A DNA stretch of 64,000 nucleotides. Origin: Coniferiporia sulphurascens (lineage: Eukaryota > Basidiomycota > Agaricomycetes > Hymenochaetales > Hymenochaetaceae). The stretch is from the NCBI GenBank assembly GCA_002794785.1, contig NBBA01000017.1, positions 620,001 through 684,000 on the forward strand, in the 5' to 3' direction. Every line of letters begins with the position of its first letter. The stretch's first letter is position 1. Both the position numbers and the translations under genes were made by a program. A model generated the notes under the pieces. The model saw nothing but the letters and a program-made list of their open reading frames with translations, made no database searches and was not told the DNA's origin. Shown here in pieces: positions 1-64,000 of the stretch.

Positions 1-405
1 TGGGGGGGCCCCGATGTGGTCCAGGGGTGACATACCATAATAGTTGCACACCTGGATTGTGAGGGAGGATCAGATTTCCACAGTGAGGACATCAGTGCCA
101 TGCGAGGCAGTGCCAAGTACTGACCAGGAGGTTGGGGGGAGGGAGCATGCCACATATGTAACCACCCAGGGACAAGAGTCTGGGGGCAGCACTGGTGTGT
201 AGCCCAGGGTGTTTGGGACGTTAAACACTGGGGTGCCGGTGGGGTTGGTGAGGGAGGGTTGCAAACCTATTTTATATCAGAGCGGTTCCTGGATAAGAAT
301 TAAGTGTGGGAGGGAGGGAGTGTCAGTGAGGAGAGGAATTAGGGAATTAATCGCCACAAGTGAGCAGGCGGCATTCCACTGCATGACGGAGATGTCTCCA
401 ATCAT
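1..405 (-). pseudogene. LINE ORF2, N-terminal endonuclease fragment (cut by window edge)
   Basis: First ~135 codons of a LINE ORF2, running off the left edge. Start Met at 405-403 overlaps the ORF1 stop as ATGA. It matches the other ORF2 copies here: MQWNAA near the start, then LILIQEP (the Glu is the expected catalytic residue of the APE-like endonuclease), then PPTSWSVLG and HGTDVL. An in-frame TGA follows QEPL, where sister copies read PPW, so this copy is dead. The protein would nick target DNA for target-primed reverse transcription. Identity is secure from the paralogues; the rest of the gene lies outside the window. Confidence 0.8.
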
Positions 406-1235
406 GCATCCTCCATCTGGTCATCAATGGGCTTGTCCCCAATGGCCTCCTGGATCTGGCAGTATCGCTTTTTCCTGGGGCAGGACAGAAGGGTAGTGGG
501 GTGGTTGCCCTTGCAGTTTGTGCAGTAGCAAGGGTGGGGACATGGGTCTGCTTCAGCCATGGCATCAGTGGCACAGTGGGTGCAGTTCTTGTGGTGGTTG
601 TGGGTAAGGTGATTACCCCTGCAGTTGGCACAGCAGGCTTGGGCATGGCACCCCTTGGTCCCATGCCTGAGGCCTTGGCAATGCTCACACTGGGTGAGGC
701 TGGGGTGGATGGGTGGGACTGAGAGGTGGAGGGAGGAGCCAAAGAGCCAGATGCATGGGCACTTAAGGAGGTGCTTGTGTATGGACCCATCTGGTTCAAC
801 GAAGGAGAAGGTGACTGGGCATGTGCACAGGGAGGGCAGGTGGTTGGGGGTTGTGGCGAAGTGGGGGTTGACCACAAAGTCCAGAAGGCGGGGCAACAGG
901 TTGTGTCGGACTTCCTTGAGGAGGGCGGCCTTGGAAATGGTGTGCTTGTTCTGGCCAAAGTGGTAGTCTTTGCAGGGTACCATGGATATCCGCAAGGAGG
1001 ACCTAGGCTGAACGCGGGAGGGGGTCAGTTGGAATACCTCAGGGGCCTCGGCCCCCTTGGTTGTGCACCTGTCGTGCATATGGAGCACGAAAGCGGCCAT
1101 GTGCCAATCAATGATTGTAGCTGTGGACGGGTTAGTGGAGTATGGGCACTGGGAAAACGTAGTCACGAGGTTCCCCTTCACATTAAATGATGAGGTGAGG
1201 ACTGCAACTTGGTCCACAGTTGGGAGGGCCTGACT
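402..1235 (-). CDS. LINE ORF1 (Gag-like) C-terminal two thirds, CCHC zinc knuckles
   Basis: ORF1 of a Tad1-like LINE, the RNA-binding Gag-like protein. Visible blocks: FNVKGNLVTTF, then LTPSRVQPRSSLRISM, then HFATTPNHLPSL, then FSFVEPDGS, then a cysteine-rich tail with CEHCQGLRHGTKGC (CX2CX4HX4C) and two further Cys/His clusters (CCANC..H..H; CTNCKGNHPTTLLSC). The end overlaps ORF2 by ATGA. The N-terminal third is missing: at about 1236 the frame passes into a foreign 5' module, so the long open frame up to 1361 (MHQVALISPLG...) is a fusion, not the native start. It aligns with the ORF1 copies at 41355-41942 and 55900-56700. Confidence 0.85.
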   Translation of the reverse strand, partial: SQALPTVDQVAVLTSSFNVKGNLVTTFSQCPYSTNPSTATIIDWHMAAFVLHMHDRCTTKGAEAPEVFQLTPSRVQPRSSLRISMVPCKDYHFGQNKHTISKAALLKEVRHNLLPRLLDFVVNPHFATTPNHLPSLCTCPVTFSFVEPDGSIHKHLLKCPCIWLFGSSLHLSVPPIHPSLTQCEHCQGLRHGTKGCHAQACCANCRGNHLTHNHHKNCTHCATDAMAEADPCPHPCYCTNCKGNHPTTLLSCPRKKRYCQIQEAIGDKPIDDQMEDA

Positions 1236-2240
1236 AAAGGATGCCCTTGCAGGGCCCAACATATGTGTGCACCTTCCTTGGGATATGGGGCCCGACAAAC
1301 CCCTCCCACTGTCCTTCACACCGCACAGGCCTAAAGGTGAGATTAGAGCTACCTGATGCACTAGAGGTGTAGTGTAAGGGTCATGGCGCCATAAGCACTA
1401 CCCCACCACCCCCAGCCACCTGGACTCACACCCCCCCCATACCTGCTTGGTGATGTGAAGCGCTGCTGCGTGTCAAGGAATCAACTTAAGCCCAAATGGG
1501 AATTATCCCCATTAGAACCCACAGAGGATTTAGTCCTCTCAAGCCAACAGAGGGAACTACCCCCTGCTGCTATGGCCTGCTCAGTGCACTGAGTTTCTCA
1601 TCCTCTGGCATGCACTTCAGAACCCACATCAGCATCAGGTGTTACCCCAACACACTCCGCAGGGAATACTTGGGGCCCACATTTAAGGGTTCTCCCACTT
1701 CTGGATCTGCAGTGTACCAGAATCTCTGTGTCGCAGAGGGGTGGACCCTGACACTTTTTACAGCTGCCAGGGAGTGCTTCTTACTAACCACCTCAAGGGG
1801 GCCTGTCCCACCCGAGAGGCCCATGGTATCCTGTCGCATTTCTGCATCAGATGGTTATTACCACCACACCATGTGTTATGAGACCCCTATCTCCTTTTAG
1901 CAACTAGTGCCATCATCAGAGACCCTTTCAGGAATTTGGGGAGCAGTTTTTGATATGACATGCCGGTCATCACAGCCTCAATGCAAGCACATCAACCCCA
2001 GAGGGTTAGACCTGACTTTCACTGAGCCTGAGGTTTCCCAGCTCTTGCTGACTGCTAGTGGGCAGAGGGTTTCCCCTATCCCATGGGAACGTTAACATTG
2101 TGTCCCCCCCCGACTGGTGTGCTTTGCGCCTTGTGCTGCTGACCAGGCCCGAGGGCACAACCAGCAGACCAGCCGAGGCACCACACCCCGAGAGGGTGCA
2201 GCAGATGAGAGAGAGAATAGCCCCTCTCAATTGCAAGTTA
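1236..2240 (-). mobile_element. 5' module of chimeric LINE, copy 1
   Basis: About 1 kb that recurs at 42158-42905 and 50206-51930, always immediately 5' of a truncated LINE in LINE sense. Shared marks include the join sequence GGGCCCYGCAAGGGC, a block around AGGATTTAGTCCTCTC, and a 65-codon open frame (1642-1839, minus; MRQDTMGLSGG...) that is nearly identical in copy 3. In this copy it joins ORF1 in front of ALPTVDQVAVL. The outer end is diverged and I place it at about 2240 only approximately. No protein family recognised. Confidence 0.7.
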
Positions 2241-2486
2241 TCATACAATTGTAGAATTTCCTCGGCATCATATGTAATTGTAGGGTCCTTCTATATTAGT
2301 GTTTGCAAAAAAATGGAGAACTGAGGCATTGATTGTAACCGCAAGATTGCAGCTATCCAGCATGCCAGTGCCGAGACTGAGTAAGTGCATCTAGAAAAGG
2401 TAATTTTAGCCACAAGTGTTTGTAGGTAGACAAATGCTTGACAAATTTTTATCTCTAAATTCAACACTTAGCCAGAAGAATTCAAC
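2241..2486. other. Non-coding flank of Harbinger remnant
   Basis: AT-rich stretch between the LINE module and the MYB-like gene. It should hold the 5' flank and promoter of that gene. I see no convincing terminal inverted repeat, TATA box or ORF. Confidence 0.4.
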
Positions 2487-4184
2487 ATGAATCAAGAACA
2501 TACCGAAAGTATCCTGCAGACACCAATGCCTTCTGAAAACGGCCCAGGTGGACATAACGAGTGCCCAGTGTTCATGTTTGGGGACTTTTCGGACACTCCC
2601 TTGGAGATGTCTCATTTTGTGAGGGCGCATGAGATGCCCAACCCACACCTGAGGACTTCAGATATCGCAATGCTGTCCCCATGGATCCATCAGCACTCAC
2701 CAGCACCATACACAAGCATCCCAGCCCCTCCTCCTAGTCTTTTGAGGTTTGGGTCAATTGATGTGGGCACACTGGAATTCCAACCAGAGGCCCACTACTA
2801 TGTTGACCACTTCGGTCTTCGAACATCACCTTGTCATCAGAGGATCGCTTCTGTCGACATCGAACAGGTTCCCTTGAATCTTCAAGGGATGTCGTCAAGT
2901 AACCTCCAGAGGACCGAAGCCGTTCAGGACGTCAGCAATAAGGACACAAAGAAAAATGGAAGGAAAGGAAAGACACCCAAGACGAAGGTTAAAGGCAAGG
3001 GGGCTAGGTCTGGAATGAACTCATGCGCTGGGGGGAATTCCAATAACAAAATTAACGGCCTTTCAGTAAAGGAACAGAAGGCAGCCAATATTGTTATTCC
3101 CCCAAAGAAGGCGAAGAAGTTCAAATGGACTGAGGCGCAAACCATCAGCCTCCTGGAGCATATAACGTCCCCTGAAAATTGGGACAGTGTCCATACCCAT
3201 ACAACAAAGATTTGCAAAGAGGTAAGGCATTTTTCTTTGAGTATATGCGCATATACGCGACTTACGTGTATGCATTCCCTAAGGCCTCACAGAAGATATT
3301 CAAGAACAAAATTAGTACAAAACAGTGCACTGGTAGGTGGCAAGTACTCCTCCATCTGTACAAGCAGTGCCAGTGTCTCCTGAGCCACACGGGAGGTGGT
3401 GATGGAGATGACAGTTCAGACGATGGGGATGACAACAGTGATGAGGATGACAAGGATGACAAGGATGACAAGGACAATGACAGCAGTTCTCCCTCCGGAG
3501 GGATTGCAGGCGAAGGTCGTAAGACACCAGGAAGAAAATCTACAAAAGATAAAAATGGATGTATGAAGCTCAAGTGGTTCATGGATGGCCCTTACTATCT
3601 GCTTATAGACCCTGTGTAGGTCCACCAGCTTCTTTATGGCTTCAGTGATTGCCATGTTTATTGTTACTAATGATCTTCTTCCTTTTAGAGTGAACAGCCA
3701 CAAGGATATCATTTGTGATGTCATATTTGGCTCTCACTGAATGCCTGAAGATGTTGATGAAGATATAAAGGCCAAGGCAGATACCGATAGGGAAGCCATG
3801 CCCAGGAGCAGGGGCCGCAAGTGCGACAGAAGCGAGCTTGAGGGCCTGATTGGCAATACCATCAAGAATCTCAGGGATCGACAGTTGGGGACTTCTCTTC
3901 ACGAAGAGAACTGTCTCATGCTTGAGGGGGAACGCCTCGCTCTTGAACGTGAACGCAACCTGTGCGAGGCCACCATGGCCAAGGTTCAGGTGAAGATAGA
4001 GCAGGAACGAAATGAATGTGAAGCCAAGATCACCTGCACGGTGTACAAACGTGACGCACAAGAAGCTCGCTTTGCGAAGCTGGATCGATATGAACGCTAC
4101 AAGAATTCGGACGATCCAGTGTTGAAGGAAGCAGCAAATAAATTGGCGGCCCAGCTTGCCATTGATGAAGACGAGGACATTTAG
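2487..4184 (+). pseudogene. MYB/SANT-like DNA-binding protein of a PIF/Harbinger element
   Basis: Three inferred exons: 2487-3221, 3284-3615 and 3689-4184. Introns are 62 and 73 bp with GT-AG ends; the second contains TTACTAATG as a branch site. A Lys-rich region is followed by a MYB/SANT-like block (KFKWTEAQTISLLEHI, then HTTKICKE joined to ASQKIFKNKIS, then CTGRWQVLLHLYK), an acidic Asp run near 3420-3480, and a charged coiled-coil tail (EGERLALERERN). PIF/Harbinger elements typically pair such a protein with their transposase, and transposase remains follow in convergent orientation. An in-frame TGA at 3738-3740 (GSH*MPED, a likely former CGA) breaks exon 3. Start chosen as the first Met of the open frame. 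Confidence 0.7.
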
Positions 4185-4390
4185 TTTTAGTGAAGTATGT
4201 AGCATATACTAAGGCCGGGGTACTTATGTGCATATGTGTCTAAGTAGAGCTTTCTGGCAGTACAAGCCAGTTTGAAATAGTACTGTGTCCGCCATGTTAT
4301 TTACCTGCTGTGAGCACCATCTGTCATTGTCATTGAGACCCTCTTCATTGTTATGAAAGAGGGTGGTATTATCATTTCCATCATACCCTT

Positions 4391-4508
4391 CTATTTCGGT
4401 GGATCATCATCCAGGTCTATGAGTATGTTGTGAATAACCATGAGAGCTTCAATTGAGCAGTAAACGAAATGGAGTTTATTTCCAAACATATCCTGCAGTG
4501 ATGGGAAC
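4391..4508 (-). pseudogene. PIF/Harbinger transposase, C-terminal end
   Basis: Minus-strand reading gives FPSLQDMFGNKLHFVYCSIE, then ALMVIHNILIDLDDDPPK and a TAG. This is the usual C-terminal end of a Harbinger (DDE_Tnp_4-type) transposase. It is cut at 4508 by element X1 and continues at 5910-5975: across the GGAAC target duplication the reading GMLKGWF joins FPSLQDMF. Upstream catalytic parts are absent, removed at the LINE junction near 5976. It converges on the MYB-like gene, as expected for a two-gene Harbinger element. Confidence 0.7.
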
Positions 4509-5909
4509 TGTTAGATTCACTCCCTTAGTAAGGGATTGAAACAAGTGATAACAGATTCACACAATGTACTAGTTAGTTTAGGGTAGGCTTAGTACCCTTG
4601 CACTCGCTAGAGTGTTAGAGCTGATGATGGTGGTAAGAGACTGAGATGAATTAAACTGCTTTTTATCACAATTTTACATTGGGCTTTTATACCCTACATG
4701 TTGTAGTCTATTTACTACTTTCTAGTATGTACCACTACATACTACTATGTGTTTGTAAGTCATAGGAGTGTTCCGGTACAATCCTGTACATGCTATTTAC
4801 TATTCTTAGCTTCCTATGAGTCAGTTACATATTCCGGTATGTTCTACCACCTACCGTGCTATCTTTATCCTTGCTAGAACCTTCCCCTAGTTTCCATCGA
4901 GTCATAAAGCATAATACCTAAGGTAACCAATCTTGGATACTACCTTTACCTAGATGCTTCTCCTAGTTTCCTAATTGGTTCTCCTGTGCAATGCGTTATT
5001 TGTGGCTCCCATCAATCACGTCTTTAATTGAGCACCTTAGCTCCCATTGGTTATATTACTGAACACTTAATTCAGATGTTATATTTATATTTAAGGTTAT
5101 GGCCCCTGGCATCTGTAACCTTATCTAGTGCTTCTTTGTGGCTTCGCACTTTGTTCCATTAATTGTGGCTTGAGCCTTATTACCTTTCTGGGATACTTGG
5201 GATGTTGTACTGGACTTATTTCAGATGTTCATTATCCCTAATATCAGTGTCTCCTGTGGTGTCCTGTTGTCTATTGGCATAAAGAGCTCTTCAGGCCCTG
5301 TTGCATTTATATTTGCTATCCTACTATACCCTGGTGTAATTCTATACAAAGGTTCATCATTGAACCATTGTATTATGATTTCTTTGTCTATGGGTACTAA
5401 CTCCTGTCCTGGTCTTGGTTCCTTTCGATCAACTGTTGTATGTCCTTTGGCTATGAAGTTGGCTTTGTATGCGAACATTTGTTCTCATAGTTGTTTATTG
5501 ATAGTGTGAACTATTTGGTGTGCTGCTTCTGCATAGTCGGTTGATGTAATAACTGCCCTTTGATAACATAATACATTATGTGGCTGATTATAAATCTTGG
5601 TTCTTGTATAAGCACTGATCACATATCTATTCAATTGGTATGAGAACATAGTTGCTCTATGTTCTATTACCACTTCTTGTCTTTCTGCCACTTGTTGTTC
5701 CCTTGTTGTATGATCAAATGTTATCTGACAGTTGTCATATCCTGCATTCTGTCCTATTGTTGCACATGCAATATTAAATGCTTTCCATGCTACTTGATCT
5801 GCATCTTTACAGTGTTGGCACAGGTTCCTGGTATCAATTAGAGTTATGGGTCTTGCCATGTCGATCTGTCGATCTGTCGATCACCACGATTTGCATCAAT
5901 TTACTTACA
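4509..5909 (-). mobile_element. Element X1: 1.4-kb solo-LTR-like insertion carrying an ORF
   Basis: On the plus strand it starts TGTTAGATTC and ends CTTACA (CTAACA in copy X2), flanked by the 5-bp duplication GGAAC (4504-4508 and 5910-5914). Copies X2 (20812-22159) and X3 (from 63501) are homologous. In ORF sense it carries a ~212-codon frame first, and a TATAAAAG-type box lies ~170-190 bp before the 3' end. This matches an LTR with an ORF in U3. No internal retroelement domain accompanies it, hence 'solo'. It splits a Harbinger transposase. Confidence 0.75.
5221..5859 (-). pseudogene. ORF inside LTR-like element X1 (unknown function)
   Basis: Reading frame from ATG at 5859 to a stop at 5221, ~212 codons with one in-frame TGA at 5485-5487. 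It begins MARPITLIDTRNLCQHCKDA and continues with TREQQVAERQEV, then (after the TGA) AYKANFIAKGH. The same frame, with the TGA at the same codon, is present in X2 at 20868-21242. Both halves stay open around the shared TGA, so it was probably a CGA codon in an ancestor or was tolerated. No signal peptide, membrane segment or known motif is seen apart from one CX2C. Not recognised. It lies upstream of the TATA box of its own LTR. Confidence 0.55.
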
Positions 5910-5975
5910 GGAACCAGCCCTTCAACATGCCAAATGCATGCTCGATCTTGATACAAAGGCCCGACAATTGGAAAT
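5910..5975 (-). pseudogene. PIF/Harbinger transposase, internal fragment
   Basis: About 22 codons on the minus strand reading IKIEHAFGMLKGWF, the conserved block before the C-terminus of Harbinger transposases. It joins the fragment at 4391-4508 once X1 is removed. The right end is a junction with LINE sequence near 5976. Confidence 0.65.
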
Positions 5976-7818
5976 TAAATGAGTGCCACCCTAGCATATG
6001 TCAATGACCACCTCCTTGTGTGTGTCGGACCCAGCATGGCATCCAACTGCCAGCAACTGTCTAATGCCTACCACCAACTCAATGCCCACTTTGGCACCAT
6101 CAGTCTCAACATCAAAGCCACCAAAATGGAGTGCCTTCACTTCCACCCACCCCAACATCGCTCAGCTGCCTACACCAACTGGGACACTGCCTGGGTTTGG
6201 GTAGCCCCCACCACCCTTATCCGACCTTCCATCCCACTTTGCTGGCTGGGAATATGGTGGGACCCTGCTCTTACCTTCAAGGCCCATGTGGAATGAATGT
6301 GCTCCAAAGGCCTCTCCACCCTTGCCACCCTCCACATTCTCAGCAACACCAAATGTGGCATCTCGGCCCTACTCCTCTGTCGGCTGTACACCACCTGTGT
6401 CCGCTCAGTTCTCACATGGGGTGCGCCAGTATGGTATCACGGCTGGTGCCAAAAAACATTAGTAAGCCACCTGCAGGCTGTGCAAAACATGGTATGCAGA
6501 TGGATTCTTGGTGTCTACAAGGGCACCTCCCCCCTCTCCACAAATTCTCTTTGTTCCCTCCCCCCCCTTTCTTACTATTTCAAATATGCTAAGACTCTCC
6601 ATTCTCTGCGCCTCTGGCACACCCCGCATGTTACAATCTTCCTTTACTTTTCTCTTATTGCACTGACTCATTTCCACTTCATCATCATCAGTCAGCACAA
6701 CTCTCCCATTTCTCTCCCTTACTCATCCTTATTCGCCTTACACCATAAGACGCCATGATGACGCCTTATTGCACCATCATGACGTGCTTTGCTTACTGAT
6801 ACTTCAATGTGTATTACCAAGACCTTCCTTGGGTTTCCATGACTTTCCATAGCCATGTAAATGATCCTACACACGACCCTACAGTAGCAAACACATAGAG
6901 TAGCATATAAGCATGTAACTTCAGTAGCACAAGCCCTAAGCTTGTGCTCTTTGTTCATACAAGCCCATTATCTGCTACCACCAGTCTACTATACGCCACT
7001 TGGCAGTTAGTCACTTCGTCAAAACCCGACTCCACTAAGAAGCACCTCGCGTCCACATCGTCAATCAGGAAGCCCCGACGTCGATCACCACGTAACCATT
7101 GAGCTTAACACCGCACTCCATTGGTAGAAAACACTATTATAAAACTGTAACTAACCATCCCTTTTCCACTTCTCTGCAGGTCTGGGTCCCTCGGGTTCAA
7201 CCAGTCCCTGCATACACTCATCCCCCATGGACAGATCCTCTGGCATTTATGAATGGAAGAGTCTCATTTGCCACTCCTATCACTCTGGTTAGTGAGGACA
7301 CCCAAAAGGAATTTGTGGCTGCTGCGCACTCCCTGAGCACCCTCCCCCACCTCCAGGTGTTTACTGATGGCTCACACATGGGTACCAACTCTGGATCAGC
7401 TGTCTGCACCATGAGGGGCCTCACCCACCTCAACTCCCGCCGGCTCGCCTCCCCCACCTGTGCAACAGCTACGGATGTGGAGATCTTCTCCCTCACCTCC
7501 GCACCAAGCTGGGCAGCCCACCAACTCTGGGACTGCCTGCCTGTTGCATCCGACATCTTCTTTTTGTCAGATTCACTGACAGCACTCCACCTTATCCACA
7601 CATGGGCACCAGTACTGGGCGCCCATCTCCTTCACCAATGGAAGGCTGGTATCTAGACTCTTTTGGACTCATACCCGGATCTTTCTGTCCACTTCATGTG
7701 GTGCTCAGGTCACTCCGACATTCCTGGAAACAAATGGGCAGACTGGGAGGCAAAGTTCGCAATGAATTTGCCCCCATCTTAGCTTGCACCCTCCACCTCC
7801 ACACTGAAGGAGGCTGCC
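5976..7818 (+). pseudogene. LINE family A ORF2 fragment: RT palm to RNase H
   Basis: 5'-truncated ORF2. It starts inside the RT palm at LAYVNDHLL, where YVDD is expected, so the active-site Asp is changed to Asn. It runs through the thumb (VLTWGAPVWYHG, LQAVQNMVCRWILG) into RNase H: FTDGSHMG, ATDVEIFSL, FFLSDSLTAL and SGHSDIPGNKWAD. In-frame stops occur near 6297, 7656 and 7780. Solo LTR 6629-7110 interrupts HTP|HSIGRKHYYK. The right end is cut near 7818 by the 5' end of another LINE. Confidence 0.85.
6629..7110 (+). mobile_element. Solo LTR, family S (S1)
   Basis: 482 bp, TGTTACAATCTTCC...GAGCTTAACA, flanked by CCGCA on both sides (6624-6628, 7111-7115). TATA-like GCATATAAGC and the AGCACAAGC/GCTTGTGCT hairpin give plus orientation. 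It is ~77 bp shorter than its siblings because one unit between GATCAGGAAGCCCC repeats is missing. Confidence 0.9.
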
Positions 7819-7865
7819 CATCCCTTCTTGACCTCTTACCACCACCATCTCCCTAGTGTGGGCAG

Positions 7866-8424
7866 TGTTACAATTTTCCTTTACTTTTCTCTTATTGCGC
7901 TGACTCATTTCCACTTCATCATCATCAGTCAGCACAACTCTCCCATTTCTCTCCCTTACTCATCCTTATTCGCCTTACACCATAAGATGCCATGATGACG
8001 CCTTATTGCACCATCATGACATGCTTTGCTTACTGATACCTCAATGTGTATTACCAAGACCTTCCTTGGGTTTCCATGACTTTCCATAGCCATGTAAACG
8101 ACACTACACACGACCCTACAGTAACAAACACATAGAGTAGCATATAAGCATGTAACTTCAGTAGCACAAGCCCTAAGCTTGTGCTCTTTGTTCATACAAG
8201 CCCATTATCTGCTACCACCAGTCTACTGTACGCCCAGTGGCAGTTAGTTGCTTCGTCGAAACCCGACTCCGCTAAGAAGCACCTCGTGTCCACATCGTCG
8301 ATCAGGAAGCCCCACCGACGATCACTCTCGACTTACGACATCTAGGAAGCCCCATTGCCGTACCATCAGTTCCGACAATCAGGAAGCCCCGATGTTGATC
8401 ACCACATAACCATCGAGCTTAACA
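7866..8424 (+). mobile_element. Solo LTR, family S (S2)
   Basis: 559 bp, TGTTACAATTTTCC...CTTAACA, flanked by GGCAG (7861-7865 and 8425-8429). TATA-like GCATATAAGC at 8140-8149. A perfect stem AGCACAAGC/GCTTGTGCT at 8163-8185 sits where transcription should start. GGAAGCCCC occurs three times near the 3' end. It lies in a LINE 5' leader. Confidence 0.92.
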
Positions 8425-9100
8425 GGCAGCTCAAACTCCCCCATGGCAGATTGTTTTGGTGGTTGTCCCCTACAACCTACAGGCCTCTCTACTGCTAGTT
8501 CTACTGCATCTGGCACTGCTAACCCTGGCTGCCATCAGTCGCCAACTGCCCCCCGAAGCCGCTCACTGTCCCCACCGGCACGCATAGGCTCCCCCAACTG
8601 CTTCGCCTCCCTAGACGACCTCCACCAGTGGCCGCAATGAGGAACGCAGACTGCCCTCGACGTTGCCCAGGCCCAGATTATATCAGGGCCTGGGGAAGAT
8701 GACCAGATGCAGGACGACCCACATACACCCCCTCCATTGATGGGCAAGCAAAACACCAATGTCCTCTCCCCCGAGACCCCTCGAAACCAGCCGGTGACCT
8801 CAGAGTTTGTACGAGCTTTGACAGACTTTGTGCCAAACATCGACAGGGCACTCGAAACCCACAGGGCCGAAATCGAAGAGGCTGCCAACTCCACCTTGGT
8901 CGTTCAAGCAACAGCAGCATTTCTGGGGGGAAACCAACAGCCCTCAGCCATGAAGCCTTGTCGACAGCCCACCAGACTCAAGAACAGGATGACCCGGACC
9001 ACATTGCCACCCACACTGCAGAGCAGGTATACACCCAGTCCATGATGGGAGCCCGACTAGCGCTTGGCGCCCCTTTCTCCTCTGCCTTCAAAGCCCTGTT

Positions 9101-9662
9101 TGTTACAATTTTCCTTACTTTCCCCTTATTGCACTGACTCACTTCCTATTCATCATCACTAGTCAGTGCAACTCCCCCATTTCCCTTCCTTACTCATCCC
9201 TATTCACCTTACACCATAAGATGCCATGATGTCGCCATATCACACCATCATGACATGCTTTGCTTACTGATATTTTCACCTGTATGACCAAGACCTTCCT
9301 TGGGTTTCCATGACCTTCCATAGCCATGTAAATGACCTTATACAATGACCCTACAGTAGCAAACACATAGAGTAGTATATAAGCATGTAACTTCAGTAGC
9401 ACAAGTCCTAAGCTTATGCTCTTTGTTCATACAAGCCCATTATATGTGCCTCAGTGCCCTCTGTGTGCTCTACCTCATCATCTGGCACTTTGTGGTAACC
9501 TGACTCCTCTAAGAAGCCTACTGCGTACCTTCTCGACAATCAAGAAGCCCCATCGTTGATCATCACCGCTTTACGACATCTAGGAAGCCCCATTGCCGTA
9601 CTACCAGTCTTGACGATCAGGAAGCCCTGACATCGATCACTGCGTAACTGTTGAGCTTAAAA
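9101..9662 (+). mobile_element. Solo LTR, family S (S3)
   Basis: 562 bp, TGTTACAATTTTCC...CTTAAAA. The flanks CTGTT (9096-9100) and CCATT (9663-9667) are a target duplication with two changes, and the terminal CA is mutated, so this is an older copy. It interrupts LINE ORF1. Confidence 0.8.
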
Positions 9663-10039
9663 CCATTCTCATTCACCCCCAGAGGAAGACAGCAGGCTCA
9701 AGCCCAACCTACCCCCCAGACTCATAGATCACAGCTCTGACAGATGTTGTCAAGTGCCTCTCGGTCGATGTGGGGAACCTCACCCGTCAGGTCTCCTCTC
9801 TGGCATCCCGCCCTGCCCCGCAGCCCCAACAGGCCACTCAGCAGACTCCCACGAGTGTGGGAGGATCCACCCCCACTCCCACCACCGTGGCATCGGTTCC
9901 CCCTCCAGTGTTCATCAGCTAGATGTGCCTTCAAAAGGGGTGTTCGGACAGCCAGACAGCAGTTCTATGCTGACCAGGCATCGGAAGTGGATGCCTCCAA
10001 CATCTGGAACTGGGCCAAACAAGGACTTGGAAACTGACC

Positions 10040-10846
10040 CACCCCCATCCCCTCACTCAAACAGTGAGATGGCTCCTTCACCCAGACAGATGATGAGAAA
10101 GGTGAGCTCTTCCGTGAAACTTTCTTTATGCCCCCCCCACCCCAGGCAGCGGCCAACACCCTGCGGCCACCACCCCAACCAGCTGCCCTGCCCATACTCC
10201 TCTCGGAGCTTACAGGGGCACTGTCTGACACCTCCAACTTGTCGGCTCCAGGCCTCTCAGGAATAGGCTATTGCCCCCTTAAATGGGTGGTGGACACCTA
10301 CCCCGATGAGATTCTCTCACTTTTCAATGACTGTCTATGCTTGGGGCACCACCCTGAGTGCTGGTGGGCGGCAAAGGTGGTGATGCTCAGGAAGCCGAAC
10401 AAGAAAGATCCCTTCTCGCCATGATCATACCAGCCCATCACCCTTGAGGAGACCCTAGGGAAACTCCTCGAGAAGATAATAGCTAACTGGCTCCAGTTCC
10501 TTGCAAATATGCGGGACTGGCTGCCACCTAACCAATATGGGGGATTCCAGGGCCATTCGGTCTATGACACTGCCCAACACCTTTTACAGATTGCGGAACA
10601 CACCCACTTGGAGGGCCTTGTCTGTTCGGTCCTAGCAGTCAACATTCAGGGTTTCTTCAACTCGGTTCACCCCCAACTCCTCCATTGGCAATTGTTGGAC
10701 CTCAGTTGTGTGCCAGACATGGCTGACTGTTGTCTGTCCTTCATGACAGACCGGCAGGTTGCCATTGCCTTCGATGGCACCACCCTCCCTACCACCCCTA
10801 AACCTGACTTTGGCACCCCCCAAGGATCACCGGTCTCCCCCATCCT
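10040..10846 (+). pseudogene. LINE ORF2 reverse transcriptase fragment
   Basis: RT N-terminal half of the 7819 LINE. Motifs: ELFRETFFMPPPP, SAPGLSGIGYCPLKWV, VVMLRKPNKKDPFSP, PITLEETLGKLLEKII, NQYGGFQGHSVYD, VLAVNIQGFFNSVHPQL (DxxGFFD expected; Asp replaced by Asn) and GTPQGSPVSPIL. A stop follows PFSP near 10424. It ends where the antisense LINE 3' tail begins, before the YVDD motif. Confidence 0.85.
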
Positions 10847-11769
10847 TTTTTTAAATTTTAAATTATTTATTATTCCTGCAGTATTACATAATTACAAGCT
10901 GCCCCCCCAGAGGGGGGGCCCTAACTACATAACAACAGAGGCGCCTATCATCACACAATGCACAAAACTGGGTGGGGGCCCTGCTCCCGAAGGGAGCTGA
11001 GGTGTGAAGGGCCCCTATTAGTACAGAAAAGGCTGAAGGAGGAATACATATTGCTACGGCAATACCAAACGGATGAGGGCAGGCAAAAGGGGTAGCTTAG
11101 AATGGGAAAGGGGGGGTGAGAGCGCTGGCCAGGACATACAGATGGGAGTCTGAAGGGCAAGCACTAGTCAGAGGAAAAGGGAGGAAGCACACCTGAAAGC
11201 TCCAAGAGAGCCAGGTCTGGGTCCTGGGCATGGGGTCCAAGCATACGACTCATGTATTCCTGAAGGAGGTCCAAGTCCATATCTTTGTTGGTTGGGTGTC
11301 CCTCCAGTTCCATCTCGGCAAAGGCCAGGCAGATGGTGGCTGAGGTATGGTCAGATAGGCAGTTCAAGTGCCCTGTGAGTTTCAGCCAGCAGCGTAGAAC
11401 CTGGAGGTGGTTTTCATCGGCCCACTCAGTGTGGTGGGTTGGGAGTGGGAGGCAGGGGGGCCAGACCTTGCAGATCCATGGTCAGAATGTATGACATCTG
11501 CCCAGTACATGAGCGGTCGGCTGAGCTGGCCAGGGGGGGTGGTTGTGCCATCTGCAGTGCGAGATCAGGCCATGCCTGCACTGGTAGGCTGAGTCAAAGC
11601 TCAGCCAGTAGCCCCCGTAGGGACCGGCACAACATAGGACCTGGGCGACTGTGGAGAGCTCCCGGTGGGGGTGGTCGACCGACTGCATGATAAGCTTTCG
11701 GGGACAGCAGGAGGGGATACCGTTGACAGCCAGATATTTGTCGGCTGTCGAGGCCAAGGGGCGGGCGAG

Positions 11770-12658
11770 ACAAATATCTGGCTGTCAACAGTATCCCCTC
11801 CTGCCGTCCCCGAAAGCTTATCATGCAGTCGGTCAACCACCCCTGCCAGGAGCTCTCTGCAGTTGTCCAGGTCCTATGTTGTGCCGGTCCCTATGGGGGC
11901 TACCGGCTGAGCTTTGACTCAGCCTACTGGTGCAGGCATGGCCTGATTTCACACTGCAGATGGCACAACCACCCCCCTGGCCGGCCCAGTCAACCGCCCA
12001 TGTATTAGGCAGGTGTTGCACATTCCGACCCTGGATCTGCAAGGTCTGGCCCCCCCATGACCCACTCCCAACCCACTACACTGAGTGGGCCGACGAAAAC
12101 CGTCTCCAGGTCCTACACCACTGGCTGAAACTCACAGGGCACCTGAACTGCCTCTCCGACCATACCTCCACCACCATATGCCTGGCCTTCGCCGCAATGG
12201 AGCTGGAAGGACACCCAACCAATGAAGATATGGACTTGGACCTCCTCTGGGATTTCATGAGTCGTATGCTTGGACCCCATACCCAGGACCCGGACCCGGC
12301 TCTCTTGGAGCTTTCAGGTGCACTTCCTCCCTTTTCCTCTGATCTATGACTGCCTTTTGGACTCTCTCGTGTATGTCCCAGCTGGCACTCTCACCCACCC
12401 TTTCCAATTCTAAGCTACCCCCTTTTGCCTGATGTCATCCATTTGGCTTGGCTGTAGTGATATGTACTCCTCCCTCTTTCTTTTCACATACTAATAGGGG
12501 CCCTTCACACCTTGGCACCCTTCAGGGAGCAGGGCCCCTGCCCAGTTTTGTGCATTGTGTGATGATGGGCGCCTCTGTTGTTATGTAGTTAGGGCCCCCC
12601 CTCTGGGGGGCAGCTTGTAATTATGTAATACTGCAGGAATAATTTTTTTTTAAAAAAA
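11770..12658 (+). mobile_element. 5'-truncated LINE family A copy inserted head-to-head
   Basis: Plus-strand ORF2 C-terminus (DKYLAV, then SFDSAYWCRHGLISH.., LLELSGALPPFSSD), 3' UTR with the GGGCCCCCCC hairpin near 12591-12612, and a short A tail. The minus-strand host LINE carries the same region at 10847-11757, so the two form a ~0.9-kb inverted repeat meeting at about 11760. About 38 bp beginning GCCAGATATTTGTC is repeated on both sides (from ~11733 and 12659), a candidate long target duplication with a few changes. Confidence 0.7.
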
Positions 12659-13223
12659 AGCCAGATATTTGTCAGCAGTCGAGGCCAGGGGGCGGGCAAG
12701 TGAGAAGGACGAATGCTCCATAAGGGTGTTGATGGTGGCCTCTTTCAGTGCGGAGGTGGAGGGTGCGAGGGAGGACAGGGGTAGGTTCGTTGCGAACTTT
12801 GCCTCACAGTCTGCCCATTCATTCCTGGGGATGTCAGAGTGACCCAGGCACCATACGAAATGGATGGAAAGATCCAGGTATGAGTCCAGGAGAGTCTGGA
12901 CCCCCACCTTCCATTGATGGAGGAGATGGGCACCTGGAACTGGTGCCCATGTATGGATGAGGTGGAGTGCTGTCAGTGAATCTGACAGAAAGAAGATGTC
13001 AGATGCAACAGGCAGGAGATCCCAGAGGTGGTGTGCAGCCCAGCTTGGTGCAGAGGTGAGGGAGAAAATCTCCACATCCATGGCTGTTGCACAGGTGGGG
13101 GAGGCCAGCTGGTGGGACTTGAGGCAGGTAAGGCCCTTCATGGTGCAGACAGCTGATCCAGACTTAGAACCCATGTGGGAGCCATTGGTGAAAACCTGGA
13201 GGTGGGGAAGGGTCCTCAGGGAG
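12659..13223 (-). pseudogene. LINE ORF2 RNase H domain fragment
   Basis: Minus-strand RNase H of the 10847-15018 LINE: SKSGSAVCTM, ATAMDVEIFSL, FFLSDSLTALHLIH, HFVWCLGHSDIPRNEWAD. The Asp/Glu/Asp/His order of an RNase H fold is visible. It is cut left by the nested LINE and right by solo LTR S4. Confidence 0.8.
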
Positions 13224-13783
13224 TGTTACAATTTTCTTTAACTTTCCCTATTGCGCTGACTCATTTCCTCTTCATCATCATCAGTCAGCACAACTCCCCC
13301 ATTTCTTTATCTTACTCATCCCCATTCACGTTGCGCCATAAGATGCCATGATGATGCCTTATTGCACCATCATGACGTGCTTTGCTTACTGATCACCGTA
13401 CTTGTATTACCAAGGCCTTCCTTGAGTTTCCATGACCTTCCATAAGTCTGGCAAACACACCTAACCAAGTCGCTACAGTAGCAAACACATAGAGTAGCAT
13501 ATAAGCATGTAACTTCAGTAGCACAAGCCCTAAGCTTGTGCTCTTTGTTCATACAAGCCCATTATCTGCTACCACCAGTTCACTGTGTGCTCCTTGCCAC
13601 ATAGTCGCTTCGTCGTAACCCGACTCGCTACAAGAAGCCTACCGCGTCCACATCGCCGATCAGGAAGCCCCATCAACGATCCTACCTCAACTTACGACAT
13701 CTAGGAAGCCCCGTTGCCGTATCATCAGTTCTGACGATCAGGAAGCCCCGACGTCGATCATCGCGTAACCGTTGAGCTTAACA
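13224..13783 (+). mobile_element. Solo LTR, family S (S4)
   Basis: 560 bp, TGTTACAATTTTC...GCTTAACA, flanked by GGGAG (13219-13223 and 13784-13788). Same TATA, hairpin and triple GGAAGCCCC architecture as S2. It splits the RNase H region of a minus-strand LINE. Confidence 0.92.
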
Positions 13784-13856
13784 GGGAGTGTGTGGCAGCC
13801 ATGAATTCATCATGGGTGTCCTTGCTAACCAGAGTGATAGGAGTGGCAAATGAAAC

Positions 13857-14849
13857 TCATCCGGTCATAAATGCCAGAGGATCTTTCCATGGGGGATGAG
13901 TGTATGCAGGGACTGGTTGAACCTGAGGGACCCAGACCTGCAGAGAAGTGGAAAAGGGATGGTTAGTTACAGTTTTATAATATTGTTTTCTACTGACGGA
14001 GTGCAGGGTGCACCAGAGGTGCAGAGAGTGAAGGGTCTTCACATATTCAAAATAATAAGAAAGAGGGGGAAGGGAACAAAGAAAATTTGTGGAGAAGGGG
14101 GAGGCACCCTTGTAGATGCCGAGAATCCATCTGCATGCCATGTTTTGCACAGCCTGCAGGCAGCTTACTAATGTTTTTTGGCGCCGGCCATGATACCACA
14201 CTGGTGCGCCCCAGGTGAGAACCAAGCAAACACAGGCAGTATATAACCAATGGAGGAGGAGGGCCAAGATGCCATGTTTGGTGTTGCCGAGAATGCGGAG
14301 GGCAGCTAGGGTGGAGAGGCCCTTGGAGCGCATGTGCTTGACGTGGGCCTTGAAGTTGAGGGCAGGATCCCACCATATTCCCAGCCACCGGAGTGGGATC
14401 GAGGGTCGGATTAGCATGGTGGGGGCAACCCAGACCCCAGCAGTGTCCCAGTTTGCATAAGTGGCTGAGTGGCATTGGGGTGGGTGGAAGTGAAGGCACT
14501 CCATTTTGGTGGCTTCAATGTTGAGTCCAATGATGCCGAAGTGGGCATTAAGTTGGTGGTAGGCGTTGGACAGTTGCTGGCAGTTGGATGCCACGCTGGG
14601 TCCGATGCACACAAGGAGGTGGTCATCGACGTATGCTAGGGTGGTGGTGCCGGTTTGGTGAAATTTCTGGAAGACCACACCTGTGAATATGGTTGAGAGG
14701 ATTGGGGATACTGGTGACCCTTGGGGGGTGCCGAGGTCGGGTTTCTGTGTGGTTGGGAGGGTGGTGCCGTCGAAAGCAATAGTGACTTGCCAGTCCATCA
14801 TGAAGGACAAACACCAGTCTGCCATGTTTGGCAGACACTGGAGGTCCAA
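13857..14849 (-). CDS. LINE ORF2 segment: RT palm and thumb (open 330 codons)
   Basis: Open minus-strand stretch with CLSFMMDWQVTIAFDGTTLP, GTPQGSPVSPILSTIF, LAYVDDHLLVCIGP (intact catalytic YVDD), LGLNIEATKMECLHFHPP-type primer grip, then the thumb VLTWGAPVWYHG and PAYTHPPWKDPLAF. The same frame extends upstream to ~15018 with VLAVDIQGFFNSVH. It is a fragment of a longer ORF2 with no start of its own. Confidence 0.85.
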   Translation of the reverse strand: MDLQCLPNMADWCLSFMMDWQVTIAFDGTTLPTTQKPDLGTPQGSPVSPILSTIFTGVVFQKFHQTGTTTLAYVDDHLLVCIGPSVASNCQQLSNAYHQLNAHFGIIGLNIEATKMECLHFHPPQCHSATYANWDTAGVWVAPTMLIRPSIPLRWLGIWWDPALNFKAHVKHMRSKGLSTLAALRILGNTKHGILALLLHWLYTACVCLVLTWGAPVWYHGRRQKTLVSCLQAVQNMACRWILGIYKGASPFSTNFLCSLPPLSYYFEYVKTLHSLHLWCTLHSVSRKQYYKTVTNHPFSTSLQVWVPQVQPVPAYTHPPWKDPLAFMTG

Positions 14850-15018
14850 CAGCTGCTGATGGAGGAGTTGCAGGTGAACTGAGTTGAAGAAACCCTGTAT
14901 GTCGACTGCTAGGACCGAACATACATGGCCCTTGGCGTGGGCGCATTCTGCAATCTGTAAGAGATGCTGGGCGGTGTCATAGACAGAATGTCCTTGACGC
15001 CCCCCATATTGGTTGGGT

Positions 15019-16617
15019 TTTTTTATTTTTATTTTATTTTATTTTATTTATTCCTGCAGTATTACATAATTACAAGCCGCCCCCCGAAGGGGGGCCCTAA
15101 CTACATAACAACAGAGGTGCCTGTCATCGCGCAATGCACGAAACTGGGCGGGGGCCTTGCTCCCTGAAGGGTGCCAAGGTGTGAAAGGCCCCTATTAGTA
15201 TACAGACAAGAAGAAGGAGGGAGGAGTACATATCACTATGACTATACCAAGCAGGCAAAGGCAGGCAAAGGAGGTAGTTTAGAATAGGAAAGGGAGGGCG
15301 AGAGCACTGGCCAGGACATGCGGGAAGGAGTCTGAAGGGCAGGCACTAGTCAGAGGAAAATGTAGGAAGTGCACCTGAAAGCTCCAAGAGAGCTGGGTCT
15401 GGGTCCTGGGGCTGGGATCCAAGCATACAACTCATGTAATCCCATAGGAGGTCCAAGTCCATATCTTCGTCAGTTGGGTGTCCGTCCAGTTCCATCACTG
15501 CAAAGGCCAAGTGGATGGCTGCTGAGGCACAGTTGGATAGGCGGTTCAAGTGCCCCATTAGTTTGAGCCAGTGGCGGAGAACTGGGAGGAGGTTTTCATC
15601 GGCCCACTCGGTGTGGTGGGTCGGAAGTGGGAGGTGGGGGGACCAGACCTTGCAGATCCATGGTTGGAAAGTGTGACATCCACCCAATACGTGGGCAGTT
15701 GACTGGGCCGGCCAGGGGGGGTGGTTGTGCCACCTGCAGTGCGAGATCAGGCCATGCCTGCACCAGTAGGCTGAGTCAAAGCTCAGCCAGTAGCCTCCGT
15801 AGGGACCGGCATGACATAGGACCTGGGCGACTGTGGAGAGCTCCTGGCGAGGGTGGTCGACCAACTGCGTGATAAGCTTCCAGGGATGGAAAGAGGGGAT
15901 ACTGTTGACAGCAAGGTATTTGTTGGCTGTCAAGGCTAGGGGTCGGGCAAGAGAGAGGGACCAGCGCTCCATGAGAGTATTGATGGTGGCCTCTTTCAGT
16001 GCAGAGGTGGAAGGTGTGAGGGAGGATGGGGGTAGGTTCGTCACGAACTTCGCCTTGTGGTCGGCCCATTCATTCCCGGGGATGTCGGAGTGACCTGGGC
16101 ACCATACAAAATGAATGGAGAGATCTGGGTATGAGTCCAAGAGAGTCTGGACCCCAGCCTTCCATTGATGGAGGAGATGGGTGCCTGGGATTGGTGCCCA
16201 TGTGCAGATAAGGTGGAGAGCCATCAGCAAATCTGACAGGAAGAAAATGACAGATGCAACAGGCAGGAGCTCCCATAGGTGGTGTGTGGCCCAGCTCAGC
16301 ACAGATGTAAGGGAGAATATTTCCATGTCTGTGGCTGTTGCACAGGTGGGGGAGGCAAGCTGGTGTGACTTGAGGCAGGTGAGGCCCATCATGGTGCAGA
16401 TGGCTGATCCGGATTTTGAGCCCATGCATGAGCCATCAGTGAAAACCTGGAGGTGGTGGAGGGTGCTCAGGGAGCGGGTGGTGACCATGAATATCCTTGC
16501 GGGTGTCCTCGCTAACTGGAGTGATAGGAGTGGTGAACAAGACTCATCTGGCGGTAAATGCCAGAGGGTCCATCCATGGGGGATGAGTGTATGCAGGGAC
16601 CGGTTGAACCCAAGGGT
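15019..16617 (-). mobile_element. LINE family A, antisense, RNase H to 3' end
   Basis: Its 3' tail (T-rich at 15019-15045) enters the RT of another minus LINE after NQYGG. 3' UTR hairpin near 15079-15096. Coding part 15346-16617. The 5' part is cut at ~16617 by the LTR of the Gypsy element, after the conserved block upstream of PAYTHPPW. Confidence 0.8.
15346..16617 (-). CDS. LINE ORF2 C-terminal region: RNase H plus Cys/His tail
   Basis: Longest open LINE frame in the window (the open frame runs on into LTR sequence up to 16719). RNase H motifs: VFTDGSCMGSKSGSA, ATDMEIFSL, FFLSDLLMAL and WCPGHSDIPGNEWAD. Then a Cys/His-rich tail (FDSAYWCRHGLISHCRWHNH...HVLGGCHTF) that probably binds zinc, and the family end LLELSGALP. 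RNase H would remove the RNA template after first-strand synthesis. Not a complete gene. Confidence 0.85.
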   Translation of the reverse strand, partial: TLGFNRSLHTLIPHGWTLWHLPPDESCSPLLSLQLARTPARIFMVTTRSLSTLHHLQVFTDGSCMGSKSGSAICTMMGLTCLKSHQLASPTCATATDMEIFSLTSVLSWATHHLWELLPVASVIFFLSDLLMALHLICTWAPIPGTHLLHQWKAGVQTLLDSYPDLSIHFVWCPGHSDIPGNEWADHKAKFVTNLPPSSLTPSTSALKEATINTLMERWSLSLARPLALTANKYLAVNSIPSFHPWKLITQLVDHPRQELSTVAQVLCHAGPYGGYWLSFDSAYWCRHGLISHCRWHNHPPWPAQSTAHVLGGCHTFQPWICKVWSPHLPLPTHHTEWADENLLPVLRHWLKLMGHLNRLSNCASAAIHLAFAVMELDGHPTDEDMDLDLLWDYMSCMLGSQPQDPDPALLELSGALPTFSSD

Positions 16618-17031
16618 ATTAAGCCTACTGATTAGGTAAGGCTTAATAAGCAATTGGCAAGGATCAATTGAGTGAGATGAGGTAGAGATGAGGCAATAAT
16701 TGAGCAAGGGTTTCCCCAAGGACTAGTAGACTGGTGGACTGATGGCTGGTGACTTAATATCCCACAGAGGAGATAGTGAACGAGTAGGCTCTTATTGAAT
16801 GAAGAGCACAAGCTTAAGGCTTAGTGCTCTGAATGTGAGTTCTTATATACATGTATAGAAACCTATGGAACATGATGGAATGCTGACTGAGCAAAGACAA
16901 AGGTCAGTCAGCATGGAAGGGAATAGAAACTGGTAGAAGAGTGAGACTAGGATCAGTCAGTGTACAAGTAGAATTAGTCAGTGAAGATGACTAATGCTGA
17001 TAAAGGCGATGAGTAAGGGAAATTTGTAACA
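16618..17031 (-). repeat. 3' LTR of the Gypsy element
   Basis: About 414 bp; in element sense it begins TGTTACAAATTTCCC directly after the purine tract. It shares a plan with solo LTR family S: a TATATAAG-like box and an AGCACTAAGCC/GCTTGTGCTC imperfect hairpin near 16800-16860. The far end (TATTAAGCC on the plus strand) lacks the expected TG/CA terminus, so it is mutated or slightly misplaced. Confidence 0.7.
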
Positions 17032-17478
17032 TTACCTCCCCTTTTAGGGATGATATTTCATCACAAATATCAAGAAAAAAGAAAAGAAAAAAGGAAGAAA
17101 TAATAAAAGAAACATGGTAAGCCCGATAGGCACGAAGTTAACACACATAAAGAATAAGAGGGAATAGCATTCCCCAAAGTGGGTATACACCAAGAATGTG
17201 ATGAAACATTTTACAAGTACATGCTGAATCGAGTCAGTTGTCATGGGCAATAAAAGGGTTTAAAGGACGGCTTGGGATAAGTGGGCACAGAAGGAGAAAA
17301 GAAAGTGCACTGGTCATGATAGTTTTATGTCATTCTGGACATCAGAGAGAGTTGATCCACCTTAGTCAATCTGCATAGTCCGAATTATACCCATCAGTGA
17401 GGTTACCAAATAAGTGATCAGCCATTCCCAGGTATGAGTAGATGGGTTGGGAGGCACCTGACTCAGGGGTACTTGGCA
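17032..17478 (-). promoter_or_regulatory. Polypurine tract and 3' untranslated region of the Gypsy element
   Basis: On the minus strand AAAAGGGGAGGTAA ends right before the LTR's TGTTAC, the position of a plus-strand priming tract. The rest, to 17478, is AT-rich with no convincing ORF. Confidence 0.7.
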
Positions 17479-18340
17479 TTAAGGGTATTGTTGTGGGGGA
17501 CGATGATTGATCATGACTCGTCCAGTAGGGCTAGTAGAGATGTATGGTGGTGGTGCGGATGATGGATTGCGAACTGAGAGGATAATCTCCTCCGGAGTGT
17601 CCAATTCATGAACCAGGTTGGCAATGTATTTGGCGCATTCCTCAGTGGTATGGGAATCCGGCATCCTGGTAGGGTGCATGCAGCGTAGTGTGGCTATGAC
17701 CTGTTCTGCACCTTCATGGCCAGGGAGAGCACGTTGCGATGGGAAAGCCCCAGGTAGCTGGGGAGAAGACGTAATCATGGGAGAATCGGCTGATGGCGAA
17801 GTTGGAATGATCGGTGGTGGAACAGGGTGTATATGTTTGGGGCATTCGGATTGCCAATGGCCTGGTGCCGCTTCGTTACAATGTGGGCAGATGTACTGTG
17901 GGCAGCGTCATTTGTGGTGGTCCAGGGATTGGCATTCCCAACAAGTGTTGCAATCAGGGGCAGGAGTTGAGCGGTGGCAAATGGGAGCTGTTCACGATGG
18001 AGTTCGTCCCAAGGAAGGGTCGATGTTGCTGAGCATTCTGTGTCCATTTCCCCAAATGATCTCGTCAATAATCATCCAGTTGGTGGCCTGGGCGCAGCGA
18101 ACGATACGACAGTTGTGGGTACAAATGTGTTCAAGACCGGTGAGAAGGCTTTCTGTATGTGCAAGGAGGGAGTCCTGTTGCAGGAACAGTTGGCAGAAGC
18201 GATCAAAGCGAGTGCTGAGGAAAGCACGAGTGACCTGAGGATGGAGGGCCAGGTTGGAGAGGAGGTGCAAGAGCATGATCTGGGTCTGGGTGTGGGCACG
18301 GTTGCGGTGAATGCGCTCAGAGAGGGATGAGGACGACATA
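17479..18340 (-). pseudogene. Extra ORF of the Gypsy element with two zinc knuckles
   Basis: From Met at 18340 (MSSSSLSERIHRN) to a stop at 17479, ~287 codons in one frame with two TGAs: after RTPS at 17992-17994 and inside the first knuckle. Downstream are CWECQSLDHH..RC (CX2CX4HX4C, with a TGA in place of one residue) and CPHCNEAAPGHWQSEC (CX2CX6HX4C), then a Pro-rich tail. The frame is continuous with the chromodomain upstream, so it may be a C-terminal extension of Pol or a separate start at 18340. Both TGAs fit CGA-to-TGA decay. It resembles a Gag knuckle region in the wrong place. Function unknown; possibly nucleic-acid binding. Confidence 0.6.
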
Positions 18341-19650
18341 GTGAAAATGCTAGATGGGGACTTTGGTAGCAACTGGTGGGTTGCTGCAGTTATTAGATGT
18401 TTTTTTGTGACTTTATATGCATCCAAAGTCTCTTGTGAATTTTCGAGGTCTTTCTCTGTTAACCATTGATTTTCTGAAGAGGGATATCCTTTCCACTTGA
18501 CCAGGTAACGTCTTTGAGTTCCATTACCCCTGTGTCCCATGATTGCTTCAATTTCATATTCTTCTTGCCCATCAATAAGGTCAGGTGGAGGCAAAGAAAA
18601 CGATGGTCCATGTGCATCTGTCTGGGTGAAAGGGGTAAGAAGCAAGGTGTGGAATACAGGGTGTATGCGCCATGCCGAAGGAATTTCCAATCTATAGACA
18701 AGTGAAGACAAAACCTCAGAGATAACAAAAGGTCCTTCCCGTTTAGGGGATATTTTCCGAGATCATCCTGGAAAATGAAGGTTCTTTGCTTCTAGCCAAA
18801 CTTTGTCCCCTTTTTTGAATGGTTTAAAGTTTCGAGATTGAATCCGCAACATGTGTTGTTTAGCCAGGTCATGCACTGCTAATGCTTCTTTCCTTATGGA
18901 TGTGAGGAGGTGGAGTCTGTCCGATAAGGTGGGAATCACTGTTTCTTCTATCACCGGTGGAATCGGAGTTGGATTATACCCAAACATCACCATGAATGGA
19001 GAAGTCTTGATTGCAGATTGTACCTGGATATTGTGGGAAAATTCAAGATTGGGAAGTGCATCTACCCATTGAGTTGGGGAATTTCCACAATATATCTGAA
19101 GATATGCTTCAATCTCCTGATTTGTCCTTTTGGTCTGTCCATCTGTCTGCAGATGATATGCCATTGACAAGCGGGATTTAATTCCTAACCTTTCACACAA
19201 CTTCTGGAAAAGTTGTGAAGTGAATTGCAGTCCTCTGTCCGAAATAATGGTCTTAGGTAGTCCGAAGCATCTATACACGTTGTCATGGTATAGTTTAGCC
19301 ATTCCAAGTGCATCAATTGTCTTGTTGCATGGTACCAATATAACGCCTTTTGTTGAGTCATGATCAACAATTACCATTATTGAGTCGAATGATTGAGAGC
19401 TTGGTAGATCCGTGATGAAGTCAATTGCAACGTGTTGAAATGGAAGTGCTTCCTTGTGGGCTGGAATCGGAGATAATGATGGTGCCATGGGATGGGTGTT
19501 GATCTTCATCTGTTGGCATGAGGCGCATCCTGCAACATAATTTCGAGTAAAGACAGTTAAACCCAGCCACCAGTAATGTTGGCGAACGACTGAGGTGGTT
19601 TGAAATGCACCACAGTGTCCAATTGATGGCGAATCATGGAATAACTGCAA
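18341..19650 (-). pseudogene. Gypsy integrase with C-terminal chromodomain
   Basis: HHCC zinc domain (HDSPSIGHCG...CASCQQMK), then the DDE core: VAIDFITDLP, IISDRGLQFTSQLF, and the Glu in NQEIEAYL. Then GDKVWLEAKNLHFPG, a TGA at 18763-18765 (sister families read a basic residue there), ISPKREGPFVI, and a chromodomain: YEIEAIMGHR, RRYLVKWKGYP, NQWLTEKDLE. The chromodomain would steer integration toward chromatin carrying its ligand mark, commonly methylated H3K9 in this lineage (established knowledge). One CGA-type stop separates the core from the chromodomain. Confidence 0.9.
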
Positions 19651-20440
19651 GATCTTTCACTTTAAATCTGCATTATCTGGGACATACACTTTTCCTCTGA
19701 AGGTGAGAATATCTTGGTTCTCTTCCCACTCTTCTAGGGAAAAACGAAAAGGCGATGGGAGTTTGTGCTGTTTTGCAAATCAAATTGATTTAGCCAATGA
19801 ATCCAGTTCTTGTTCCCACTTAATTTCATCCCAAAGTGATATATCAATTACACCAATAAACAGGGCATCTGGAAGGAGGATACATTCTTCTGGTGGTTCT
19901 TCACCATGATCCGGTCTGCAAGATAATGCATCTGAACCTGGAATGGATTTACCCAGTTTATGTGTGATAATAACATTGTATTCAGATAAAAGTTGATTCC
20001 ATCAAGATTGCCAAGGAGTTAAATGTCTGGCCGCCCTGAAGTGTGATAGGTTTTTGTGATCACACTATATGGTTGTGGTATGAGGTGATCTGAGAAGATA
20101 ATGATGCCATGCTGTGAGGGCTCGGATAATGCCGAGAAATTCTCGATCATAAACTTCATATCACTGTTGCACAGGACCAAGTGACTCAGAAATAAACCTG
20201 CAAGGTTGTAGATCGCCATTACTGTTAGCTTGGAGTAGTGTTCCTCCTGTAGCAACTTTAGACACATCTGTTTCAATGACAAAGCACTTGGATAGATCAG
20301 GGATCAGGATGGTAGGTTGCAATGAAAACTGTTTCTTTAGTTCATCAAATGCCTGTTGCCGAATAGGGGTCCATTGCCATTGTGTCTCTTTTCGAGTTAA
20401 CTCATGGAGGGGATGGGTAATTTCCGAAAATTTCGGAACA
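19651..20440 (-). pseudogene. Gypsy RNase H domain and integrase linker, decayed
   Basis: Minus-strand reading: FVIETDVSKVATGGTLLQ (first catalytic Asp), then [15 protein letters not shown] preceded by a TGA where other Gypsy elements have Arg or Asn, then DHKNLSHF, and further stops (TAG before CDHKNL, TGA in TPWQS*WNQLLSEYN). SDALSCRPD closes the domain. Stops fit C-to-T changes. It lies between RT and integrase, as expected. Confidence 0.8.
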
Positions 20441-20811
20441 AATCATCTGTAGAAATTACAGAATCCCAAGAAGCTCTGTAATTGTTTGACTGTTTTTGGA
20501 GTGGGCCAGTCAACAATTCCTGCAAGTTTGGTAGGATCGGTGGAGATAATGTCAGGGCGAATGATAACTCCGAGGAATTCAACTTCTTTGACTTCGAAAA
20601 GGCATTTTTCCGGTTTACAATAGAGATTGTTATCTTTGAGTATCTGAAGAACTCGTCTGGTTTTACAACAGAGATCCTCAAGATTGTCTGAAAAGATAAG
20701 GATGTCATCCATGTAGATGAGGATAAGATCCTCAATGATGACAATATGGAAAATGTCATTCATGAAAGCTTGGAATGTTGCTGGTGAATTGCAAAGTCCA
20801 AAGAACATGAC
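20441..20811 (-). pseudogene. Gypsy reverse transcriptase, C-terminal part
   Basis: MFFGLCNSPATFQAFMNDIF, then LILIYMDDILIFS (catalytic YMDD), LYCKPEKCLFEVKEVEFLG and LQSFLGFCNFYR. It continues the RT at 22165-22683; X2 is inserted between FEPTV and MFFGL. Codons directly joined across the ATGAC target duplication restore the frame. Confidence 0.9.
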
Positions 20812-22159
20812 TGTTAGTAAATTGATGAAAATCATGATCGCTGGATCAACGGATTAGCAAGATCGACATGGCAAGACCTGTAACTTTAATCGATACAAGG
20901 AACCTGTGCCAATGCTGTAAAGATGCAGATCAAGTAGCATGGAAAGCTTTTAATATTGCATGCACAACAGTAGGACAGAATGCAGGATATGACAACTGTC
21001 AAATTACATTCAATCATACTACAAGGGAACAACAAGTGGCAGAAAGGCTAGAAGTAATAATCAAACATAGAGCAACTATGTTCTCATATCAATTGAATAG
21101 ATATGTAATCAGCACTTACACAAGAACCAAGATTTATAATCAGACACATAATGTATTATGTTATCAAAGGGCGGTTATTACATCAACCGATTATGCAGAA
21201 GCAGCACACCAAATAGTACATACTATCAATAAACAATTATGAGAACAACTATTCGCATACAAGGCCAACTTCATAGCCAAAGGACACACAACAGTAGATT
21301 GAAAGGAACCAAATCTAAGACAGGAGTTAGTACCAATAGATAAAGAGATTATAATATGATGGTTCAATGATGAACCATCATATAGAGTCACACCAGGGTA
21401 TAGCAGGATAACAAATATAAATGCTATAGGGCCTGAGGCACTCTTTATGCCAGTAGACGATAGGACACCAGAACGAACCCCTTTTAATGATATTATGGAA
21501 GGAATGACTCAATCTTAGTCTACGATATAAGTAACAAGCCACAACAAGATAAGATTAAGAAGGCTAGCATAATTGCTGAGCCACACAAGTATATCTAAGT
21601 GTTCGGCTAAGAATAGCCAATGGAAGCATGGTGATCAATTGAAGACGCAATTGATGGGAGCCAAGTATAGCACATTGCACAGCAGAACCAATTAGGAAGT
21701 AAGGAGAAGCATCATAGGTATAGTAGTATCCGAGAATGGTTAACTTAGGTATTATACTGTATGACTCGATGGAAACTCAAGGAAGGTTCTGGCATAAGAT
21801 AAAGATAGCACGGTAGGCTGTAGAATGTACCAGAATATATGACTGACTCATAGGAAGCTAAGAATAGTAAATAGCATGTACAGGACTGTACCAGAACATT
21901 CCTATGACTTATAAAGCGAGAGTAGTATGTTGTAGTATCTACCGGAACATAGTAAATAGACTACAACACATAGGGTATAAAAGCCCAATGTAAAATTGTG
22001 GTAAAAAGCAGTTTAATTCATCTCTTGTCTCTTACCACCATCATCAGCTCTAACACTCTAGCGAGTGAAGGGTAACAAGCCTACCCTAAACTAACTAGTA
22101 TTACTGTGTGAATCTGTTATCACTTGCTTCAATCCCTTACTCAGGGAGCGAATCTAACA
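20812..22159 (+). mobile_element. Element X2: solo-LTR-like insertion carrying an ORF
   Basis: 1348 bp, TGTTAGTAAATTGATG...GAATCTAACA, flanked by ATGAC (20807-20811 and 22160-22164). TATA-like GGTATAAAAGCCC near 21970 is ~185 bp before the 3' end. The ORF lies upstream of it. It interrupts the Gypsy RT cleanly, so it inserted after the Gypsy element did. Confidence 0.88.
20868..21520 (+). pseudogene. ORF inside X2 (unknown function)
   Basis: Begins MARPVTLIDTRNLCQCCKDA, open to a TGA at 21240-21242 (same codon as in X1), then continues in the same frame (AYKANFIAKGH) with further stops: one at VD*KEP where X1 has Arg, and one near IIQ. More decayed than X1. No family recognised. Confidence 0.55.
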
Positions 22160-22164
22160 ATGAC

Positions 22165-22683
22165 AGTGGGTTCAAACAATCCGCAATTTGTTTTAAAAGC
22201 AGCTTTGTATTGGTCACCTTGCTTTATGTGAATATTGTTGTAACCATTGCACAAATTGAGTTTGGTGAAATACTTGGTGCCTTTTAGTCGATCCATTAGA
22301 TCCGAGATAAGGGGAAGAGGATATGCATTTTTAATGGTCCCTTCATTGAGTGCCCAATAATCTTGGATTCCTCGCAACAATTTATCCTTCTTGTCAATGA
22401 AAAAAAATAGTGAAGCCATTCTAGACTTGGATGGCTGAATATACCCTTTTTGCAGGTTTTCTTCTAAAAAATCATCTAAAGCTTGCTGGTGATGTGCTGG
22501 TAAGGGGTACAATTTGCAATCATGAGGTATGAAATCCAGTTTTAAGTCAATGGCATGATCATATGGCCGAGAAGGGGGGAAACGTTCCGATTTCTTCTTT
22601 TCAAATAGAGGAAGAAACTCATGGTATTGTGGCAGTACCAATTGTTCTAAGGGAAGTTCCTTCTTAGTGGTGTGTTGTGCCAT
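22165..22683 (-). pseudogene. Gypsy reverse transcriptase, N-terminal part
   Basis: [21 protein letters not shown] start (22683), [14 protein letters not shown], then [62 protein letters not shown] (usually LDLRxGYNxI; the Asp is Asn here) and [14 protein letters not shown], all typical Gypsy RT blocks. The Asp-to-Asn change in the first catalytic motif would inactivate it. Confidence 0.88.
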
Positions 22684-23061
22684 TTGAGTTGCTGGGTTAA
22701 TTTTATCGATTTGGAGTGTTGCCTGTCACCAATCGATTTGCAGATTACAGTTTTTTAACCATGTGGTTCCTAGAATAAGATCTTCACTACCAAGCACTGT
22801 AACCAGTAGTTTGGCTGTAAATGTCTTATCACCCATAACCATTCGTTGCCATGTATAATCCATGATGTGTCCTTGTTTATTGGGAGTACCATCCATGTTA
22901 AGGACTGGGATGGGATTGGTGAGTTTGCGAGTGGGGATTCAATGTTTGATGATAAAGGATGAATTAATAAATTGCCCTTCAGCGCCAGAATCGATGAGTG
23001 CCTGTGTGGGGACGAGTTTATCATATGACTGAATTTCAACAGGTATTTTTATTGATGTGCA
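22684..23061 (-). pseudogene. Gypsy aspartic protease
   Basis: Minus-strand reading with stops: IPVEIQSYDKLVPTQALIDSGAEGQF (catalytic DSGA), then PIPVLNMDGTPNKQGHI, LLVTVLGSEDLILGTTWLKN and CNLQIDW. The ILGxxWL hallmark of retropepsins is present. Several stops; dead copy. It matures Gag-Pol in an active element. Confidence 0.82.
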
Positions 23062-23116
23062 TTAATTACAGTTGATATGAAAATTGGAGGGGACAGCATC
23101 TGTCTGATCCTCCTCT

Positions 23117-23717
23117 TTAAAAATCCTCTCTGTCAAAGGCTTCAAAAACCTTTTCTTGTTCTTTCCTTGAAAGGGATGACATGAGATGCTTGATTGTGGC
23201 AGCAACGTCTTCTGGGGTTTCTTCCTTAGGGGGTGGAGGTGGAGGCATTTCGACAACATGGGGAGTGGGTTCTTCCACTTTTCGAACTGCAGTCTGGGTG
23301 TTTCCAGCTGATTTGCCACTACGAGGGTACTTAGGGCAATCTTTTGCATTGTGGCCCTTTTCCCTGCAAGCGAGGCATCTGCCTTCTGCAAGGCAACATG
23401 CCCTTTCTTCATCTGAGAGCTTGGAAGGTCGACTTGTTTTATCAAATGCTTTTTTAAAACGGTTTTCCCTGGGTTGGGTCGATTTTCGCTCCGTGGCACC
23501 CTGACGCCACTGGTTATCCATGTGAGACGAAACCTTGTACCAGGTTGCAAGTTTGTCAGGGAGAGAGTCTCGACTGTAGAAGCGCATATGCAGGCCTCTA
23601 TTGAGTCCTTCTTTAAACATTGTAATGAGGGCCTTTTCGTCTTTAACCTCGGATTTGATTACTGCAGATTTGAAGTGACTGATGTAGTTGTCTGCGATGT
23701 CTTGGCCCTGTCGAATG
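23117..23717 (-). pseudogene. Gypsy Gag, C-terminal part with CCHC knuckle
   Basis: Reads CIRQGQDIADNYISHFKSAV (the capsid-end block), then FKEGLNRGLHMRF, and a knuckle CLACREKGHNAKDC (CX2CX4HX4C) followed by a Pro/Glu-rich tail ending at 23117. The N-terminal capsid part is missing: at 23717 the sequence changes to the inverted arm of the KDZ element. Confidence 0.85.
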
Positions 23718-24366
23718 CACTTCAGGCACCCCCCCTGGGAGGACCTATTAGGTGGATCCGACCTTTGATGTGATTGACCTAATAGGTCTTTCCAGTGGTG
23801 GGATTCCCAAGTGGTCTGGGCATTCCCAGCAGCTGGGAGCTCCCAAGAATGACCTAGATATTCGGCTTGGGAGCTCCCAGACTTAGATAGGGTGTCAGGG
23901 GGATTTTTTTCTGGGATTTCCCAGCCTTTTTTGACCTACTTTTCTGGGATTTTTTTTTCATTTTTTGGGGGCATAATACAGGGATTCTGCACTCTTTATT
24001 CTGGTAAACAGTAGCCTTGAAGATCCAGTTGAGCTCTACATCCTCTGCTAGTGGATGTTTTGCTCACTTTGTTCCCAGGACACCAGTTAGTGATGTATGG
24101 GGTTGGCCATATTAGATGGTATTCCATGCTACTAACATAGTAGATAGTGGCAACAAGTGCTTCATTTGTGTATTCCAGGTTGCATTTGCCTTATTGACTT
24201 CGAAAAGAAGGAGAATCAAGTCAATGTTTCGCACTGTAAATTTAACCCACAGCTGAGAACTGACGTCTTTGGTTGTCGCCCCGTTCGAGGAGGGGAGGGA
24301 GGTTGCGACAGCATGATCCGGGGCGAGCTCAAGTGCCTTGTACAAATTTGATGTGTACTCAAGTGA

Positions 24367-24951
24367 CTAACAGTTAGTTTCAACCAGACCATCACAATCC
24401 CCCAAGTATGCACTTTGGTGCGCCTTCGTGATGTCGCCCAATGCCATGTGGGCACGCAGGAGCTGCGCCCACACACGCTGGGGAATGCCAATGTTCGCTG
24501 CCTGCAGACAGCTCACGACAGCATTCTCGATGATATGGTGCGAGAATGGACTGCAGCGACCAAATGGAATTAAATTTGCCATCAGCATGAGGGTAGGGTC
24601 ATGACTGGGTGCAGAACACAGAATGTTGGGCGCTCCCAACGGTGGGCACTCCCAGACGCTGGGCGCTCCCAGATGCTGGGCACTCCCAGATGCTGGGTGC
24701 TCCTGGACGCTGGGCACTCCCGGACACTGGGCGCTCCCATCGGTTGGCACTCCCTGCGGTGGGCATGCCCATTGTTTGGTAGTGCTCATGAAAGGCAATA
24801 AGTCAACATGTTGTTGATCATCCCCCCTTAGGATACTGGCTTCGGGTTTCCTTCTTTTCATTGACAGTTGGTACTTCGGTGGCCTGATTGTCACTCCTCT
24901 TGATTTTTTCCTTACAAACCTCTCGTCTGTCTCGCTGTCCACCGTGGGCAC
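24367..24951 (-). CDS. Hypothetical ORF in left arm spanning the minisatellite
   Basis: 194 codons. It starts MPTVDSETDERFVRKKSRGV (basic), passes through the minisatellite as a Pro/Gly/Ser-rich low-complexity middle, and ends in a helical-looking tail (FGRCSPFSHHIIENAVVSCL, then VWAQLLRAHMALGD). The outer parts are not repeat-derived and could be exons of a decayed gene; the middle is probably open by chance. No family recognised, and no equal tail in the right arm. Confidence 0.3.
   Translation of the reverse strand: MPTVDSETDERFVRKKSRGVTIRPPKYQLSMKRRKPEASILRGDDQQHVDLLPFMSTTKQWACPPQGVPTDGSAQCPGVPSVQEHPASGSAQHLGAPSVWECPPLGAPNILCSAPSHDPTLMLMANLIPFGRCSPFSHHIIENAVVSCLQAANIGIPQRVWAQLLRAHMALGDITKAHQSAYLGDCDGLVETNC
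24627..24780. repeat. 17-bp minisatellite in left arm
   Basis: About eight units of GGGCACTCCCAGACGCT (17 bp) with point changes. Each unit contains the TGGGNNNTCCCA half-palindrome that also occurs in the element's ends. Confidence 0.85.
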
Positions 24952-25382
24952 TCCCAGGCGGACATATTGAGGGTCGAAGAGTGATTGTCCAATTACCTAA
25001 GCGTTGTCAGCAAATGGTGAAGTCTAAAATGGTCTAGTTTGTGCAGATACTTACATTTATCAGCTTGATCTGGAGGCGAGCGATGGGAACAGGCGGTTTG
25101 ATTTTGATGGTCTGTAACCTCGAGTCCATGTAACTTCATCATATATTCAAATTTAGCTATGTACATCGTGTATCTGGTAATACAACTATAGCTACAACTT
25201 AACTACAACTACAGAGATAATGTCATTATAAATGCCTGTAGTCCTAAAGCCACAGAGTAGTACAGACCCTTGTCATATGCCCATTATTAAGAAAGATAGA
25301 AACGAGATTAAAAGGTGGCGATCCGCAAAGGGATTAAAGAAGTAACTAAAGTATGACCTTCCCTCCACTTTTACAAATACCC

Positions 25383-25779
25383 TCAAGACCTAAAGAAGAT
25401 AAAAGTACCCGTCTGTATAATGCCACCCCTGTTTAAAGTGTATAATAATAAGTATGAGACCAAATGAATTGAAGAAATGAAAAAACTCACCAAATGAATA
25501 AAAGGGATATGATGTGTCCACATCCACAAGTGACCCCCATCCCAGTAGTAGTACGACACCGTTAGGTGTGTATGCGTGTCCCCATAGCTCGAATGTAAGG
25601 TAGACCTGAGGCCCATAAGCAAAACCAGAGTGCAAAAAAAAAAAAATGCACTGAATGAAAACAGCCTCCAAGGCCAGGCCATAGACCCCGAGTCCAACAG
25701 ACCAGGCAGCATGCTCGCAGATGGAGCGAAAACCACAGTTGTTCGTGTAGGCGTGCCACAAGTACCAAAAGAGAAGCAT
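25383..25779 (-). CDS. Small hydrophobic protein encoded in left arm
   Basis: Frame of 129 codons, ~108 after splicing. Starts MLLFWYLWHAYTNN, then HAAWSVGLGVYGLALEAVF, LLLGWGSLVDVD and the end WHYTDGYFYLL. A GGTGAG...CAGGGG intron near 25434-25495 is at the same place in the right-arm copy. The stretch around GLGVYGLALEAVFIQCIFFF could span a membrane. A TATA box (TGGTATAAAAGCCGATG, minus, ~25875-25890) lies ~105 bp upstream, also conserved. Two diverged copies keeping frame, start, intron and TATA argue that it is real. Not recognised. Confidence 0.5.
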
Positions 25780-25930
25780 AGTAATAAAAAAAAGTAGAGG
25801 GGAGGGTGGGGGGAGGACGCAGGGGAATGTGGTGGTAGGAGGGAGAGAGAGGTTTTACGCGGCAGACGAACAGCATCGGCTTTTATACCAAGGTGCGCCG
25901 CAGCATGGCGGGTGGTGTGGCAACGGAAAC

Positions 25931-26166
25931 GATGCAGGCTGTGGGTGACATAAGGCGGGACTTTGAATAGCGTTCATATGTAGTCTCTTCGAATTCCTTA
26001 AAAGATTAGCCTTACATGCTGCCTTGCACTACTTCCCTTGGTATGTCACATTTGTCCATGCTCAACGAAATTGTTTTGACTTGAAGTGCGCGGAAATGTC
26101 GACTCATCTGTACGCACAAAATGTGTGATCTTCCATTACTGACTATTTAAAATTAGCACCATTCAT
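25931..26166. other. Spacer between arm and transposase gene
   Basis: AT-rich. It should hold the 3' end of the transposase transcript. No ORF or repeat seen. Confidence 0.4.
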
Positions 26167-29100
26167 TCAAACGTCCCTGCTGATTGAGTATAGTACATCA
26201 CCGACACGGGCACGTTTTGAAGGGGTAGTAAATATTGGTCTACCATCTGTATCCGCCACGCCCTCTGTTAAGTCTGCAGCTCCCAATTCCTCCACTGAAG
26301 TATCAAGTGCGAGGATATGTTTGTTGTCATGCTCAATGGCTTCGGCAAGCTCCAAGAATTCTCCATCATCGGTTTCGTCAAGTTCCGTCTCTTTGGCTTC
26401 AATGGAGTCAGAATCAGAATCTATTTGATGGCGCCTTGGAATAGATTGACTCACGTAATAGCTTGAGCTGCAGGTGTCCAGTTTGGTTTGCCTAAACGCT
26501 ATCAACTCTTGTTCGGTAGGTCCCCATGGTTTGTGTCGAAGGTCACTGGCCGTTGGGACACTTTCGACTTTACTCTGCCATTCAATATACAGCACGAGGA
26601 GATTCTGTCGCCTTAGCTCAATTGCATATCTAAGACCCATCAATATTTCTTGATCGAGAATCAGGTGAAGTACAAAGACTGAGAAGGTTGGCACAAAACT
26701 CACCTGGGGAGTGAAACGCTGCCGCCATAAGACTCCAAGTTTCAGAAAACCAGGTTTGCATTGCTGATTTCTCCCTCTCCAGACGCTTTCCTTCCTCCTC
26801 ACACCTTTGCACCTCTAATAGAGCCTTTATACCTTTCCTGACACTTTGGTCTCCGAGCCAACAGGGAATGTCGATGTCATCTTCATCGTAAAGGCTGATG
26901 TCATTCCAAATATTGTCATCAACGTCTAATTCAAATAGGCCCTTTACATCGACAGGTTCCGGACATCTTGAGCCTCACGGAGCCTTGCCTTCGTTAGCGA
27001 GTTTTCGAAGGGACCCGCACAATGTGTTATACTTCTTTGCTAGTTGAATGATCCCTGGATCTCGGCACTTGACTTGAGATTCTATCAGTTCAGTCTTCTT
27101 ATGATCTAGATAGAGTAAGCATCAATGAAAACCAAGGACTTGGAAAAGCTTGCCTTTAGTACCGTTATGTTGTGTTTGATACAGTCATTCGGTGCTTTGA
27201 AGCTCGAACTTGCGGGACTGAATCTTAGCACGCAGACGTGCTTTTAGAGCCCGTGCATTCATCCGACTATTAATAAAGGGACTATTTTTTAGCTCATCGA
27301 GTTTTTCTCAATCGCCAACTCCGAGAGTGTTCCTCTTTGCTAAGAGACTTGCAGAGACTCGTGCATACATGATCTCCATACCCTGTATGGAGCGCCGAAT
27401 CTCGCTAATATTGGCGTCCTCGTTCCCTAGACTTGCCTGAAGTGCGTGGATCTGCTGGGAAATAGCCTCACGACTAGACTGGAGCGCAGTGACATCTTCA
27501 ATGGCAGTATGTACCACCGACTTTGACTGACCTGGGGTGTAAGTGTTAATATACATTGTTCAGCTTTTTTTGAAGAGATAACTTACATGGCAATGCTTTT
27601 GTTTGCTCTTCAACCTGCTTAACCCACTCGGCTGCAAGCTCATCTTCGGGTACAGTGCAGCATACTAATTCTTTTTTCGCATTGTGTAACCATTGATAAG
27701 TTTGACGAGTCCGATTGAGCAACCATGCCCCGAGCTTAAAAAGATTACTGGCGCTCAGATGGTGCACTTGTACGTCGATTGTAGTTAGACGCTGGTAGAA
27801 CTTACGAAAAAAATGTAAGTGGGATGAGTTCAAATTAAACATAACTATATGCACGCCACTAATATGAAGAGTAGGTATTAGATGTTTAATCGAGCTCCAA
27901 AACCTTTCACAGCCTTCTCCGTCCATAAACCCAAACCCCTCACACTTTCATGGGTGGTAGACGAGTTGGCAAGCCCATTGATGACCAAACACATGAAAAA
28001 CTGCTATGGCGAAGACTATTCTTGCAGTGTATTGAGGCAAAAAACCCCATTTGACCGTACTGCGATGTAACTGACAGCCCATGTCATAAAGCACACTGAT
28101 GATAGTGTCACTCGGCAAGTTCTCAAAAAGCGCATTAAGCAGGGCGAAAGCAAAGTGCTGCTTTTCGCCCGCAGATTGCATGTTAACTAGCCATAGGATG
28201 CGATTGTGGCGGCAGAGTAGTGCCATGAGACCTGTGTCCGAAAAAAAATGAGTACTAGCTTTCTGATGGCATTCATCTGCAGCTTTAAAGGATGAATTAC
28301 ATTCATCGAGTACCTCATTCGGCACCCTTAGTTTTACCGAGCTCGCCGCTTTGGTAGCACCACCATGACTGCATTTGCATGGTGGTTGTATCGACTCTAC
28401 TACATTTTCCATATCTTTAACAGTTTTCTCATCGAGGAAAACGGATTTCGGGTGTTTGTAAGGTGGACCACAGTCTGTCTGGCCTCGCTTTTGTTGGAAG
28501 CATGCATCCAGGCAGACTGCCACATCAAAGCTGAGGAACGCAGGTAAGTCAGAAAGGGGACGCAATATATCAGAACATAAGGAATGTACACCAAATTAGG
28601 ATCATGAGTCCAATTCTTTCCCCCAAAACAGAGTGGACAGTGGTCGCAGAGGTAGGCTGAAGGTCGGTGGTTCGATCTGCTTTCAGTGGACTCTCCATGC
28701 TCAGATCCAGGTCCGGCAGTAGTATTGGCATGTTCTTCAGAATCTGATGTAATGAATAATCAGCACGTCTTTGATGATGTGTAAATAAAGTAAATATCAC
28801 ACCCTCAGCTTCGAAAGAAGCTTCCATGGCATACCTGCCACGGCTTGAGCCCTCCTCTGCTAATATGTACGCCACCATGTAATCATTGTTGGAAGCGATT
28901 CAACAGTAAACTCACGATCATTTAATTGGAAGTTGTCGTTTATAACTTGAAGACGAGGATTGAGGCGAGAGATCGGTGCAAGGTTGTTCGGGCACAGAGA
29001 GCTGGGCATCGAACTGGAACCCATGTACTCTGAAGGGGTCGTTGCTCTGTCAAGTGAGTACATATTTTCATCACTGGGAGATGGAATGGCACTGTCGACA

Positions 29101-30058
29101 TAGGCCGTTGTGGCATCCTGCAGCACGCTAAACCATTTCAAGCAGTTCCCAAAGCACTTTCGTATCGAATCCTATCAAATTGATCAAATTGAGCTTGGGT
29201 GGCTAAACTGTATATTACTCACTGAAGAGTTAAAATCATACCCACAAGTCTTCAAAAAGGCCTCCAGCATACCGCAAAATGCGGTCTGATTCGGTGGTAA
29301 GCGCAGGAACAGCTCGGTGCAGAACTCGAGCAAGTTAAGGTCGACAGCCATGGTGGGAAGGCAAGGTGCACATCCAAAGAGGCCGTGATCAAGGAGTTGT
29401 TTCGGTGCCATTCAACAGAGGCAAGTCTCTATGGATAATGTATCGAGACCTGTGGGATAGAATAAATAGACAATTCAGAACAGTAAAACAAGAAATTTTA
29501 CTTACGATCCCAATAAACACACAAAACTCGAACAGTTACCTGTTGCTTCAGGCATAAACAGCGAGGTTCTGCAGGAAATTCCACTGAGTTGCATAGTGAT
29601 TTTGAACGCTGAAGAACATCAAGGAAAGGCTCGATGAGTGTTGGAATCACTTCCTCAGTCCATCTCTGACACTGCCATATCCTCTTCCACCTATGCCTTG
29701 ACAGAGTCGGGTCAAGAGGTAACCTTCACGAAGTGATAAAAAATGAGCCCAATGTTTCCACTTCGTCATTGGCCATGAGATCAAACAACTCATTGTGGGT
29801 GATACCCTCATCTGCTAGAGCAGACTCCGGGTCATTGTCGTGGGGGCTAGAGGGAACGGGCGACGTTGCGGTGGGTACGTGAACTAGTGTTCTGTTGCCT
29901 GGTAAAAACACAAGTGGCGGGCTGAATCTCTTCTCTGGAGAAGAACCATCGATATATTCGGAGGAGTGCGGTCCTGGGAGAAGACCTGAAGGTCCTTCCC
30001 TCCAGGCTTTCAGACCTTTCTTCTGAGTGCGTGTAAGCTTTAAGCCCTTCAAGCCCAT
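26167..30058 (-). pseudogene. KDZ (Kyakuja-Dileera-Zisupton) family transposase
   Basis: Multi-exon minus-strand gene from Met at 30058 to the stop at 26167. N-terminus: RWTEEVIPTLIEPFLDVL, a Cys-rich CxC region (CLCLKQQVTVRVLCVYWDR) and HGLFGCAPCLPTMAVDLNLL, matching the CxC domains that precede KDZ transposases. Core: VAVCLDACFQQKRGQ (first Asp, ~28513), VLYDMGCQLHR (second Asp, ~28087) and MDGEGCERFWS (Glu, ~27915), the expected D-D-E set. C-terminal helices: MNARALKARLRAKIQ and CPEPVDVKGLF. In-frame TGAs at 29412-29414, 27308-27310 and 26975-26977 sit where Arg fits, so it is a recent pseudogene. It would cut and move the 17.4-kb element. Confidence 0.85.
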
Positions 30059-31370
30059 CTAAGAAAGTGAGCAACTCAGGGAATAAACCAAATGGGTAAA
30101 ACGACAAACTAGGAGCCAGCCACCGTCTGAAGTCACTTCAGGCGGAAATCGGAGCCATTATCATCGGGCCGGTTGTCTGGTCCGCATAAATTGCAGGCAG
30201 ATTCATCAAGCGAACTGAGTGCTACTTGTGTGTCTTATGCTTAGTGAGCATCAAGATGACTTTTGGAGTAAATATATAAAAGTGAACTAACCCTGAGATG
30301 AAAATTTTAGCAGTGATCTAATAGCACCCATGAACCTGCTGAGGTGCTCTCGTGACCTGATGTATCTGACATAAAAGAGAAAGACATGCTAAGCTACCTG
30401 TCAAACCATTCCCCCTCCTTTCCCTCCCTCCTTCATCTGCTTCCTCTTCTCATTATCAACTGAGACTATCAACAATGATACACTCACTATTGAGTTGATT
30501 AGTCACCGTGAATGTATGTTTTGTACCTATCACAGCACATTGGTATTGACACATATAATATTTCAGTAAGTGCGTGGCCTTATCTTTGGTTAACTTGACC
30601 TTGACCTATCTGATTGTATGTTGCTGGACCCTTGTGCAGGATGTTCATCGCCATATGGGCACATACATACCTCATGTTATGAAGGTGCTTGCAGTTGATT
30701 TCCCTCGCGGTCTAAATGACTATTAATTGTCTCGTCTTACTTTTGTTATCCGCTATTGAAGGTGTGTATAATCGTTTTCCTTTGCAGCTTAAATGACTAC
30801 TAACCCTTTTTCCTTTGAACTCATTTCCGTTGTTTTAGTGACTTACTTTCCAATAATGTAATGACAGGGCTACTAATGACTAGATCCTTTATCTTACTAA
30901 TAACTTTTTCTAATGTAGTCGGTTTAGTTTACAATGTAGTGTATGATCTAGTGATACAATGGTGGTGGTTTGGGATAAAGATTGGAAGGCGTTCCAAAAG
31001 TGGAAAGGGATGTGAATATGGAGCAATCACGCAAGTGGCGATTGTGTACTCTTGTTAGTAAGACTTCTAGTTAAGTGTTTTTCTTTCTCACGCACACAAT
31101 TGCTCTACACGATCCAGTCGGCCAAATTGGGAACAACTTCCCAACTCTCCTCTCAACCGCTACCATCCCCATTTTAGCTGGGACCGGCTAAGACCACTGT
31201 GTCGCTTTTTATATTACTAGATATAATTTAGATTAGCGATTAGTTACTTTACAGGGTTGTTACTTAGCAGAAAAGTCTTAGTAAAAGGCTAATTAAAATA
31301 TAACCTTTTATTGTCTACTTTTTTATTAATCAGTTAAATTAAAGGTAAGAAGGAATGTCGCGTGATTATC
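30059..31370. promoter_or_regulatory. Divergent promoter region between transposase and Spt5-like gene
   Basis: 1.3 kb between two head-to-head genes. It has a pyrimidine-rich tract near 30410-30440, as is common upstream of fungal genes, and otherwise AT-rich sequence. The short open frames here look like chance. Both genes must take their promoters from it. Confidence 0.45.
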
Positions 31371-34029
31371 ATGCCGGACTTCACTGATGACGTTGCACAG
31401 ATGTCTAAGAGAATAAGGTCCAGTGAAGTTGAGGCACTGCTGGATATTGAGGCCAGAGAAGCAGACAGTGTTGAGGAGGACGAAGATGGCGGCCAAGGTG
31501 CGATATTTAGTCAGTGAATTGAAAATGGTTTATACAAAGAATAAACAGTCGATGACTTCCTCGATGATGATGAGGAATTTCCTGAGTCCAGCATGCAAAT
31601 GCTCACCAGAAATGTGTCCCCGCCTCCAGTGGAAGTCTTTGACATGGAGACTTTAGCAAAGAGATATATTGAACGGAGCCGGAGGGAGAGACTACTAGAG
31701 AAGGGCATTGCATGCGACCTACGTCTTTGGATGATTTGGTCCCCGGTATGCTACTTTTTCACTACAGATGTATATTAGTTTTTCTCCCAGTAGACTGAGC
31801 ATCTGCTTGCTTATCCCGCAGCCTGGTAAGGAGCACCTCTATGCAAGTCGAGTAAATGCGCACCTATCGAAGCCGTCAGTGGCGTTCACCATACGTGTCT
31901 TGCATGGACGATTTTATGTTCGCACTTATACATTGACAGAACTTGACAATGCACGGAGAAATCTCGATGGTATTGACCATGCAAGTATTCTTTCTGTGCC
32001 TGTCGATGAGCATTTGCAAGTACTACGTCTTCTGGATAATGATGAAGCATCCACTGTCCCCAAGTTCCAACCCGGTGATTGGGTCTCCATGTGTAGAGGG
32101 TTGTACAAAGGAGATATTGGACGTATTTGTATGGTGCTGAATGATGATGACAACGTAGTACTGGCAGTCATGCCCTGAATATCTTTAAAAGATGGACAAA
32201 GCAAATTTCGACCCGAACCAGCATTGTTTAGCTATGGTGAGATGTGCCAATCTAACCACTCTAAGGACTGCCTTCATAAAATTAGCGAGTCTGAGTATCG
32301 TTTCAGATGGAGGACATACAGGGGTGGTCTTTGCGAGTTGAGAGTACCCACTTTACATTTTGTGAAAAAGGCGAAACTGAATCTGCATGAAATTGGTTTT
32401 TTTACTTCGACAGAGCACGACTTTGGCGAACTAGAAAAGGGGGAGCCCTTCCTGAGGTGTGGTGATCGAGTCAAAGTCGTCTCAGGAGCACAAGCCTCTC
32501 TTTGTGGTGTAGTCATTGACATGACCGGTGACGAAATTACTGTCTATGATCTGGTTGATTATACAGGTAATTACAGAGTCAAGGAGCTGCACATTTCCAC
32601 CTTCAGTGTAACACGGATACTGGACATTGGGGATCACGTCTGAGTGAAACTAGGTCCCCACACAGGCGTTGAAGGAATGATAACAAGTGTCGATGAGCAC
32701 TACCTGACTATTCAACCTACTGACAGCACTAATGAGGTCAGTTTTGAGCAGAATAAATGATCAATGCGATACTCCGTTAATTCGAATTCTCCAGGTAAAC
32801 ACCTGTGCAAAATGGGTTGAGACTTACACACCCGACTTCAGGCAAGAACAGGAGCGTGTATGCTCTACTTCAAAAGAGTTCTCACTGCACTTTCACGATC
32901 CCTATCATGGACTCCGGGTTTTGGTATGGAAGGACAGAAAGCTAAAGGGTACCTACGGATACATGCACAGCTGCCATCCAATCAACAAAACTGCTCAGAT
33001 ATCACGCAATGGAACGACCGATAAAACTCTACATACAGTAGAGTTGCAACATCTAATCTCCATGTAAGAATATGATAAAGGTTTATTCTATGATACTTAA
33101 TACCATAGCAGCTCGTCAGTATCCTGTCTGGACAGTGCGCATCCCCTCTCTGACGAAGAGAGGGCATATTACTCAACAAAATTCAAGGAATACACTACCA
33201 TCAGTGCTCATCCAGTAATGCCCCCACCCGATGTGTGCACGGATGCCGCCGGGCCGTGGTCTGTAGATGAAGCAGACAAGACTGGTGCAAAATGTCCGTC
33301 TGTTGTCGCTGAACAAACTTTGTCAGGTCAGTGTCTCCCTTTGCTTCGCCCTCATGAAATGAGTATACTCACTGACTCAGGATAGATTTCTCCGGTCCCA
33401 GAATGTGGGTATTATCGCCCGCACTGCAAGCACACATTCCAGAATATCGCATACATTTCTCATGCTCGGATTCATCCCGTCCGATTTACACAGAAAAAGA
33501 ATTGTTCGGCAGCAGAGAACATTCCCTGTGTTCATCAGGTCACAATCGTTGTCGCATACACATCAGGATGCAGAATGCTCAACTCAATTACCGGTCTGAG
33601 CTAATATGGGTTAGTGCACTCCAGCCAAGGAGGCCACTAAAGGGCAAACCAGCTCTGGTTATCAATGGCAACCCAGATCTTGTGGGTACCATTGTCACCA
33701 TTAAGAGCTTAATAAAGGAAGGGGGCTTTTACAAGTCGGCCCTGGTTGTTGACTCCAAGAATCGCACTTGGCCACCCGAACCCATCGACAATGTGACCTG
33801 AGTCAAGTGTCTGGCAGATATGGATGATTGTTTGTAGAGTATGAGGATATTTGTAGCTATGTAAATAATGACATTTATTTTGCTCACTTCCTCCAGTCGT
33901 CTGCAGTTCAAGTCGGACCACCCTCACTTCAAGTAATACTGGTGAGTAATGCTTTTTAACCCGATGGATCTGTGATAACACCACCTTCCAATTTCAGGTA
34001 GTCCTGTGTGGTTTCATGTTTCAGATTAA
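31371..34029 (+). pseudogene. Spt5-like protein (NGN domain plus KOW repeats), transposon cargo
   Basis: Acidic N-terminus (MPDFTDDVAQMSKRIR), introns 31498-31548 (51 bp) and 31746-31821 (76 bp), then an NGN-like domain (PGKEHLYASRVNAHL, GRFYVRTYTLTELDNARRNL, ILSVPVDEHLQVL). KOW repeats follow: FQPGDWVSMCRGLYKGDIGR, CGDRVKVVSGAQASLCG, GPHTGVEGMITSV and later PALVINGNPDLVGTIV. This is the layout of elongation factor Spt5/NusG, which clamps RNA polymerase. TGAs at 32176 (VMP*ISLKDGQS) and 32641 (DHV*VKLGPHTG) stand where Arg fits. A tail GPPSLQVIL...GSPVWFHVSD ends at 34029 if introns are placed by eye. A full host Spt5 is longer; this looks like a transposon-borne relative. Confidence 0.75.
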
Positions 34030-34497
34030 GATCTCATTGCGAAACTCCACAGCCTTGTCAGAAACTGCAAGGCCATCTGACCCATTTGGCATGGCAAAAA
34101 GTGTGTTCATTTTATCCATGTGAGTCACGGCCACCGTTTGAACTATTACAAGTGACTGCAGCGTTTTTCGATTAGCGAACTTCCGATAATATTGATTTCT
34201 CTGTATGGACAAGTGCACCTTGCGACATTAGGTGGTATTTTCTTTATGCACACAATTCACGTTGTTGGGACGTGGGTGGCTGAATCTCCTGATTGGGCCT
34301 CATGTCCCACACACATATGTCACACAGTACATAGCTTGGGTATATATATTCCTATGCAGCTTTAATACTGTCTTTGTCGCCCTTACAATGGTGCTCACAC
34401 GAAGTACAAGACCAGGTATTGGTTGTGTTATATGCAGTGGTCGTCTTACCCACTTACTATCTCACTAGCTGAAGCGGCCGATACACCTCCTGCCCAT

Positions 34498-37400
34498 ATG
34501 ACAAGGAGTAGTAAGAACAAGGTGAAGCTTTCATTGTTATATCAGTTTTTGCAACACACCTTACATTTCATCAGGGAACGGAATCGACTGGCCACCTGAC
34601 GAAAATAAAGCAGAAGTCAAGGAAGTCTAAGTCTAGGAAGAAAGGCCAACCCGATGATGCCGATGAAGACGGACGTAATGCCCCAGAGCTTACGAACGAA
34701 GGTCAATGTAGTGGAAAGGGGGCAACAAATTCCAGGAAAGTAGGAAACGCAGTAGGCATTTTCCCATCTTCGAACATAAATACATAATGTACGCAGGTGA
34801 GGCAGGAGGAAGCCGAGAATATTGAGCCAGTTGGTCAAGAGCAATTACAACAAGAGCTGGCTGAGATGGGGCAAGTGGAGCCAGTGCAGATGGAACAAGA
34901 CGGGGTGGAATCGGCGCAAGCAGAACAAGATACTCACGGACATACAAGACGTCAGCTATCTGATGATTCTGTGGAGGATGCCATTGGAGAGGTAGTAAAA
35001 AACTTTCTGACGTTCAATCATCTCTTTAATATTTTTTGCAAAATTTTCAGCCAAACAAGCGCTCAAGGCAGGAAGAAAGCCTCAGAGAGGATAGCTTCAA
35101 TCTCTCCATGAGGATGAAGTCCAGAGTGTCTAACTTGCACAGACATGATTCAGTCAACAAGGGGTGCTCTGCCATAAACTCTACTCCGCGTGCCCCTGTC
35201 CATTTACCATTGACAACACTACAGCCTGGGGTGCAGGAGCATCTGCAGAGTCTGCCCGAGGATACACCGACTTCGGATGATGCAAGCAGGGCGCCAGTGG
35301 TGCCAGTAGGCACAACAGCTCCTCTTAGAGAACCCAGTAGGCAGAACTTCATCTACCATTATCTGGATAATTCATTGACATGCTATCTATCACAGCTAAC
35401 AGGGAGTACAACTCCAGGGTCCCATCTCAGTTTTCCTCTCCACAACCCTCGCTTGAAGCAGGCATTCCCCTCAACCTCTCCACTGCGGGCCCACCATGTC
35501 CTTCTGCTCACACCGGACTTCGAAAAAAGGTGGATGGAAATGATCATACCATCTTGCCGGGAAATAATCAGGAAGAGGTCAATTCTGACAGTGACGGTGA
35601 TGGCACGGAGGATGAGTATAAGTCACAACCATCTGATCATGAAGGCGATATCGACAATGAAGAGGACATGATGCGCAAGTGTGTGCGAGAGAGCGGTGAC
35701 GAATCGACTCACTCTAAGAAACGATCATCAAAAGCGAAGCAAGGGAGGAGGGAGAGTAACAGGAAGAGGAAGGGTAAAGATAGAGCTGAAGCACTCCTGC
35801 CTGGCGAAACCCAGGGCAGGGAGTTCAAAGCTGGTCCAATACGATCCTCTGTGATGCGAAGAGCGGAGAAGGCCTATGATATGTTCTTGCAAGAGATAGA
35901 TGCGATCAGCAAGGAGGAGGACTGCGCCGACTCGTCGTACATCCTGTGTAAACTCGGCGTTAAGCATAAGGAGTTGCGAGAGGCAAATGCATACAATGTT
36001 TATGCTTCTTGGCATCGAGAGAAGTTCCCGAAATCAAAAGAAGGTGAGTTCCTTTTTTTTGATGATGGCTTTTTTGCTGAGTGATCCATAGTCCCTCCCA
36101 AACAATACAAGCAGATGGATAAGAAAAAATACTATGAGATAGTTCCTGGTGGCATCAAAGACATGATGCAGGATGAAATCAGGGAGTGCTTACGTGAGCA
36201 ATTTGAATGGCATGAGGCAAACGAAAAGGACACTCTGGTTACAACGCCCAACCTGCCGGCGCTCCTGAACGTGGGTAAAACCGAATTTATCCGAACGGTA
36301 TCTGCACCCTTGTGTATTATCTGCAAATACTGATAATTTTTATTGTAGTCGGAGAGATTCTTTGAGGACACTCAGACAGTGACCATCATGTTTGCAGTTA
36401 ACATCTCTGGGAATCCTAAGGCACGTGATTCGACTGCAATCTATGCCGGCACAGAAATTTCTCGTGTAGTGATGGAAAAGAATTCATATTTCTTCAGTAA
36501 CACCTGCAAGCAGATCGATACGCTGATAATGTCTGTTGTATCTGGTCTTTTGTACTCTCGGGCTGAATAATTATTTGCAATCATTTAATTACAGGGTGGC
36601 TGACCTAGATATTCAGGGCATAACGAGACCGGACAAGCCAGTGTTGGGCATAAATTTGGAAGGCACAGATGGCTGCAATGGAGATCGCAATTGCACACTC
36701 TATTCCAGACAGCTAGCCACATCTGCAAGTAAGTCCATTGCTTGTCTCTTGGTCATTATTTCTTTTAATATTATTGTGTTCACAGACACAATATTCGATG
36801 CAAGGGATGAAGCCCTTAAGGACTCGAAGGAAAAGACACCACGTGGCACCGTTAGTTACAAATACTTCCGTGCGTTCCTCGTTAAATACAAGCTTCGACT
36901 TGTAGGTGTCCCAGACGAGGACACTTTTAGCTGGGCATTGGATAAACCCTCTTCCCATCGCATACCTCGTGGAATGATTGGATGGATCGTGGATGCGATC
37001 ATCAAGGAGCAGGAAGCCTTACAGAAAGGGGAGGACATTTCGGAGTTGGAGGGGAAAGTTCTGAGGTTTGAGGACATCAGTCAAGGTATGCTTGTATTGC
37101 ACGGTTCTATGCATTCTAATCTCATATTGGTCACAGTTTACAAAACTGATGACTTAAACTCGATTAAAGATGTCACCGTCATCAAGTCCGTGAGTGGTCG
37201 CCCACTACTCATACTCGACCAAATTCCCGAGTTTCACAAGAGAGCTAAACAAAGCCGAAGCTCCGCACGTACCATCCGTGAACTCGACGAAACCTCATTC
37301 AACTATTATGAGGATGGGTCAATAAGGTATCAGCTGTCTGATACAGCCAACTACCATGAAGGCGAGTGCACATCTATTTATGATCTGCCGCTGGTACGGG

Positions 37401-37552
37401 GTCGACGTAAGCCCGACAATGATAGGTGGAGAATATACAACAAGTTCACCAAGGAGCTTGTGCCAATCCTGGCTGGTTTCACCAAGCCCATGAAAGACAG
37501 TGATGACGAGGGCGACAATGAAGGCAACAATGATGACCGAGCTCACACTTAG
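34498..37552 (+). CDS. Ten-exon cargo gene, 851-residue acidic/basic protein of unknown function
   Basis: Exons 34498-34521, 34575-34739, 34797-34991, 35051-35336, 35396-36043, 36092-36297, 36349-36530, 36595-36728, 36786-37085 and 37137-37552. All introns are GT-AG and all phases agree, giving 2556 nt with no stop until TAG. The N-terminal third is Lys/Ser-rich with nuclear-localisation-like runs (KQKSRKSKSRKK, SKKRSSKAKQGRR). The middle has AYNVYASWHREKFPKSKE, faintly HMG-box-like. A folded region contains LDIQGITRPDKPVLGINLEG, YKYFRAFLVKYKLRLVGVP and PRGMIGWIVDAIIKEQEAL. The tail is acidic (DSDDEGDNEG). No family recognised. It is the only large gene here without a break, next to a broken transposase. 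Confidence 0.7.
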
Positions 37553-37858
37553 GACTAATATCTTTCATGTCAGTAGACTTCGAATGAATTACTGTAAGAA
37601 GCGCCTTCCCCTTCATAAGATTGAATACACCTCCTATGTGAATGGGTCAAATACAAAAGGTGTGTTTGTTTGATATTCGTTTATTTATAACCTTTGCCAG
37701 GACTAGCTGTGTGGGAGGGGCTTCGATGTCGTAACTCTTCAAAGTTGGTCTTTTTGCTGGCATGAAGTAGACTCAAGGAAGTGCGAGAAAAGACCGTTTC
37801 GACAGAGAAACTTCTCATATGACGTGCATCACTCCTAGATAAAATAAGGAAAGCTGCG

Positions 37859-38179
37859 GTGATGAACCTCCGTATCACCGATGACTACCAAATCGAGCGA
37901 ACTGGATGTATGCATACTGGGACAGATGATGTGAGCAATATATTGATCGCTGCCCCTGACTCTGTATCTGAAGCGCTCATGTGGCATCACCGACAGAAAG
38001 CAGCCATTGAGACTAGCAAATTCATTAACGTGAAATGTCATGGCCATTCAGGTTCCTGCACATCATCAGAGGAACATTCATTCTCTAGGACATCCTGTCA
38101 ACAGTTAAAGCTGGTGAGTGTGGGCAGTAAAGCACCTGTTGCCATTCTTCCACCTCGCAAACCTGATCTAGTCCAGTAG
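37859..38179 (+). CDS. Hypothetical ORF downstream of the cargo gene
   Basis: 106 codons, MMNLRITDDYQIERTGCMHT to LPPRKPDLVQ, possibly extended by splicing. Moderate complexity and no recognisable motif. It could be the last exon of a decayed gene. Weak support. Confidence 0.25.
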   Translation: MMNLRITDDYQIERTGCMHTGTDDVSNILIAAPDSVSEALMWHHRQKAAIETSKFINVKCHGHSGSCTSSEEHSFSRTSCQQLKLVSVGSKAPVAILPPRKPDLVQ

Positions 38180-38544
38180 TCTGCCCGCCCGTCTGCACCT
38201 CGGACCCGGGCCTTCAACTCTCTGACTGAAGGTACTGTGAAAAGCTTCAAGCCAAGCGGAGCATGAGTAAGCCACACTTACTATGGCACGCAATCGATTG
38301 GAACATTCAAGTAAAGTAGAGCGGCAAGTCATGGCCAAGAAAGAGGAAAGAAAAGCAGCAGCCTTGAAGAAGAAGATGGTGATAAGAGGTTGAGTGCAAA
38401 GCCGCAGCACTGATGCTCACTGAGCACATATAAGCTAGGTAAGCTTCCGGTTGTGTCAGGACCTACATCGAAGCGGCAGTCGATGCTGTAAGTCGAAGAC
38501 TGTGTACGTTGCTGCACCGCGGCACAGTGGGCGGTGCGGTGCAC

Positions 38545-38560
38545 CTTGCTATAAAAGCCG
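38545..38560 (+). promoter_or_regulatory. TATA box of the right-arm small gene
   Basis: TGCTATAAAAGCCGATG, ~105 bp before the ATG at 38657. The left arm has TGGTATAAAAGCCGATG at the matching place. Confidence 0.55.
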
Positions 38561-38656
38561 ATGCCGTTCATCTGCCGCATATAACGTCTTTCCCCTCCTA
38601 CCACCACATTCCCTTGTGTCTTACCCCCACCCCCCCCTCTGCTTTTTTTAATTACC

Positions 38657-39049
38657 ATGCTCCTCTTTTGGTACTCATGGCATGCCTACACGAATAACCG
38701 TGGCTTTCACTCCATCTGTGAGCATGCCGCCTGGTCCGTTGGTCTCGGGGTCTATGGCCTAGCCTTGGAGGCTGTTTTCATTCGGTGCATTTTTTTTTTT
38801 TTTGCACTCTGTTTTGCTTACGGGTTTCAGGTCCACTTTACACTCGAGCTACAGGGACACGTGTATGCACCTAACGGTGTTGTACTTCTACTGGGATGGG
38901 GGTCGCTTGTGGGTGCAGACACATCATATTCCATTTATTCATTTGGTGAGTTTCTTTCTTTCTTTCCATTCACTTCCTTTCATTTGGTTTATACTTATTA
39001 TTACTTACAGGGGTGGTGCTACACGGATGGTTACTTCTATCTTTTGTGA
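38657..39049 (+). CDS. Small hydrophobic protein encoded in right arm
   Basis: Paralogue of 25383-25779: MLLFWYSWHAYTNNRGF, HAAWSVGLGVYGLALEAVFI, then a hydrophobic run, LLLGWGSLVGADTS, and after an intron (GTGAGTTTC...TTACTTACAG, ~38945-39009) GWCYTDGYFYLL. One or two membrane-spanning stretches are possible. Transcription would run outward, toward the element's end. Unknown function. Confidence 0.5.
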   Translation: MLLFWYSWHAYTNNRGFHSICEHAAWSVGLGVYGLALEAVFIRCIFFFFALCFAYGFQVHFTLELQGHVYAPNGVVLLLGWGSLVGADTSYSIYSFGEFLSFFPFTSFHLVYTYYYLQGWCYTDGYFYLL

Positions 39050-39562
39050 AGCTTAGTTGGAAATTGTAAAATTAAAGGGGAAGGCATACTTTAGTTATTC
39101 GTTAATGTTTTCGCGGATCTCCACTCTCTTATTCTCGTTTCTGTCTTTTCTTTAATAATGGACAATGGCAATGGTCTGTATTACTTTAAGGCTTTAGAAC
39201 TACTGGCAATTCTAACAATATCATCTCCTGTAGCTGTAGTTGTATTACTAGACACATGATGTACATAGCGAAGTCAAATATACAATGAAGTTACATAGAT
39301 TTGGATTATTGCGCACTCTCAGACAGAATTCACTGGGCATAAGTAATTTTTATTCTCTTTTTGACTGGATGTCACTAAGTACATTCGATCAGCTCAGCAG
39401 GTATCATGGGCCCAAGTGGATATGTCAGCTCTTCAAGCTCTTCTTCACAATATTACATTTCAATTCACACTAGAGAACAACATCTACTCACTCGTATGAT
39501 CAATCGAGGTGAGCAGCACCATTTTTGTGAGCTTATCAAATTTTGTCAGTGATGGCTTGTAT

Positions 39563-39735
39563 GGGAGTGCCCATTGGTGGGAGCGCCCACCGCTGGGAGT
39601 GCCCACTGCTGGGAGTGCCCACCACTGGGAGTGCCCACTGCTGGGAGTGCCCACCACTGGGAGTGCCCATAGGTGGGAGTGCCCATCGCTGGGAGCGCCC
39701 ATTGGTGGGAGTGCCCATCGTTGGGAATGCTCACC
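39563..39735. repeat. 16-bp minisatellite in right arm
   Basis: Ten or so units of GGGAGTGCCCACTGCT (16 bp), the reverse complement type of the 17-bp left-arm array. Because 16 is not a multiple of 3, all frames stay open through it, which explains several chance ORFs. Confidence 0.88.
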
Positions 39736-39749
39736 CTTGGCATTCCCAA

Positions 39750-40934
39750 ACAATGGCTGCATCTCAGTGCGTTGGACCAGGACCACCTCGAGAAATTTTG
39801 CGGAAAAGGCTGTTGCCTCTGACTGACCACAAATATATACCTAGTGTTCCTATTGTCACTATCTTTGGCTTGTCGTTTGAGTCAGACAATGAGCTGTGCC
39901 TGTACAAAGCAAGCACTCTTCCTGGATGCGGTTCACGGCGCCTGCGCCTGGATGATTCCGTCTGTTCGATGAGCACGCCAAACAGGGAACCGGGTGGCGC
40001 CTGACAAATATGCCAGTTCTATGTTCCAGAACAGCCCGAGCCCGAAACATCTTCCTTCACCAAGGCTTTCTCTAGCATTCATGAAGAAAGGACTGGTCAC
40101 GGTTAAGCAGCATTGATTGTGTTTGCTAACTGGGCCAGTAATTTATTGCTGACGAATATTACATTAATGCCAGGCAACACAAGGTAGAAAGCTCGGGGAC
40201 GCGCATGATCATAATTGTACCTAATTACAATCGGGTTCCCTCCTCACTTAGTATCGGAAGTTTCGGCCTCATGAGTCGGAGTTCAAGCACAAACCGAAGG
40301 CGTTATGGAAATTTGCCACGACTGCTATTCTTGCAGAGATTCATGACAAAATCAGAGATGGACATTGGAGTCACTTTCAGCAACGTCCCAATGACAGACA
40401 CCGATATATTGGATCATTTTCATATGTTTTATTTTTTATTATTTTGTCGACATTATCTGAAACGGTCCAATGTTCAGGCAGATTTTTCAAAAAGTGAGCA
40501 TCACTCAGAAGAATGTTGTCCTGTGCTGACTTATCTTCTGTGGTTCCTACTTATTTGAGACTAATCACAGTGCTCAGGCTCGCAACTGTGAAGACATCAA
40601 TAGATTGAGTATAAATTTACCTGTATTGCCATATACACCATATACGGCCATAAAAGAACCATACCATACCGTAATTCATGTCTAACAACTCAAATTATGG
40701 CCATAATTGTGGCCTGTATCTGCATATGTGCCGTATTTTAAAATACGGCTGTATTCATATACAATGTGGTGCAGAGCCCTAATTGTGTATGGAGGACCAA
40801 ATTCATTACAATACTGGCTGGGTACCACTACTCGGGGATCTGTGGTGAAAAATAAGGAGGGCAGGGAACAAACAGTAGCTATGATTAGTACATGAAGTAT
40901 GTACTACATAGGGTGAACATCAGGACTAAATGTA
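39750..40934. other. Right-arm segment without left counterpart
   Basis: Mostly unassigned. A short open stretch after the minisatellite (MAASQCVGPGPPREILRKRL, 39752-40004) is not recognised. Near 40610-40770 is a palindrome-rich patch. Confidence 0.35.
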
Positions 40935-41161
40935 GGAAATTAGGTCAAAAATGGCTGGGAAATCCCAGAAAAAAATCCCCCTGACACCCTATCTAAGTCT
41001 GGGAGCTCCCAAGCCGAATATCTAGGTCATTCTTGGGAGCTCCCAGCTGCTGGGAATGCCCAGACCACTTGGGAATCCCACCACTGGAAAGACCTATTAG
41101 GTCAATCACATCAAAGGTCAGATCCACCTAATAGGTCCTCCCAGGGGGGGTGCCTGAAGTG

Positions 41162-42157
41162 TCTCCAGTATCGTTGCATAGTGGGGTGGCACCACAAAAT
41201 CGAGGTGTTTTAGGGAGGGGTTTTGTCAGACCTCCGCAAGGAGTGCCGCTTCCATGATGGGGTGGGGGTTTTGCCCAAAGAAGACGTCCCGACAGGGCAC
41301 CATTGAGATGCGCAGCATCGATCTGGGTCGAACTCTGGAGGGGGTTAGTTGGAATCAGTCTGACAGGGGCCGATCCTCTGGGCGGGCGAGGCAGCGGTCA
41401 TGCATATACTTCGTGAATGCATCTGCATGGCGATCAATGATCACCGATGTGGTGGGGGTGGAAGAGGCTGGCCTTTCTGCAAAAGTGGTCACCAGGTTGC
41501 CCTTTGCATTGAACTTAGAGGACAACACAGTGACCGCGTCAGCAGTAGGCAGGGCCCAGAAGAAACCCCAGGCCAATTCAGTGAGGGAGGCACCTGACTT
41601 ATGCATAGCAGCAGGTGTGACGAGGTCCCTAGGGGTTAGAACCAAGGTGGGTTCCTTGGCATACATCTTGGGAGGGGGGGGTGGTTGCCTGACTTTCTTC
41701 ACCTTCTTCACTGGGGCCGTCTGGGCTGCAATGGGCTGGGGGATGTTAGCTGCTATTGCTGCTAATTGTGCATATGTCATGGGGGCTCCTGCAGGCACGA
41801 CTTTTGCCATGGCCTCAAGTTGAGCCAAAGTGATGGTTGCAGCCGCTGGTGCTGCGGTGGTAGGGGCTGGGGTAGGTCCTCCCACATTGGTGGGAGTCTG
41901 CTGTGGGGCCTGTTGGGGCTGTGGGGCAGGGCGGGATGCCAAGGAGGAGACCTGTCTGGTAAGTTTCCCTACATCGACTGAGAGTCATTTGACAACATCT
42001 GCCAAAGCTGAGATCTGCAAGTCCGGGGGGTCTGTTGGGCTTGAGCCTGCTGTCTCCCTCTGGGGGTGAACAAGAACGGAGCTCTGAAGGCGGAGGAAAA
42101 TGGGGTGCCAAGCGATAGTCGGGCTCCCATTGTGGACTGGGCATATACCTGTTCCAC
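41162..42157 (-). pseudogene. LINE ORF1, middle part
   Basis: ORF1 of the LINE whose 5' end is at 45963. Visible: a Pro/Gln/Ala-rich linker (PQQAPQQTPTNVGG), then AQLEAMAKVV, PPPPPKMYAKEPTLVLTP, FNAKGNLVTTF and RHADAFTKYMHDR. It is cut left at 41161 by the KDZ element's end (after FVVPPHYATILETL) and right by the chimeric LINE 42158-45301, beyond which it resumes. Confidence 0.8.
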
Positions 42158-42905
42158 CATCCTTCTTGTCCTCTTACCACCACCATCTCTGGTTTTCACT
42201 GGGGGTCATCTCGGGGTTCGTCACAGCAACCCATGCTCTGGTCTGGTATTCTACTGGGTCGACATGAGAGAAGGTTAATAACCATCTGATGCAGAAATGC
42301 GACAGGACACCATGGGCCTCTCAGGTGGGATGGGCCCCCTTGAGGTGGTTAGTAAGAGGCACTCCCTGGCGGCTGTAAAAAGCGTCAGGGTCCACCCCTC
42401 TGCAACACAGAGATTCTGGTATGCTGTGGATCCAGAAGTGGGAGAACCCTTAAATGCGGGCCCTGAGTATTCCCCATGGAGTGTGTTGGGGTAACACCTG
42501 ATGCTGATGTGGGTTCTGAAGCGCATGCCAGGGCATGGGAAACTCAGTGTGCTGAGCGGGCCGTAGCGGCAGGGGATAGTTCCCTCTGTTGGCTTGAGAG
42601 GACTAAATCCTCTGTGGGTTCTAATGGGGGTAATTCCCATTCGGGCTTAAGTTGATTCCTTGACATGCAGTGGCGCTTCACATCACCAAGCGGGTATGGG
42701 GGGGTGTGAGTCCAGGCGGCTGGGGGTAGTGGGGTAGTGCCTATGGCACCACGACCCTCACATTACACCTCTGGTGTGTCGGGTAGCTCTAATCTCACCT
42801 TTAGGCCTGTGTGGCATGAAGGACAGCAGGAGGGGTTTGTTGGGCCCCATATCCTGAGGAAGGTGCATGCATATGTTGGGCCCCGCAAGGGCGTCCTTTA
42901 GTCAG
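42158..42905 (+). mobile_element. 5' module of chimeric LINE, copy 3
   Basis: 748 bp. It contains the 65-codon frame at 42297-42494 (MRQDTMGLSGGMGPLEVV...), nearly identical to 1642-1839 minus. It ends at GGGCCCCGCAAGGGCGTCC just before LINE sequence. Lacks ~500 bp that copy 1 has after the CATCAGATGGTTATTA block. Confidence 0.75.
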
Positions 42906-43243
42906 GCCTGTGTCCGATCCATCCTGACATGGGGAGCACCAGTGTGGTACCATGGCTGCCACCAAAAAACCTTAGTAAACCGCCTCCAGGCTGTGCAAAA
43001 CACGGCTTGCTGCTGGATTTTGGGTGTCTTCAAAGGTGCCTCACCCCATTCCACAAATTTTCTGTGCTCCATTCCCCCTCTCCCTTTCTACTTTGAATAT
43101 GTAAAGACCACCCATTCCCTGTGCCTCTGGCACACCCCTCACTCCATTGGCTGCAAACTTTTTAAAAATGTAGCTAATAGACCTTTCTCCCTTTCTCTGC
43201 AGGTCTGAGCCCCCAGGTTCAACAAGTCCCTGCATACATGCAT

Positions 43244-43743
43244 TGTTAAGCTCAATGGTTACGCGGTGATCGACATCGGGGCTTCCTAGATGTCATAAGT
43301 CGAAGGTGATCATCAGCGGGGCTTCCTGATCGATGATGTGGATGCAGTAGGCTTCTTAGTGGAGTTGGGTTACGACAAAGCGACTAGTGGCACAGCAGCA
43401 CACAGTAAACTGGTGGTAGCAGATAATGGGCTTGTATGAACAAAGAGCACAAGCTTAGGGCTTGTGCTAACAACTTTACAGGCTTATATGCTACTCTATG
43501 TGTTTACTACTGTAGCTGCTTGTATGCGGTCGTTTACATGGCATGGATGGTCATGGAAACACAAGGAATGCTATCAGTAAGCAGAGCACGTCATGATGGT
43601 GCAATAAGGCATCATCATGGCATCTTATGGTGCAAGGCAAATAAGGATGAGTAAGGAAGAGAAATGGGGGAGTTGCGCTGACTGATGATGACGAAGAGGA
43701 AGTGAGTCAGCGCAGTAAGGGAAAGTAAAGGAAAATTGTAACA
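43244..43743 (-). mobile_element. Solo LTR, family S (S5)
   Basis: 500 bp, TGTTAAGCTC...AATTGTAACA on the plus strand, so minus orientation. Flanks TGCAT (43239-43243) and CGCAT (43744-43748): a target duplication with one C-to-T change. Confidence 0.85.
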
Positions 43744-44984
43744 CGCATCCCCCATGGATGGACCCCCTGGCTTTCACTAAAGGCCGTATCCGTTTCACCA
43801 CCCCCCGCACCCCGGTTAGCACCGACACCTGCAAACAGTTTGTGAGTGCCGCACGTGAGCTCAGCTCCACCCCCCACGTCCAAGTCTTCATGGACAGCTC
43901 CCACATCAACAATAAGTCGGGATCAGCCATCTGTGCCATTCTCGGCTCCACCTGTCTCCGGTCTCGATGACTGGAGTCCCCCACCTGCGCCACTGCCATG
44001 GATGCTGAGGAGTTCTCCCTCACTACAGCTCCAGGCTGGGTTGCGTGCCGCCTCCCGGCACAACTGCGTGTCGCATTGGACATCTTCTTCCTGTCTGATT
44101 TGCTGACTGCACTGCACCTCTTCCGCACGTGGGTCGCCGCCCCTGGTGCCCACCTCCTACACATCTGGAAAGCGGGGGTGGAGACTCTGCTGGACTTGTA
44201 CCCCCAGATCACTGTTCACTTTGTATGGTGCCCTGGACACTCAGACATCCCTGGGAATGAATGGGCTGACATGGAAGCAAAACTGGCAATGGAGCTCCCC
44301 CCATCTGACCTAAAGCCCTCCACCTCTGTGCTAAAAGAAGTCGCCATCCACACCCTCATGGATTGGTGGACCCTTTCGCTTGCCCGCCCCTTTGCCTCCA
44401 CCACTGACAAATACTTGGTGGTACACGGCCTCCCCTCTCTCCGACCTCGAAAATTGCTTATGCATTCGGTCAACCACCCACACAGTGAGCTCTCTGCAGT
44501 TGCACAGGTCCTCTGCCATGCCGGTCCCTACAGGGGCTACTGGCTGAGCTTTGACTCAGCCTACTGGTGCAGGCATGGCCTGATTTCGCATTGCAGGTGG
44601 CACAACCACCCCCCCTGGCCTGTGCAGTCGACCACCCACATACTCGGTGGCTGTAGCACTTTCCACCTGTGGATATGACACATATGGCCACCTCAGGACC
44701 CTCTCCCAGTCCACCACTCAGAGTGGGCTGATGAAAACTGCCTCCCAGTTCTGCACTGTTGGCTCAAACTAATGGGGCATCTGAACTGCCTTTCCGACAG
44801 GACAGCAGGTGCCATCCGGCTGGCCTTTGCCACAATGGAACTCAACAACCACCCAACTGACAAGGATATGGACTTGGACCTCCTAAGGGAATACATGCAT
44901 TGTATGCTTGGACCACAAACCCAGGACTCAGACCCAGCCCTTTTGGAGCTATCAGGTATGCTTCCCCCCTTTCCTCTGGATTAG
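43744..44984 (+). pseudogene. LINE ORF2 RNase H and C-terminal tail (chimeric copy)
   Basis: PLAFTKGRIRFTTPRTPV, then RNase H: VFMDSSHINN (Asp present, TDGS changed to MDSS), MDAEEFSLTTAP, FFLSDLLTALHLF and WCPGHSDIPGNEWADMEAK. Then YLVVHGLPSLRPRKLLMHSV, FDSAYWCRHGLISHCRWHNH, a TGA after FHLWI (44676-44678), and HSEWADENCLPVL through LLELSGMLPPFPLD. Stops at 43968 and 44678. Confidence 0.85.
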
Positions 44985-45228
44985 AGTCTGCCCTTTGAAT
45001 TCCCTGGAATATGTCCCGGCTGGCACTCTCACCCTCCCTTTCCTCTTCTAAGCTTCTTACTTTGCCTGCCCTTGTGCGCCCGGTTTGTTTGTAGCGATAT
45101 GTATCCCTTCCTCTCGTTTCCTTTTCACTCAATAGGGGCCCTTCACACTTTGGCACCCTTCAGGGAGCAGAGCCCCCACCCAGTTTTGTGCGATGCGCAA
45201 TGACGGGCGCCTCTGTTGTTATGTAGTT

Positions 45229-45250
45229 AGGGCCCCCCCTTTGGGGGGGC
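45229..45250 (+). other. 3' UTR hairpin of LINE family A
   Basis: Stem GGGCCCCCCC / GGGGGGGC around TTT, followed by TTGTAATTATG and GCAGGAATAAT at the tail. Same element near 10903, 12591 and 15079. Family B keeps the stem with other bases (48264-48283, 49437-49455, 62336-62352). A likely RT recognition structure (inference). Confidence 0.6.
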
Positions 45251-45316
45251 AGCTTGTAATTATGTAATACTGCAGGAATAATAATAATAATAATAATAAA
45301 AATATACCTGTTCCAC

Positions 45317-45963
45317 GGCATGGGTGGCAATGTGGTCGGGATCATCCAAATCTTGCGTCTGGTAAGCTGTCGACAGTGCTTCATGGCTGAGTGCTGTTAA
45401 TTTGCCCAGGAACATTGCTGTCGCTTGTACAACCACAGTGGAGTTGGGGGCCTCCTCGATTTGGGCCCTGAGGGTTTCGAGTGCCCTATCGACATTTGGC
45501 GCAAAGTCTGTTAGAGCTCATACGAACTCTGAGGTCACCAGCCAGTTTTGAGGGGTCTCAGGGGATAGGACATCAGCATTGCATTTGCCCATCAATGGGG
45601 GTGGTATATGTGGTTCATCCCCCATCTGGTCATCCTGCTCCTGCCCTGATGTGATCTGGGCTTGGGCAACGTTGAAGGCAGTCTGTGTTCCTCACTGCGG
45701 CCACTGGTTGGGGGTGCCTAGAGGGGTTTCACCAAGGAGGGTGTTGTAGTTGGGGGGGGTGAGTCGTGCCGGTGGGGACAGCGATCAGCTCCTGGGGGCG
45801 GTGGGCGATTGGTGATGGCCAGGGTTGGTCGCTCCAGTCGCAGTAGAGCTAGATGTAGTGAGGCCTGTAGGTCGTAGGGGACAACCACTGAACTGATCTG
45901 CCATGGGGGAGTTTGAGCTACCTGCACTAGGGAGATGGTGGTGGTAAGAGGTCAAGAGGGATG
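45317..45963 (-). pseudogene. LINE 5' end and ORF1 N-terminal part
   Basis: 5' end CATCCCTCTTGACCTC at 45963 (minus), then MADQFSGCPLRPTG (~45905). It runs through SALPNSTVVVQAT-like sequence to IATHAVEQVY at 45302, continuing at 42157. In-frame stops lie after NQWPQ and before ALTDFAPN. It is inserted in the C-terminal region of the LINE that occupies 45964-53467. Confidence 0.75.
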
Positions 45964-46147
45964 CGTCAGTTGGGTGGCCATCTAGGTCCATCACGGCAAA
46001 AGCCAGCCGGATGGCACCTGCGGCATGGTCAGAAAGGTGGTTAAGGTGCCCTGTCAGCTTTAGCCAGCAGTGCAGAACCTGGAGGCGGTTTTCGTCAGCC
46101 CACTCTGAGTGGTGGACTGGGAGAGGGTCCTGAGGTGGCCATATACG

Positions 46148-47715
46148 TCATATCCATGGGTGGAAGGTGCTGCAGCCGCCTAGGATGTGGGCAGTCGACT
46201 GTGCGGGCCATGGGGGGTGGTTGTGCCACCTGCCATGTGAGATCAGGCCATGCCTGTGCTGGTAGGCTGAGTCGAAGCTCAACCAGTATCCCCTGTAAGG
46301 ACTGGCACAGCAGAGGACTTGAGTGACTGTGGATAGCTCTGTGCATGGGTGGTCGACCGAATGCATGAGTAGCTTTTGAGGTCGGCGGGTAGGGAGGCTG
46401 TGTACCGCCAAGTATTTGTCGGTGGTTGAGGCAAGTGGGCGGGCAAGCGAGAGCGTCCACCAGTCCATGAGGGTGTGGATGGTGACTTCTTTTAACGCAG
46501 AGGTGGAGGGCTTTAGGTTGGATGGAGGGAGCTCCATTGCTAACTTCACTTCCATGTCAGCCCATTCATTGCCAGGGATGTCTGAGTGGCTGGGGCACCA
46601 CATGAAATGAATGGTGAGTTGGGGGTATGAGTCCAGCAGGGTCTCCACACCCGCCTTCCAGATGTGAAGGAGGTGGGTGCCAGGGGTGGCAGCCCATGTG
46701 CAGAAAAGGTGTAGGGCAGTCAGCGAATCAGACAAGAAGAAAATGTCCAATGCGACATGCAGTTGTGCTGGGAGGCGGTGTGCTACCCAGCCCGGGGCCG
46801 TGGCGAGGGAGAACTCCTTGGCGTCCATGGCTGTAGTGCAGTTGGGGGACTCCAGTCTGTGTGACCGGAGGCGGATGGGGCCTAGCATTGCACAGATGGC
46901 TGAGCCCAACTTGTCGTCAATGTGAGAGCCATCTGTGAATACTTGGATGTGGGGGGTGGAGCCTAGGGCCTGTGTGGCGCTCACAAATTGTTTGCAAGTG
47001 TCAGTGCTGACTGGGGTGATGGGGGTGGTGAAGTGGACTCAGCCGTTGATAAAGGCCAGGGGGTCCATCCATGGGGGATGTGTGTATGCAGGGACCTGTT
47101 GAACCTGGGGGGCTTGGACCTGCAGAGAAAGTGAGAAAGGTCTGTTAGCTACGTTTTTAAAAAGTTTACAGCCAATGGAGTGTGGGGTGTGCCAGAGGCA
47201 CAGAGAATGGGTAGTCTTTATATATTCGAAATAAAAAGAGAGAGGAGGAATGGAGCAGAGAAAATTGGTGGAGTGGGGGGAGGTGCCTTTGAAGACGCCT
47301 AGTATCCAGCAACAGGCCGTGTTTTTCATGGCCTGGAGGCAGTTTACCAAGGTTTTTTGGTGGTGGCTGTGGTACCAAACTGGTGCGCCCCATGATAGGA
47401 CAGAGCGGATGCAGGAGGTGTACAAGCGGCATAGGAGGAGGGCCGAGATGCCGCATTAGGTGTTGCCCAGAATGCGGAGGGTGGCAAGAGTGGAGAGCTC
47501 CTTGGAGTGCATACACTTGACATGAGGCTTGAAAGAGAAACCTGGGTCCCACCATATCCCCAGCCACTGGAGTGGGATGGAGGGGTGGATCAGGGTGTTG
47601 GGGTCGACCTGGATGCTGGCGGTGTCCCAGCCATCATAGCTGGTGCATCACCAAGGGGGGTGGAAGTGGAGGCACTCCATCTTGGCAGCTTCAATGTTGA
47701 GACCAATAGTGCTGA
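46148..47715 (-). pseudogene. LINE ORF2 thumb and RNase H
   Basis: Thumb VLSWGAPVWYHSHHQK (47425 side) and PAYTHPPWMDPLAFING. Then RNase H: VFTDGSHIDDKLGSA, MDAKEFSLATAPGW, FFLSDSLTALHLFCTW and WCPSHSDIPGNEWADMEVK, open for 278 codons at 46148-46984, followed by the Cys/His tail and HSEWADENRLQVL. A stop separates the two halves near 47039. Confidence 0.85.
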
Positions 47716-47716
47716 A

Positions 47717-48328
47717 TCCTCCCTGTTCACCATTCTGAATGGGCAGACGAAAACCACCTCCTGGCCTTAAGACGCTGGCTGCGCCTTACAGGCCACCTCA
47801 ACTGGATGTCCAACCACACTGCTGGGGCGATTCACCTTGCCTTTGTGGCCATGGACTTGGACAGACTCCCGACCGACAACGACCTGGACTTGGACACCCT
47901 CAGGGGCTACATGCGCAGGTTGCTCGGATCCAGGACTCAGGACGCAGACCTGGCCCTTTTGGAGCTCTCAGGTACGCTCCCCCCATTTCCCTCTGACTCT
48001 TGACTGCCCTTCGGATTCCACATCAGTTTCTTCTATGGCACTTGCAGCCACTCCTTTCCTCTTCTAAGGGACTCTCTTTTCCTGATCTCATCTTAACTTG
48101 GTTTGGCTTTCTGTAGTTGTGATATGTATGCCTCCCTCTTTCTCTCCCTATTTATCCTTAATAGGGTGCATAAGTCCACTAGGCCTCCCTCTGGAGGCAC
48201 ACGCCCCGCCCAGTTTCGCTCGATGAGCAATGACGGGCACCTCAGTAGTTAAGTAGTTTACAGGTGGCCCCTTTGGGGCCACAGGTGTATTGCATAGCTC
48301 AGCAGGAATAATAAATCAAAAAAAAAAA
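47717..48328 (+). mobile_element. Truncated LINE family B insertion
   Basis: 612 bp: ORF2 C-terminal end (RLTGHLNWMSNHTAGAIHL.., LLELSGTLPPFPSDS, stop at 48001), 3' UTR with GGCCCCTTTGGGGCC hairpin and an A tail at 48318-48328. Flanked by ACCAATAGTGCTGAA / ACCAATAGTGCCGAA (47702-47716, 48329-48343), a 15-bp target duplication with one change. Confidence 0.88.
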
Positions 48329-48658
48329 ACCAATAGTGCCGAAGAGCATGTCAAGTTGTTGGTAGGTGTGGACAAGGGCACGGCAGTTGGATGCCACCAA
48401 TGGACCTACACAGATTAGTAGATGGTCATCAACATATGCCAGGGTGGTGGTGCCGGCTTGTTGAAAGTGCCGGAGGACCACCCCTGTGAATATAGTTGAC
48501 AGGATGGGGGAGACTGGCGATCCTTGAGGGGTGCCAAAGTTGGGTTTGGGGGTGGTAGGGAGGGTGGTGCCATCAAAGGCAACAGTGACCTGCCAGTCTG
48601 TCATGAAGGACAGGCACCAGTTGGCCATGTCTGGCGCACAACCGAGGTCCATCAGTTG
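48329..48658 (-). pseudogene. LINE ORF2 RT palm
   Basis: DLGCAPDMANWCLSFMTDWQ, VTVAFDGTTLPTTPKP, GTPQGSPVSPILSTIFTG and LAYVDDHLLICVGP (catalytic YVDD intact). Part of the 45964-53467 LINE. Confidence 0.88.
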
Positions 48659-48662
48659 TCGG

Positions 48663-48920
48663 TTCTTAAAATCTATGCATGTTGTGGTAGACGATGAGGT
48701 GCAGTGGTAGTAGTAGAGGCAAGGTGGGTTATCAGCATAAACCGATGTATTTCATGGTAGAGACCAGCTCTCCTTATATACATCTACTGTGGGCTATGTA
48801 TACTATAACTATCATAGCTCCTATTCGTATGGCGTTATTGTTGCGTTATTGTATACTTAGTAAGGTGGTTGTTCATATGACCTCCTTTATATTTAGCACG
48901 TTTGTTATATTTATTTAATA
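48663..48920. mobile_element. 258-bp AT-rich insertion of unknown type
   Basis: Splits the LINE RT between its QLLHR and QLMDLG codons. TCGG stands on both sides (48659-48662, 48921-48924), fitting a 4-bp duplication. Ends TTCTTAAAATC and ATTTAATA; no TG/CA or clear inverted ends, no ORF. Could be a decayed solo LTR or MITE. Confidence 0.5.
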
Positions 48921-48924
48921 TCGG

Positions 48925-49379
48925 TGGAGGAGCTGGGGGTGTACTGAGTCGAAAAAACCCTGAATGTTAACTGCAAGGACCGAACAGACATGGCCCTCCA
49001 CATGGGCGCACTCCACAATCTGTAAAAGGTGTTGGGCAGCATCATAGACCGAATGGCCTTGATGCCCCCCATATTGATTAGGTGGCAGCCAGTTCTGTGT
49101 GTTAGTGAGGAACTGGAGCCGGTTAGCTATTATTTTTTCCAGGAGTTTCCCTAAGGTCTCCTCTAGGGTGATGGGCTGGTAAGACTGTGGTGAGAAGGGG
49201 TCCTTCTTGTTTGGCTTCCTGAGCATTACTACTTTTGCTGCCCACCAGCACTCAGGGTGGTGCCCCAAGCGCAGGCAGTCATTGAAAAGTGTAAGTATCT
49301 CATCGGGGTAGGCATTGACCACCCATTTCAGGAGGCAGTAGCCTATTCCCGAGAGGCCCAGAGCCGACAAGTTGGATGT
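48925..49379 (-). pseudogene. LINE ORF2 RT N-terminal part
   Basis: SALGLSGIGYCLLKWVVNAY, HPECWWAAKVVMLRKPNKKD, SYQPITLEETLGKLLEKIIA, NQYGGHQGHSVYDAAQHLLQ and VLAVNIQGFFDSVHPQLLH, open for 151 codons. The first catalytic DIQG Asp is Asn here. It continues the frame from 51932. Confidence 0.87.
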
Positions 49380-49716
49380 TTTTTAATTTATTTTAATTTT
49401 TAATTTATTATTCCTACTGAGCTACACAATACACCTGCGGCCCCGAAAGGGCCGCCTGTAAACTACCTAACTACTGAGGCACCCATCATTGCTCATCAAG
49501 TGAAACTGGGTGGGGTGTGTGCCTCCTGGAGGAGGCCTAGTGAACTTGCACACCCTATTAGGGATAAATAGAGGGAGGGAGAGGGAGGCATACATATCAA
49601 GACTATGAAAAGCCAAACCAGGCCAAAAGCAAGATCAGGAAAGAAGAGTCCCTTAGAAGAGGAAAGGAGCGGCTGCAAGTGCCATAGAAGAAACCAATGG
49701 GGAATCTGAATGGCAG

Positions 49717-50205
49717 TCAAGAGTCAGAGGGAAATGGTGGGAGTGTACCTGAGAGCTCCAAAAGGGCCAGGTCCGCGTCCTGAGTCCTGGATCTGAGCAA
49801 CCTGTGCATGTAGCCCCTGAGGGTGTCCAAGTCCAGGTCATTGTCTGTTGGGAGTCCGTCCAAGTCCATAGCCGCAAAGGCGAGGCGAATCGCCCCAGCT
49901 GTGCAGTTGGACATCCAGTTGAGGTGGCCTGTGAGATGCAGCCAACATCTTAGGACCAGGAGGTGGTTTTCATCTGCCCATTCAGAATGGTGGACAGGGA
50001 AGGGGTCGCTTCTAGGCCAGACTCGTTGTATCCAAGGCTGGAATGTTTTGCATCTGCCAAGGACATGGGAGGTTGACTGTGCTGGCCAGGGTGGGTGGTT
50101 GTGCCACCTGCAGTGGGAGATCAGGCCATGTCTGCGCTGGTAGGCTGAGTCGAAGCTCAGCCAGTAGCCCCCATAGGGACCGGCATGACAGAGGACCTGC
50201 ACCAC
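49717..50205 (-). pseudogene. LINE family B ORF2 C-terminal fragment
   Basis: VLCHAGPYGGYWLSFDSAYQ, RRHGLISHCRWHNHPP, SHVLGRCKTFQPWI, HSEWADENHLLVLRCWL and LLELSGTLPPFPSDS, open to the stop at 49717. This is the Cys/His tail beyond RNase H. The 5' join to the module is at about 50205. Confidence 0.8.
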
Positions 50206-51930
50206 CACAGTCCAGAATTAAGAGCACCCTTGTGGGGCTCAAACAACGTGTGCACCTTCCTCGGGATATGCAGCAGGCGAAACTGCTCCTGCTGTCCTCT
50301 CCGACTTATGGACATGTGACACACTAGGGTAAGGCGTGCCATGCCAGGAGGCCACCCCAGGTGCAGGTCGCGGCGCCGTAGGCACTACTACACCCATATG
50401 GAATGACCCCCCTACCCTACACATTCCTTCCCCAACCATAGAGGTCCTGGAGAGCACCTGCTGCACTTCTGGGAATCAACTTAAGCGACACAGTTGGAAT
50501 TACCCCGACGCGCACTGACAGAGGATTTAGTCCTCTCGAGCCACTGTATGCAACTCTCACACAGCGCTACAGCCTGCGACACACCACTTCAGCAAGCCAG
50601 AATGCCGACTCACACTCCATGTGTTAGGTGGCAGCTGGGAATAACTCGACAGGGCCCCGAAGAGATTGACAAAACACTGACTAGGGCGAAGGGAACACCT
50701 AGTAATCTGAGGGGGAACTCAGAGGGACTATGTTCAGATCACATGTAACACTTAGATGACACAATGGTAAGTAGATTGCTTCAAAATGACAGGGATATAC
50801 AGGTAATACCTTAGATGACACGACGGTAAGTAGAAGAGAAGAACAGGAAACAATAATGTTCGGCTTGACTATTTAAGCTCAGGGGGTCATCAGGAAAGTA
50901 TTACCATAAGGGGATGGTCACGAGTCATAATGAGTCATTTGACTAAAGGAGATCAGGGAGCAGGTGATCATGCCGAAAGGGGAGTTGTGAAAGGAAAGAA
51001 CAAAAAAGGAAAAAGGATCGGAGGTAGACAAAAAAGGAAAGAAGATCGACCGCATCTAACACCATGATGGCTGTTTCCCATTCCCTGGCATGCGCTTCAG
51101 AAACAGGCCATTACAGCCCGGAATACTCAGAGGCACCAGTCATGAGTGACAAACACCCAGTCAGCCCGGCACCCCCACTTCTGGATCTGCAATCATACCA
51201 GGATCTCTGCCTTGCATAGCTTGACCCCAGTGGCAAAGCCGGCCCAAGGAGTCCGCCATACTAACCACTGGACTGGGAGACGAAACAACCCAGCCGGCCC
51301 ATGCTGCCCTGCACCCTGCTGGGCTTGGGTGGTTATAACCCACAATAGACATGTGTTATGAGCCGCTATCTCCTTTTAGCAATAAATGTTGTCATCAGAG
51401 ACCCTGCCAGGACTTGGCGGAGCAGTTTTTGATTTGTCATGCTAAGGACAACATGGGCTCCAAGGTGCCCAGGAGGACAGAGCTCAGCACCCAAAGGCAT
51501 GATCCGAGTTGCCCCGAACCAAGGTCTCCTGACCGAAGTCACCCGCTGCGAGGCAGGGGGTTTCCCCCCCCCCCCTGTGAGGACATTAATGTTGTGTCCC
51601 CCCCGCCAAGCCCACATACAATGCAGGCCCAATGAGCACGCTGCCCCGAGAGAACAGCGCAGATGCTAGAAAGAATCATCCTCACCAAGTCATCAATCCA
51701 GAGGCAATGTTTTCGACGTGTTGCCACACCAGCCGGCGAGCTCCACACCCGTTTCCCGCCACATTATGGCGACCAACAAACGACCCCGGCGCACCGAGGT
51801 AAGTCGGATCCCCTCTCTTGTATGATGGCCAAGGTGAGGCCCCAGTGCAAGGTCGGGTTGCTGTGACATACTGCCAAGAACACCCCAGAGCGAAAGTGAG
51901 ATGGTGGTGGTAAGAGGACAAGAAGAGATG
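50206..51930 (-). mobile_element. 5' module of chimeric LINE, copy 2
   Basis: Longest copy (1.7 kb, or ~1.29 kb without solo LTR S9). Shares the join block GTGCACCTTCCTCGGGATATG and AGGATTTAGTCCTCTCGAGCC with copy 1, and GGTTGCTGTGAC with copy 3. The 65-codon frame is not intact but DPEVG.P can be seen. It is the most diverged copy. Confidence 0.65.
50622..51061 (+). mobile_element. Solo LTR of a second family (S9)
   Basis: 440 bp, TGTTAGGTGGCAGC...CGCATCTAACA, flanked by CCATG (50617-50621, 51062-51066). CTATTTAAG near 50870 may be its TATA box. The ends resemble those of X (TGTTAG/CTAACA) but the body does not. Confidence 0.82.
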
Positions 51931-51931
51931 T

Positions 51932-53294
51932 GACAAGTTGGATGTGTCGGCCAGTGCCCCTGTAAGCTCCGAGAGGAGTATGGGCAGGGCAGCTGGTTGA
52001 GGTGGTGGCAGTGGGGTGGTGGCCGCTGCCTGGGGTGGGGGGGGCATGAAGAAGGTTTCGCAGAAGAGCTCACCTTTCTCATTGTCCGTTTGGGTGAAGG
52101 AGCTGTCTCACCGTTTGAGCGAGGGGATAGGGGTAGGTCAGTTGCCGAGGCCGCGCTTGGCCCAGTTCCAGATGTTGGAGGCATCCGCTTCTGATGCCTG
52201 GTTGGCGTAGAACTGCTGTTTGGCTGTCCTGATGCCCCTTTTGAAGGCTCATCTAGCTGATGAATGCTGGAGGGGGGTGGTGGCCATTGTGATGGCAGAT
52301 AGGAGGGTCTTGCAGTGGGGTGACCACCATGGGACTTCTGTTTTCGACGGCTTGGAGAGGTGGGTGAATGGCTGAAGGGTGGCGACCATGGAGTCGATGA
52401 CAGTCTTAGCTTTGACATCCAGGGTGTGGGTGTTGAGCCCCAGTAGGCGGAAAGCTGCTTCGAGGAGGGGGAAGGCTATGTCGGTCCATTCCTCCTTGTT
52501 GGCTGGGAGAAGCCAGCAGGTCTTTAGGACAGGAGGGGGGGCCGAAATGGCAGTGACCACCATAGGATGGCGTGGTCAGACAGTGGGGAGGGGTTGGAGG
52601 TAGCCGAATCTAGAATAGAGTTGGGGTTGACCATGGGTGGGGCCCAGATCATGTCAATGGGGCACTGATGACGATTGCCATCGGGCTGTGAGTCAGAATC
52701 AGGAATATGGGCAGGCACCAGGCCATGCCCATGGAAAAAGTCATTGAGGGGTTGTGCCCCCAAGTCGTCTCGTCATGGGACTGAGAATTCGGACCACATG
52801 TGGTGGCAACGGTTGAAGTCGCCCGCCACGAGTAGAGTGGTGGCAAGCACTGAGGGGAGTGAGAATAAGAAGGACTCACCTGGGTACTGGGGGGAGGCAT
52901 TCTCTTGGTCCAGGGGGTGCATGCTGTAGTAGTTACACACCCGGAGGGTGAGTTGGGATCATACCTCCACTGTCAGTACATCAGTGCCATGGGACGTGGC
53001 TCCGAGAATCGACCATGAGGTTGGGGGGAGGGCCCTGGATACATATGTGACTACCCAAGGGCAGACCTCTGGTGGTAGGACAGGTATGTAGCCTGGTATG
53101 GTTGGGACATTGAGGACCAGGGTACTGGTCAGGTTGGTGAGTGAAGGTTGCAGCCCTATTTGGTACCAGGGTGGTTCCTGTATAAGAATCAGGTGTGGGG
53201 GGGAGGGGTCAGTTGTAAGGACAGGAATTAGGGAATGTATCGCCACTAGTGAGTGGGTGGCATTCCACTGCAGGATAGAGAGCGTCTCTATCAT
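51932..53294 (-). pseudogene. LINE ORF2: endonuclease and RT start
   Basis: Starts MIETLSILQWNATHSLVAIH (53294). Endonuclease: LILIQEPPWYQIGLQPSL, HGTDVLTVEV, VAGDFNRCHHMWSEF (catalytic GDFN intact), PIDMIWAPP and LSDHAILWWSLPF. Then FKRG.RTAKQQFYANQASEAD, NIWNWAKRGLGN, and ELFCETFFMPPPP leading into RT, which resumes at 49379. Stops include a TGA in VP*RRDDLG and one in SAR*AFKRG. Confidence 0.85.
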
Positions 53295-53467
53295 AGTTCC
53301 TCCATCTGGTCATCAGTGGGGTTGGTGGTGAGGGCCTCTTTGATTTGGTGGTACCACCTCTTCTTAGGGCAGGCTGGAAGGGTGGCAGGGTGGTCGCCCT
53401 TGCAGTTGTTGCAGAGGCGGGGGTGGGGATATGTGTCGCCTTCAGGTACTGCATCAGTGGCACAGTG
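53295..53467 (-). pseudogene. LINE ORF1 C-terminal end
   Basis: Reads CNNCKGDHPATLPACPKKR and DDQMEEL, overlapping ORF2 by ATGA. Cut at 53467 by the 5' end of the plus LINE, inside the CTHCATDA cluster. Confidence 0.8.
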
Positions 53468-53525
53468 CATCCTTCTTGACCAGTAACCACCACCATTGAC
53501 TAGTGCAGGCAGCTAAAACTCCCCC

Positions 53526-56500
53526 ATGTCGAACCCTAGTGACTACCGGAATGCTCTACATCATACTCGACAACCCCTCCCACCTCCTTCATCGGCCAGT
53601 GACACTGCCGACCAGGCTGCCAGAGCCACCGCCAACTGGGCGGCTGCTGGTGCCACTGCCACCACCCTTCACGGAACGGCCCCTACCACCCCCACCACAA
53701 ACCCTCTCCCGGCACCGACCTCTTCCCTGGACGTCCTTGCTCCCTCCCCAGCCATTGGCGACTCCCAACTGGTGTCGGCCTACGACTTCACCACTCAGGC
53801 ACGCATAGAATCAAGGCATGCATCCCAAGCCGGCTCCCCAGCCTCCTTGGTAGGATCGATACATGGCTCCAACGAATTTGGTGAGACAGCCCCCAAAATG
53901 GCGGTTGACCCCCATACCCCCCCGCAACAGGTGGGAGGCGCAAGCCTCGGGTGGAAATGCTCCTCTGCTGCCATGTCGCCTCTCACCCCAAGAGGACCCC
54001 CAGCCCAAGAACAGCATGAACCCCATACCGCCGGGTTCATGCACACCCTCTCATGGGCTCTGGATGACTTTGATCAGCACACCAGGGATGCCACCACCAA
54101 AGACATCGACATTAAAGCCACACAGTTCGTAGGCGACCTCCTTTGGAACATCCAACAAACTGTGGCCAACATCGCACAAGAAAGGAACGACCCCCAACAC
54201 ATCATTTACCGCAATGTGGTAATGGCCTACAACTTTGCAAGGGAGGGGGCAGTAATCGTCCTCCCAGAACCCTTTGCCCCAGCTCACCCCCCCCAAAGGG
54301 CCCCAGCCACCACCAGGACCCCCGGGACTGCCCCTGTGACCCCAGAAATGAGGGCACTGACTGATGCAGTCAAGCGCCTAACAACTGACATAGCTTCTAT
54401 CTCATGTCAGATGGCTTCTATCAGCTCTAGGCCCACCCCCTGTCAACAACAGCAACAACAACAGCAACCAGCCCCCCATGCAGCCACCCCAGCTGCCCCC
54501 ACCTCCTATGCACAAGTGGCCACAGCAGCGGCCCCCTCAACAACTGCCAACCCAGCCCCAGTGGCCCTGGCCACTGGAGCAGTCATCAACCCAGTGCAGA
54601 AAAAGAAGAAGCGCCAGCATAAGGTGCCTGTTAAGCTCAATGGTTACGCGGTGATCGACGTCGGAGTTTCCTGATCGTCGGAACTGATGGTACAGCAACG
54701 GGGCTTCCTAGATGTCGTAAGTCGAAGGTGATCGTCGGTGGGGCTTCCTGATCGACGATGTGGATGCGGTAGGCTTCTTATAGCAAGTCGGGTTACGACA
54801 GAGCGACTAATGGTCAAGTAGCGCACAGTAGATGGGTGGTAGCAGATAATGGGCTTGTATGAACAAAGAGCACAAGCTTAGGGCTTGTGCTACTGAAGTT
54901 ACATGCTTATATGCTACTCTATGTGTTTGTTACTGTAGGGTCGTGTATTAGTATGTTTACATGACTATGGAAGGTCATGGAAACCCCAAGGAGTGTCTTG
55001 GTAATACAAGTGAAGGTATCAGTAAGCAAAGCACATCATGATGGTGCGAGAAGGTGTCATCATGGCGTCTTATGGCATATGGTAAATAAGGATGAGTAAG
55101 GCAGAGAAATGGGGGAGTTGCGCTGACTGATGATGACGAAAGGGAAGTGAGTCAGCGCGGTAGGAAAAGTAACGGAAAATTGTAACAGTGCCCCCTCCAC
55201 CTACCATGTACGCCAAGGACCCAACCTTGGTCCTCACCCCAACAGTCGGCATATGGGCCAAAAACCAGAGGTCAGCAATGGCCCTGACCAAAACGTCCTG
55301 TGAGTTCTTCGCTTCCCTCCCCACCACAGACTGTTACAATTTTCCTTTACTTTCCTCTAATGTGCTGACTCAATTCCTCTTCATCATCATCAGTCAGCGC
55401 AATTCCCCCATCTCTCTGCCTTACTCATCCTTATTCGTCTTGCACTATAAGATGCCATGATGATGCCTTATTGCACCATCATGACGAGCTTTGCTTACTG
55501 ATCACCATACTTGTATTACCAAGGCATTCCTTGAGTTTCCATGACCTTCATTAGTCTGGTAAACACACCTAACCAAGTCGCTACAGTAACAAACACCTAG
55601 AGTAGCATATAAGCGTGTAACTTCAGTAGCACAAGCCCTAAGCTTGTGCTCTTTGTTCATACAAGCCCATTATCTGTTACCACCAGTCTACTGTGCGCCG
55701 TAGTATCATCCGTCGCCTTGTTGTAACCCGACTCGCTATAAGAAGCCTACCGCGTCCACATCGACGATCAGGAACCCCCATCGACGATCACCTTCGATTT
55801 ACAACATCTAGGAAGCCCCGTTGCCGTACCACCAGTTCCGATGATCAGGAAGCCCTGACGTCGATCACTGTGTAACTGTTGAGCTTAACACAGACCAAGT
55901 CCCGGTCCTGTCCTCTTCCTACAACATAAAGGGGAATATTGTGACCACATTTGCAGCATGCCCGTCCTCGGCTAACCCGACCATGGAAACGATCATTGAT
56001 CGTCACTCCACGGCCTATGCCTCCCATATGCGCACAGAGTGCATCGCAGCGGGAATCACCATCCCAACCGCCTTCTCCCTAACCCCCTCCAGAGTCCGCC
56101 CCCAGTCCACCCTCCGCATCTCTATGGCGCCCTGCAAGGACTTCTTGTTCGGCCAGAATGGACACACCATCACCGAGAAGGCCCTCATGGCCGAAATCCG
56201 GCACAACCCGGCACTCCACAACCTTGACTTTGTAGTCACCCCACACTTCGCCACCACTGAGGACCACCTGCCAATGCTTGACAGGTGCCCAGTGGTCTTC
56301 TCCTTCATCGACCCCGATGGCTCCATATGCAAGCGCCTCCTCAAGAGGCCTCAGGTCTGGATGTTTGGATCCGCCCTCCGACTCTCGGTCCCACCAGTCC
56401 GCCCCACCCTCACCCAATGTGAGTGGTGCCAGGGCCTTGGCCACAGAACCAAGGGCTGCCGAGCCCAACCTTGTTGCGCTGACTGTGCAGGTGCCCACTT

Positions 56501-57270
56501 GACCCGCAATCACTGCAAATTGTGCACCCACTGCGCCACCAATGCAGTGCCCAAAGGCAACACATGTCCCCACCCCTGCCTCTGCAACAACTGCAAGGGT
56601 GACCATCCAGCCACCCTACCAGCATGCCCCAAGAAGAGGCGATACCGCCAAATCGAAGAGGCCCTCGCTGCTGACCCCACCAATGACCAGATGGAGGAGA
56701 TGTTAAGCTCAACGGTTACACAGTGATCGATGTTGGGGCTTCCTGATTGTCGGAACTGATGGTACGGCAACGGGGCTTCCTAGATGTCGTAAGTTGAGGG
56801 GGATCATCAATGGGGCTTCCTGATCGGCGAGGTGGTTGCGAGAGGCTTCTATAGCGAGTCGGGTTACGACGAAGCGACTAGTGGCCAAGTGGCACACAGT
56901 AGACTGGTGGTAGCAGATAATAGGCTTGTATGAACAAAGAGCACAAGCTTAGGGCTTGTGCTACTGAAGTTACATGCTTATATGCTATTCTATGTGTTTG
57001 CTACTGTAGCGACTTGGTTAGGTATGTTTACCAGACTTATAGAAGGTCATGGAACTCCAAGGAATGCCTTGGTAATACAAGTATGGTGATCAGTAAGCAA
57101 AGCACGTCATGGTGATGTCAGAAGGCATCATCATGGCGTCTTATGGTGCAACGCAAAATAAGGATGAGTAAGGCGGAGAAATGGGGGAGTTGCGCTGACT
57201 GATGATGACGAAGAGGAAGTGAGTCAGCGCATAAGGGAAAGTAAAGGAAAAATTGTAACAGGAGATATGA
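53526..57270 (+). CDS. LINE ORF1 (Gag-like), interrupted only by solo LTRs
   Basis: From Met 53526 (MSNPSDYRNALHHTRQ). Ala/Thr/Pro-rich N-terminus; helical middle (DFDQHTRDATTKDIDIKATQ); a Gln run near 54450; KKKKRQHKV; S6; PPPTMYAKDPTLVLTP; S7; VLSSSYNIKGNIVTTF; LTPSRVRPQSTLRISMAPCK; HFATTEDHLPML; then knuckles CEWCQGLGHRTKGC, CCADCAGAHLTRNHC and CNNCKGDHPATLPAC; S8; and the stop TGA at 57268-57270. Outside the LTRs (S6 54629-55187, S7 55332-55890, S8 56701-57260) I see no stop. It packages the LINE RNA (family knowledge). Confidence 0.87.
54629..55187 (-). mobile_element. Solo LTR, family S (S6)
   Basis: 559 bp, TGTTAAGCTC...ATTGTAACA on the plus strand (minus orientation), flanked by GTGCC (54624-54628, 55188-55192). 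Confidence 0.93.
55332..55890 (+). mobile_element. Solo LTR, family S (S7)
   Basis: 559 bp, TGTTACAATTTTCC...GAGCTTAACA, flanked by CAGAC (55327-55331, 55891-55895). Only 144 bp from S6, in the opposite orientation. Confidence 0.93.
56701..57260 (-). mobile_element. Solo LTR, family S (S8)
   Basis: 560 bp, TGTTAAGCTC...AATTGTAACA on the plus strand, flanked by GGAGA (56696-56700, 57261-57265). Sits a few bases before the ORF1/ORF2 overlap. Confidence 0.93.
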
Positions 57271-59299
57271 TAGAGACGCTCTCTATCCTGCAGTGGAATG
57301 CTGCCCGCTCACTAGCGGCAATACATTCCCTAATTCCCATCCTTACAACTGACCCCACCCCCCCACACCTAATTCTTATTCAGGAACCACCCTGGTACCA
57401 AATAGGCCTGCAACCCTCACTCACAGACCCGACCGGCACCCCAGTCCTCAACATCCCCACCATCCCAGGCTACATACCTGTCCTACCACCAGAGGTCCAA
57501 CCTTGGGTAGTCACATATGTATCCAAGGCCCTCCCCCCTACCTCATGGTCGATCCTTGGAGCCGCATCACATGGCACCAATGTACTGATGGTTGAGGTAC
57601 GATCCCAACTCACCCTCTGGGTGTGCAACTACTACAGTATGCACCCCCCGAACCGTGAGCATGCCTCCCCTCAGTACCCAGGTGAGTCCTTTCTTTTCTC
57701 ACTCCCCTCAGTGCTTGTCACCACTCTACTCATGGTGGGCAACTTCAACCATTGCCACCACACATGGTCCGAATTCCCCATCCCACGATGAGATGACTTG
57801 GGGGTGCAACCCCTCAATGACTTTTTCCATGGGCATGGCCTGGCACCTGCCCATCTTCCCAACTCGGACTCACGGCCCAACAGCAATCATCGTCAGTGCC
57901 CCATTGACATGATCTGGGCCCCACCCGTGGTCAACCCCGACTCTATCTTAGATTCGGCTACCTCCAACCCCTCCACACTGTCCGACCATGCTATCCCGCA
58001 GTGGTCACTGCCATTTCGGCCCCCCCCTCCGGTCCTAAAGACACACTGGCTACTACCAGCCGACAAAGAGGAATGGACCAACATCGCCTTCCCCCTCCTT
58101 GAAACAGCCTTCCGACTCCCAGGGCTCGACACCCACACCCTGGACATCAAAGCTAAGGCGGTCATCGACTCTATGGTCGCCGCTCTGCAGCCGTTCACCC
58201 GCCTCTCCAAGCTGTCGAAAACAGAAGTCCCGTGGTGGTCGCCCCACTGCAAGACCCTCCTGGCCGCTATCTCGACAGCCACCACCCCCCTCCAGCGTTC
58301 ATCAGCACAACGTGCCTTCAAAAGGGGTGTAAGGACAGCCAAACAGCAGTTCTACACCGACCAGGCAGCAGAAGCGGATGCCTCCAACATCTGGAACTGG
58401 GCCAAGTGCGGCCTTGGCAACCAACCTACTCCTATCCCCTCACTCAAATGACGAGATGGCTCCTTTACCCAGATGGATGACAAGAAAGGTGAGCTCTTTC
58501 ATGAGACTTTCTTCATGCCCCCCCCACCCCACATAGCGGCCGACATCCCGCTGCCACCAACACAAACAGCTGCCCCGCCCATACTCCTGTCGGAGCTTAT
58601 GGGGGCACTGGCTGACACATCCAACTTGTCGGCTCCAGGCCTCTTGGGAATAGGCTACTGCCCCCTGAAATGGGTGGTGGACGCCTACCCCGACGAGATA
58701 CTTACACTTTTCAATGACTGTCTGTGCTTGGGGCACCACCCTGAGTGCTGGCGGGCAGCAAAAGTTGTAATGCTCAGGAAGCCAAACAAGAAGGACCCCT
58801 TCTTGCTGCATTCATACCAGCCCATCACCCTTGAGGAGACCCTAGGGAAACTCCTTGAAAAGATCATAGCTAACCAGCTCCAGTTCCTCACCAACATGTG
58901 GGGCTGGCTGCCACCTAACCAATATGGGGGGCATCAAGGCTATTCAGTCTACGACGCCACCCAACACCTCTTACAGATTGCAGAACGTGCCCACTCAGAG
59001 GGCCTTGTCTGTTCGGTCCTAGCGGTCGACATTCAGGGTTTCTTTGACTTGGTGCACCCCCAACTCCTCCACCAACAACTGCTGGATCTCAGTTGCACCC
59101 CAGACATGGCCAACTGGTGTTTATCCTTCATGACAGACCGGCAGGTCACTGTCGCCTTTGACAGCACCACCCTCCCTACCGCCCCCAAACCCGACTTCAG
59201 CACCCCCCAGGGATCGCCAGTTTCCCCCATCCTGTCAATGATTTTTGTGGGGGTGGTCCTCCGGCACTTTCACTGAGCCGGCACCACCGCCCTAGCATA
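57267..59299 (+). pseudogene. LINE ORF2: endonuclease and RT N-terminal part
   Basis: ATG 57267 overlaps the ORF1 stop (ATGA). Endonuclease: LSILQWNAARSL, LILIQEPPWYQIG, HGTNVLMVEV, MVGNFNHCHHTWSEF (GDFN Asp changed to Asn, so probably inactive), PIDMIWAPP and LSDHAI. RT: APGLLGIGYCPLKWV, RKPNKKDPFL, NQYGGHQGYSVYD, VLAVDIQGFFDLVHPQL (first catalytic Asp present), STPQGSPVSPILS. TGAs at 57789-57791, near 58449 (SLK*RDG) and before AGTTALAYV, each fitting a lost CGA. Truncated at 59299. Confidence 0.87.
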
Positions 59300-61128
59300 T
59301 GTTTTTTTTTTTTTTTTTTAAATTATTCCTGCAGTATTACATAATTACAAGCCGGCCCTAACTACATAACAACAGAGATGCCCATCATTGCACATTGCGC
59401 CAAACTGGGCGGGGGCTCTGCTCCCCAAGGGGTGCTGAAGTGTGAAGAGCCCCTATTTAGTAAAATGGACCAAAGAAGGAGGAGTACATATTGCTATGAA
59501 CTAACCAAGCGGGCAAGGGCAGGCAAAGTAAGAAGCTTAGAATGGGGAAAGGGACAGCGAGAGTGCTGGCCGGGATGTATTCCAAGGAATTCTAAAGGCA
59601 GGCTCTAATTGGAAGGAAAGGGAGGAAACATACCTGATAGCTCCAAAAGGGCTGGGTCCGAGTCCTGGGTTCGAGGTCCGAGCATATGACGCATGTAGTC
59701 CTGTAGGAGGTCCAGGTCCATATCCTCATTGGTGGGGTAGCCGTCTATGTCCATCGTGGCAAAGGCTAGCCGGATGGCGCCTGCAGCGTGGTCAGAGAGG
59801 CGGTTTAGGTGCCCTGTCAGCTTTAGCCAATGGTACAGAACCGGGAGGCAGTGTTCGTCAGCCCACTCTGAATGGTGGACAGGGAGGGGGTCCTGAGGTG
59901 GCCACACACGTCGTATCCATGGGTGGAAGGTGCTGCAGCTGCCTAAGATATGGGTGGTCGACTGCGTGGGCCATGGGGGGTGGTTGTGCCACCTGCAGTG
60001 CGAGATCAGGCCGTGCCTGCGCCAGTAGGCTGAGTTGAAACTCAGCCAGTAACCCCCATAGGGACCAGCATGGCAGAGAACCTGCACAACCACAGAAAGC
60101 TCGCTGTGTGGGTGGTCAACTGAGTGCATGAGTAGCTTGCATGGTCAGTGGGAGGGGAGGCCATGTACTGCCAAGTATTTGTCGGTGGTTGAGGCTAGTG
60201 GGCGTGCAAGTGAGAGTGTCCACCGGTCCATGAGTGTGTGGATGGCGACTTCTTTTAGCACGGAGGTGGAGGGTTTGAGGTTGGAAGGAGGGAGCTCGGT
60301 CACCAGTTTCGCTTCCATGTCAGCCCATTCATTGCCCAGGATGTCCGAGTGTCCGGGACACCACACAAAGTGAATGGTGAGCTGAGGGTACAAGTCCAGC
60401 AGAGTCTCCACACCCGCTTTCCAAATGTGGAGGAGGTGGGCACCAGGAGTGGTGGCCCATGTGTGGAAGAGGTGTATTGCAGTCAGCGAATCAGACAGAA
60501 AGAAGATGTCTGATGCGACACACAGTTGTGCCGGGAGGTGGCATGCTACCCAGCTGGGGGCCGTTGCAAGGGAAAACTCCTCGGCATCTGTGGCAGTGGC
60601 GCAGGTGGGGGACTCCAGTTGTCGTGACTGGAGGTGGGTGGGGCCTAGCATTGCGCAGATGGCAGAGCCCGACTTGTCGTCAATGCGAAAGCCGTCTGTG
60701 AATGCCTGGACATGGGGGGTGGAGCCTAGGGCTCGGGCAGTGCTCACAAATTGTTTGCGGGTGTCAGTGCTGACTGGGGTGACTGGGGTGGTGAAGTGGA
60801 CTCGGCCGTTGGTGAAGGCCAGGGGGTCCATCCATGGGGGATGCGTGTATGCAGGGACTTGTTGAACCCAAGGGGCTCAGACCTGCAGAGAAAGGGAGAA
60901 AGGTCTGTTAGCTACGTTTTTAAATAATTTTTGGCCAATAGAGTGAGGGGTGCGCCAAAGGCGCAGGGAATGGGTGGTCTTTATATATTCGAAGTAGAAA
61001 GAAAGAGGGGGAACAGAGCAGAGGAAGTTAGTGGAATGGGGGGAGGCACCTTTAAAGATGCCCAATATCCAGCGACAAGCCGTGTTTTGCATGGCCTGGA
61101 GGCGGTTGACCAGGGTTTTTTGGTGGCG
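59300..61128 (-). mobile_element. LINE family A, antisense, thumb to 3' end
   Basis: The T-run at 59301-59319 is its tail. The 3' UTR lacks the GC hairpin seen in siblings (GGCCCTAACTACATAAC follows directly). ORF2 C-terminus 59605-60129; RNase H 60145-60831, open for 228 codons (AFTDGFRIDDKSGSA, FFLSDSLTAIHLF, WCPGHSDILGNEWADMEAK); thumb QNTACRWILGIFKGAS at ~61092. Enters the RT of the 53468 LINE. Confidence 0.82.
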
Positions 61129-61130
61129 GC

Positions 61131-62282
61131 CAGCCAGTAGCCCCCGTAGGGACCGGCACGGCAGAGGACTTGAGCGACTGCGGATAGCTCGCTTCAGGGG
61201 TGGTCAACTGAGTGCATAAGCAGCTTCCTGGGTCGTTGGGAGGGAAGGCTGTGTACCGCCAAGTATTTGTCAGCCATTGAGGCTAGGGGGTGGGCAAGCG
61301 AGAAGTTCCACCGGTCCATGAGGGTGCGGACAGCAACTTCTTTTAGTGCGGAGGTGGAGGGCTTTAAGTCGGATGGGGGGAGCTCAGTTGCCAGTTTCAC
61401 TTCCGTGTCAGCCCATTCATTACCAGGGATGTCCGAGTGTCTGGGGCACCATACAAAGTGAACAGTGAGCTGGGGGTACGAGTCCAGCAGAGTTTCCACA
61501 CCCGCCTTCCAGATGTGAAGGAGGTGGGCGCCAGGGGCAGTGGCCTGTGCCATGCTAGGCCCCACCTGTCTCTGGTCACACCGACTGGAGCCCCCACCTG
61601 CACAACAGCTACGGACGCCAAGGAGTTCTCCCTTGCAACGGCCCCTGGCTGGGTAGTGTGCCACCTCCTGGCACAACTGCGTGTCGCATCAGATATTTTC
61701 TTTCTATCTGATTTGCTGACTGCACTCCACCTTTTCTGCACATGGGCCACCACCCCTGGCACCCACCTCCTTCACATTTGGAAAGTGGGTGTGGAGACTC
61801 TGCTGGACTTGTATCCCCAGCTCACCATTCACTTCATGTGGTGTCCCAGTCACTCGGACATCCCTGGTAATGAATGGGCTGACATGGAAGCAAAACTAGC
61901 TACCGAGCTCCCTCCATCCGATCTCAAGCCCTCCACCTCTGCGCTAAAAGAAGTCGCCATCCACACCCTCATGGATCAGTGGACTTTCTTGCTCACATGC
62001 CCACTGGCCTCCACCACTGACAAATACCTGGCGGTACACGGCCTCCCTTCACGCCGACCTCAAAAGCTACTCATGCATTCAGTCGACCACCCACACAGCG
62101 AGCTCTCCACTGTCGCTCAGGTCCTCTGTCATGCTGGTCCCTATGGGGGCTACTGGTTGAGCTTTGACTCAGCCTACCAGTGCTGACACGGCCTGATCTC
62201 GCATTGCAGGTGGCACAACCACCCCCCTTGGCCTGCACAGTCGACCGCCCACATCCTAGGTGGCTGCAGCACCTTCCACTCG
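61131..62282. repeat. Inverted duplication of LINE RNase H region
   Basis: Minus arm 61131-61553 (GTHLLHIWKAG... to GGYWL) and plus arm 61737-62160 cover the same RNase H segment in opposite directions, with ~190 bp between. The plus copy runs 61555-62282 (ATDAKEFSLATAPGW, FFLSDLLTALHLF, WCPSHSDIPGNEWAD) with a stop after SAYQC. Could form a large hairpin; origin may be 5' inversion or two head-to-head truncated insertions. Confidence 0.7.
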
Positions 62283-63500
62283 TTTTTTTTTTTTTTTTTA
62301 AATTTATTATTCCTACTGAGCTACGTAATACACCTGTGGCCCCGAAGGGGCCGCCTGTAAACTACCTAACTACTGAGGTGCCCATCATCACTCATTGAGC
62401 AAAACTGGGCAGGGCGTGTGCCTCCTGAGGGAGGCCTGGTGTACTTACATGCCCTATTAAGGATAAGTAGAGAAGAAAGAGGGAGGCATACATATCGTGA
62501 CTACATTAAACCGAACCAAGTTTGAAATGAGGTCAGGAAAAGAGAGTCCCTTAGAAGAGGAAAGGAGTGGCTGCAAGTGCCATAGAAGAAACCGATGTGG
62601 AGTCCAAAGGGCAGTCAAGAGTCAGAGGGAAATGGGGGGAGCATACCTGAGAGCTCCAAAAGGGCCGGGTCCACGTCCTGAGTCCTGGATCCGAGCAACC
62701 TGTGCACATAGCCCCAGAGGGTGTCCAAGTCGAGGTTGTTATCAGTTGGGAGTCCATCCAAGTCCATGGCTGCAAAGGTGAGGTGAATTGCCCCAGCTGT
62801 GCAGTTGGACATCCAGTTGAGGTGGCCTGTGAGACACAGCCAACATCTTAAGACCAGGAGGTGGTTTTTGTCCACCCATTCAGAATGGTGGACAGGGAGG
62901 GGATCGCTTCTAGGCCAGACTCATTGTACCCAAGGCTGGAATGTTTCGCATCCACCGAGGACATGGGAGGTTGACTGCGCTGGCCAGGGTGGGTGGTTGT
63001 GCCACCTGCAATGAGAGATCAGGCCATGTCTGTGTTGGTAGGCCTGAGTCGAAGCTCAGCCAGTAGCCCCCATAGGGACTGGCATGACAGAGGACCTGTG
63101 CCACCACAGTGAGCTCCAAGTGGGGGTGGTTGACTGAGATGGTGATTAGCTTTCTTGGTCATCGGGTGGGGGGCCCAGTCACTGCCAAATACTTGTTGGC
63201 AGTGGAGGCGAGAGGGCGGGCCAGTTGGAGGGACCAGTGCTCGCTGAGGGTGTGAGTCGCCACTTCCTTCAGTGCAGAGATAGAGGGAGCTAGGGTCGAC
63301 GGAGGAAGCTCTGTAGCAAGCTTTGCCTCGGAGTCCACCCATTCATTCCCAGGGATTGCCTCATGCCCCGGGCACCACCGGAAATGAATGGTTAGATTTG
63401 GGAAGGAGTTGAGTAGAGTCTCGACCCCCACCTTCCATAGGGGGAGGAGCTGGGCCCCTGATGCTGAGGGCCAAATGTGAAAGAGGCCTAGGGCTGTCAG
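62283..63500 (-). mobile_element. LINE family B, antisense, RNase H to 3' end
   Basis: T-run at 62283-62301, hairpin TGTGGCCCCGAAGGGGCCGC (62335-62354), ORF2 tail 62615-63119 and RNase H 63159-63495 (LFHIWPSASGAQLL, HFRWCPGHEAIPGNEWVDSEAK, KEVATHTLSEHW). A frameshift lies near 63045 in DSAYQ. Cut by X3 inside SDSLTAL. Confidence 0.82.
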
Positions 63501-64000
63501 TGTTAGATTTGCTCCCTGATTAAGGGTTAGAAACAAGTGATAACAGATTCACACAATGATACTAGTTAGTTTAGGGCAGGCTTGGTACCCTTCACTTGCT
63601 AGAGTGTTAGAGCTGATGATGGTGGTAAGAGACAAGAGATGAATTAAACTGCTTTTTACCACAATTTTACATTGGGCTTTTATACCCTATGTGTTGTAGT
63701 CTATTTACTATGTTCCGGTAGATACTACAACATACTACTCTCGCTTTATAAGTCATAGGAATGTTCTGGTACAATCCTGTACATGCTATTTACTATTCTT
63801 AGCTTCCTATGAGTCAGTTACATATTCTGGTACGTTCTACAGCCTACCATGCTATCTTTATCTTATGCTAGAACCTTCCTTGAGTTTCCATCAAGTCATA
63901 CAGTGTAATACCTAAGTTAACCTTTCTTGGATACTACTATACCTATGATGCTTCTCCTTACTTCCTAATTGGTTCTGCTGTGCAATGTGCTATACTTGGC
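63501..64000 (-). mobile_element. Element X3, partial (window edge)
   Basis: Starts TGTTAGATTTGCTCCCTG and is collinear with X1 (4509 on) as far as the window goes. The inverted TATA region (GGGCTTTTATACCC) is at ~63675. Left flank GTCAG (63496-63500). Its ORF lies beyond the edge. Confidence 0.8.

Follow-up and report, generated by a model that had tools for sequence, protein, structure and literature searches.

The window, the whole 64,000-nucleotide stretch of Coniferiporia sulphurascens DNA that we analysed, contains a 17.4-kb KDZ (Kyakuja-like) DNA transposon at positions 23718-41161 (Table 1). The functional unit of this element consists of a transposase gene, an Spt5-like gene arranged head-to-head with it and a third gene behind, all lying between symmetric ends. 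The terminal inverted repeats of the window copy are 228 nt each and 98% complementary, and inverted blocks weaker than the ends lie further in, at about 24.6-25.9 kb and 38.5-39.75 kb. Scanning the window for tRNA genes returned none.

Table 1 Features of the element and of its surroundings, in window coordinates.
Feature	Position	Strand	Description
Multicopy repeat, 442 bp	21718-22159		Outside the element; empty form of the insertion site of the C6 copy
Left terminal inverted repeat	23718-23945	+	Element start CACTTCAGGCACCC; complementary to 40934-41161
Left subterminal array	24624-24771		Short palindromic units of GGGAGxxCCC type; candidate transposase binding sites
Inner left arm	25472-25902	+	85-90% inverted match to 38535-38964
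KDZ transposase block	26095-30455	-	Pfam KDZ; coding pieces modelled within 27555-30058; three in-frame TGA (window copy)
Region between divergent transposase and Spt5-like gene	30059-31370		Partly conserved
Spt5-like (NGN-KOW) gene	31371-33834	+	Six exons, three in-frame TGA
Exons of the Spt5-like gene	31371-31497, 31549-31745, 31822-32736, 32795-33063, 33112-33326, 33386-33834	+	
Second cargo gene	34388-37552	+	Open frame of 870 residues in 11 exons; matches no Pfam family
Inner right arm	38535-38964	-	Pairs with 25472-25902
Right subterminal array	39559-39756		GGGAGxxCCC-type units; candidate transposase binding sites
Right terminal inverted repeat	40934-41161	-	Element end GGGTGCCTGAAGTG

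The first-pass annotation of this DNA had proposed a KDZ transposon with matching inverted ends, and had made recurrence of the cargo between two ends its main test. We found that the transposase, the Spt5-like gene and the third gene are enclosed between ends in two further copies elsewhere in the same genome (C18:214979-233442 and C6:753222-771327; C1, C3, C7, C12 and C14 likewise denote loci of that genome), which together with the terminal repeats and the KDZ domain match bears the proposal out. The gene blocks of these copies are 73-82% identical to those of the window, and one of the two copies is short of 31 nt at one end. The three-gene unit was thus transposed as one piece, and an Spt5 relative is also cargo in a diverged second element family.

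The left terminus of the window copy recurs in the C6, C18 and C1 copies. The window copy and the C6 copy both begin and end as CACTTC..GAAGTG (5'-CA..TG-3' type); the CACTTC start is also found at the single outer end read for C18 and for C1, and the same terminus stands at a lone end at C3. Counts of the GGGAGxxCCC-type motif are confined to the first and last tenths of the window, C6 and C18 copies and to the first two tenths and last tenth of the C12 element, where a search for exact ends found subterminal arrays alone. The C6 copy has arms of 2.53 kb that are 99.7% identical, and it is flanked on both sides by a perfect 7-bp target duplication, TTTAATT, within a repeat that also occurs in an uninterrupted, empty state. 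Recurring copies and this duplication rule out an inverted repeat arisen by chance. No target duplication was found at the window copy, whose two flanks match different repeats, and its joined flanks used as a query returned one-flank matches only and no joint copy (40 scored of 70 candidates). The window copy is therefore probably the product of recombination between copies, or has lost one side. The anatomy of the element is well supported.

The transposase matches the KDZ domain (PF18758) at 183 bits (cut-off 26.6, E 6.9e-54), and CLDACF, LYDMGCQ and DGEGCERFW, which we take to be the catalytic motifs of KDZ transposase, can be read in it. Matches to the CxC region were weak and below cut-off (CxC1, 22.6 bits against 26.9, E 1.2e-4; CxC2, 18.6 bits against 27, E 0.002). 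The block is ~81% identical to the C18 and C6 copies, and dN/dS between copies is 0.26. In the window copy, three in-frame stops interrupt the 743 modelled codons. A stop that C18, C6 and C1 share, at codon one of the final modelled piece, may be an intron instead, so that these copies have one or two transposase stops. Between the divergent genes, identity with C18, C6 and C1 reaches 75-77% over a segment at about 30960-31252.

For the Spt5-like gene, introns were placed from splice signals and comparison with copies. Pfam identified KOW (E 3.5e-9) and KOW2_Spt5 (E 5e-7) domains, while its NGN model found no match in the window protein, and a PDB search with the first 413 residues hit Spt5 chains (E 3e-8). 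Combining a family profile with an AlphaFold model revealed an NGN fold followed by a KOW1-linker and by KOW2/3-like and KOW5-like parts, fold assignments being limited to model residues 96-472, with most of the protein beyond at pLDDT <50. These parts and an acidic N-terminus stand in the same order as in host Spt5/DSIF. Profile, PDB matches and model uphold the first-pass reading of an NGN-KOW protein related to Spt5, and demonstrate that the family keeps the RNA polymerase II-binding core of Spt5. In contrast to host Spt5/DSIF, no C-terminal repeat was seen in the window gene model, which has about a dozen residues after its last conserved segment, and the glutamate of NGN reported to be essential for Spt4 binding is replaced. 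This glutamate is present in host Spt5 and in three of three other Spt5s, whereas none of the 18 transposon-type proteins covering the site retains it; 12 have glutamine, as in NusG. An NCBIfam search with an intact relative from Phellopilus gave one NusG match, below threshold.

Besides host Spt5 (C14:1088 kb), the genome holds 22 clusters of the Spt5-like family, half of which (11/22) have a KDZ transposase no more than 25 kb away, every one of these in head-to-head orientation. Many of the matches carry stops. Host Spt5 is ~28% identical to the Spt5-like protein over residues 129-415, and a tree that also takes in proteins of other species parts it from all 19 others by a long branch, on midpoint rooting only, with the host row 37% filled and a long-branch warning. 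The tree and this low identity rule out a plain duplicate of host Spt5, an outcome that the first-pass annotation had named as refuting its proposal. Clear relatives outside the source genome were found in two species only, one of them a Phellopilus and both of them Hymenochaetales.

The third gene was first described as intact at 851 residues; it is indeed open, but its 11-exon model encodes 870. No Pfam family matched the protein, and residues 380-860 found no relatives when queried against a large protein set. Its C-terminal half may resemble a transposon-linked protein common in Agaricomycetes. Relatives of the gene adjoin Spt5-like genes, and exon length differences common to C18 and C6 are multiples of three, except for 2 nt beside the stop. 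Substitutions between copies reveal past purifying selection on the element genes and show that selection kept them, although its hold on the first part of the third gene was weak. The window copy itself is dead: its transposase and Spt5-like gene are broken and the third gene alone is open. It therefore cannot now act as the first-pass annotation proposed, with an NGN-KOW protein that could bind RNA polymerase and free the element's genes from silencing or pausing.

Strong genomic evidence thus places a piece of the elongation machinery in one transposon lineage, and we found no case of a transposon carrying an Spt5-like elongation factor in the literature searched. Kyakuja, members of the KDZ superfamily in Laccaria bicolor and other Agaricomycetes, have been described with TET/JBP genes, and TET-bearing transposons have been reported in five orders, Hymenochaetales not among them (PMC12730594). 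The element shares with Kyakuja its KDZ transposase, 5'-CA..TG-3' termini, 7-bp target duplications and an accessory gene thought to counter silencing; it differs in its Spt5-like and third genes, in that no TET/JBP was seen in it, and in its terminal inverted repeats, which measure 228 nt in the window copy and 2.53 kb in C6 and which the described L. bicolor Kyakuja lack (PMC12730594). PF12851 and PF20515 (TET/JBP) matched nowhere in the genome, but neither did the controls, which leaves the power of this search unproven. The accessible part of a report on Cryptococcus neoformans KDZ1-KDZ3 describes elements that likewise have a KDZ transposase and terminal inverted repeats (139-241 bp) and are mobile as a unit, but that are 9-11 kb long with 8-bp (4-8) target duplications, against three genes, a length of 17.4 kb in the window copy and a 7-bp duplication in C6; the transposase is the sole gene named there (PMC12810828).

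We hypothesize that the window element, now dead, belongs to a Kyakuja-like KDZ lineage whose Spt5-like protein resembles RfaH in function, as an elongation factor that does without Spt4 and sustains transcription of the element in methylated chromatin, and we give this reading a probability of roughly 55%. The element would make its own elongation factor, which would bind Pol II without Spt4, because no family member examined retains the glutamate that binds Spt4, and would compete with or supplement host Spt5. The long, intron-rich element genes could thereby be transcribed through methylated, silenced chromatin, and the Spt5-like protein would fill the niche thought to be held by TET/JBP enzymes in other Kyakuja; the last step of this mechanism is the least certain. 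RfaH and plasmid-borne NusG paralogs, some on mobile DNA, are thought to sustain transcription of long foreign operons (PMC7593976). Like them, the protein is a NusG/Spt5 paralog borne on mobile DNA that would work without Spt4, whereas RfaH is bacterial and recruited at ops DNA (PMC7593976). By this analogy, a selfish, Spt4-independent Spt5 that joins Pol II at the element and helps it traverse chromatin methylated by the host, as an alternative to the TET/JBP of other Kyakuja, is a tentative proposal that we hold at somewhat under even odds.

Having neither a C-terminal repeat nor Spt4 binding, the protein might instead be a decoy on Pol II or a silencing complex that blocks host co-transcriptional silencing rather than aiding elongation, which we consider unlikely. 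Its recognisable part is the polymerase-binding core, with little behind it in the window model, and the family profile also matches plant KTF1/SPT5L (E 3.7e-13). That Spt5 paralog, which has NGN and KOW domains and, according to the accessible part of its source, recruits AGO4/6 in transposon-related, RNA-directed DNA methylation, illustrates that Spt5 paralogs can act in silencing (PMC10229537). KTF1/SPT5L is described there as the product of a host gene, one that favours silencing and carries a GW/WG repeat tail (PMC10229537). However, it itself pairs with SPT4 (PMC10229537), and loss of the Spt4 site fits a decoy and an elongation factor alike. It is also rather unlikely that the Spt5-like and third proteins take no part in transcription and are instead transposition machinery, used for nucleic-acid binding, target choice or protein scaffolding. 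KOW domains do bind nucleic acids and proteins, and the head-to-head order with the transposase in all 11 pairs found would suit such a role, but what the protein has retained is the set of domains that sits on the polymerase, NGN fold included, and the mobile Cryptococcus elements have the transposase alone named in the accessible text (PMC12810828).

Domestication, in which the family now serves the host and the elements have only spread copies, some of them domesticated outside elements, appears improbable: stop-free pieces do lie away from KDZ matches (C1:428 kb, with 526 matched residues, is one), but the sole such locus examined, at C7, proved on inspection to be a truncated element, and stops are found in many family members. 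Large elements can pick up host genes, and broken copies make up the window's family, yet the chance capture of a duplicated host Spt5 by a pair of ends is scarcely credible given selection between copies, a three-gene unit in two diverged families, 11 pairs in one orientation and separation from host Spt5 on a multispecies tree.

Previously known transposon cargo includes enzymes thought to erase silencing marks (TET/JBP). If the elongation-factor reading is true, the family would parallel, in a eukaryote, the RfaH-type NusG paralogs known from bacteria and plasmids, and the 22 clusters would be explained as transposon cargo, not host elongation factors. Should the mechanism hold, the universal NusG/Spt5 family has become a means of expressing foreign DNA on two occasions, one bacterial and one fungal. 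Loss of the Spt4-binding residue yields a clear prediction on the use of Pol II by an Spt5 without Spt4. As a separate observation, an excess of 'CA' probably reflects decayed CpG sites read on the opposite strand and not a separate context.

The KDZ transposon in the window combines a transposase with an Spt5-like gene and a third gene of 870 residues (the 870 gene), with exon models made by hand from splice signals and comparison with other copies. The outermost 228 nt of its arms are 98% identical and the inner arms ~80%, unlike the copy on contig C6 of the same genome, whose whole 2.53-kb arms are 99.7% identical. The modelled transposase pieces comprise 743 codons, and the CxC matches of this protein fall under the Pfam cut-off.

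Features of the window element and its surroundings (window positions)
Feature	Position	Strand	Remarks
Left end	23718-23945		228 nt, 98% complementary to the right end
Right end	40934-41161		228 nt
Left arm	23718-26052		
Right arm	38535-41161		
KDZ transposase	between the two ends	minus	Pfam KDZ, E 6.9e-54
Spt5-like gene	31371-33834	plus	KOW domains and Spt5 matches; six exons, 724 codons ahead of the stop
870 gene	34388-37552	plus	eleven exons, 870 residues
442-bp repeat	21718-22159		
Gypsy-type retrotransposon pieces	13857-19656 and 23117-23935	minus	RT, RNase H, integrase, chromodomain and gag-like matches
Far side of the window	43971-62186		several RNase H matches; looks repeat-rich too
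Endonuclease/RT region	57792-59276		

Searching the genome (39.35 Mb, 31 contigs) with the end sequence gave eight matches: the two window ends, a pair each on C6 and C18, and single ends on C1 and C3. Both pairs contain the transposase, the Spt5-like gene and the 870 gene at 73-82% identity to the window and on strands opposite to it; the right end of the C18 copy is 31 nt short. The C1 copy retains the left end, a partial transposase and most of the first Spt5-like exon before it is interrupted by a repeat, and no matching gene block was found in 20 kb around the C3 end. The C18 and C6 copies are 693 transitions and 23 transversions apart. Their Spt5-like genes also have private inserts of 432 nt in C18 and 263 nt in C6 (after window positions 32135 and 33657, respectively), perhaps small nested elements.

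The C6 copy starts with CACTTCAGG, ends with CCTGAAGTG and is bordered on both sides by TTTAATT, a 7-bp target duplication. The element-free form of this site, with a single TTTAATT, is present in the 442-bp repeat of the window, and the duplication together with this empty site proves that the element has moved. Our guess is that the repeat, which has at least 40 copies (40 scored of 214 candidates in the genome), is LTR-like; further copies are present in the vicinity of the C18 element and where the C1 element is cut off. No target duplication was found around the window copy, whose flanks resemble different repeats, and the joined flanks had no joint copy among 40 scored hits. The window element is located on the margin of a gag-like repeat. 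Palindromic units of the GGGAGxxCCC type are found only in the first and last tenths of the element (9 and 12 in the window, 10 and 10 in C6, 10 and 10 in C18).

CA..TG termini and 7-bp duplications are the features that the available text of Kojima gives for Kyakuja elements (PMC12730594), and the C6 copy agrees in both. The Kyakuja of L. bicolor described there differ from the present element in being without terminal inverted repeats. The same text records TET-bearing elements from five orders of Agaricomycotina, with Hymenochaetales absent from those named, and offers as speculation a role of transposon TET/JBP enzymes against silencing; Spt5 and KOW go unmentioned in its available part. 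Two TET/JBP models found no match in our genome, which is suggestive at most, as the controls were also without a match. In the accessible open literature on KDZ, Kyakuja, Dileera and Zisupton elements and on transposon-linked Spt5, KOW or NusG, no such element was reported. The founding 2014 paper, which reportedly defined KDZ elements, lies outside that coverage and possibly contains an earlier remark.

The association of the two genes extends beyond this family. Seventy-two genomic matches to the Spt5-like protein were grouped by eye into 22 clusters, host Spt5 excluded (two of them, separated by 8 kb on C4, may form a single cluster), and 24 KDZ matches into 20. A KDZ transposase lies within 25 kb of 11 of the 22 Spt5-like clusters, head-to-head in all 11. 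Nine of the 22 have one inside 15 kb; 20,000 random placements averaged 0.34 and reached 5 at most. These placements were uniform, so that clustering of repeats is left out of the null. Nine of the 20 KDZ clusters partner no Spt5-like cluster. Of the 11 pairs, four are from the window's own family and a further three sit close on the tree, leaving about six independent lineages. The element on C12 represents a distinct family and has the same three genes in identical order. Its transposase is 59% identical in the query range 429-735 and 37% in the range 10-322, and its Spt5-like exons match at 34-55%. There are no stops in the 682 residues of its Spt5-like matches and two in each of its two main transposase matches, and GGGAGxxCCC-type units occur only in its first two and last tenths (14 and 12, within limits that we set). 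The one examined among the 11 Spt5-like clusters without KDZ, on C7, shares 93-96% identity with C12 across its gene blocks and is cut short by repeats. At all seven loci where the match is clear (window, C6, C18, C12, C7, C14 and C1:244 kb), an 870-gene relative follows the Spt5-like gene and shares its strand; weak matches at C12:521 kb and at C10:1697 kb, where the match precedes the Spt5-like gene, were left uncounted. The C10 match (C10:1697505-1697720) is part of an open frame of 545 residues, flanked by a KDZ transposase (1688 kb) and an Spt5-like gene (1703 kb), and may mark a further family in which the gene order differs.

Comparing the window with C6 and C18, Nei-Gojobori dN/dS was 0.31 and 0.34 for the Spt5-like gene (719 codons), 0.26 and 0.26 for the transposase, and 0.47 and 0.42 for the 870 gene (0.35 and 0.32 over residues 380-870; 0.69 and 0.60 over 1-379). 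Shifted-frame controls for both cargo genes (window-C6) gave 0.81, 1.02, 0.93 and 0.90. With transversions only, the ratio was 0.49-0.51 for the transposase, 0.59-0.63 for the Spt5-like gene and 1.06-1.10 for the 870 gene (1.74-1.98 in shifted frames). Between C18 and C6, where nearly all changes are transitions, it was 0.45 for the Spt5-like gene, 0.35 for the 870 gene and 0.70 for the transposase. Neither C18 nor C6 has lost a window codon of the Spt5-like gene, and both carry the same 6-nt insertion there; common to the two in the 870 gene are insertions of 186, 78, 6 and 9 nt and deletions of 6 and 2 nt, the latter adjoining the stop. By these ratios and the indel pattern, all three genes were selected as coding sequence in the past, with weak selection on the first part of the 870 gene.

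All copies are broken today. The Spt5-like gene has three in-frame TGA in the window and two stops each in C18 and C6; the 870 gene is open in the window and has five stops each in C18 and C6, with private deletions of 23 nt and 1 nt, respectively. The transposase has three in-frame TGA in the window and two stops each in C18, C6 and C1 (the last lacking 201 codons); in each of these three copies, one stop falls on codon 1 of a modelled piece and may be intronic. Private C-to-T changes in C18 or C6 affect 41% of CpG, 13% of CpA and ~1% of CpC or CpT, a pattern that suggests CpG methylation; the genome has two matches to a DNA-methylase domain.

The Spt5-like gene moves with the transposon, has been under selection and encodes an Spt5 core. 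The motif G-x-[IF]-[YF]-[VI]-E of NGN strand 3 ends in Glu in host Spt5 and three other Spt5 proteins (P0004-P0006). This Glu is absent from all 18 transposon-type proteins covering the column, a set without the short P0007 (of uncertain kind, with P) and three stitched copies lacking the site. Twelve of them have Q instead, the window and C6 copies R, the C18 copy C, the two Phellopilus proteins L and the Phellinidium protein D. By count in the yeast alignment it is residue 338, which we take to be the Glu of the yeast Spt4-Spt5 structure. A literature search found no number for this yeast Glu, and the available passage of a review of NusG evolution gives none (PMC7593976). That passage describes one universally conserved Glu as essential for Spt4-Spt5 binding, and Gln, the NusG residue at that position, as abolishing it (PMC7593976). 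Spt4 itself has a single match in the genome, on C5.

We propose that the Spt5-like protein would bind Pol II, act free of Spt4 and benefit expression of the element. The closest working model is the specialised NusG paralogs, some plasmid-borne, which activate long foreign operons silenced by NusG and Rho (as outlined in PMC7593976). A rival reading, in which the protein is a decoy that blocks silencing, finds an echo in plant KTF1/SPT5L, as far as the available text describes it (PMC10229537). Two closely related Spt5-like copies, at C1:428 kb and C3:1820 kb, show at most one stop across their matched residues and have no KDZ hit closer than 25 kb; they may point to recent activity, a different transposase or a use by the host.
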